39,540 bases of DNA from assembly GCA_947258585.1 (NCBI GenBank), contig CAMYIZ010000056.1, positions 1 through 39,540 on the forward strand, written 5' to 3'. The stretch's first letter is position 1. Every line of letters starts with the position of its first letter. The stretch comes from an uncultured Haliea sp. GTDB taxonomy: Bacteria > Pseudomonadota > Gammaproteobacteria > Pseudomonadales > Halieaceae. Positions 1 to 39,540 of the stretch are shown here, in pieces. Position numbers and translations under genes: made by a program. Under the pieces are notes generated by a model that was not told where the DNA came from, made no database searches, and saw only the letters and a list, made by a program, of their open reading frames with translations.

Positions 1-67
1 GGAGGGCTTATGGGTTCAGGAATTTTGAGAATTATCGACTGAGAGTCTTAACCCATTGTGGGTGGCA

Positions 68-185
68 TGGCATTATCAACCGGGTTTAGTGAAAATCGGT
101 CGATCCCCCGTTAATTGGGTAGAGCCTGGCATCATCAACAGGGTTTAGTGAATATCGGTGCATCCCCCCTTAATGGGGAAGATCC
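68..185. repeat. 59-bp direct tandem repeat, two diverged copies
   Basis: Two adjacent copies (68-126 and 127-185) share the skeleton tggcatNatcaac, gggtttagtga, atcggt and atccccc, with scattered substitutions. Each copy holds a short C-run/G-run inverted repeat around a taat or ttaat centre, so each could fold into a small hairpin when transcribed from the minus strand. The array lies 9 bp beyond the CCA end of the tmRNA gene, so it would be in the trailer of the tmRNA transcript. No T-run follows either hairpin, so a classical terminator is not evident. The rest of 1-67 shows no gene or RNA that I can recognise. Confidence 0.8.
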
Positions 186-194
186 TTTCGTATT

Positions 195-586
195 TGGTGG
201 AGGCGGCGGGAGTTGAACCCGCGTCCGTCAGTACTCTGCCTTCGGCTCTACATGCTTAGTTTCCGTTTATTGATTTAGCCTCATACAGCCCAACGGGCAG
301 GACGTAATTGGCGAGCCTGAATAAGTTTTAGCAGTTCCACCTCAGGCGGGCTTCACAGCGATCCAGTTCTATATGACAGTCAGTAGCGCGGTACTGGCAC
401 CTTGCTAAAGACCGCTAGGGCCGAAGCCACTAGATGGTGCTTTCACGGGCTGCTTACGCAGCCAGTTGGGCACCGTAGTTGTCGTCGTTGGCAACTAATA
501 GTTTGCAGCTTTGGATTAACGTGATTGGCTACCATCACGGCATGCACCTCAGGGTTCGCTACCGGCGTCGAATCCGTATCGCCCCC
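195..586 (-). tRNA. ssrA: transfer-messenger RNA (tmRNA, ssrA), one-piece
   Basis: This is a 392-nt one-piece tmRNA that works with SmpB to rescue stalled ribosomes and tag the unfinished protein. The 5' end (586) reads GGGGGCGATACGGATTCGAC and the 3' end (195) reads CGCCTCCACCA; seven pairs form the acceptor stem, including one G-U. The T-arm GGTTCAACTCC is visible just before the 3' end. The internal reading frame, 492 down to 457, encodes ANDDNYGAQLAA followed by TAA (456-454), with resume codon GCC. The tag differs from the ANDENYALAA of enterics by an internal GAQ and ends in the usual LAA degron. smpB lies about 1.2 kb away on the same strand. It is classed here as tRNA because no tmRNA type exists. 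Confidence 0.98.
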
Positions 587-600
587 AGTGTGACTTCGCA

Positions 601-634
601 ATTGTACCTCAATTGCACGGTGTTAGACTGTCAA
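601..634 (-). promoter_or_regulatory. weak promoter candidate for ssrA
   Basis: On the minus strand a perfect TTGACA (634-629) and a TACAAT (606-601) lie upstream of the tmRNA 5' end, with 14 nt between the TACAAT and the mature end. The spacing between the two boxes is 22 bp, longer than the usual 16-18, so they may not belong to one promoter. The TACAAT box is the more likely element. Confidence 0.35.
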
Positions 635-695
635 TTTTGCAGAAGTTCACTCTTTCGACAGCAGTCAACGTTTCACCGTATTACAAGGAGCTCCC

Positions 696-1760
696 ATGCC
701 TGTTCGCTACGACCACAACGACCTGCAGCAGTTTTCCACCCGGCTCTTCGTGGCTGCGGGGCTGGCTGAGGACCGGGCTGCGGTCATGGCGGAGGTGTTC
801 CTGGAAGCGGATTTGCTGGGGTTTACCACGCACGGCATGAACCGGGTCGCGCACAATGTCCGCTGGTTGCTGAGCGGCGAGAGCCGCAGCCGGGGAGACC
901 CGGAGGTGCTGGTGGACCGGGGCGCCCTGTTCAACTGGGATGCGGGCTTCCTGCCCGGTCCCTGGGTGGTCAGCCAGGCGGTTGACACTGCGTTGGAGCG
1001 GGTTTCCCAGTACGGGGTGGTTACAGCCACCCTGCGGCGCAGCCAGCATATCGCCTGTTTGGCAGCTTACCTGCCAAAAGTCATTGAAGCGGGCTATCTG
1101 GCGCTGATGACATGCTCCACGCCCTCGGAGCGCACAGTTAGCGCTCACGGCGGCATTGACCCGGTGTTCTCCGCCAACCCCATCGCCATGGCCGCGCCGG
1201 GTCACGAATACCCGCTGCTGTTCGATATCAGCATGTCCATCACGGCGGGCGGCTACGTTGCACGCGCGGTGCGTGAAGGCAAACGCATGCCAGAGCCCTG
1301 CCTCAAGGATGGCCGCGGCCACGTGACGGATGATCCTCGCGCCCTGGAGGGGCCACCGCCGGGCAGCATCATGCCCATCGGCGGGGCCGGTCACGGCTAC
1401 AAGGGTGCGGCGCTGTCGGCGGCCACCGAGGTGCTCAGCATGGCACTGGGTGGCTACGGGCGGGCGGACCCGGACGCCGCCGGAGACGGTGAGGCCAACT
1501 CGGTGTTCCTGCAGCTGATCGATCCGGCGGCCTTCGGGCCCCTGCCGGTATTCAGGCAGCAACTGCACGCCCTGCAAAACCTGGTGATGACCAGTGCCGT
1601 GGCCGAGGGGGCGCCGCCGGCGCGCCTGCCTGGTCAGCGCGCCTGGGAGCAGCGCAGCGAGCAGTTGGCCGGTGGTGTGGTGTTGTATCCGACCATTATG
1701 GAGGACCTGGCGCCGCTGGCGGCTCAGCTGGGGGTAGCGCTGCCGCAACCGCTGCGCTAG
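696..1760 (+). CDS. Ldh2/YlbC-family malate/L-lactate-type dehydrogenase
   Basis: A 354-aa NAD(P)-dependent 2-hydroxyacid oxidoreductase of the Ldh2 (malate/L-lactate/ureidoglycolate dehydrogenase) family, which has a fold distinct from classical LDH. Family marks include the THGMNRV segment near residue 45 with its conserved His, the SQH.A...Y segment near residues 114-123, the SANPIAMAAPG core near 163, and the GHGYKGAALS segment near 246. Family members are usually 330-360 aa, so length is normal. The ATG at 696 is preceded by AAGGAG six bases upstream, which settles the start. The substrate cannot be read from sequence. It sits between ssrA and smpB and converges on smpB with only 12 bp between stops. 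Alternatives within the family include a sulfolactate or 2,3-diketogulonate reductase. Confidence 0.85.
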   Translation: MPVRYDHNDLQQFSTRLFVAAGLAEDRAAVMAEVFLEADLLGFTTHGMNRVAHNVRWLLSGESRSRGDPEVLVDRGALFNWDAGFLPGPWVVSQAVDTALERVSQYGVVTATLRRSQHIACLAAYLPKVIEAGYLALMTCSTPSERTVSAHGGIDPVFSANPIAMAAPGHEYPLLFDISMSITAGGYVARAVREGKRMPEPCLKDGRGHVTDDPRALEGPPPGSIMPIGGAGHGYKGAALSAATEVLSMALGGYGRADPDAAGDGEANSVFLQLIDPAAFGPLPVFRQQLHALQNLVMTSAVAEGAPPARLPGQRAWEQRSEQLAGGVVLYPTIMEDLAPLAAQLGVALPQPLR

Positions 1761-1772
1761 CGGGTAGCTGGC

Positions 1773-2252
1773 CTACTGCTTGACATTGTCGCGAATGATC
1801 CGCTGTTTCTGCCGGTTCCAGTCGCGCTCTTTCTCGGTGTCGCGCTTGTCGTGCCCCTTCTTGCCCTCGGCCAGGGCGATGCGGGCCTTCACCAGGTGTC
1901 CCTTCCAGTACAGCTGGGTACAAACGCAGGTCAGCCCCTTTTGCGAGGTGGCAGCGAGGATCTTGGCCAGCTCCTTGCGGTGCAGGAGCAGCCGACGGGT
2001 GCGGGTGGGATCGCTGACAAAATGGGTGGAGACGGTATCGAGCGGAGTAATCTGGGTGCCCAGCAGCCAGGCCTCACCGTCCTTCATCAACACGTAGGAA
2101 TCGGTGAGCTGCGCCTTGCCCATGCGCAGGCTCTTCACCTCCCAACCTTCCAGGGCGACGCCGGCCTCGAAGCTGTCGAGCAGGTGATAGTCAAAAGTCG
2201 CGCGCTTGTTGCGGGCGATCACGTTGTCATTGTTGGGTTTCTTTTTGCTCAT
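1773..2252 (-). CDS. smpB: SsrA-binding protein SmpB
   Basis: A 159-aa partner of tmRNA that binds its tRNA-like domain and brings it to stalled ribosomes. The sequence shows the N-terminal NKRATFDYH segment, the EGWEVKSLR and [10 protein letters not shown] core, the [23 protein letters not shown] block and a basic C-terminal tail ([11 protein letters not shown]-type), which enters the mRNA channel. E. coli SmpB is 160 aa. I place the start at the ATG giving MSKKKPN (2252); an in-frame ATG nine bases upstream would add MRA. No Shine-Dalgarno is evident before either ATG, and a TATAAT box lies only a few bases upstream (see promoter entry). tmRNA and SmpB are on the same strand but separated by the Ldh2-type gene. 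Confidence 0.97.
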
Positions 2253-2259
2253 GGCGCGC

Positions 2260-2288
2260 ATTATACGGACAAGCCCGCGCGCTGAAAC
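2260..2288 (-). promoter_or_regulatory. putative -10 box immediately upstream of smpB
   Basis: On the minus strand a perfect TATAAT spans 2265-2260, with a weak -35 candidate (GTTTCA/TTTCAG) about 16-17 bp upstream. A start about seven bases after the -10 would fall almost on the smpB ATG at 2252, giving a leaderless or near-leaderless mRNA. This fits the lack of a ribosome binding site. It is inferred from the sequence only. Confidence 0.4.
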
Positions 2289-2353
2289 GTGAATTTAGCC
2301 CTTTTCATCGCCGGGGCCGTGGGGCACTCTAACTGCATGATAAAAGGTCAGTT

Positions 2354-3715
2354 TTGGCAATGACGGGGGTGGCCCTGAATCCACTGGGGGAGTGGCGCTC
2401 ACGCATGACCTTTGTGCTGTCCGTGGCCGCCGCGGCGGTGGGCATGGGCAGTATCTGGCGCTTCTCCTACCTCAGCGGCGAGTATGGCGGGGCACCGTTT
2501 GTCGTCGCCTACGTGGTGTTCCTGATGTTGCTGGCGGTGCCGATCCTCATCGCCGAACTGGTGCTGGGAAACCAGGGCAGGGGGAGTGTGGTGGAATCGG
2601 TGGCTCACGCGGCAGAGCGCTCCCACCTTTCGCCCGCCTGGCAGCTGCTGCCCTGGCTGGCCTGCGTGGCCGGGGTGATGCTGCTGGCCCTGTACGTGGT
2701 CGTCGCCGGCTGGTCGCTGGTGTACGCCCGGGCGATGTATGACGGCAGTTTCAGTGCGGCCAGCGTCCTCAATGCCGGTCAGTTTTTTGCCGAGCTGGTG
2801 GAGGACCCCGGACGCATGCTGGTGTGGCAGTCCCTGTTCCTGCTGCTGGTGCTGGTGGTCGTCGCCGCCGGGGTCCGCCGGGGTATCGGCCTGTTGGCCT
2901 GGCTGCTGGTACCCAGCCTGCTGGCGAGCCTGATGCTGCTGGTTCAGTACAGCATCGGCAACGGTGACCTGACCGCGGCCGGCAAATTCCTGTTCTCCGT
3001 GCAGTGGCTGGACTTCAACCGCGAGGCCCTGCTGATGGCTCTCGGCCAGGCTTTCTTTACCCTGGGGATCGGGGTCGGCACGGGTATCAGCTTCGGCAGC
3101 TATGCGCCGGTGCGGGTGCCGATCGGGCGCTCGGTCATCGCGGTAGCGGTATTCGACACCCTGGTGGCACTGGCCATGGGGCTGGCGATTTTCCCCCTGG
3201 TGTTCGCCAACAACCTGGTCCCCGCCATGGGGCCGGGGCTGATGTTTATCAGCATGCCCCACGCTTTTGGCAACAGTATGGATGGGGAGATCTTTGGCAG
3301 CCTGTTCTTCCTGCTGGTTGCGCTGGTGGCGCTGGGGTCCTGCGTGGCCATCCTGGAGCCGGTGGTGGGGGCCGTCAAACAGCGGTTCGGCCTGCGCCGG
3401 TTGACCGCGGCGGCTATCGTCGGCGGTTTGGTCTGGGTGCTGGCCTATGCGGCTGCGCTGACCCTCAATACCAGCGACTCCGACGGGGGCACCGACCTGT
3501 TTCGCCTGCTGGATCGCCTGGCAGGGGGGCTGCTGCTGCCACTGGTGGCCCTGGGGACGGCGATCCTGGTCGGCTGGCGCCTGCGTCGACCGCTGCTGCG
3601 AGCCCACCTGTACAGGGAGACCAACCTGTTTTTTTCGCTGTGGTACTTTCTGTTAAGGTATATTGCCCCGCCCGCCATTCTGCTGGTGATGTTGGGTGCG
3701 CTGCAGAGTTACTAG
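2354..3715 (+). CDS. sodium-dependent transporter, NSS/SNF family
   Basis: A 453-aa inner-membrane sodium symporter of the neurotransmitter:sodium symporter (LeuT-like) family, which usually imports amino acids. The signature helix 1, GMGSIWRFSYLSGEYGG, matches the LeuT-type G-G-N-x-W-R-F-P-Y-L segment that binds sodium and substrate, and it is followed by a long series of hydrophobic helices (about 11-12). The first possible codon is TTG at 2354, seven bases after an AAAAGG box; an in-frame ATG lies two codons later at 2360, with poorer spacing. It stands divergent from smpB and just upstream of ratA (33 bp). The substrate cannot be assigned. Confidence 0.92.
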   Translation: MAMTGVALNPLGEWRSRMTFVLSVAAAAVGMGSIWRFSYLSGEYGGAPFVVAYVVFLMLLAVPILIAELVLGNQGRGSVVESVAHAAERSHLSPAWQLLPWLACVAGVMLLALYVVVAGWSLVYARAMYDGSFSAASVLNAGQFFAELVEDPGRMLVWQSLFLLLVLVVVAAGVRRGIGLLAWLLVPSLLASLMLLVQYSIGNGDLTAAGKFLFSVQWLDFNREALLMALGQAFFTLGIGVGTGISFGSYAPVRVPIGRSVIAVAVFDTLVALAMGLAIFPLVFANNLVPAMGPGLMFISMPHAFGNSMDGEIFGSLFFLLVALVALGSCVAILEPVVGAVKQRFGLRRLTAAAIVGGLVWVLAYAAALTLNTSDSDGGTDLFRLLDRLAGGLLLPLVALGTAILVGWRLRRPLLRAHLYRETNLFFSLWYFLLRYIAPPAILLVMLGALQSY

Positions 3716-3748
3716 GCACCGCGCCGCGCCGCATTGATTGAGAGTACG

Positions 3749-4180
3749 ATGACGACAATCCACCGCCACGCCCTGCTGCCTTACCAGGACAGGCTCCTGT
3801 TTGACCTGGTGAACGATATCGAGGCTTACCCCCAGTACATGGAGGGCTGCGTCGGCGCCCGGGTCCTGCGCCGGGAGGAGGATCTGGTGGAGGCGAGCTT
3901 GCAGTTGTCCCGGGGCGGCATCAGCCAGAGCTTCAGTACCCGAAATAGACTGCAGGCTCCGGAGTTTATTACCCTGGAGCTGCTGGACGGACCCTTCGAT
4001 TCGTTCCAGGGTTTGTGGGAGTTCCGCGGACTGGCCGAGAATGCCTGCAAGGTCACCCTGCACCTGGAGTTCACGACCAGCAGCCGACTGGTCGGCGCCG
4101 CCGCGGGGCGCTTGTTCGACCGCGTGACCAACAATCTGGTGGACGCCCTTGGTCGGCGCGCCAGGCAGCTATACGGATAG
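3749..4180 (+). CDS. ratA: RatA / Coq10-like START-domain protein
   Basis: A 143-aa protein of the polyketide cyclase/START superfamily. E. coli RatA inhibits 70S ribosome association; the related Coq10 binds ubiquinone or its precursors, so the physiological role is debated. The DIEAYPQYMEGC segment, the SFSTRN region, the LLDGPFDSFQGLWEF segment and the C-terminal amphipathic helix (LFDRVTNNLVDAL) are all family-typical. I start at the ATG giving MTTIHRHALLPY, with a GAG-rich ribosome site upstream; an alternative ATT/ATG-like start 15 bases earlier would add MIEST. It is followed 4 bp later by rnfH, the usual gammaproteobacterial pairing (ratA-ratB). Confidence 0.92.
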   Translation: MTTIHRHALLPYQDRLLFDLVNDIEAYPQYMEGCVGARVLRREEDLVEASLQLSRGGISQSFSTRNRLQAPEFITLELLDGPFDSFQGLWEFRGLAENACKVTLHLEFTTSSRLVGAAAGRLFDRVTNNLVDALGRRARQLYG

Positions 4181-4184
4181 GACT

Positions 4185-4499
4185 ATGAGCGACGAACAGA
4201 CCATACAGGTGGAAGTGGCCTACGCCCTGCCGGAGAAGCAGGCCATTATTCCCCTGCAAGTACTCCCCGGTACCACCGCACTGGAGGCGGCGCAGCGCTC
4301 GGGCATCGCTGAGCGCTTCGCCGGCCTGGATCTGGACAGTGCCCGTCTGGGCATCTTCGGCAAGGTGGTCGCGGCCGACCAGGTACTGGCGGAGGGGGAC
4401 CGGGTAGAGATCTATCGGCCGCTGAAGGCGGACCCCAAGGAAGTGCGCAAGGCGCGGGCGGCGCGAGTCAAGGAGCGCCGGCAAGAGGCCGAGGGCTAG
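4185..4499 (+). CDS. rnfH: RnfH-family ubiquitin-like protein (RatB)
   Basis: A 104-aa small protein of the RnfH/UPF0125 family, with a beta-grasp (ubiquitin-like) fold. Family segments seen: VEVAYALPEKQAIIPLQV at the N-terminus, LGIFGKVV, and the DGDRVEIYRPLKADPKEVRK-type block (here GDRVEIYRPL) near the C-terminus, followed by a basic tail. Its function is not firmly established. It begins four bases after the ratA stop, so the two are probably co-translated. Its TAG and the TAG of the convergent bamE share a single CTAG tetranucleotide (4496-4499). Confidence 0.95.
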   Translation: MSDEQTIQVEVAYALPEKQAIIPLQVLPGTTALEAAQRSGIAERFAGLDLDSARLGIFGKVVAADQVLAEGDRVEIYRPLKADPKEVRKARAARVKERRQEAEG

Positions 4500-4831
4500 T
4501 TCGCGGCCCAGGCCGGCAGATAGTCCCCGCTAACCCGCACCAGGCTGTCGCCGTCGAAATGCACGGTGACCTTGGCCTCGCGAATGACCTCGGTGCCATT
4601 GCGAATCACGTACGGGTAATCCCAGCGCTCGTTGTTGAACGAATCCTCCAGCAGGGGCGTGCCCAGGATGAAGCGCACCTGGCGCTGGTTCATGCCGGGC
4701 TGGAGCTGGTCGATCATCTCCTGGGTGACGATGTTGCCCTGCTCGATATCGATGCGGTACACACCGGGGAACCCGAAGTTGCCGCAGGCGGTGAGCATGG
4801 CCAGTGCCACTGCCAGAAAAATACTGCGCAT
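4496..4831 (-). CDS. bamE: outer membrane assembly lipoprotein BamE (SmpA)
   Basis: A 111-aa lipoprotein of the beta-barrel assembly (BAM) complex. I use the ATG giving MRSIFLAVALAMLTACGN, a clear lipoprotein signal with lipobox LTAC (Cys at residue 16). The mature part has GNIVTQEMIDQL, PGMNQRQVRFILGTPLL and FNNERWDYPYVIRNG, the core BamE motifs. Two upstream in-frame ATGs would lengthen the N-terminus but would spoil the signal peptide. It is divergent from fur (74 bp between them), the classical gammaproteobacterial arrangement, and convergent with rnfH. Confidence 0.96.
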   Translation of the reverse strand: MRSIFLAVALAMLTACGNFGFPGVYRIDIEQGNIVTQEMIDQLQPGMNQRQVRFILGTPLLEDSFNNERWDYPYVIRNGTEVIREAKVTVHFDGDSLVRVSGDYLPAWAAN

Positions 4832-4905
4832 GGGCTGAAACTTCCACTTGAGTTGTTGGGGTGGCATGATACCCGTCCTGACCAGCACAGAGAACCCCTC
4901 CCATC

Positions 4906-5328
4906 ATGCCCGTCGATAATCAGGAATTGCGCAACGCCGGTCTCAAGGTGACTCTGCCGCGGGTGAAGATCCTGCAGATACTGGAAGCCACTGGCGAGAC
5001 AACCCAGCACCTGAGTGCCGAGGACGTGTACCAGAAGCTGCGCGATGCCGGCGAGGATGTGGGGCTGGCCACGGTCTACCGCGTATTGACCCAGTTCGAG
5101 AGCGCCGGCCTGGTCAATCGGCACAATTTCGAGACCGGGCACTCGGTGTTCGAGCTCGACACCGGCGACCACCATGACCACATGGTCTGCGTGTCCAGCG
5201 GTGAGGTGATCGAATTCAATGACCCGGTCATTGAGCGGCGGCAAAAGGAGATTGCCCGCGAACACGGCTATGACATTGTCGACCACTCGCTGGTGCTGTA
5301 TGTGCGCAAGCGCAGCGACAAGGACTGA
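4906..5328 (+). CDS. fur: ferric uptake regulator Fur
   Basis: A 140-aa metal-sensing repressor. The winged helix is in the first 80 residues (KVTLPRVKILQIL, SAEDVYQKL, VGLATVYRVLTQFESAGLV), and the metal/dimerisation region has the HHDHMVC motif near residue 86-92. The second Cys of the zinc CxxC found in E. coli Fur is replaced (CVSSG), and there is no C-terminal CxxC, as in Pseudomonas-type Fur, so structural zinc is probably absent or bound differently. No convincing Fur box was found in the 74-bp bamE-fur gap. The gene is followed by an accessory P450 cluster rather than directly by recN. Confidence 0.97.
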   Translation: MPVDNQELRNAGLKVTLPRVKILQILEATGETTQHLSAEDVYQKLRDAGEDVGLATVYRVLTQFESAGLVNRHNFETGHSVFELDTGDHHDHMVCVSSGEVIEFNDPVIERRQKEIAREHGYDIVDHSLVLYVRKRSDKD

Positions 5329-5381
5329 CCACCCGCACCACCGCGAGTCTGCTTGCCCGCTGTACCCTTTGCGTCTGCGTG

Positions 5382-5409
5382 TTACAAAAAATACACTTGT
5401 GTGTAAATA
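5382..5409 (+). promoter_or_regulatory. promoter of the P450-Rieske-decarboxylase operon
   Basis: TTACAA (5382-5387) and TAAATA (5404-5409) are separated by 16 bp and lie about 50 bp before the P450 start. The two palindromes described below overlap this promoter, which suggests direct repression. Confidence 0.5.
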
Positions 5410-5428
5410 TGCGCAAGCGTATATTTTG
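5392..5428. promoter_or_regulatory. two palindromic operator candidates before the P450 gene
   Basis: The first is TACAC-ttgt-GTGTA (5392-5405). The second is an imperfect inverted repeat, AAATATGCGC-aa-GCGTATATTT (5406-5427), with one mismatch in the arms. They are side by side and overlap the -10 region of the candidate promoter. The TetR-family gene at 8553-9206, adjacent to the far end of the operon, is the natural candidate to bind them; that link is inferred. Confidence 0.5.
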
Positions 5429-5457
5429 GCCTCCGCTACAGGCAGAGGACCAGGACC

Positions 5458-6708
5458 ATGCAGGCCGCCACCGAATCCCAGCAGCCCATAGAGGCTCTGT
5501 TCAACCCGGCTTCCGCCGAGTATCTCGCAGACCCGATATCACAGTACCTGGCCCTGGCCCGCCGCGGGCGCCTGGTCTGGTACGAGCCCTGGCAGGCGTG
5601 GATCATGACCCGCATGCCGGACATCATGGAATGCTGGCGCACCGAGTACCTCTCCTCCGATTTCTACGACTGGGAGTTCGCGCCGCCGAGGCCGCCGGAG
5701 GACAAATGGAGCAATTTCGAGCGGGCGATGATCGGTCACAGCCTGCTGGCGGACCACGATCATCACCGGCTGGTGCGACGCGTAGTGTCGCCGGCTTTCT
5801 CCCGCAACGTGGTGGACGAGATCCAGCGCCGCATCAAGCCCGATGTGGTCAAGCTGATTGACGCGCTGGGTGACCTCGAAAGCTTCGACTATATCGAGCG
5901 GGTGGCCAACCACATCCCGTTCATCTCCATCAGCCGCATGGTTGGCTTGCCGGAAAAATACTGGCCCGAGATCAAGCAGGTGGTGCTCACCTTTACCGAG
6001 GCCTGGAACCCGACCATCAGCGACGAGCGCCGCGAGGCCGCGCGCCAGGACAGCAACCGTGCCATCGAGATCCTGCAGCGGGTGATCGCCGAGCGCCGCG
6101 CCAACCCGGGAGAGGACGATTTTCTCAGCGTATTGCTGAAGATCGAAGCAGAAAACCCCAACTTCGGCGAATGGGACATCATTACCCTGGTGCTGGCGCT
6201 GATTGGCGCGGGGGCGGATACCACCCTGGTCGCCCAGCAGTGGACCCTGTACTCCCTGCTCAAGCACCCTGACCAGATTCCCACCGCGCTGGAGTCGCCC
6301 GATGCCTTCTCCAACGCCTTCAGCGAGGTCATGCGCTGGTCGACCTCCTCCAAGATGGGTTTTGCGCGCTACGCTCCCGAAGACATGGACGTGTTGGGGC
6401 AGCGGGTGCGCAAGGGCCAGATGGTGCTGATGATGCCGCACCTGAAGGACCACGACCCGGACTATTACGACCACCCGGAGCGTTTTGACGTCAAGCGCAA
6501 GTTCGACCCCGATGTACTGTTCGGCTACGGCCCGCGCTACTGCATTGGCGCGGCCATGGCCAAGCGCCAGCTGTATCTCACCATGGTGGAGCTGTTCCGC
6601 CGCTTCCCCAACCTGGAACTGGACGGCGAGCCGGAGCGGGACAATTCAGATCACAACGCCGTGGTATTCCGCGAGCTGCGGGTACGCACCAATGTTGGCA
6701 AAGCATGA
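5458..6708 (+). CDS. cytochrome P450
   Basis: A 416-aa soluble bacterial class P450 monooxygenase. Visible: C-helix HHRLVRR near 102-108, I-helix oxygen-activation motif AGADTT at 251-256, K-helix EVMR at 290-293, and heme loop FGYGPRYCIG with the axial Cys at 362. The length is typical. There is no membrane anchor. No ferredoxin or ferredoxin reductase is encoded nearby, so redox partners must come from elsewhere. It is first in a three-gene unit with a Rieske oxygenase (10 bp downstream) and an acetoacetate-decarboxylase-like protein. The substrate is unknown; steroid, terpenoid or fatty-acid-derived compounds are plausible given the neighbours. Confidence 0.96.
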   Translation: MQAATESQQPIEALFNPASAEYLADPISQYLALARRGRLVWYEPWQAWIMTRMPDIMECWRTEYLSSDFYDWEFAPPRPPEDKWSNFERAMIGHSLLADHDHHRLVRRVVSPAFSRNVVDEIQRRIKPDVVKLIDALGDLESFDYIERVANHIPFISISRMVGLPEKYWPEIKQVVLTFTEAWNPTISDERREAARQDSNRAIEILQRVIAERRANPGEDDFLSVLLKIEAENPNFGEWDIITLVLALIGAGADTTLVAQQWTLYSLLKHPDQIPTALESPDAFSNAFSEVMRWSTSSKMGFARYAPEDMDVLGQRVRKGQMVLMMPHLKDHDPDYYDHPERFDVKRKFDPDVLFGYGPRYCIGAAMAKRQLYLTMVELFRRFPNLELDGEPERDNSDHNAVVFRELRVRTNVGKA

Positions 6709-6718
6709 GACGGAAACC

Positions 6719-7690
6719 ATGAGCAAACGTTACGAAAAGCCCATTCCCTATGGCTGGTACGCGATCGACTACAGCGACAGCCTGCAGGCGGGCGCGGTCC
6801 GGCCGGTCAACTATTTCGGGCGCGAACTGGTGCTGTTTCGCACCGAATCAGGTGCCGCTTCCCTGCTGAATGCCCACTGTCCCCACCTCGGTGCACACCT
6901 GGGCTACGGCGGTATCGTCAAGGGTGAGTCGATCAGCTGCCCCTTCCATGCCTGGGAATTCAATGGCGAGGGCTACTGCACGGCCGTGCCCTATGCCAAT
7001 CGCATACCCCCCAAGGTGGCGGACAAGCAGTGCGTGGTCAGCTACCCGGTGATCGAGCGCAACCAGATGATCTGGGCCTGGTACCACCCGGATGGCACCG
7101 CGCCCCTGTTTGATATCGACGAGATTCCCGAGCTTGCCTCCGGCGAGTGGACAGCACTCGACACCTATGACTGGAAGATCAACACCATCATCCAGGAAAC
7201 CGGTGAGAACGCGGCCGATCTCGCCCACTTCATTACCGTACATGGCAGCCCGGCGATGCCCCAGGGCAGCGTTGTCATGGATGGCCCGCGCCGGGTGACC
7301 GAGTTCGACTCCCGGGCGCACGCTATCGACGAGCAGGGAAATGTGGACCTGAGTGGCGAGAGCCATGACGCCATTCACCTGCGCTCCGAGGGGCTGGGCC
7401 CGGGATTCACCTTCCAGCGCTTCTCCCGCATGTTTGATGTCCTGATGATGGGTACCGTGACGCCGATCGATGACCAGAATGTGCACCTGCGCTTCAACTT
7501 CTCGGTGCCGCGGAAGCAGTCGGAGGACAACGGCATGCTGGCCCGGGGGACGGTGCAGGAGATCGTGCGCCAGGTGGAGCAGGACATTCCCATCTGGGAG
7601 CACAAGGTGTATCTGGAAGATCCCGCCCTGTGCGACGGCGACGGCCCGATCGCCAAGTACCGCAAGTGGTTCCAGCAGTTCTACGCCTGA
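6719..7690 (+). CDS. Rieske non-heme iron oxygenase, KshA/DAF-36-like
   Basis: A 323-aa oxygenase component. The Rieske [2Fe-2S] ligands are C54, H56, C74 and H77 (CPHLG and CPFHAW), and the mononuclear iron site is in ENAADLAHFITVH with Asp167, His170 and His175. The CPHLGAHLG...CPFHAWEF style resembles the 3-ketosteroid 9-alpha-hydroxylase (KshA) and cholesterol 7-desaturase (Neverland/DAF-36) branch, which suggests a sterol or steroid substrate; this is by motif resemblance only. I start at ATG 6719 (MSKRYEKP), since upstream codons overlap the P450 gene. No Rieske reductase lies in the cluster. The next gene begins 58 bp downstream. Confidence 0.93.
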   Translation: MSKRYEKPIPYGWYAIDYSDSLQAGAVRPVNYFGRELVLFRTESGAASLLNAHCPHLGAHLGYGGIVKGESISCPFHAWEFNGEGYCTAVPYANRIPPKVADKQCVVSYPVIERNQMIWAWYHPDGTAPLFDIDEIPELASGEWTALDTYDWKINTIIQETGENAADLAHFITVHGSPAMPQGSVVMDGPRRVTEFDSRAHAIDEQGNVDLSGESHDAIHLRSEGLGPGFTFQRFSRMFDVLMMGTVTPIDDQNVHLRFNFSVPRKQSEDNGMLARGTVQEIVRQVEQDIPIWEHKVYLEDPALCDGDGPIAKYRKWFQQFYA

Positions 7691-7748
7691 GCCCACGGGC
7701 CCGGGGCAGCAAGTTTACCGAAAGCACTCATAACAGAGGATACAGCGC

Positions 7749-8513
7749 ATGAATGAAAAACTAGCCACTACTCCAGGCGACCACTACAACTGGCCGATGC
7801 TGAAAATCCGTTACCTGACGGATCCGGCCAAGCTGGCCGCGGTGCTCCCCCCGGGTTTCGAGCCGGGCAGTCGCCCGGAAGTGACCCTCACCGTATACAA
7901 CGTGCCCGTTAACGGTGAGCCGGAGCAGGGCCTGTTGACCACGGTGTTGTGCAACTACAAGGGCCGGGAAGGCCAGTTTGCGCTGGGCTACGCGATCGAC
8001 AAGGAAGCGGAGATCTTCATCAGCCAGGAGAAGTTTGGCCAGCCCAAGTACCCCGCGGAGATCAAGTACTACCGCCTGGGTGAGGAGGTGGGCGCGCGCG
8101 TAACCCACCAGAATTACACTTTCCTCGAATTCTACGGCAAGGTGACCGACACGCTGGACAATGGCCCGAAGTTTGATGAGCACGAATTCTGGGTGAAGTA
8201 TTCCCGTGCGGCGTCCTACGTGAAGACCGGCTTCGATTTTCCGCCGCATGTGGTCAATGTGGTCAGCAACTACGGCACGGCGCAAAAGCTGAAAGTGGAG
8301 GGTGACCTGATCCTGCGCGACAGCCCCTGGGACCCGCTCACCGAGCGTCTGCCGCCGGTATCAAAGCCGGAAACCTGGCTGTGGACACCCGAGTTCCTGG
8401 GCCGCAGTGTGGACCTGGGTGATCCGCTGGATGCCGACGCGTTCGAGCCCTGGGCCAGCACTATCGGCAATTCCCGCTGGCGCGGCAGCCACGGCGGTCC
8501 TCTGCGGGACTAA
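7749..8513 (+). CDS. acetoacetate decarboxylase family protein
   Basis: A 254-aa member of the acetoacetate decarboxylase (ADC) superfamily. The active-site lysine region is EKFGQPKYPAEI, with Lys100 at the place of the Schiff-base lysine. The classical enzyme has two adjacent lysines (PKK), and the second is Tyr here, so reaction and pKa tuning may differ. ADC-like proteins act on beta-keto acids and also as aldolase-dehydratases; the true substrate is unknown. An AGAGGA ribosome site precedes the ATG. It ends the P450-Rieske unit and is convergent with the TetR gene. Confidence 0.85.
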   Translation: MNEKLATTPGDHYNWPMLKIRYLTDPAKLAAVLPPGFEPGSRPEVTLTVYNVPVNGEPEQGLLTTVLCNYKGREGQFALGYAIDKEAEIFISQEKFGQPKYPAEIKYYRLGEEVGARVTHQNYTFLEFYGKVTDTLDNGPKFDEHEFWVKYSRAASYVKTGFDFPPHVVNVVSNYGTAQKLKVEGDLILRDSPWDPLTERLPPVSKPETWLWTPEFLGRSVDLGDPLDADAFEPWASTIGNSRWRGSHGGPLRD

Positions 8514-8535
8514 CGCAGGCACCTGCAGGCCTGCG
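8514..8535. terminator. hairpin between convergent decarboxylase-like and tetR genes
   Basis: CGCAGGC (8514-8520), an eight-base loop, then GCCTGCG (8529-8535) form a perfect seven-pair stem just after the stop codon of the upstream gene. There is no T-run on either strand, so it may be a processing or stabilising hairpin instead of an intrinsic terminator. Confidence 0.35.
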
Positions 8536-8552
8536 GTGATGCTCCCGGAGGG

Positions 8553-9206
8553 TCAACGCAGCGCCGCAGTCTCTCCGGCAGCGAGATCCGGTTCCCGCAC
8601 GAAGCTGGCACAAAGAAAGTCCAGCAGCTCGTCGTAGCGCCGCGCCGCGTCGTAGGCCGGGTTGTGCAGGGCGTTCAGGATCACGGTGTCTATCATGCCC
8701 ACCGTCATTTCGGCGCAAAATGCGTGCGACAGGCCGGGTTTCAGTTCGCTGACGCTGGCCTCGTACAGGCGCAGGAAGTTCTCGTTCATCAGCGCCAGCA
8801 GCGTGGCGCCGCTGGCGGGACTGTTGCCGATACTGGCGATGGAATAGCGCGCGATCTCCCGCTCCAGCCCGGTGCCGCCGCAGAGGTGCGCCTTCTGCCG
8901 CGTGATGACGTGGGTCAGGCGCTCCGGCAGTGTCCGGTAATCTGCGATTGCCTGCTCAATGGAGCCCGCCACCAGCTCCAGCAGCCGGCTGACGCAGATG
9001 TCGAAGAGCAGTTCGTGCTTGGTGGCGTAGTAGTTGTAGAACGTCTTGCGGGAAATGCCGGCACCGTCGCACATGGCCTCGATGGTCATCTCCTCGATAC
9101 CCTGGTGGGCGATCAGCGCCAGGGCTTCGTCGATGATGCGCTTGCGCAGGGCCTGCTTCTTGCGCTCCCTGAGCGTGGTGCGGGGCGTGGTCGAGGTCTG
9201 GGTCAC
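8553..9206 (-). CDS. TetR/AcrR family transcriptional regulator
   Basis: A 217-aa repressor-type protein. The N-terminal helix-turn-helix is visible at ALALIAHQGIEEMTIEAMCDGAGISRKTFYNYYATKHELLF (about residues 28-68), and the C-terminal ligand-binding half is divergent, as usual. The start is a GTG at 9206; no better ATG exists in frame. It lies 63 bp downstream of recN on the same strand and converges on the P450-Rieske-decarboxylase genes, so it is the likely local regulator of that cluster, acting on the palindromes near 5400. Its ligand is unknown. Confidence 0.9.
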   Translation of the reverse strand: MTQTSTTPRTTLRERKKQALRKRIIDEALALIAHQGIEEMTIEAMCDGAGISRKTFYNYYATKHELLFDICVSRLLELVAGSIEQAIADYRTLPERLTHVITRQKAHLCGGTGLEREIARYSIASIGNSPASGATLLALMNENFLRLYEASVSELKPGLSHAFCAEMTVGMIDTVILNALHNPAYDAARRYDELLDFLCASFVREPDLAAGETAALR

Positions 9207-9269
9207 TGTCGGCCAGCAAGGTCATGAGTTGTGGCAACCTTACACCAGTACTGCCCGCCAGCGCCAATC

Positions 9270-10931
9270 TCAGGCCTGAGCGGCGTCCTCCAGCATCTCC
9301 CGGGCGTGAGCCAGGGATTGCTCGGTAATCTTGACCCCGCCGAGCATGCGCGCGACCTCGCGCGTGCGCTCGTCCCCGACCAGCGGCACCATCCGGGTCC
9401 AGGCTGCGGTCTTGTCCGACGTCTTGCTCACCTGCAGGTGCTGGTGGCCCTGGGAGGCCACCTGGGCCAGGTGGGTGACGCACAGGACCTGGGTGTCCTG
9501 CGCCAGAGAACGCAGCAGGCGGCCGACGACTTCCGCCACCGCGCCGCCTATCCCCACGTCAACCTCATCGAAGACCATGCTGGGCAGGGTGCCGCCGCTG
9601 GCGGTTACCACCTGGATGGCCAGGCTGATACGCGACAATTCACCGCCGGAGGCGATTTTTGCCAGTGGCTGGGGAGCGGCGCCCGGATTGGTGCTGATCA
9701 GGAATTCGACATCCTCCGCGCCCTGGGGGTGGGGGTCGCTGTTGTCCCGCTTCGCCAGTGCCACCTCGAACCGGCAGTCGCCCATGGCCAGGGTCTTGAG
9801 CACGGCGGTCGCCTTGCTGACCAGGGACTTGGCGGTCCTGGCCCGCTGTTTGCCCAGGGTGCCGGCATCGGTAGCGTAGCGCTGCTCCAGCTGCGCCAGT
9901 TCCTGCTGCAATTCCTCAATGCGCTGGCCACCGTGGGTCAGGCCCGCGAGTTCCTCCTGCAGGCCGGCCAGGAATTCGGGCAGCTGCTGCGGCTTGATGC
10001 GGTGCTTGCGGGCCACGTCGTGGATCTGTTCCAGCCGCTTTTCGACTTCCGCCAGACGTTCCGGATCGATCTCGACGGAGTCGATGTAGCGCTGGACCTC
10101 GCTGCGGGCCTCCTCGAACTGGATGGCTGCCGACTCCAGCAGTTCCCGGGCGTTGTCCGCCGCCTTGCTGGCGCCGGCGGCGCCGCGGATCAGCTGCAGG
10201 GCATGACGGGCGCCTCCCGCCTGCTCCTCGCACAGCTCCAGGGCCTGGTGGGCGCCCTGCAGGATCTCCTCGGCGTTGGCCAGCAGGGTCTGGTCCCGCT
10301 CCAGCTCCTCCAGCTCGCCCTCGCGCAGGTCCAGGGCCACCAGTTCCTCGACCTGGTAGGCCAGCAGCTGGGCGCGCGCACTCTGTTCGTCCCTGCTGCT
10401 GGTCAGCAGGGCCAGCTCGCGCCTTCCGCGCAGCCATTCCGAGGCGGTCTGCTCCACGCTGCGGGCCAGGGCGACGTGGCCGGCAAAGCTGTCCAGCATC
10501 TCGCGCTGCACCGGCTTGCGCAGCAGTGACTGGTGCGCATGCTGGCTGTGGATGTCGATCAGCAGCTCCCCCAGCTCTGCGCAATCCTGGACCGTCGACG
10601 CACTGCCGTTGATATAGGCGCGCGAGCGACCCTCGCTGGTGACCACCCGTCGCAGCAGGCATTCGTCGCCGTGGTGAAGGTCGCGGGAGCGCAGCCAGGC
10701 AGTGGCCTGCGGGTTGTCGCTGATATCGAAGCCGGCGGTAACTTCGGCCCGTTCACTGCCTGCGCGCACCGCTTTGGGGTCCGCCCGGTCACCCAGGCAC
10801 AGGCCCAGGGCGTCCAGCATGATGGACTTGCCGGCCCCCGTTTCCCCGGTGATCACGGTCATGCCGCCCCGGAACTCCATGTCCAGGGTGTCGACAATGG
10901 TGTACTGGCTGATACTGATGTGGGTGAGCAT
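9270..10931 (-). CDS. recN: DNA repair protein RecN
   Basis: A 553-aa SMC-like ATPase for double-strand break repair. Walker A is GETGAGKS near residue 30, the long central region (about 170-370) is heptad-rich and Glu/Gln-rich (coiled coil), the ABC signature is IASGGELSRISLAIQ, and Walker B is SMVFDEVDVGIGG near 465. Length matches E. coli RecN (553). It is divergent from hrcA. No LexA-type CTGT-N8-ACAG box was found in the 129-bp gap, only a 14-bp CTG...CAG that is too short. A TTTATG-17-TATAAC pair is a possible promoter. Confidence 0.97.
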   Translation of the reverse strand: MLTHISISQYTIVDTLDMEFRGGMTVITGETGAGKSIMLDALGLCLGDRADPKAVRAGSERAEVTAGFDISDNPQATAWLRSRDLHHGDECLLRRVVTSEGRSRAYINGSASTVQDCAELGELLIDIHSQHAHQSLLRKPVQREMLDSFAGHVALARSVEQTASEWLRGRRELALLTSSRDEQSARAQLLAYQVEELVALDLREGELEELERDQTLLANAEEILQGAHQALELCEEQAGGARHALQLIRGAAGASKAADNARELLESAAIQFEEARSEVQRYIDSVEIDPERLAEVEKRLEQIHDVARKHRIKPQQLPEFLAGLQEELAGLTHGGQRIEELQQELAQLEQRYATDAGTLGKQRARTAKSLVSKATAVLKTLAMGDCRFEVALAKRDNSDPHPQGAEDVEFLISTNPGAAPQPLAKIASGGELSRISLAIQVVTASGGTLPSMVFDEVDVGIGGAVAEVVGRLLRSLAQDTQVLCVTHLAQVASQGHQHLQVSKTSDKTAAWTRMVPLVGDERTREVARMLGGVKITEQSLAHAREMLEDAAQA

Positions 10932-11004
10932 AGAAAACCGCTGCAGGATTTGCGCTGTTATACCGCAGATCCGCTACGGCATAAACATCAGGAGTGGCCG
11001 CGCT

Positions 11005-11032
11005 TTGTATTCCGCTGCCCCTGTGTTACAAC
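11005..11032 (+). promoter_or_regulatory. putative sigma-70 promoter of hrcA
   Basis: TTGTAT (11005-11010) and TACAAC (11027-11032) are separated by 16 bp, with a TG two bases before the -10, and lie about 30 bp before the hrcA start. No CIRCE inverted repeat (TTAGCACTC-N9-GAGTGCTAA) overlaps it. Confidence 0.45.
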
Positions 11033-11060
11033 CGGGGCACGCAACAGCAGAGGGGAAGGT

Positions 11061-12095
11061 ATGAGCTCGGCGGATTTGTCGGAACGCGCACGGATTATCC
11101 TCAAGGCCCTGGTGGAGCGCCATATCCGCGATGGCCAGCCGGTGGGGTCGCGCACCCTGCTGGAGGAAGCCGGCCTGCCGGTCAGCGCTGCCACCATCCG
11201 CAATGTGATGTCGGATCTGGAGGAGCGCGGGCTGCTGCACTCACCGCACACCTCGGCCGGGCGGGTGCCTACCGCCCAGGGCTACCGCCTGTTCGTCGAT
11301 CGTCTGCTGCAGGTGCAGCCCATTGATGAGCGCGCGGTTATTGCCCTGCGGGAGCAACTCAATCCCGACAAATCCGCGACGGAGCTGGTGCAGACGGCCT
11401 CTTCCCTGCTGTCCGCGATCACCGCCCAGGCGGGGCTGGTGACCGTGCCGCGGCCGGATACCCACCAGTTGCGCCAGGTGGAATTCCTGCCGCTGTCCGG
11501 GGACCGGGTGCTGGTGATCCTGGTGGTCAATGAGCGTGAAGTGCAGAACCGCATCATCCATACCCAGCGACCCTTCACCGAGTCCGAGCTGCGGGAAGCC
11601 GCGGCCCTGGTCAACCAGCGCTTCGCCGGGCAGCCGCTGAGCCGGGTCCAGGGCCAGATCCTGAGGGAGATGGAGGAGGCGCGCAGCCGCATCGACAGTT
11701 ACCTGCAGGCGGCCCTGGATCTCGCCAGCAAGGCGCTGGACCAGGAGGATAGCGAGGATGAGTACCTGGTGGCCGGGGAGTCGCGGCTGTTGGGTAATGT
11801 CAGCCCCGAGGATCTGGGGCGATTGCGGGAGCTGTTTGACGCCTTCGAGCGGAAAAAAGATCTCCTGCACCTGCTGGAGCGCTGCTCCAAGGCCAATGGC
11901 GTGCAGATCTTCATCGGTGAAGAGGCCGGCTTCGAGGTCTTTGGCGATTACAGCGTCATTACCGCTCCTTACACTGCCGGCGCCCGTACCCTGGGTGTGC
12001 TGGGGGTGATCGGACCGACCCGCATGGCCTACGAGCGGGTGATTCCGGTGGTGGATATCACCGCCCGGATGCTGAGTTCCGCCCTGTCCCAGTGA
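11061..12095 (+). CDS. hrcA: heat-inducible transcription repressor HrcA
   Basis: A 344-aa repressor that binds CIRCE operators of chaperone genes and is kept active by GroEL. Seen: N-terminal winged helix (ERARIILKALVERHI, PVGSRTLLEEAGLPVSAATIRNVMSDLEERGLL, HTSAGRVPTAQGYRLFVD), central GAF-like domain, and C-terminal GVIGPTRMAYERVI motif. I start at ATG 11061 after a strong AGGGGAAGG site; longer in-frame upstream sequence overlaps recN on the other strand. It is the first gene of the hrcA-grpE-dnaK-dnaJ chaperone cluster. Because no CIRCE appears within the cluster, its targets (for example groESL) are probably elsewhere. Confidence 0.96.
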   Translation: MSSADLSERARIILKALVERHIRDGQPVGSRTLLEEAGLPVSAATIRNVMSDLEERGLLHSPHTSAGRVPTAQGYRLFVDRLLQVQPIDERAVIALREQLNPDKSATELVQTASSLLSAITAQAGLVTVPRPDTHQLRQVEFLPLSGDRVLVILVVNEREVQNRIIHTQRPFTESELREAAALVNQRFAGQPLSRVQGQILREMEEARSRIDSYLQAALDLASKALDQEDSEDEYLVAGESRLLGNVSPEDLGRLRELFDAFERKKDLLHLLERCSKANGVQIFIGEEAGFEVFGDYSVITAPYTAGARTLGVLGVIGPTRMAYERVIPVVDITARMLSSALSQ

Positions 12096-12136
12096 CCCTC
12101 CCCTGCGCCGTGGCGCCCCGGGATACCCTCCCGGCC

Positions 12137-12164
12137 CTTGAAATGCCAGCCAGCGTCCCAATAT
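12137..12164 (+). promoter_or_regulatory. sigma-32-type heat-shock promoter before grpE
   Basis: CTTGAAA (12137-12143), 13 bp, then CCCAATAT (12157-12164). This fits the heat-shock sigma factor (RpoH) pattern CTTGAAA-N13/14-CCCCATNT and sits about 80 bp before grpE. The same pattern recurs before dnaK. Confidence 0.75.
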
Positions 12165-12242
12165 CTTCCGCTAGCAGCTGATGGGCGGCCCCCGTGGTCC
12201 TGCCTGTCACTCAATCGGAACCGCCATTGATGGAGCAGAGAC

Positions 12243-12833
12243 GTGGCTGAGAGCGAGCAGAAAAAATCCGCAACAGAAGAGGCCCTGGCGGCTGAGCAGT
12301 CCGCCGCGGGTGCCGGGACAGGGAGTTCCGACGCCGCCCAGGGAGACGGTGAATCTACCCCGGAGGAGTTGATGGCGAAGCTGGAGGAGGACCTCAATGC
12401 CGCCCGGGATGCGGCCCTGCGGGCCCATGCCGACGCCCAGAACATCAAGCGTCGCGCCGAGCAGGACGTGGAGAAGGCGCGCAAGTTCGCCCTGGAATCC
12501 TTCAGCAGGGAGTTGCTGCCGGTCGTCGATAACCTGGAGCGAACCCTGGCGGTCACGGCGGGACACGACGAGTCAGTGAAACCGATCATCGAGGGAGTCG
12601 AGCTGACCCTGAAGAGCTTCACCGATGCCCTGCGCAAGTTCAATATCGAGCCAGTGGACCCGGAGGGCGAGCCCTTTGACCCCCAATTGCACCAGGCCAT
12701 GAGCATGGTGGAAAACGCCGATGTCGAGCCCAATACCGTGATCGCGGTGATGCAAAAGGGCTACACACTGAATTCCCGGCTGGTGCGCCCGGCCATGGTC
12801 ATGGTCAGCAAGGCACCGGCAGCGCAAGAGTAA
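12243..12833 (+). CDS. grpE: nucleotide exchange factor GrpE
   Basis: A 196-aa co-chaperone that releases ADP from DnaK. An acidic, low-complexity N-terminus leads into the long dimerisation helix ([38 protein letters not shown]), then the family motif [21 protein letters not shown] and the beta domain ending in [30 protein letters not shown]. The start is GTG 12243, seven bases after GGAG. It is about 100 bp upstream of dnaK and has its own sigma-32-like promoter. Confidence 0.97.
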
Positions 12834-12846
12834 GCTCGCGGTGGCC

Positions 12847-12874
12847 CTTGAATTTTTCCGCTCAGGGCCAATAT
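12847..12874 (+). promoter_or_regulatory. sigma-32-type heat-shock promoter before dnaK
   Basis: CTTGAAT (12847-12853), 13 bp, then GCCAATAT (12867-12874), in the 98-bp gap between grpE and dnaK. The two promoters have the same spacing and nearly the same -10, supporting RpoH control of both genes. Confidence 0.7.
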
Positions 12875-12931
12875 AGAGAACAACTGACACAATCAGGCCG
12901 GCAGCGCCGGCCCGTATGAGGAGACGCACAC

Positions 12932-14863
12932 ATGGGCAAGATTATCGGTATCGACCTGGGTACCACCAATTCCTGCGTAGCCGTGCTGGAAGGCGGCAAG
13001 GCGCGGGTGATCGAGAACTCTGAAGGCGACCGCACCACGCCCTCCATCGTTGCCTACACGGAGGATGGCGAGATCCTGGTGGGCCAGAGCGCCAAGCGCC
13101 AGTCGGTCACCAACCCCAACAACACCCTGTATGCCGTCAAGCGCCTGATCGGGCGCAAGTTCAAGGACGACGTGGTGCAGAAGGACATCAAGATGGTCCC
13201 CTACAAGATCATCGAAGCCGACAACGGCGATGCCTGGGTACAGGCCAAGACCGAGAAAATGGCACCGCCGCAGGTGTCGGCCGAAGTACTGCGGAAAATG
13301 AAGCGCACCGCCGAGGAATACCTGGGCGAGTCGGTCACCGAGGCGGTGATCACCGTGCCGGCCTACTTCAATGATTCCCAGCGCCAGGCGACCAAGGATG
13401 CCGGCCGTATCGCCGGCCTGGACGTCAAGCGCATCATCAACGAGCCCACCGCGGCGGCGCTGGCCTATGGCATGGACAAGGCCAAGGGCGACCGCACCAT
13501 TGCGGTGTACGACCTGGGCGGCGGTACGTTTGACATCTCCATCATCGAAATTGCCGAGGTGGATGGCGAGCACCAGTTCGAAGTGCTCTCCACCAACGGT
13601 GACACTTTCCTCGGTGGCGAGGACTTCGACATGCGCCTGATCGAGTATCTGGCGGCGGAGTTCAAAAAGGAGAGCGGTATCGACCTGCACAGCGATCCGC
13701 TGGCCCTGCAGCGCCTGAAGGAAGCGGCGGAAAAGGCCAAGATCGAGCTGTCCTCCAGCCAGCAGACCGAGGTCAACCTGCCCTACATCACGGCCGACGC
13801 GACCGGTCCCAAGCACCTGGTGGTGAAGCTGTCCCGCTCCAAGCTGGAATCCCTGGTAGAGGAGCTGGTCAAGCGCTCCATGGGACCGGTGAAAGTGGCG
13901 CTGCAGGACGCCGGCCTCAGCCCCAGCGAGATCAACGATGTGATCCTGGTGGGTGGCCAGACGCGCATGCCGATGGTGCAGAAGGCGGTGGCGGACTTCT
14001 TCGGCAAGGAACCGCGCAAGGACGTCAACCCGGATGAAGCCGTGGCCATGGGCGCGGCGATCCAGGGCGCGGTACTCTCCGGCGACGTCAAGGACGTGCT
14101 GCTGCTCGACGTGACCCCGCTGACCCTGGGTATTGAAACCATGGGCGGCGTCGCCACGCCGCTGATCGAGAAGAACACCACCATCCCGACCAAGAAGTCG
14201 CAGGTGTTCTCGACGGCTGACGACAACCAGACCGCTGTTACCATCCACGTGGTGCAGGGCGAGCGCAAGCAGGCGGCACAGAACAAGTCCCTGGGGCGTT
14301 TTGACCTGGCGGATATACCGCCGGCACCGCGCGGCATGCCGCAGATCGAAGTCACCTTCGACCTCGACGCCAACGGTATCCTCAACGTCTCCGCCAAGGA
14401 CAAGGCGACCGGCAAGGAGCAGTCTATCCGCATCACCGCGTCCGGTGGCCTGAGCGAGGAGGAAATCGAGAAAATGGTTTCCGATGCCGAGGCCAACGCC
14501 GACGCCGATGCGAAGTTCGAGGAGTTGGTCGGTGCCCGCAACGCCTGTGACGGCCTGGTGCATGCGGCACGCAAGACCCTGGAGGAGGCGGGCGACAACG
14601 CCACCGCGGACGAGAAGGCGGCCATTGAGGCGGCCATCACCGAGGCGGAAGAAGCATTGAAAGCCAACGACAAGGACGCCATTGACGCCGCGGCCACCAA
14701 GCTGACCGAAGCCACCGGTCCGGTGGCACAGAAAATGTACCAGGCCCAGGCCGAAGCCGGCGCGGGTGCCGCGGAGGAAGCCGGCGCTGGCGGCGAGCAG
14801 GCAAAAGGTGGTGACGATGTGGTCGATGCCGAGTTCGAGGAAGTGAACGACGACAAGAAGTAA
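12932..14863 (+). CDS. dnaK: molecular chaperone DnaK (Hsp70)
   Basis: A 643-aa Hsp70. Visible: N-terminal [13 protein letters not shown], phosphate-2 motif [12 protein letters not shown], adenosine motif [14 protein letters not shown], linker [14 protein letters not shown], the substrate-binding domain, and the C-terminal EEVNDDKK-type tail (ends [12 protein letters not shown]). Length equals the proteobacterial norm. A GAGGAG site precedes the ATG. It works with DnaJ and GrpE in protein folding and heat-shock control. The large open frame on the opposite strand (12893-14563) is a codon-bias shadow. Confidence 0.99.
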
Positions 14864-14884
14864 GCGATAACGCTTCTGTCACAC

Positions 14885-14942
14885 GGGGCGGAGTGCCGCC
14901 CCGGATGCCAATCTTGACCACGCGGGACATGAGAGCCCGCGT
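14885..14942 (+). promoter_or_regulatory. two stem-loops in the dnaK-dnaJ gap
   Basis: The first hairpin is GGGGCGG-agtg-CCGCCCC (14885-14902), seven pairs with a four-base loop. The second is ACGCGGG-nine bases-CCCGCGT (14920-14942). Neither is followed by a T-run, so full termination is not expected. They probably protect the dnaK mRNA or reduce read-through into dnaJ. Confidence 0.5.
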
Positions 14943-14980
14943 CGTCATTTGCGAGGGTGCGGTTTAACGCCAGGCTGTTT

Positions 14981-16908
<1,928 letters not shown>

Positions 16909-16934
16909 CGGTCCGCGAACAGAGGAATACCCCC

Positions 16935-17789
16935 GTGAGCGAACACATAGTCAACATTGATGAAAGCAACGCCGCGGCGCTGCTGATCGAGGAGTCCCAC
17001 CAACGCCCCGTGGTGGTGGATTTCTGGGCCGACTGGTGCGGCCCCTGCAAAACCCTGATGCCGCTGCTGGAAAAGCTGGCCAATGAACATGCCGGTGCGT
17101 TTCTGCTGGCCAAGGTCAACGCCGACGAGCAACCCATGATCACCCAGCAGTTCGGCGTGCGCAGCCTGCCTACCGTGATGGTGATGCAGGGTGGCCAGCC
17201 CGTGGACGGCTTTGTCGGCGCCCAGTCAGAACAGCAGCTGCGGGAACTGCTGGAAAAGTACCTGCCCAAACCCTGGGACGCCCTGCTTGAACAGGGCCAG
17301 GCGCTGATGGCGCAGGGCGAGTTCAGCGCGGCCCTGGCGCCTCTGCGGCAGGCGTTCGAGGATTCCCGTCAGCGCCACGATATCACCCTGGCCTATGCCC
17401 ATGCCCTGGTGGAGTGCAATCGGCTGGATGACGCCGACGGCGTCCTCGCCACGGTAAAAATGGCAGACCAGGACCCGACCTGGGAGCAGCTGGTAGCGCA
17501 GGTCAAATTGAAGCGCGAGGCGGCGGTGACGCCGGAGATGGCGGCACTGGAGCAGCAACTCGAGCAGGAGCCCGAAAACCACGATGTGCGCCACCAGCTG
17601 GCAATCCAGTACACCGACGCCGGTTACTATCGCGAGGCGCTGGAGCACCTGATTACCATCCTGCGGCAGGACCTCAATCATGCCGACGGGGCCAGCAAGA
17701 AGACCCTGCTCGACACCATCGCCAGCCTCGGCAAGGGCGATCCCCTGGCCGTGGAGTACCAGCGCAAGCTATACAGCCTGTTGTACTGA
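16935..17789 (+). CDS. cnoX: thioredoxin-TPR chaperedoxin CnoX (YbbN)
   Basis: A 284-aa fusion of an N-terminal thioredoxin fold (about 1-110) and C-terminal TPR-like helices (about 115-284). The redox motif is WCGPC (in VDFWADWCGPCKTLMP), a full thioredoxin active site. E. coli CnoX has a non-reducing SxxC site, so this version could be a true thiol-disulfide enzyme as well as a holdase. The start is GTG 16935, eight bases after AGAGGA. It is 26 bp downstream of dapB and fits the chaperone setting of hrcA-dnaJ. Confidence 0.93.
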   Translation: MSEHIVNIDESNAAALLIEESHQRPVVVDFWADWCGPCKTLMPLLEKLANEHAGAFLLAKVNADEQPMITQQFGVRSLPTVMVMQGGQPVDGFVGAQSEQQLRELLEKYLPKPWDALLEQGQALMAQGEFSAALAPLRQAFEDSRQRHDITLAYAHALVECNRLDDADGVLATVKMADQDPTWEQLVAQVKLKREAAVTPEMAALEQQLEQEPENHDVRHQLAIQYTDAGYYREALEHLITILRQDLNHADGASKKTLLDTIASLGKGDPLAVEYQRKLYSLLY

Positions 17790-17875
17790 CCTGGGGGGGT
17801 TCTTGTTTTGCGCCGCCGGAATCGTTAAGGTACATGCCCTGGCGATGAAAAACATACCCAAAGGTCAAAACCGGC

Positions 17876-19654
17876 ATGGCAAAGGCGTTCACTACAGTGA
17901 CCTGGCTGTCCGCCGCGCGCGTGCTTGCCGTGCTGTCGGGCCTGGTTGTTACGGGGTGCGCTGAGGATCTGCCGCCCGCGGCGGCGCCCGCCGCGGCCAG
18001 CGAGGCGCTGACGGCCCACTCCGCTGAATTCCGCAAGAGTATCGTCGAGGTCGTCCCCGGGGTTCATGTAGCGATTGGCTACGCCCTCGCCAACGTCATC
18101 ATGATCGAAGGCGACGACGGCGTGATCATCGTCGATACCACAGAGTCGCTCGCCGCCGCGCGGGAGGTGGTCGCCGCGTTCGACCTCGTCACTGACAAGC
18201 CCGTTGTCGCCATCATTTATACCCACAACCATACCGATCATATTTTCGGCGCTGCTGCCTTCGCGCAGGGGCGGGACGTGCCGGTCTATGCCCATGCGAC
18301 GACCTGGTCCCATATCGAGCGGATCATGAACGTGCTGCGCCCGGTCATCGAAACCCGTTCCTTCCGCATGTTCGGCAATTACCTGGCTGCGGGCGGCGAG
18401 GCGGTGATCAACGATGGTATCGGCCCGGCGCTGGCCCACAGCCCCGGTGTGGATCGGGATCTGTTCGGCCTGCTGCAGCCCACGCACACCTTCCAGGACC
18501 GGCTGGACGTGACCATCGCCGGTCGCAGGCTGGTGCTGATACACGCCCCGGGTGAGACCGATGACCAGATTCTGGTGTGGTTGCCGGAGGAGAGGGTCCT
18601 GCTGCCGGGCGACAATGTCTACAAGGCCTTTCCCAACCTCTACACTATTCGCGGTACGCGCTATCGCGATGTCATGCAGTGGGCGGAGAGCGTGCGCGCC
18701 ATGCGCGGCCTCGGTGCCGAGCACCTGGTGCCCAGCCACACCCGGCCGGTGTCGGGCGCGGCGGCCATCGACGACATCCTGGAGGCCTACAGCGATGCCA
18801 TCCAGTACGTACACGACCAGACCGTACGCGGTATCAATCAGGGCGTGGACGCACTGACCTTGGCCGCCAGCATCGAGCTGCCGCCCGAACTCGCCGCCCA
18901 CCCCTGGTTACAGCCCTTCTATGGCACCGTGCCCTGGTCGGTACGGGCGATCCACTCCGGTTACCTGGGATGGTTCGACGGCAACAGCAGCAATCTGTTT
19001 CCCACGCCCGCGACTACCCGCGCCCAGCGCCTGCTGGACCTGGCCGGGGGTGAGGCGGTGGTTTTGGCGGAGGTGGAGGCACGGCTGGCGGCGGACCCCC
19101 AGTGGGCAGCGGAGCTGGCAGACCTGGTGCTGGCGGCCAATCGCGATTCTGTCCCGATTGCCGCTGAGCTGAAGGCGCAAGCCCTGCGTACCCTGGCCAG
19201 CGGGACACCCAATCCCAATGCGCGCAACTGGTACCTGACCGAGGCGCTGGAGTTGGAGGACAAGGTGAAGGTTGCACCGTCGCCACTTACGGCAGAGCGG
19301 GTAGAGTTCGCCCGTGGTTTTCCCGTGGCGGGGGTGTTACAGACCATGGCGGTGAGCCTGGACCCGGCCCGCAGTGCGGGTATTGATCAGCGTGTGGTGT
19401 TCGTGTTCCCCGATCAGGGTGTCCGGTATGCCATTCATGTGCGCAACCAGCTCGCTGCCATCGAACGCCTGTCTGGTGTTCCCGGGGAAGACCAGCTGAC
19501 GGTAACGGTCGATGCCAGTGATTGGCTTGACCTGGTAAGTGGGCAGCGCGGATTTCCGCTGGCGCTGGCGGATGGCACTTTGCAGGTGTCAGGCGGCCTG
19601 GCCGACAAGGGTGCGCTGCTGCAGTTTCTGGCGCTGTTCCGGCAGGATCAGTGA
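17876..19654 (+). CDS. alkyl sulfatase-like metallo-beta-lactamase-fold lipoprotein
   Basis: A 592-aa protein related to SdsA1/BDS1 alkyl/aryl sulfatases. A lipoprotein signal with lipobox VTGC (Cys at about residue 28) is followed by the metal motif THNHTDHIFGA (THxHxDH), a further metal-ligand region with GDNVYKAFPNLYTIRGTRYRDV, then HTRPVSG, and a C-terminal SCP2-like region. Family members hydrolyse sulfate esters of alkyl chains, releasing alcohol and sulfate; substrate here is inferred only. Its membrane anchor implies action outside the cytoplasm. It begins the packed seven-gene run with the acyl-CoA dehydrogenases, whose first gene starts 45 bp downstream. Confidence 0.9.
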   Translation: MAKAFTTVTWLSAARVLAVLSGLVVTGCAEDLPPAAAPAAASEALTAHSAEFRKSIVEVVPGVHVAIGYALANVIMIEGDDGVIIVDTTESLAAAREVVAAFDLVTDKPVVAIIYTHNHTDHIFGAAAFAQGRDVPVYAHATTWSHIERIMNVLRPVIETRSFRMFGNYLAAGGEAVINDGIGPALAHSPGVDRDLFGLLQPTHTFQDRLDVTIAGRRLVLIHAPGETDDQILVWLPEERVLLPGDNVYKAFPNLYTIRGTRYRDVMQWAESVRAMRGLGAEHLVPSHTRPVSGAAAIDDILEAYSDAIQYVHDQTVRGINQGVDALTLAASIELPPELAAHPWLQPFYGTVPWSVRAIHSGYLGWFDGNSSNLFPTPATTRAQRLLDLAGGEAVVLAEVEARLAADPQWAAELADLVLAANRDSVPIAAELKAQALRTLASGTPNPNARNWYLTEALELEDKVKVAPSPLTAERVEFARGFPVAGVLQTMAVSLDPARSAGIDQRVVFVFPDQGVRYAIHVRNQLAAIERLSGVPGEDQLTVTVDASDWLDLVSGQRGFPLALADGTLQVSGGLADKGALLQFLALFRQDQ

Positions 19655-19699
19655 AACGGCGGCCCCCGGTCGCCATTCGACGATAGAAGAGGTACGAAC

Positions 19700-20878
19700 G
19701 TGGATACAAGTTTTGCTCCGGAAGATCTCGCGTTTCGCGATGAGGTGCGGGCGTTCTTTGCCGAGGCCTATGACGCGGACTTGCAGGCGCGCCTGAACAA
19801 CCTGGAAACCTTCAAGGACGCGGTCATCGACTGGCAGAAACGACTCTACAAGCAGGGCTGGGTTGCCCCCGGCTGGCCGAAGGAATACGGCGGCACAGGC
19901 TGGAATGCGACCCAAAAGTTCATCTTTGAGACCGAGCGCAGCGCCGCGGGTATCCGCGACGTGATTCCCTTCGGTCTCAATATGGTGGGTCCGGTCATCT
20001 ACGGCTTTGGCAACGAGGAGCAAAAGCAGCGTTTCCTGCCGGGAATCCTGCAGAGCGATGACTGGTGGTGCCAGGGCTATTCCGAGCCGGGCGCGGGCTC
20101 CGACCTGGCGGCACTGAAAACCAGGGCGGTACGCGAAGGTGACGAATACGTGGTCACCGGCGCCAAGATCTGGACCAGTTACGCCCAGTATGCGGACTGG
20201 ATTTTCTGCCTGGTGCGCACCAACAGCGAGGGCAAGAAACAGGACGGCATCAGTTTCCTGCTGATCGACATGACGTCGCCCGGGATCAAGGTCAATCCTA
20301 TTGTTTCGATCGACAACCACCACAGTCTCAACGAAGTCGAGTTCAACGAGGTGCGGGTGCCCGTCGCCAACCTTATTGGCGAGCAGGACAAGGGCTGGAC
20401 CTATGCCAAGGCCCTGCTGGCCCACGAGCGAACCGCTATCGCAGGTGTCGCCGACAGCAAGCGCAACCTGGCCGAGACCAGGGACTTCGCCGCGCGCGAG
20501 ATCAATGGCGGCAAGTCGCTGCTCAGTGATCCGCTGTTCCAGAAGCGCCTCTCGGATATCGAGATAGAGCTGATGGCGCTGGAGTTCACTGAACTGCGGG
20601 TACTGGCCTCGGTGGCCGCGGGCGGAGCGCCTGGCCCCGAGTCCTCGCTGTTGAAAATCAAGGGTACCGAGATGCAGCAGGCGGTTCAGGAACTGCGGAT
20701 GGAGGTCGCGGCCTACTATCAGGGAGTACTCCCCAGCGACCTGAGCTCCGAGCAGCTGGGCCATGACTTCGGTTCCCAGGCGCGCCAGAGCTACATGTAT
20801 GGGCGCGCCGCCACCATCTACGGCGGTTCCAACGAGGTGCAGAAGAACATTATTGCCAAGGCCGTACTCGGCCTGTAA
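19700..20878 (+). CDS. acyl-CoA dehydrogenase, catalytic subunit candidate
   Basis: A 392-aa FAD-dependent acyl-CoA dehydrogenase. FAD/substrate motifs: GYSEPGAGSDLA near 126-137, GAKIWTSYAQYADW near 154-167, and C-terminal YGGSNEVQKN. The Glu expected at the end (YEG in medium-chain enzymes) is absent, but Glu243 in AKALLAHERTAIAG falls where isovaleryl-CoA dehydrogenase and the mycobacterial ChsE4/FadE26 type carry the catalytic base. The start is GTG 19700. It is followed 26 bp later by a second dehydrogenase, an arrangement of heteromeric pairs such as PimC/PimD and ChsE4/ChsE5, which oxidise steroid side chains or dicarboxylic acyl-CoAs. Confidence 0.92.
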   Translation: MDTSFAPEDLAFRDEVRAFFAEAYDADLQARLNNLETFKDAVIDWQKRLYKQGWVAPGWPKEYGGTGWNATQKFIFETERSAAGIRDVIPFGLNMVGPVIYGFGNEEQKQRFLPGILQSDDWWCQGYSEPGAGSDLAALKTRAVREGDEYVVTGAKIWTSYAQYADWIFCLVRTNSEGKKQDGISFLLIDMTSPGIKVNPIVSIDNHHSLNEVEFNEVRVPVANLIGEQDKGWTYAKALLAHERTAIAGVADSKRNLAETRDFAAREINGGKSLLSDPLFQKRLSDIEIELMALEFTELRVLASVAAGGAPGPESSLLKIKGTEMQQAVQELRMEVAAYYQGVLPSDLSSEQLGHDFGSQARQSYMYGRAATIYGGSNEVQKNIIAKAVLGL

Positions 20879-20904
20879 TCCCGCTTTTTTCAGAGGCTAA
20901 CGTC

Positions 20905-22044
20905 ATGAATTTTGAGTTTACGGAAGAGCAGGGCATGTTGCGTGACAGCGTCGCGCGCTTTGTTCAGGACAGCTACGATTTCGACACCCGGCGCAAGATC
21001 GCCGCGTCCGAGGAGGCCATGAGCCGCGACAACTGGCAGACCTTTGCCGAGCTGGGGTGGCTGTCGGTGCCTTTTGCCGAGGAGCACGGTGGTTTCGGCG
21101 GCAGTCCTGTGGACACCATGGTCGTGATGGAGGAGTTCGGCAAGGGCCTGGTGCTGGAGCCCTATCTCGCCACGGTGCTGCTGTTTGGTGGCCTGCTCCA
21201 GCGCGGTGGAACCGTGGAGCAGCAGGCGGAACTGATTCCGCGCATTATTGAAGGCGGCTGCCTGGGTGCGTTCGCCTATCTGGAGCGCCAGAGTCGCTAT
21301 GAACTGGCGGATATCAAGACCACGGCCAGTGCCCAGGGTGACAGCATTGTCCTCAACGGCGAGAAAGTCGTGGTGTTTAACGGCGCCTGTGCCGACCAGC
21401 TTATTGTCTCGGCCCGCAGCCGTGGCGAGCAGAGTGACCGGGAGGGTATCAGCCTGTTCCTGGTGCCCGCGGACGCCGCCGGCATCGAACGCGTCAGCTA
21501 TAGGCTGATGGATGGCCAGCTGGTGGCCAATATCGTATTCAGGGATGTGCAGGTGCCCGCCGCCAATCTGGTCGGGGAGCTGCACGCCGGCTACCACCTG
21601 ATGAGCGAAGTGGTGAACGCCGCCACGATCGCCCTGGCGTCCGAGGCACTTGGAATCATGGGCCAGCTCAATGCGAAGACCCTTGAATACACCAAGACCC
21701 GGAAACAGTTCGGTGTCGCCATCGGCAGCTTCCAGGCTCTGCAGCACCGCATGGTGGATACCTTCATGGCCTATGAGCAGACGAAATCCATGCTGTACCG
21801 GGCCGTGTGTGAACTGGATGGCGGTGGTGATGATGTAGCCGCCTGCGTTCACGCCCTGCAAGTGATGGTGGACCGCAATGGCAAGAAGGTCTTCGGCGAG
21901 GCCATCCAGCTCCACGGCGGCATGGGTATTACCGACGAGCTGGATATCGGCCATTACGCTAAGCGCTTGATGATGATCAACACCTGCTTTGGCAACGGTG
22001 ACTATCATCAGGCACAATTCAACCAGCTGCGCTACAGTGCATGA
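20905..22044 (+). CDS. acyl-CoA dehydrogenase, probable non-catalytic partner subunit
   Basis: A 379-aa acyl-CoA dehydrogenase fold protein with the family segments GWLSVPFAEEHGGFGGSP, LVGELHAGY, TRKQFGVAIGSFQALQHRM and LHGGMGITDE. In the helix where the upstream subunit has Glu243 this one reads NAATIALASEA, with no Glu at the aligned position (about residue 240). It probably contributes FAD/CoA binding in a heteromer with the neighbouring gene, as the small PimD-like subunits do. Alignment was done by eye. Start ATG 20905; it ends 22 bp before the LLM gene. Confidence 0.9.
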   Translation: MNFEFTEEQGMLRDSVARFVQDSYDFDTRRKIAASEEAMSRDNWQTFAELGWLSVPFAEEHGGFGGSPVDTMVVMEEFGKGLVLEPYLATVLLFGGLLQRGGTVEQQAELIPRIIEGGCLGAFAYLERQSRYELADIKTTASAQGDSIVLNGEKVVVFNGACADQLIVSARSRGEQSDREGISLFLVPADAAGIERVSYRLMDGQLVANIVFRDVQVPAANLVGELHAGYHLMSEVVNAATIALASEALGIMGQLNAKTLEYTKTRKQFGVAIGSFQALQHRMVDTFMAYEQTKSMLYRAVCELDGGGDDVAACVHALQVMVDRNGKKVFGEAIQLHGGMGITDELDIGHYAKRLMMINTCFGNGDYHQAQFNQLRYSA

Positions 22045-22066
22045 TCACAAACCGGGAGACGACACC

Positions 22067-23107
22067 ATGAAATTGGGCATCCTGCTGGGCTACTCCGGCA
22101 AGCACATCGACATACCCATCGATCTCATTCGCAAGGCGGAGGCCATGGGTTACGACTCGGTCTGGACTGCGGAGGCCTATGGTAACGACGCGGTGACGGC
22201 AGCTACCTGGGTGTTGGCGCAGACGACCCGGATAAGGGTGGGTACCGCTATCATGCAGATGCCGGCGCGCACCCCGGCCATGTGCGCAATGACAGCGATG
22301 TCCCTGGACCAGCTGTCGGGAGGGCGCTTTATTGTCGGCCTGGGAGCCTCCGGTCCCCAGGTGGTCGAGGGCTGGCACGGCGTGCCCTACGGCAAACCGG
22401 TCACCCGCACCCGCGAGTATGTCCAGATCATGCGCAAGATCATGGCCCGGGAGGGGCCGGTGGAGTTCCAGGGTGAAGTGTACCAGCTGCCCAACACCAG
22501 CGCCGGGACTACGGGCCTGGGCAAGCCGCTCAAGTCCATTCTGGAAGGTAACCCCAACATCCCCATCTACACCGCTTCCATTACCCCGGCCGGCCTGCGC
22601 TGCGCCGGAGAAGTAGCGGACGGCGTGTTCCCGGTGTGGATGGACCCGAACAAGTTCAGCATTCTGGGCGATCATATCCAGAAGGGCTTCGACAGCGCGG
22701 GTGGCGGCAAGAGCTTGAAGAATTTCGATGTCGCGCCCTTTGTCTCGGTGGCGGTGAACGACGATCTGGATGCGGCCTACGATTCCCTGCGGCCCTGGCT
22801 GGCGCTGTATATTGGCGGCATGGGCGCCAAGGGCAAGAACTTCTACAACGACTACGCTACCCGCGCCGGCTACGGAGATGTCGCCGAGCGGATCCAGGAC
22901 CTGTACCTGTCGGGTAAAAAGGCCGAGGCCGAGGCCCTGGTGCCGAACCAATTGCTCGATGAAGTCGCGCTGGTCGGTCCCCGCGAGCGGGTGATTGAGC
23001 GCCTGGCGGACTGGAAGGCGGCCGGCAAGCGCGGCGAGGTGGGTACCATGCTGCTGGGCGTGCACGACCCGTCTGTGCTTGAGCTGTTCGCCAAGGAAAT
23101 GCTCTGA
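22067..23107 (+). CDS. LLM-class flavin- or F420-dependent oxidoreductase
   Basis: A 346-aa TIM-barrel protein of the luciferase-like monooxygenase (bacterial luciferase / F420-dependent glucose-6-phosphate dehydrogenase) superfamily. Motifs: KLGILLGY at the N-terminus, AEAMGYDSVWTAEAYGNDA near 25-40, RIRVGTAIMQMPARTP, LDQLSGGRFIVGLGASGPQVVEGWHG. The sequence style is that of entries called F420-dependent in actinobacteria, but cofactor choice (F420 or FMN) cannot be read here. I start at ATG 22067 behind CGGGAGA; upstream codons overlap the dehydrogenase. Its TGA overlaps the ATG of the next gene by one base. Confidence 0.87.
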   Translation: MKLGILLGYSGKHIDIPIDLIRKAEAMGYDSVWTAEAYGNDAVTAATWVLAQTTRIRVGTAIMQMPARTPAMCAMTAMSLDQLSGGRFIVGLGASGPQVVEGWHGVPYGKPVTRTREYVQIMRKIMAREGPVEFQGEVYQLPNTSAGTTGLGKPLKSILEGNPNIPIYTASITPAGLRCAGEVADGVFPVWMDPNKFSILGDHIQKGFDSAGGGKSLKNFDVAPFVSVAVNDDLDAAYDSLRPWLALYIGGMGAKGKNFYNDYATRAGYGDVAERIQDLYLSGKKAEAEALVPNQLLDEVALVGPRERVIERLADWKAAGKRGEVGTMLLGVHDPSVLELFAKEML

Positions 23108-23898
23108 TGCAGTTGCGTGGCCGGGTCGCGGTTGTCACCGGTGGCGGCAACGGTATCGGCAGGGCCCTGTGTGAACGCTTTCACCGGGAGGGCGCGGAGA
23201 AAGTTATCGTTGCCGACCTCGATCTGGCCAGCGCGGAGGCTGTGGCTGAAGCTGTCGATGGTGATGCCTTTGCCGTGAACGTGCGCGACGAGGACGCGAT
23301 CAAGTCCATGGTCGATGAGGTGGTCGCGCGCTATGGCCGCATCGACCTGTTCTGCAGCAACGCGGGCATCATCGCCGGTGATGGTGAGCCCTGGTGGGTG
23401 ACCTCGGCCCCCAACAGTACCTGGCAGGCCATGTGGGAAATCCACGTGATGGCCCATGTCTATGCGGCTCGCGCCTGCCTGCCGTCAATGCTCGAGCGGG
23501 GCGAAGGCTTTTTCCTGAACACGGTGTCGGCTGCGGGGTTGCTGAACCAGGTCGGCGACGCGGCTTATTCCACCACCAAGCATGCGGCCATCGGCTTTGC
23601 CGAGGCGCTGGCGATTACCCACGGGGATGATGGTATCAAGGTCGCGACCCTGTGCCCGCAAGCGGTGGCGACACAGATGATCGGCACCGTGGAGGAGGGC
23701 GGTACCGCTGGCGTCGATGGCATCCTGTCGCCCGAGCAGGTCGCTGACGCCGTGATCGACGGCCTGGCCGCAGAGCGCTTCCTGATCCTGCCGCATCCCC
23801 AGGTGGCGGACTACAGGGCCCTGAAGGCAGCGGATTACGACCGCTGGCTGGGTGGCATGCGCAAGCTGCGGCGTCGCTTTGGCAACCCCAACCTTTGA
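23107..23898 (+). CDS. short-chain dehydrogenase/reductase
   Basis: A 263-aa SDR oxidoreductase. Cofactor motif TGGGNGIG near residues 12-19, SNAG near 90, catalytic Ser in TVSAAG and YSTTK with the Tyr/Lys pair near 157-161. Substrate unknown; hydroxyacyl or hydroxysteroid oxidation would fit the neighbours. It begins on the last base of the LLM gene stop (TGATG), so translation is probably coupled. aceK starts 19 bp later. Confidence 0.93.
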   Translation: MQLRGRVAVVTGGGNGIGRALCERFHREGAEKVIVADLDLASAEAVAEAVDGDAFAVNVRDEDAIKSMVDEVVARYGRIDLFCSNAGIIAGDGEPWWVTSAPNSTWQAMWEIHVMAHVYAARACLPSMLERGEGFFLNTVSAAGLLNQVGDAAYSTTKHAAIGFAEALAITHGDDGIKVATLCPQAVATQMIGTVEEGGTAGVDGILSPEQVADAVIDGLAAERFLILPHPQVADYRALKAADYDRWLGGMRKLRRRFGNPNL

Positions 23899-23917
23899 TG
23901 CCGCGCAGGTAAAGGAG

Positions 23918-25672
23918 ATGACCTACAGTCGCGGACAGCAGGAACGCTTTGCCCGGACCATTCTCAACGGTTTCGAGGGCTACTTTGCCGAATTCCAGAA
24001 CATTACCCTGGCGGCGCGGGCGCGTTTCGAGGCCCAGGACTGGCACGGCATGCATGCGGCCTCCATCCAGCGCATTGATCTCTACAAGGAGGCCACGACC
24101 CGGGTTCTGCAGTATGTGGAGCTGATCGCCGGTGAGCAGCTCCACAGCCTGCAGTTCTGGCAGGAGGCGCGGGAAAGCTACTCCGAACTGATTCGCGGGC
24201 ACAACAATTTCGAGATTGCAGAGACCTTCTTTAACTCGATTTACTGCGGGGTGTTCAAGCACCGCAAGATTCGCGACGAGTACGCATTTGTCTTTTCCCC
24301 CCAGGGTGACATGCCGGCACCCGATGTGAGCAAGGTATACCGGGCGTACGCCTGTAAAGGCGACTTCGAGTCGCCTTTGCGGGAGCTGTTGCTGGACTAT
24401 GGCTTCAGCCTGCCCTGGGAAGACCTGGAGCGCGATATTGGCAATATCGTCGAGGCAATCAACCGCTTCCTGGCGCCGCGATTCGACCTGACCCGGCCCG
24501 CCGTGGAGATCCAGACCCTGGAGCCCCATTTCTTCCGCAACAAGGGCGCCTATATCGTTGGCCGTATCGTGTCGGGCCCCGATTCCATGCCCATCGTGAT
24601 TCCGATCCTGCACAGCGGTAACGGCGAGGTGTACGTCGACACCATCCTGTTTGGTGCCGACAAGATGAGCGTGATCTTCAGTTTTACCCGTGCCTATTTC
24701 ATGGTGGATGCCAGCATACCCTCGCAGTATGTGCTGTTCCTGCAGCAGTTGATGCCCGCCAAGCCGATCTCCGAAATTTACAGTTCCATGGGCTACAACA
24801 AGCACGGCAAGACCTACTACTACCGCTGCGCCTACCGGCACATGAAGAACACCAATGACAAGTTCATTATCGCCCCGGGCATCAAGGGCATGGTCATGAG
24901 CGTGTTTACAATGCCCTCCTACGATTTTGTGTTCAAGATTATCAAGGACAGGTTTACGCCCCCCAAGGAAATGACCCGGGAACAGGTGAAGGAAAAGTAC
25001 CGGTTGGTCAAACGCTGGGACCGGGCGGGCCGCATGGCCGACACCCAGGAGTTCACCAACCTCGCTTTTGCCCGCGAGCGTTTCTCGGATGAACTGATGG
25101 AGGAGCTGCACAAGGTGGCGCCGTCGCTCATCGAAGAGCATGGCAAGGCATTGGTGATCAAGCATGTGTATGTCGAGCGGCGCATGACGCCGCTGAATCT
25201 TTATTTGCAGGATGCCACTGAGGAGCAGGTGGTGGCGGTGATGGACGAGTATGGCAACGCGATCAAGCAGCTGGCATCGGCGAACATCTTCCCCGGTGAC
25301 ATGCTGCTGAAAAACTTCGGCGTTACCCGCCATGGCCGCGTGGTGTTCTACGACTACGATGAAATCGTGCCGCTGATGGACTGCAATTTCCGCGAGATAC
25401 CGCAGCCTCGGACCGAGGCGGAAGAGCTGGCCAGCCAGCCGTGGTACAACGTCGGCCCCAATGACATCTTTCCCGAGGAGTTCCGGCTGTTCTTCTCGGG
25501 CAACCAGCGTGCACGCAAGGTGTTCGATGCCATGCACAGCGACATCTACCAAGCCTCGTTCTGGCAGGGGCTGCAGGACCGCATTCGCCAGGGTTACACC
25601 GAGGACTTCTTCCCCTACCGGCGCAAACTCCGGTTCAACCGCACCCCCAGGCAACAGGCAGCAATTTCCTGA
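23918..25672 (+). CDS. aceK: isocitrate dehydrogenase kinase/phosphatase AceK
   Basis: A 584-aa bifunctional enzyme that phosphorylates isocitrate dehydrogenase to divert carbon to the glyoxylate shunt and also reverses this. The ATP-binding signature APGIKGMVMSVFTMPS is at about residues 315-330, the kinase-like core motifs DKFIIAP and NIFPGDMLLKNFGVTRHGRVVFYDYDE (catalytic HRD-like region replaced by an AceK-type Asp) follow. E. coli AceK is about 580 aa. I start at ATG 23918 (MTYSRGQQER); upstream in-frame codons overlap the SDR. It usually sits with aceA/aceB, which are absent here; instead it lies inside a fatty-acid-type operon. Confidence 0.95.
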   Translation: MTYSRGQQERFARTILNGFEGYFAEFQNITLAARARFEAQDWHGMHAASIQRIDLYKEATTRVLQYVELIAGEQLHSLQFWQEARESYSELIRGHNNFEIAETFFNSIYCGVFKHRKIRDEYAFVFSPQGDMPAPDVSKVYRAYACKGDFESPLRELLLDYGFSLPWEDLERDIGNIVEAINRFLAPRFDLTRPAVEIQTLEPHFFRNKGAYIVGRIVSGPDSMPIVIPILHSGNGEVYVDTILFGADKMSVIFSFTRAYFMVDASIPSQYVLFLQQLMPAKPISEIYSSMGYNKHGKTYYYRCAYRHMKNTNDKFIIAPGIKGMVMSVFTMPSYDFVFKIIKDRFTPPKEMTREQVKEKYRLVKRWDRAGRMADTQEFTNLAFARERFSDELMEELHKVAPSLIEEHGKALVIKHVYVERRMTPLNLYLQDATEEQVVAVMDEYGNAIKQLASANIFPGDMLLKNFGVTRHGRVVFYDYDEIVPLMDCNFREIPQPRTEAEELASQPWYNVGPNDIFPEEFRLFFSGNQRARKVFDAMHSDIYQASFWQGLQDRIRQGYTEDFFPYRRKLRFNRTPRQQAAIS

Positions 25673-26379
25673 TGGCAACACTGTATCTCTTTCGGCACGG
25701 GCAGGCATCGTTCGGTGCTGACGACTACGACAAACTTTCCGATCTGGGCTGCCGTCAGGCGGAAGTCCTGGGACACTATCTGCGAGACCATGGCATCGAA
25801 CTGGATGCGGCCTACAGTGGCGGTCTGCTGCGGCAGCGGGAGACCGCTGCCCTGGCCCTGGCCAGCCAGCCCCGGTCTGTGCCCCACCATATTGACGAGC
25901 GCTTTGACGAGGTGCGCAACGACGAACAGATTAAATACCTGGTGCCGACCGTGGCAGCCGCCGACCCGCGGATCCAGGCCCTGGTGGACAAGGGCCTGAG
26001 TTCCAGCAAGGATTACCAGAAGGTCATCGAGGCTGTATTCACACATTGGGTCTCCCCGGCCTGCGACGAGCCGCGCATCCAGAGCTGGGCAGATTACTCG
26101 GGGGCCGTGCGTACCGCCCTGCGCGATGTCATCACGGCGCAGGGCTCCGGCAAGACCGTCGGCGTGTTTACCTCGGGAGGAACCATCGCCACTATTGTCA
26201 CCCAGGTCCTGGGGTTAAGCGGTGAGCACGCCTACAAGTTCTACGAGCCCATCTTCAATTGCTCGGTGACCCAGCTCTTCTATAGCGGAGACAAGGTGTC
26301 ACTGTCCTACTTCAATGACCGCTCCTTCCTTCAGGTGCTGGGCGGCCAGCGGGAGGAACAGCTCGTCAGTTATCGCTGA
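25672..26379 (+). CDS. histidine phosphatase family protein
   Basis: A 235-aa member of the phosphoglycerate-mutase-like histidine phosphatase superfamily. The catalytic RHG is at residues 8-10 (LYLFRHGQAS), with the second conserved region SGGLLRQRETA and a later TSGGTIATI where the fourth core residue is normally His; here it reads TSGG, as in several broad-specificity members. Substrate unknown. It begins on the last base of aceK (TGATG overlap), so it is the last gene of the plus-strand run. Its 3' end overlaps the convergent tesB by 14 bp. Confidence 0.88.
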   Translation: MATLYLFRHGQASFGADDYDKLSDLGCRQAEVLGHYLRDHGIELDAAYSGGLLRQRETAALALASQPRSVPHHIDERFDEVRNDEQIKYLVPTVAAADPRIQALVDKGLSSSKDYQKVIEAVFTHWVSPACDEPRIQSWADYSGAVRTALRDVITAQGSGKTVGVFTSGGTIATIVTQVLGLSGEHAYKFYEPIFNCSVTQLFYSGDKVSLSYFNDRSFLQVLGGQREEQLVSYR

Positions 26380-27241
26380 TCACCCGTTTCTTGCGCAGCA
26401 GGGACTCCTGCGCCACCGAGGCGACCAGCTCACCGCTGCGACTGTAGAAGCTGCCGCGGCTCAGGCCGCGGCCACCGTGGCTGTTGGGGCTGTCCATCGC
26501 GTACAGCAGGTATTCATCCACCCGTAGTGGACGGTGTATCCACAGTGCGTGGTCCAGGCTCGCAGTTTGCAGCTCCGGGCTCATGCCGGTATAGGGGTGT
26601 GGCAGCAGCGCGGCCCCGAGCAGGGCGAAGTCGGAGATGAAGGCCAATATGGTCTGGTGCCGTACCGGGTCGTCGCCGATATTGCCCTCCGGGTCCAGGA
26701 CCCGGAACCACATGTACTGCTCCGGTTCCTGGGGTTGCGGATTCATATAGTCCCGGCGTTTGACTGGACGTCGCTCCAGTGCCTGCATCAAGGGCGGGGT
26801 AAACCGGTCGGGATGTTCCTCTGCCATGGCCTTCCAGTACTCAAAGTCGGTCTCCAGTTCTTCCGGCGGCGTCACCACGGGCATCTCGAACTGGTGGTCC
26901 AGCCCCTCCTCGAAGGCCTGGAATGATAATGCGGTACTGAAAATGGGTATGCCGTCCTGCTTGGCGATTACCCGCCGGGTGGTAAAGCTGCCGCCATCCC
27001 TGATCGGGTCAACCTCGTACACGATCTGCTTTTTCGGGTTGCCCGGACGCAGGAAGTAGGCGTGCATGGAATGGGCGCTGCGCTCGGTGTCCACGGTCCT
27101 GCTGGCGGCGTACAGGGATTGGGCCAGTACCTGGCCGCCGAACACCCGCGGCGGATAGCTGGGGCTGTTGCCGATGAAGAGATATTTGTCGATGCGCTCC
27201 ACTTCCAGCAGCGTCAACAGAGTTTCGAGCTTGTCAGCCAT
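26366..27241 (-). CDS. tesB: acyl-CoA thioesterase II (TesB-like)
   Basis: A 291-aa double hot-dog thioesterase that hydrolyses acyl-CoA to free acid and CoA. Motifs include RVFGGQVLAQSLYAASRTV near the N-terminus, HSMHAYFLRPG, the active-site Asp in ASLDHALWIHRP, the RGLSRGSFYSRSGELVAS region (Ser where E. coli has Thr) and the final AQESLLR. E. coli TesB is 286 aa. It lies directly downstream of the double-TetR gene (36 bp) on the same strand, which suggests the two are cotranscribed and linked to acyl-CoA control. Confidence 0.94.
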   Translation of the reverse strand: MADKLETLLTLLEVERIDKYLFIGNSPSYPPRVFGGQVLAQSLYAASRTVDTERSAHSMHAYFLRPGNPKKQIVYEVDPIRDGGSFTTRRVIAKQDGIPIFSTALSFQAFEEGLDHQFEMPVVTPPEELETDFEYWKAMAEEHPDRFTPPLMQALERRPVKRRDYMNPQPQEPEQYMWFRVLDPEGNIGDDPVRHQTILAFISDFALLGAALLPHPYTGMSPELQTASLDHALWIHRPLRVDEYLLYAMDSPNSHGGRGLSRGSFYSRSGELVASVAQESLLRKKRVISDN

Positions 27242-27277
27242 GTTAGGTGATCCTCTTGGTCGCGGCCTTCGGCAGCG

Positions 27278-28564
27278 TCAGCGCGGCCGCAGGCCGTTGA
27301 AAAATATGTCGAAGTAGTCCACCGCGACGGCATCGAGGTCATCCACCCGGCGCCAGAGTTTGATATCCATCGCCGCGTTGATCGCGCCGGCGATGAGTTG
27401 CTGGGCGATGAAGGGCTCGATGTTCCGTATGCTGCCGTCTGCAATGCCCTCGCGGATAAGCTCGCCGAATTGCCGGTCTATGGTCTCTGTGCGCTTGAGG
27501 ACCTGCTTGCGTTTCGGGATCGGCAGCGCGGTAATCGTGCTGTAGCGGATGAGTGGTCCGCGCTCCGAGTTCTGGGCGAGAAAGACTCGCCGGCAGACCT
27601 GGTCGACCTTGTGCAGTCCCGTGCCGCCAAGCTGCAGCGCCTGCTGGTGGATGTCATTGATAACATCCTGCGAGTAGACATAGCAATTGAGAAGCAGGTC
27701 TTCCTTGTTGCGGATGTGGTAGTAAAACGCGCCTTTGGAGACGTGAAGATGTTCGGCAATCTCGTCCAGTGAGGTGCCATTGAAACCCTTCTTGTTGAAG
27801 AACCAGGAGCCTGTCTTATAGAAGGCCTCCTGTTTCAGCCGGTTCTGCTCGTCACGGTCAAAGCCTTGAACGTAGTTTTCGGTAACGGAGTCCCTGTTCA
27901 TTGCCGCGGGTTGGTATTCGCCAGCACCGGAGTACAGGCCATGGGCCAGCAGGTCCCAGGCCTGTTCGGCCGTAGTGCCGATCTGGTCCCGTGGCCTGTT
28001 GTGCAACCAGTAGAAGATCCAGTCCAGCGAGCCGAGTATCGCACGGGTGGTCGCGGTAGTTTCGCAGGGCCTGATCTCCCCGGCTTCGATACCCGCCTGC
28101 AGATAGCCCCGCAGGCGCTTGAACATGGCGATGTAGTGCGCCTCCACGTCTCTGCGATGCTCGCTTTGCAGGGATGCGATCTCCAACAGGGCTGCGAGAT
28201 GCGGCCCGCGGTTCTCCTGGGCTGCGAGCCAGTTCTCGAACTGCAGCAGGAAAAACTGTTGTACCCTCTCAAGCGGTTTGCTGCAGCGCTGCTCTATCTC
28301 ATCCATCGAGCGCAGGTGGTGTTCCAGGGTCGCCAGATAACACTGGTAGATCAGCTCTTCCTTGGTTTTGACGTAGTAGTACAGGCTGGTTTTGGTGAGG
28401 CCCAGAGTCTCGGCGATGTCGCGGAGGGTGGTGGCGCGTGATCCCTTGGAATTGAACAGGCGCGCTGCCTGGGAAAGTATTGCAGTGCGTTTGGCATCCT
28501 GTTGGGCCGAGCGGTTAAATGGGGAACCCGGCCCCGCCGTTGCTGAATCCCTGGTCTTACCCAT
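27278..28564 (-). CDS. tandem double-TetR transcriptional regulator
   Basis: A 428-aa protein made of two complete TetR units. HTH 1 is at residues 44-66 (ATTLRDIAETLGLTKTSLYYYV), HTH 2 at 264-286 (TSLDEIAEHLHVSKGAFYYHI), each followed by an all-helical domain of about 150 residues. Ordinary TetR proteins are about 200 aa and dimerise; this one is a covalent pseudo-dimer with non-identical DNA-reading halves. I use ATG 28564 with AGAGG upstream; a TTG 60 bases earlier is less likely. It is transcribed towards tesB. Acyl-CoA or another lipid as ligand is an inference from neighbours. Confidence 0.9.
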   Translation of the reverse strand: MGKTRDSATAGPGSPFNRSAQQDAKRTAILSQAARLFNSKGSRATTLRDIAETLGLTKTSLYYYVKTKEELIYQCYLATLEHHLRSMDEIEQRCSKPLERVQQFFLLQFENWLAAQENRGPHLAALLEIASLQSEHRRDVEAHYIAMFKRLRGYLQAGIEAGEIRPCETTATTRAILGSLDWIFYWLHNRPRDQIGTTAEQAWDLLAHGLYSGAGEYQPAAMNRDSVTENYVQGFDRDEQNRLKQEAFYKTGSWFFNKKGFNGTSLDEIAEHLHVSKGAFYYHIRNKEDLLLNCYVYSQDVINDIHQQALQLGGTGLHKVDQVCRRVFLAQNSERGPLIRYSTITALPIPKRKQVLKRTETIDRQFGELIREGIADGSIRNIEPFIAQQLIAGAINAAMDIKLWRRVDDLDAVAVDYFDIFFNGLRPR

Positions 28565-28649
28565 GTAGCGCCTCTGCCGGGTGTAGAATGCCGGCCCTTC
28601 GTACCCAATAGTCGACAATTCCAACTTTAAGTATTTTTTTTGTCGCTGT

Positions 28650-30026
28650 CTACAGTGTGGGACCAGGATGTTGCTCGAAACGCAGGTCCAGCCACTTCCG
28701 CGAGCGGTAGCGGTAGACCAGTAACACGGCCTTCATGCTGTAGTCGAGCAGCATTACGCCGAAGATCCAGTAGACGGAGAGGCCCAGCGTGGTGCACAGC
28801 CAGGCGGGGAGTAATCGCCCCAGAAGGATGCCGGTGAGGGTCGCCATTAGCGGGAAGCGGGTGTCACCCGCGCCGCGCAGAGCGCCGGCGAGAGCGAAGT
28901 CGCAGGCCATCATGGGCATGGTCAGGCAGATCACATAGATGAATGCGACCGTCAGGGCAATCACCTCGGGGTCGTTGATCATGAACGTCGCCAGCTGTTC
29001 CGCATACCAGGCCATCAACAGAGACAGGCTGATCATGGCTATCAATGCCATCCGCAGGGAGCGCCAGCCGGTGGTCATGGCGCGATCGGGTCGGCCGGCT
29101 CCCAGCTGTTGCCCGACCAGGGTGGCAGTGGCTACTCCGAAGCCGAAGCCGATCACTATGGGAAAGGCCACCAGGCTGATACCGATCCCGTACGCGGCAT
29201 AGGCTGTAGTGCCGTAATCGGCGATGATGGCGAAGAAGGCGAGAAACGCCACCTGTACGACAGCCTGTTCGGTAACCGCGGGCGTGGCAATCCGCATCAG
29301 CTGGCGGACACCGCTCCAGTCGATACTGAGCCGCTTGACGGGTTTGAGAGCGAAATTGCCCTGCCACCAGAAGGCGAGGAAACCAAGGGTGACCAGGCTC
29401 CCCGCAGCTCCTCCGCCAAGCGCAACGCCTGCGACCCCCATTTCCGGGAGCGGGCCAAGCCCAAACGCCAGGGCGTAGCCGAAAGCGATATTCAGCGACG
29501 AACTGACGATGAGGAAATAGAGCGGGGTGGTCACGTCCCCGGTTGCTCGCAGTGCTGTGGCCAACATCATGTTGGCGGCCGCGAACACGTTGAACATACC
29601 CAGCCAGAAAATGAATCGTGCTGCCAGCGTTGTGGTGTGCGGATCCAGGCCAAACAATCCGGCAATACTCTCGGGGACGACCAGCACCGGCACGGTAAGC
29701 AGTCCCGCAATCAGAAGTGAAAGTAGCAGGGCCGTCCAGCTGGCCATTTCAGCGCGCGCAACCTCCCCGGCCCCCCAGTACCTGGCAACCATCGCGGTAG
29801 CGGCGACGGAAAGCCCCATGAGAATGGCCTGCACCAGGAAAAACACCCTGTGCCCAGTCGTCACCGCGGCCACCGCGGATGTACCCAGTCCGGCGGCGAT
29901 CTTGATGTGCATGAACCCCACCAGGGTGAACAGCAGATTGGAGATGATCGTTGGCCACGCCAGTTGCCAGACCCGTTTACTGGCGGACTCGCGCCTGGCG
30001 CCAGCGGGAGGAGTGTCGCTCTCCAT
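28650..30026 (-). CDS. MATE-family multidrug/solute efflux protein
   Basis: A 458-aa multidrug and toxic compound extrusion family membrane antiporter with about 12 predicted helices. Family features: LAWPTIISNLLFTLVGF in helix 1, GLSVAATAMVARYWGAG, ALRATGDVTTPLYF in the first half and its counterpart GALRGAGDTRFPLM in the second half, which shows the two-fold repeat. The start ATG at 30026 shares one base with the TGA of tag (TGATG), so translation is probably coupled to tag. Substrate unknown. Confidence 0.92.
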   Translation of the reverse strand: MESDTPPAGARRESASKRVWQLAWPTIISNLLFTLVGFMHIKIAAGLGTSAVAAVTTGHRVFFLVQAILMGLSVAATAMVARYWGAGEVARAEMASWTALLLSLLIAGLLTVPVLVVPESIAGLFGLDPHTTTLAARFIFWLGMFNVFAAANMMLATALRATGDVTTPLYFLIVSSSLNIAFGYALAFGLGPLPEMGVAGVALGGGAAGSLVTLGFLAFWWQGNFALKPVKRLSIDWSGVRQLMRIATPAVTEQAVVQVAFLAFFAIIADYGTTAYAAYGIGISLVAFPIVIGFGFGVATATLVGQQLGAGRPDRAMTTGWRSLRMALIAMISLSLLMAWYAEQLATFMINDPEVIALTVAFIYVICLTMPMMACDFALAGALRGAGDTRFPLMATLTGILLGRLLPAWLCTTLGLSVYWIFGVMLLDYSMKAVLLVYRYRSRKWLDLRFEQHPGPTL

Positions 30027-30625
30027 CACCTTAACCGGACATCGCGTGGCAAACTGGCGAGCTTATGGCACTCCTGGTGCCGAAAGCAGCTGGTCAAATG
30101 GTCGTTGACCATGCCGGTCGCCTGCATGTGGGCATAGAGAATGGTAGTACCCACAAAAGTGAACCCCCGCTGCTTCATGTCTTTGCTGATGGTGTCGGAC
30201 AAAGGCGTGCTGGGGGGCACCTCCTGCATACTCGCCCAGGTATTGTGAATAGGCTCGTCGTCCACGAATTGCCACATATAACTGGCAAACGAGCCAAACT
30301 CTTCCTGGACTCGGAGAAAGGCCTGGGCGTTTTTTCTGGCACCGTACACCTTGAGCCGGTTCCTGATAATACGGCTGTCACCCAGAATCCGGTCCAGCTT
30401 GCGGTCTGTATAGCGGGCAATGCGCTGGGCATCGAAATTGTCGAAGACTTCCCGGTAACCTTCCCGTTTGCGCAGCACGGTAATCCAGGCCAAGCCGGCC
30501 TGGGCTCCCTCCAGGATCAGGAATTCGAACAGTGTCTTGTCATCGCGCACTGGCACGCCCCATTCGGAGTCATGATAGGCAACGTAGAGTGGGTCAGAGC
30601 CACACCAGCCGCAACGTTCAGGCAT
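30026..30625 (-). CDS. tag: DNA-3-methyladenine glycosylase I
   Basis: A 199-aa base-excision repair enzyme removing 3-methyladenine. The N-terminal RCGWCGSDPLYVAYHDSEWG includes the zinc ligand Cys4 and His17, the FEFLILEGAQAGLAW helix-hairpin-helix region and the aromatic ...TWASMQEVP segment follow, and the C-terminal HLTSCFRH carries the other zinc ligands. I start at ATG 30625 (MPERCGW) after a strong GGAGGAGAGG site; the longer upstream frame is not needed. Coupled to the MATE gene downstream and divergent from the crotonase. Confidence 0.96.
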   Translation of the reverse strand: MPERCGWCGSDPLYVAYHDSEWGVPVRDDKTLFEFLILEGAQAGLAWITVLRKREGYREVFDNFDAQRIARYTDRKLDRILGDSRIIRNRLKVYGARKNAQAFLRVQEEFGSFASYMWQFVDDEPIHNTWASMQEVPPSTPLSDTISKDMKQRGFTFVGTTILYAHMQATGMVNDHLTSCFRHQECHKLASLPRDVRLR

Positions 30626-30749
30626 TGCCTCTCCTCCAGGGCGCTCAGGGAAGGGGCAGTATCGGCCCCTCGTCGTGGCTTGTCCACCGCGGTGGCCGTG
30701 CCGCGTATCGTTGTAGCGGAAACCCGCCGCCTGTGACAAAATCCAACGC

Positions 30750-31508
30750 ATGACTGACACAATACGCTATGAGAGAACCGGACACATCGGCCGTCTCGTC
30801 CTGAACAATCCGCGCCAGCACAATGCTCTGGGACAGGAGCAATTGCAGGCGATCCAAGAGCATCTGGCTGCCGTGAGAGCCGATGAGCAGGTGCGGGTAC
30901 TCATTGTCACAGGCTGGGGTGAGAAAACCTTCTGTGCCGGCGCCTCGCTACAGCAACTCGGTAGTGGCAACCTGTCCGGGGATCAGTTTCAGGAAACAAC
31001 GGATTTGATTGCACACCTTCCCATCCCGACAATTTGCGCAATCAACGGCAACGTGTACGGCGGTGGGGTGGAGCTGGCCCTGAGCTGTGATTTCAGGATC
31101 GGCATCGCAGGGAGCAAGCTCCGTGTCCCCGCTGCGGCTATTGGTCTGTGCTATCCCGTCAGCGGGATAAACCGGTTTGTGGAGCGCCTCGGGGTCAGTG
31201 CGGCGAAGCGTATGCTGCTTGCAGCCGAGGAAATGGACGCCGAAACCCTGCTGCAGCTGGGATTTCTTGATCATCTTGTCCAACCGGCAGCGCTGGATAA
31301 GGTGGCAGAAAACCTCGCACAGCAGATTTCAGGCCTGGCTCCGCTATCGGTGCGCGGCATGAAGCAGATCATTCACCAGGCCGCCGCCGGCCATATCGAT
31401 CGCCAGGAAGCCCAGGCCCTGTCACGGCAGTGCCTTGACTCTGCGGACCTGCAGGAGGGTTTCGCAGCTAAGCGGGAGAAAAGGCAGCCGCGTTTCCAGG
31501 GAAAATAA
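30750..31508 (+). CDS. enoyl-CoA hydratase/isomerase family protein (crotonase fold)
   Basis: A 252-aa crotonase-fold protein. The oxyanion hole is CAGASL and NGNVYGGGVELALSCD, with Glu108 matching catalytic Glu144 of rat enoyl-CoA hydratase. The second catalytic Glu (Glu164 in the rat enzyme, motif QPEI) is missing: the aligned segment reads VPAAAIG with Ala129. A plain hydratase is therefore doubtful; isomerase, hydrolase or other crotonase chemistry is possible. It stands divergent from tag and convergent with the sensor operon. Confidence 0.88.
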   Translation: MTDTIRYERTGHIGRLVLNNPRQHNALGQEQLQAIQEHLAAVRADEQVRVLIVTGWGEKTFCAGASLQQLGSGNLSGDQFQETTDLIAHLPIPTICAINGNVYGGGVELALSCDFRIGIAGSKLRVPAAAIGLCYPVSGINRFVERLGVSAAKRMLLAAEEMDAETLLQLGFLDHLVQPAALDKVAENLAQQISGLAPLSVRGMKQIIHQAAAGHIDRQEAQALSRQCLDSADLQEGFAAKREKRQPRFQGK

Positions 31509-31517
31509 TCTCCCTGG
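31496..31517. terminator. hairpin spanning the crotonase stop codon
   Basis: CCAGGGA (31496-31502), eight bases including the TAA stop, then TCCCTGG (31511-31517) form seven perfect pairs between two convergent genes. No T-run follows on either strand, so termination is uncertain. Confidence 0.4.
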
Positions 31518-31548
31518 CGGGTTGTGCCACTAAAGTTAGTTCTCCCGT

Positions 31549-34500
31549 TCACGACGCCCAGGCAATATCGAACTCGGCGACAACCATGTTCCGGCCGCGA
31601 CCAACTATAGCCAAGTCACAGCCTAGTGCCTCGGCGGCGTGCTCCATAATCGTGAATCCAGCAGTTTCGCTGGCGTCAAATGCAAGCCCTTCCGGTATTC
31701 CAATGCCGTCGTCCTGATAGACAAATTTTACCGAATCACTGCCTGAGGTGGGATCGGCTGTAACCGTCACCGAGAAGCGAACGAAGCATGCAGCCGGATG
31801 GTTGACAAACCCATGCGCAAGCGAGTTATCAAAAAGTTCAGCCATGATGATTGCCAGTGGTATAGCCTGCTCCGCAGGAAACAGTTCTTCCCGTATATCA
31901 TTGACGGTGGTGAGGCGGGAAAGAACTTCGGCATGGCTTGCTCCCGCCAGATTGACGAGTCGGGCCGTATAGGTCTTCAAGTTCGAATAGAGCTTTTCAC
32001 CGCGGTAGTAGAGGCTGTCCTGTATAAGCTCGAGGATACCAAGCCTGAACTGTAACCTGTCGTGGACGAGCTCACTCACGGCGGGCTCCCACTCTACCGT
32101 TGTGTCCGTGCAGAATCTCACCCAGTACAAAAGCTGTTTATTGTAGGAATGTACTGAATCTGTAAATTTTCCCTGGAATTCCAGCTGGTCCTGCAGGCTA
32201 TCCGCAAAGCGATCGGCAATCTGCTGCAATTCGATCGCCTGCTGCAGTTGCTGCTTCTTGAGCATCTGGCTTCGATAGATCTTGAGGCCCATGTAAACCA
32301 AGCCGCAGATTGCAATGAAATAAGCTGCAAACGCCCACATGGTCAACCAGGGAGCTGGTCTAACCTCAAGATCAATGCTCAAGCCCTGATAGTTCCAGAC
32401 CCCTGCCGAATTCACGGCCTGAACCCTGAATACATAATCGCCTGCGGGTAGGTTCGTATAGGTGGCTGCCCCACGGTTGCCGATGTCTATCCAGTCTGTG
32501 TCGAACCCAACGAGTTTATGCCGATACCTTGTGTTCTCGGGATCGGTGAAGTCCAGGGCGCTAAATTCGAAGGTAATGAAGCGGTCATTGTGGTTTAGTA
32601 TGATTGAGTTGAGGTTGGAGCGAGGCCCATGGGATCTGGTTATATTGTCGCCTACTACGACACGAGTAAGCATCACGTCCGACGGGCGTGCGAGAATGCT
32701 GACAGTTTTGGGATGGAAGCGAATATATCCGTGATTGCCTCCGAAATAGAGAAAACCTTCCGCATCCTTGTGTGAGCTTCCGAGTTCAAACTCGGTTTCT
32801 TGGAGCCCGTGTGCTTGACCAAAGTTAAACAAACTCCCGTCTTGCGCAAGTTTTGAAATTCCTTGATTGGTGGAGAACCATATGTCGCCGTCGCCGCCTA
32901 CCTCAATGGCATAAACTGTTAATCCTGATAAAGGTGAGTCCAGTTGCAACTGCTGGAGTTCGGAAAATGGTGGATTGCCAGTTCTGATACTTTTGTCTAG
33001 CCTGAGCAAGCCGTGATGCAAGGAGCCGAACCATATAAACCGCGAGTCCTCAGCCATGCTCCAAATGAGCGGTTGTTTGGGCCATTCCAATCCGGGAGTT
33101 GAGAATTTCGGTGAATAAGCTTGACCTGACAAAGTTTGAAAAACCCCAAGGCCTGATTCTGTTCCAATCCAGATTCTTTCATCCTGTGTTCTGAACAACA
33201 TTAAAACCCTGTTGTCAGGCAGTGCGCCCGGGTTCTTGGATGATAAAATGTTGTACGCTTCACCCGATCGGTTGAGTATCGTCAGTCCGCCCCCGTAAGT
33301 CCCGATTAGGACTTCGTCTACACTCAATTTTAGAAATGAACTGATGGAATCTGATTGCAGGCCGTCAAGTGAATGTGAGTCATATATGAGAGAACTTGAA
33401 TCCTGGAGGTTGATTACTTCGAAGCCCGCGTTTCTATAGCCGATGTAAATTGTGGATCCATCCACCAGAACTGACATGATTCTTTCTCCGTGGCGTGGAA
33501 CTCCAGGAAAGGAGTCGGAAAACTTGGAGACTTCCCCGTGGTCATTGTTGACAATGAGGAGACCGTCGTAAGACGCGATCAATAAGTTGTCTTCGTCTAT
33601 AGACTCAATAGCTACGACTGAATGCAGTTCCTTGTTGGAATCCTTGTTGAAAAATTCGAAGGGGGATAGAACGAGTCTATTAATCCCGCCATACGTTCCA
33701 ATCCAGTAACCCCCCGAATGATCTGGACTAAACGATATAACTTCGTTGTTCAAGAGGATGGAATTGGATGTGGTAAAGTACTCGACTACTTTTCCCTTCT
33801 CCAATATTAATATTCCTTGGTCGCTTGCCACGAGAACGAGTCCAGATTCGTCGTGAAAACTCAAATCGTGAACGGTGGACTTACGGAAGTCACTTTCGCT
33901 ATCTACCGCTGGAAGGAGTTGACTGCATTCGTCTGACCTTGTGTCAAAAGCAAAAATTCCGTCGCCGTAAGTGCCGATCCATATGATATCTTCGTTTGAT
34001 TGCAAGACTTCTTGCACAATGGATTTTATTCCACATTTTAACTCGACATCGAATGTTTCGATGACATCTGAGAATTGCCTTCTCCTCGCTATATTATTCC
34101 GGCTAGAGATCAGAATATCACTCGATGATCCACTTTCGGAGAAATCTGTAATCACTTCGCTAAAAGGTAGTGAGATGCTTTCTTTGGTTGTTCCGTTTTT
34201 TGCTACCTTTACTACACTTCCATCACCAAAGCCGATCCACAAATCCATGACGCTTGAGAAGTATACTTCTGAAATATTTGTGTTATCGATCTTCAAATTT
34301 TCCATCCACTCCGGAATCTTGAAGATGCCTGTGTTTGAATCAAAGACAAGTAGTGAGTTGGACTCGGTCTGCGCAACCACCTCTCCCTTCCATACTTCTA
34401 AAAGCTTTATTATTCTAATATGGCGCGCACCCGATGAGTCATTATGGTATTTGACATACGTGCCCTTTGCCTCAAAAACGCCATCGTAGCTTGATGCCCA

Positions 34501-34716
34501 CAGGATATTATTTTTCGTATGTAAAATTGATAGTGTTGTACCTTGCTGAAGGAAGCGATTGAGGTATGTGTCGACTACAGCAAAAGATGGTCGCCCCCTA
34601 CTTTTTTGACTTACTTCCTCGTTAGGGGTGCCGGATGCGGGAACCTCTGCGAAGCTCTCTGCCGCAAGACCTATGAGACAAATTATTAGGAGAAATTTCG
34701 TTATTTTTATAGTCAC
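31549..34716 (-). CDS. Y_Y_Y two-component sensor with kinase-like ATPase (second sensor)
   Basis: About 1055 aa from a GTG at 34716; a TTG at 34758 would add 14 aa and overlap the upstream sensor stop. A signal peptide (LLIICLIGLAAESFA) precedes about fourteen W-I-G-T-type propeller blades (for example IWIGTYGDG, YWIGTYGG, VLIGTYGGG), a Y_Y_Y domain, and a membrane helix at about 791-813. The cytoplasmic part is short: a helical segment with HDRLQFRLGIL near 885, where a HisKA_2-like phospho-His would be expected, then an HATPase with N-box AELFDNSLAHGF and DDGIGIP near 1002. The G2 glycine loop is degenerate (TAGFTIM). There is no receiver or HTH. It may be a weak or inactive kinase partner of the larger sensor. 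Base composition is AT-richer than the rest of the window. Confidence 0.85.
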   Translation of the reverse strand: MTIKITKFLLIICLIGLAAESFAEVPASGTPNEEVSQKSRGRPSFAVVDTYLNRFLQQGTTLSILHTKNNILWASSYDGVFEAKGTYVKYHNDSSGARHIRIIKLLEVWKGEVVAQTESNSLLVFDSNTGIFKIPEWMENLKIDNTNISEVYFSSVMDLWIGFGDGSVVKVAKNGTTKESISLPFSEVITDFSESGSSSDILISSRNNIARRRQFSDVIETFDVELKCGIKSIVQEVLQSNEDIIWIGTYGDGIFAFDTRSDECSQLLPAVDSESDFRKSTVHDLSFHDESGLVLVASDQGILILEKGKVVEYFTTSNSILLNNEVISFSPDHSGGYWIGTYGGINRLVLSPFEFFNKDSNKELHSVVAIESIDEDNLLIASYDGLLIVNNDHGEVSKFSDSFPGVPRHGERIMSVLVDGSTIYIGYRNAGFEVINLQDSSSLIYDSHSLDGLQSDSISSFLKLSVDEVLIGTYGGGLTILNRSGEAYNILSSKNPGALPDNRVLMLFRTQDERIWIGTESGLGVFQTLSGQAYSPKFSTPGLEWPKQPLIWSMAEDSRFIWFGSLHHGLLRLDKSIRTGNPPFSELQQLQLDSPLSGLTVYAIEVGGDGDIWFSTNQGISKLAQDGSLFNFGQAHGLQETEFELGSSHKDAEGFLYFGGNHGYIRFHPKTVSILARPSDVMLTRVVVGDNITRSHGPRSNLNSIILNHNDRFITFEFSALDFTDPENTRYRHKLVGFDTDWIDIGNRGAATYTNLPAGDYVFRVQAVNSAGVWNYQGLSIDLEVRPAPWLTMWAFAAYFIAICGLVYMGLKIYRSQMLKKQQLQQAIELQQIADRFADSLQDQLEFQGKFTDSVHSYNKQLLYWVRFCTDTTVEWEPAVSELVHDRLQFRLGILELIQDSLYYRGEKLYSNLKTYTARLVNLAGASHAEVLSRLTTVNDIREELFPAEQAIPLAIIMAELFDNSLAHGFVNHPAACFVRFSVTVTADPTSGSDSVKFVYQDDGIGIPEGLAFDASETAGFTIMEHAAEALGCDLAIVGRGRNMVVAEFDIAWAS

Positions 34717-34738
34717 ACGCTGGTAGAGTATCCGACGG

Positions 34739-37700
34739 TTAGGAATTACTGACGTCAACTTTGTAACTGGCGTATCTCTTATCGAACTCCCTTGTAAATG
34801 TTTTGTATGCGGTTTCTAGATCGGCGCATTCTTTCTGTAAATTGATTTTCTTTCCATGCTTTACGCAGATTTCAATATTGGATGCAATATTTTTTACTTG
34901 TTTTGCTCCAAGGTTCGCGCTCATTGACTTAATGGCGTGGGCGATTGATTGCGTCTGCTCCGGACTTTCTGACCTTAACGCGATGTTGAGGTCCTTGATT
35001 TTTTCCGTCATTTGGATTCTAAATCCAGAGTAGACTTCCGGCAGTATGGATTTTCCAGTTTGTAGTTCAATGTGGGTAATATTCTCGATGGCAACTGGGT
35101 CGATAATGTCTTCATTAACTCCCGAACTTTTCGCGCTCTGTTGGTAGGTTGCTTCTTGGTTTTTTGCTGATTTTCTGAATTGTGATCGATAGCCGATGTG
35201 ATCTTGAATAACTTTAGCTATATCCGATATTTTGAACGGCTTACCGAGGTAGCCATCCATTCCTGCCTCTGAAAACGCCTCTCTATCTGTGGCGGTGATT
35301 CCGGCTGTTAGAGCGATAATCTTGACCGCAGAGATGCCCTTCAATTTTTCCTCTTCTCGTATCTTTTTGGTTGCTTGGTACCCGTCCATTACCGGCATCT
35401 GGCAGTCCATGAATATTAAGTCATAGCGACTTTCTCGTTGAAGTTCGACAGCCTCGGCTCCATTCTGAGCGATGTCAACTTTGTGTCCGCTCATTTCAAG
35501 AACTTCCTGCGCGATCTTTTGGTTGGTGGGGATGTCCTCTACGACGAGAATCCTGAGAGGCGATGTTGTGTTCGGAGCTTCGCCTATAACTGCAGCACTA
35601 CTTTCTGGTTCTGGTTTGACAAGTAGGTCTTCAATCGCGAGTTTCAGTGTTTCGGAAGTGCATGGTTTTGTCGTAGTAAGCCAATCCTTATATGGAGCGG
35701 GTATCTTGGTTTCATGAAGCGGCATCAGCAATATGCCTTGTCCGCGGCTGGAATTGTTGGGGGGAATCTCATGGCTTCTCGTATAGCTATCGAGATCAAT
35801 AATCTGAATATCTGCACGCTCTATTGAGGGAAGGTCTGAAGTTTCCTCCGGTGCCTGGATGTTGAGAATACCTATTCTTTGAAGCTGCGCCTTTATCATC
35901 ATTCTGGTGGAGTGCTTCATTGACAGAACTAACACGCTGCAATCTCGAAGTTCAGTTGAGATTTTAGGGCTGGAAGAGGAAGTACCAAGCATCATTGGAA
36001 TTGAAATATTAATCTCTGTTCCTTCTCCGGGTTTGGATAAAACATGTATATCACCATTCATCAAGGCTATGTAATTGCGAGTTATGGATAGACCTAGCCC
36101 TGTTCCTCCATACTTTCGTGTCGTGCTCGCGTCTGCCTGAGTGAAGGGTTCAAAAACCCTGCGAGCGGTTTCGTCGTCCATTCCGATGCCGGTGTCTCGA
36201 ATTGTAATTCTAAGGGTTCCTTTGCTGTCGAGAGCATTACTTTCAGATCTAAATTCAACGCTGACGTTGATCTCTCCTGTATCCGTGAACTTGATTGCGT
36301 TGTTGATAAGGTTCATCAATATCTGGCGCAGTTTTCCTGGGTCACCAAGTAAATGTGTCGGAACATTCATGTCGATGGCGTGAGTTAGTTCCAGTCCTTT
36401 GCGTGCAGCGGGCTCACTTTGTAAATAGCAAGTATCTTCAATGAGAGCGACAACATCGAATAATGTGCATTCAATGTCTACTCGAGAGGCCTCTATTTTC
36501 GAGAAATCAAGAATATCATTTATCAAAGCCAGTAGGGCAACGCCGCTCTTGTGAGCAGCGGTGGCAAATTTCTTCTGCTGATTGTTTAGCTCGGTATGAA
36601 GAAGTAGCTCTGTCATCCCGATCATTCCATGCATAGGCGTTCTTATTTCATGGCTCATGGTAGCCAAGAATTCTGACTTTGCCTTATTTGCCTTTTCTGC
36701 TGTGCTTCTCGCTTTTTCTAGGTCTATGGTGCGTTCCTTAACTTTCGCTTCCAGTTCTCTTTGTCTCGCCAAGCCTGCTCGTTCCCTTCTCCGTTGCTGG
36801 TGTAATGTAGATAGTACAAGAGTCAATGCCATAAACGAATAAGCTATATAGGCAGAGTTGCTTTTCCATGGCGGCGGAAGGACTTGGATTCGTAGAGATT
36901 TGCTATCCCAGTTCCAAGCCCCTCCTGGGCTGGCAGCGGCCAACCTCAAAGTGTACTCACCCGACGGGAGTGTGGTGAATGAAGCCTGTTTCGCGTCTTC
37001 CGAGACAATCCAGCTTTCGTTTAGCCCCTCCATTTTGTACGCGTACTGAACTAGAGGCGGGTTTGAATAGTCAGCGGCGAAAAATTCAACTGAAAACATG
37101 CGGTCATTATGGGTGAGAGTTATTTCGGTAATTTCGTTGTATGGTTTGTCGAACTCTCGCCGCTCGTTCATTATTTTTATTTCGGAAATGCTGATGATGG
37201 GCGGTTCTTCTTTATCTACGAATCCTGCTGGGTCCACGATGTTGAAGCCTAAATTTCCGCCAAAGTAGATCAAGCCATTGCTAGCTTTGAAAGACGCCCC
37301 CATGTTGAACTCAGTATCTTGCAGACCCTCTTTTACACCATACTGTCGAGATTCGCCGGTTTGCGGGTTTAACTTCGTTACTCCTCTGTTGTGTGAGAGC
37401 CAGATGTTTCCCTTTGTCCCACTTTGAATCCCATAGATGTTTGAACTTGGAAGAGAAATATCCTCGGAATAGTGGCGGAACTTTTCGATACCATTTGCTC
37501 GGTCTTGTTTTGTCCACCTATTGAGACCACCCCCCTTTGTGCCGAGCCATAGGTCTTGGTTGCGGTCTTCGTAAAATGACCATACCATGTCGCTTGATAT
37601 ACTGTTGGTGTTGCCTCTTTCTGTGTATATTCTGCGGAATGCGGATGTTTCTACATTAAATTGATTTAGTCCATTTTCTGTTCCGATCCAAACATAACCT

Positions 37701-39247
37701 AGTGAGTCCTCAAACAGAGCAATTACATTGTTATTGCTGAGGGTTTTCTCATCGAATGGGTCGTGAGTAAGGTTGTTGAAAGAGCCTGTTCTTTCGTCAA
37801 GTATACTTAGTCCGCCTCCGTAAGTTCCTACTAGTAGCTTACCCGACGATGTTCTTAGAATCGATGTAACTCCATTGGCTGCCAAACTGGAGCTGTCAAA
37901 GCGTGAACTTCGAAAAATCTCTACTTCGTTAGTGTCGATATTGAGTTTGTTTAGCCCGCCAGAGAATGTTCCTATCCAGAGGATGTTTCCTTCCCCTAGA
38001 AGACTCATCACAGTACTGTTCGAGATGCTTGGTTCTGAGTATTCGTTGATCCAAGTGAACTCGGTGGCATTTCCCCGGAGGCGATTTAACCCGTTGTCGG
38101 TTCCAACCCATATGCTCCCGTCAGTAGTTTCTCCAAAAGCATTAACAGAGTCGTTGGACAGCTTTCCGATGCTTGAGTTGTACTTGGGAAATAGGTTCTT
38201 GGACCCGTTTGCCAACCCTACTATAGTGCCAATCCAGTACAGGCCCTCCCGGGATTGGTAGATGCTGTATAGTCGACTTGAAGGTAGATTTGTATTCTGA
38301 CTATTGAAACGGTGAAAAGATTCGGACTCAGGTTTATATAGGTCTAGTCCTTCGAGAGTGCAGATCCATAGTCTTTTATCTCTATCTTCAAAAATATCGA
38401 ATGCGGTATTGGAGGAAATGGAGTTTGGGTCCATTTCTTCGTTGCGATAATGCTCTGCTTTCCTGGTCGCTGGGTTGTACTTGGTGGCTCCCGACCCTAG
38501 CGAGAGTGACCAGATATTTCCGCGTGAGTCAGCATAGACGTGGAAAATCGGCTCTGGTGAGAGATTTGAGGTTTCCTTCACTGAGTCGGACACTATGCTC
38601 GATGTCATAGATTCTTTTTCAATTTTCAGTAACCCGCTGGCCAGTGTAGCTGCCCAGATAGTTCCATCAGCAGACTGAGTAAAGCTGTTGATTTCTCCAA
38701 GGTAGGGCAGATTTATTTGTTGGGGGAAATAATGAGAAAACAATCCCGTTACGGGGTCGAAACGGCTGAAGGCGTTGTCATATCCGAGCCAAATCTCTCC
38801 GTCGCTGTCTGTAAAAACTGTGAGAATATCGTTTGAGAGCGGAGACTGATCTTGAGATTCGCCGGCAAGTAGCGATGAAAAACCATTGGATATGCGATCG
38901 TATTTGTTCAGGCCACCGCCCCTAGTTGAAACCCAGACATCGCCTGTTTGGTCTTCTGTTATGCTGGTCACTGCGTCATGCGATAACGACTGTGGATTGG
39001 TAAGCGAATACCGGTAGTTCTCGAGCTGGGTGCCGTTGTAGCGATTCAGTCCTTCTTGAGTTACAAACCATATGTTGCCGGTAGAGTCCTGAAAGGTTTG
39101 TGTGACGATTTGTTGGGTAAGGTTTTGTGAAACTACAGAGGGCTGGAAGTCGATGTTAGATTGATCCCCCAGGAAACTCTTGGCGTAGGCTGCTGAGCTA
39201 CAGACAACTAGAAGTAGAGCTAATGCACTCCAATTCCTACACTTCAT
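34739..39247 (-). CDS. hybrid sensor histidine kinase, double propeller-Y_Y_Y-HK-REC-Hpt
   Basis: 1502 aa. Signal peptide with AYA cleavage near 22; fourteen propeller blades counted from I-W-x-G-T-x-x-G-L motifs, matching two seven-bladed propellers; Y_Y_Y domain near 700-790 ([12 protein letters not shown]); membrane helix near 798-815; coiled coil to 856. HisKA phospho-His866 is in [11 protein letters not shown], HATPase has N982, DTGIG 1018 and GGTGLG 1047. A degenerate receiver follows (about 1100-1210, IIDLD and TTTKP), then an intact receiver with Asp1281 (FMDCQMP), Thr1314 and Lys1336, and an Hpt domain with His1437 ([11 protein letters not shown]). It lacks the AraC output of Bacteroidetes HTCS proteins, so its phosphate must go to a separate regulator. 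Adjacent to and in one operon with the second sensor (22 bp or overlapping). Confidence 0.93.
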
Positions 39248-39322
39248 ACTAAGAATGTCGCATAACCAATGCTGGGGTATGCAGTGTAATCAAAAACTGA
39301 GGCGTTGTCCTTTGCGCGCCTG

Positions 39323-39333
39323 TGCATGATGCA
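39323..39333. promoter_or_regulatory. small palindrome upstream of the sensor operon
   Basis: TGCAT-g-ATGCA, an odd-length perfect palindrome, lies about 75 bp upstream of the hybrid sensor start in the 103-bp region before it. It could be a regulator site; nothing more can be said. No clear -35/-10 pair or Shine-Dalgarno could be fixed in this gap. Confidence 0.3.
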
Positions 39334-39351
39334 TTAGGTGCTGAGTATCGT

Positions 39352-39380
39352 AAAAAGCAAAAAGGGGGCTTGTGCCCCCT
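39352..39380 (-). terminator. strong intrinsic terminator of the repeat-protein gene
   Basis: On the minus strand AGGGGGC-acaa-GCCCCCT forms a seven-pair, G/C-rich stem with a tetraloop, followed by TTTTGCTTTTT. It begins 30 bp after the TAA of the repeat frame, which is strong evidence that a gene on the minus strand ends here. Confidence 0.92.
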
Positions 39381-39410
39381 ATTGGTGGTGGGAATTCGTT
39401 ATGCGATGGG

Positions 39411-39540
39411 TTATCGGAAACCCCACTTGTAGCCAGCTTGGTCCGCGTAGCTGCGGAAACCCCACTTGTAGCCAGCTTGGTCCGCGTAGCTGCGGAAACC
39501 CCACTTGTAGCCAGCTTGGTCCGCGTAGCTGCGGAAACCC
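39411..39540 (-). CDS. 3' end of a gene encoding a perfect 13-residue tandem repeat protein (partial)
   Basis: Only the last 42 codons are in the window; the gene continues beyond 39540. The frame reads three copies of GFRSYADQAGYKW plus a final GFR and TAA (39413-39411). I prefer this frame because 10 of 13 codons end in G or C and they are typical high-GC favourites (TTC, CGC, AGC, TAC, GAC, GGC, AAG), while the other two minus frames, also open because 39 is a multiple of 3, use CTA, GGA, CCA, ACA and AGT. The stop is followed by a strong terminator. The repeat is rich in aromatic and alternating charged residues. I do not recognise it. Possible classes: repetitive surface or secreted protein, or a multi-core peptide precursor. 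Confidence 0.7.
   Translation of the reverse strand, partial: GFRSYADQAGYKWGFRSYADQAGYKWGFRSYADQAGYKWGFR
39415..39540. repeat. 39-bp perfect tandem repeat, at least 3.2 copies
   Basis: Copies begin at 39415, 39454 and 39493, with a partial copy at 39532; all are identical to the base, including every synonymous position. This implies very recent expansion or ongoing homogenisation. The unit is an exact multiple of three, so all copies stay in frame. The array runs off the right edge. Confidence 0.97.

Follow-up and report, generated by a model that had tools for sequence, protein, structure and literature searches.

A tandem-repeat gene between an exported subtilase and propeller sensors in Halieaceae: a putative peptide signalling system

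A 39-bp tandem array at one end of a contig from an uncultured Haliea sp. belongs to a gene that, together with an exported subtilase and two propeller sensors, looks like an undescribed, putative peptide signalling system of Halieaceae. Sequence comparison gives good support to the view that subtilase, repeat protein and sensors form a genomic unit. We assign a probability of about 0.5 to the reading in which the subtilase would release or present a multicopy aromatic peptide, this peptide would be recognised by a periplasmic propeller, and c-di-GMP would be set as a consequence.

A repeat gene split between two contig ends

The DNA analysed here (the window, 39,540 bases) is the whole of contig C56 of this genome, and the array is broken by the contig end at 39540. 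Tandem Repeats Finder places the array at 39415..39540, with 3.2 copies of the 39-bp unit at 100% match. Read on the minus strand, each unit encodes SYADQAGYKWGFR, and homologous arrays are present in relatives. The minus-strand frame reads GFRSYADQAGYKW and stops at a TAA codon (39413-39411), yielding a C-terminal fragment (39411..39540, minus strand) of the repeat gene, hereafter REP. Behind REP, the sequence contains a terminator-like stem-loop with a T tail (39353..39380, minus strand). The exact 13-residue repeats, stop codon and terminator described by a first-pass annotation of this DNA are therefore all in place. That annotation also had the C-terminus stopping inside a unit, but this proved to be an artefact of phase: the array read as SYADQAGYKWGFR closes on a full unit, and most uncut REP homologues likewise end in W-x-x-R. 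Near the opposite contig end, two copies of a 59-bp tandem repeat are present (window 68-186).

The start and leader that had been sought beyond 39540 were located on a second contig of the same genome. The last 600 bases of contig C48 (112092-112691; L006:12093-12692 in our locus numbering) hold the 5' part of REP, with a GAAGGGG ribosome site followed by an ATG. The encoded N-terminus is hydrophobic and, judged by eye, signal-peptide-like; degenerate repeats come after it, and then six 13-residue units run to the contig end, five with the same residues and one variant. On the basis of the gene order of relatives, the C48 and C56 ends flank one gene, the contigs themselves being unjoined. The proposed identity of the units even at silent positions holds for the copies in the window and fails for those on C48, which differ at silent positions. 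As for the frame itself, a start is present, no earlier stop interrupts it, and codon differences favour it over the others.

REP homologues were found in 42 of 97 genomes searched. All 42 come from the same family, which contributed 61 genomes (ours included), and the 36 genomes from other families of the order gave none. When genomes were searched with a profile, REP appeared in 51 of the 78 Halieaceae genomes with a completeness of 90% or more, and a sample of 368 other genomes from across the class contained none. Named carriers include Haliea salexigens, H. alexandrii, Haliea sp., Pseudohaliea rubra, Chromatocurvus halotolerans, Sediminihaliea albiluteola and Kineobactrum sediminis. The REP protein of our genome matches no Pfam or NCBIfam family at E 0.01. 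When a profile built from 33 of 40 repeat proteins (A1) was searched against the PDB, the sole match was lysostaphin (E 0.00019). We do not take this as kinship, since the match probably reflects a common repeat periodicity; the lysostaphin propeptide presumably has a 13-residue period of its own.

REP proteins consist of a signal-peptide-like start (by eye), a middle part that in many members carries VHxVSHSLA and GYKWG motifs, and then the units. The number of units in uncut arrays ranges from 2 to 21, and almost every unit is exactly 13 residues long; the repeat gene of G037 (L096) has a 12-residue unit. Among 33 arrays with at least three units, the majority unit contains W in 33, Q in 31 and D or E in 31, and its last residue is Arg in 30, Asn in two and Gln in one. 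In one unit of the long array of G463 (L105), the Trp that is invariant elsewhere is replaced by Gly. A general Arg-specific cleavage rule is ruled out because some arrays end their units in Asn or Gln.

For the same 33 arrays, mean unit identity is 90% within arrays versus 58% between genomes, where the within-array value is raised by leaving out units that differ from the array majority at more than five positions. These values suggest that units homogenise within genomes. Codon differences within arrays comprise 3425 synonymous and 1560 non-synonymous changes, compared with 4113 to 15887 for random changes, the unit pairs being non-independent. This synonymous excess argues that the frame is real and that the peptide is under purifying selection. 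As judged from these comparisons, the units of the REP family are thus homogenised within genomes, diverge between genomes and are held by purifying selection.

Gene order, sensors and subtilase

The conserved gene order in relatives is GGDEF-EAL, REC-GGDEF-EAL, subtilase, REP, sensor 1 and sensor 2, with variants in which only one GGDEF-EAL gene is present or sensor 1 has no sensor 2 at its side. Wherever the contig leaves enough space (53 of 53 loci), the subtilase gene is found upstream of REP, at a distance of 130-906 bases. Sensor 1 is on the same strand, 92-1379 bases downstream of REP, in 39 of the 44 loci with at least 3.7 kb downstream (11 of 55 locus rows with less were left out; our genome and G024 each count as two contig halves, and L100 has no row). 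The five exceptions (G012, G051, G480, G482 and G487) all belong to genus g6, carry a sensor orthologue on another contig and have units without tyrosine. G037 and G486, also of g6, have tyrosine-less units as well, yet sensor 1 adjoins; loss of the tyrosine and relocation of the sensor are therefore not tied.

Across the 78 genomes, the subtilase (E 1e-100) occurs in all 51 that have REP, and eight further genomes have a subtilase match and no REP match. Seven of the eight are accounted for, G038 being left out: the contig ends beside the subtilase in two (L091, L092), BLAST places a 121-residue ORF of G467 in the REP family (L090), the G008 locus (L089) has neither REP nor the two sensors, the repeats of G013 are fused, and the subtilase matches of G015 and G052 come through the fused form. 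With sensor 1 at E 1e-200, both genes occur in 43 genomes, REP alone in eight, the sensor alone in six and neither in 21. The REP-alone set comprises two genomes with an adjoining sensor under the cut-off (L057, L060) and six with REP near a contig end. The sensor-alone set comprises fused or reduced forms (G013, G015), short repeat-less ORFs (G466, G472) and contig-cut loci (G470, G478). A Fisher test of REP against sensor 1 gives p 1.7e-7, on which we do not lean because it ignores kinship.

The array had been placed directly upstream of two propeller sensors on its own strand, and both are indeed found there on the minus strand. Sensor 1 (34739..39247, 1502 aa) has a signal-like N-terminus followed by Reg_prop, Y_Y_Y, HisKA, HATPase_c, receiver and Hpt domains, as assigned by Pfam and orthologues, with the domains from Reg_prop through the receiver all above the Pfam cut-off in this single protein. 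Its phosphorelay residues are His865, the Asp in DCQMP at 1281 and the Hpt His at 1437. Pfam detects no C-terminal DNA-binding domain, the Hpt domain standing there instead. Sensor 2 (31549..34758, 1069 aa) overlaps the end of sensor 1 and carries Reg_prop, Y_Y_Y and a divergent HATPase that scores below the Pfam cut-off. Of 35 sensor 2 sequences, 30-31 keep the HATPase residues; in the region read for a phospho-acceptor, no His reaches conservation in 85% of the 35. Both GGDEF-EAL proteins of our genome keep their GGDEF and EAL motifs, and the second has a receiver domain, to which sensor 1 would relay.

Twenty loci with subtilase, sensor 1 and BepA were used to compare rates of change, leaving out relocated, contig-cut and paralogous loci. 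Mean identity over 190 pairs is 37% for the sensor 1 propeller, 52% for its kinase and 35% for its receiver-Hpt part, and 67% each for the subtilase catalytic domain and BepA. The sensor 2 propeller evolves very fast, with a mean identity of 22% (105 pairs).

The exported subtilase lies just upstream of REP on the 5' contig (C48) and in the order of relatives. Like the c-di-GMP genes on that contig, it was outside the DNA available to the first-pass annotation, which had proposed a search for adjacent proteases. Its S8 domain scores 166.8 bits against PF00082 (cut-off 21.8), and the catalytic residues D269, H309 and S507 are invariant in the 21 sequences of alignment A3. A profile of the propeptide (A4) best matches the subtilisin prosegments 1scj_B, 1spb_P and 3whi_A (E 5.5e-4 to 0.0071), and Pfam Inhibitor_I9 is matched by only 2 of 17 propeptide members, at best E 0.0074. 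By these matches the enzyme is classed as a peptidase S8 with an inhibitor I9-like propeptide. The gene is split at one locus (L031, in G039), where the parts match query residues 11-464 and 458-669 and the repeat gene and sensors are present. The tail of the Halieaceae subtilase contains a nearly invariant WG (W628, G629), whose [KR]xWG[VI]K-like surroundings are similar to one unit of the array with its KWG. In the subtilase of our genome (L006:9753-11783) and its orthologues, this WG is possibly a relic of a fused ancestor.

Subtilases with fused repeats and competing explanations

At the G013 locus there is no separate REP; the subtilase itself ends in 56 copies of NYWNAG, with sensor 1 on one side and a divergent sensor 2 on the other. 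With this subtilase as query, relatives turned up in 3 of 369 further genomes from the class; in the order, 20 of 391 genomes matched, 18 of them Halieaceae and two from one other family. The surroundings of G120 were searched with that genome's own subtilase, which gave matches in 5 of 73 genomes, G120 among them. All nine non-Halieaceae subtilases found in this way carry C-terminal aromatic repeats. Fused repeats span five other families plus two Halieaceae genera. The repeats are worded differently from locus to locus: GYLWNN (L131), DAYLWF (L130), GYIWNM (L152), GFIWNL (L153), GYTWGGR with variants (L160), DGYTWGGAGSGGTT (L161), AYIWSR (L162, L163) and, in the Halieaceae genomes G052 and G015, copies of YFFND (L094, L095). 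L132 has three dispersed copies of GDPWGGGY and no tandem array. Unit lengths of 6, 11-12, 13 or 15 among relatives make one common solenoid fold for the repeats unlikely.

A Reg_prop-Y_Y_Y protein adjoins 9 of the 12 fused loci, a raw count taken over array-bearing subtilases. All eight fused loci with both flanks present have such a neighbour. L130 is cut on its far side. In L131, L152 and L153 the array lies at the contig end or is broken by it, and no Reg_prop protein was recognised on the remaining flank. Output domains are a hybrid kinase at L093, GGDEF at L094, L095 and L130, and GGDEF-EAL at L132 and L160-L163; the sensor gene shares a 4-base overlap with the subtilase gene at L094 and L095. 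Sigma-54 activators also occur beside these genes, one with GGDEF-GAF at the subtilase-sensor pair of L094 (15704-18655) and one with a receiver domain at the subtilase gene of L152 (3137-6040). The fused subtilases form one clade with 100/100 support (the midpoint root of the subtilase tree serves for drawing only), and the 12 loci therefore do not represent independent origins. The sensors at these loci are homologous, at 26-35% identity by BLAST, and the repeat sequences and outputs differ. On this evidence, other lineages have repeats fused to the subtilase and adjoining sensors with kinase or c-di-GMP outputs. The elements that stay constant among the sequences compared are several copies of a short aromatic motif, a predicted exported subtilase and a propeller sensor, putatively periplasmic, whose output domains are of the kinase or c-di-GMP type. 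The proposal of the first-pass annotation that a repeat-borne peptide or surface protein is tied to the sensors gains from both sets of loci, the 39 of 44 with a separate REP and the 9 of 12 with fused repeats.

The same data can be read in terms of a multivalent matrix or adhesive protein. Its repeats would act as weak stickers that assemble outside the cell, the subtilase would remodel the material, the c-di-GMP enzymes would set the timing, and the propellers would watch the state of the envelope or matrix and not a peptide. Such a protein would accommodate the variation in unit length (6, 11, 12, 13, 15) and number with the aromatic motif alone being kept, as well as the adjoining c-di-GMP genes. 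We consider it unlikely nonetheless, because the repeats in most fused loci are a short protease tail of 3-14 copies (56 in G013), and because the two or three units of some Halieaceae members offer little for a matrix.

Alternatively, the repeats might serve for docking or retention, as a tail by which the subtilase (in Halieaceae, a separate adaptor) is kept at the propeller sensor or the envelope; the sensor would then read protease activity or cleavage and no free peptide. Fusion of repeats to subtilase in the 12 loci found here and the resemblance of the Halieaceae tail WG to the KWG of the unit are what a docking function would predict. The separate REP gene of most Halieaceae fits this less well, as does a locus in G015 (L124) that has both GGDEF-EAL genes and both sensors, and a 133-residue protein in the subtilase's place. 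This protein consists of the subtilase propeptide and two GSIWKT units, with no catalytic domain. A propeptide HMM built without it matches it at E 6.9e-10, as the only non-subtilase match among 874 ORFs, and matches 62 of 62 subtilases. Repeats and sensors can therefore stay together after loss of the protease domain, and we regard docking as a rather improbable function of the repeats.

Least likely, and in our judgement quite improbable, is that the sensors merely control secretion of protease and repeat protein upon some other ligand, the repeats going unsensed: REP has its own terminator-like site, g6 keeps both sensors and REP although they are unlinked, and sensor and subtilase genes are divergent in L132 and L160-L163, but the association recurs in several families, among which repeat sequences and sensor outputs vary, and the adjoining sensors in other families end in GGDEF or GGDEF-EAL and have no DNA-binding domain.

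Proposed mechanism and comparison with known systems

According to the peptide-ligand reading, REP would be exported by its own signal peptide (a by-eye prediction), and the subtilase would trim or release it. The product would be one short aromatic peptide in many copies, or a multivalent chain of such peptides. Its G[YF]xW-type motif would be recognised by the sensor 1 propeller and possibly also by that of sensor 2. The sensor would then alter a phosphorelay through HisKA, receiver and Hpt, with the REC-GGDEF-EAL protein encoded close by as its last step, and in this way set c-di-GMP. Export, cleavage, binding of the peptide to the propeller, the relay partner, the direction of signalling and passage between cells are the parts of this scheme that we infer. 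A more specific version, which we offer tentatively and at somewhat less than even odds, is a Gram-negative tandem pheromone precursor from which the subtilase, encoded by an adjoining gene or itself bearing the repeats, would free many copies of a lineage-specific aromatic peptide, with a cognate propeller sensor converting it into a c-di-GMP decision. If so, homogenisation of the array would alter all copies of the word together, so that lineages would come to use different words.

Several observations count against the peptide-ligand reading. Sensors and REP are unlinked in several genomes of g6, and the motif tyrosine is lost with the sensor still next door at L096, L103, L055, L046 and L099. 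G466 and G472 have an ORF without repeats in the REP position beside a kept sensor, and the REP of G031 (L060) has two units, the minimum seen. No single cleavage rule fits, since the units are not all Arg-ended. The receiver-Hpt part of sensor 1 is as divergent as its propeller, so that rapid divergence extends beyond the propeller. Finally, G008 has lost REP and both sensors as a block while subtilase and GGDEF-EAL genes remain, which suggests that these genes have other work or are relics.

If the peptide-ligand reading is correct, marine bacteria would possess a peptide signal from a tandem precursor that feeds c-di-GMP. Should the peptide not be the signal, one would still have to explain why a new family of secreted repeat proteins accompanies an exported protease and propeller sensors in several bacterial families. 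Copies of G[YF]xW at the end of a subtilase provide a simple search handle for further cases. Apart from the repeat protein, all components of the module fall into known families; the combination matches no catalogued family or described system met in the searches made here, and the mechanism put forward for it is hypothetical. Literature searches on the motif letters showed no relevant paper among the matches listed. Those combining Halieaceae or Haliea with Reg_prop, subtilase, repeats or c-di-GMP gave the module in no title or abstract start among the matches listed, which does not imply that it is unpublished.

Hybrid two-component systems of Bacteroides combine Reg_prop, Y_Y_Y, kinase, receiver and a C-terminal DNA-binding domain, and have glycan-degrading neighbours. 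Sensor 1 shares with them a signal-like N-terminus, the Reg_prop propeller, Y_Y_Y, the histidine kinase and the receiver, but has Hpt in place of the DNA-binding domain and is accompanied by a subtilase and a repeat protein, not by glycan-degrading genes. Beyond gut Bacteroides, we know of no natural ligand for the majority of Reg_prop sensors. In the present case the gene for a conserved candidate ligand adjoins that of the sensor, and the ligand can be synthesised as a 13-mer. Cyanobactin clusters have PatA/PatG-type S8 proteases near a precursor with several cores, and the proximity of an S8 protease gene to a multi-core precursor gene is common to both. However, our subtilase scores 38.3 bits with the PatA/PatG model (cut-off 421.05), and no peptide-modifying enzyme is found among the neighbours annotated with Pfam and NCBIfam.

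The yeast alpha-factor precursor is a comparable multicopy peptide precursor. More generally, fungal KEX2-processed repeat proteins are secreted precursors of many near-identical short peptides that are processed by a subtilisin-family protease (PMC9769878). Like them, REP has several near-identical cores behind a signal peptide (by eye), and a subtilase is encoded next door. The differences are that REP is bacterial, that dibasic sites between units are absent except for RR at the unit ends of some g6 arrays, and that the candidate receptor is a propeller sensor and not a G-protein coupled receptor. In the Gram-positive agr and fsr quorum-sensing systems, peptide signals act with histidine kinases (PMC8534201). 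The small peptide proposed here would likewise be the ligand of a sensor kinase encoded nearby. Compared with agr and fsr, the Halieaceae system would differ in its tandem precursor with a signal peptide (by eye), its large periplasmic propeller and its c-di-GMP genes.
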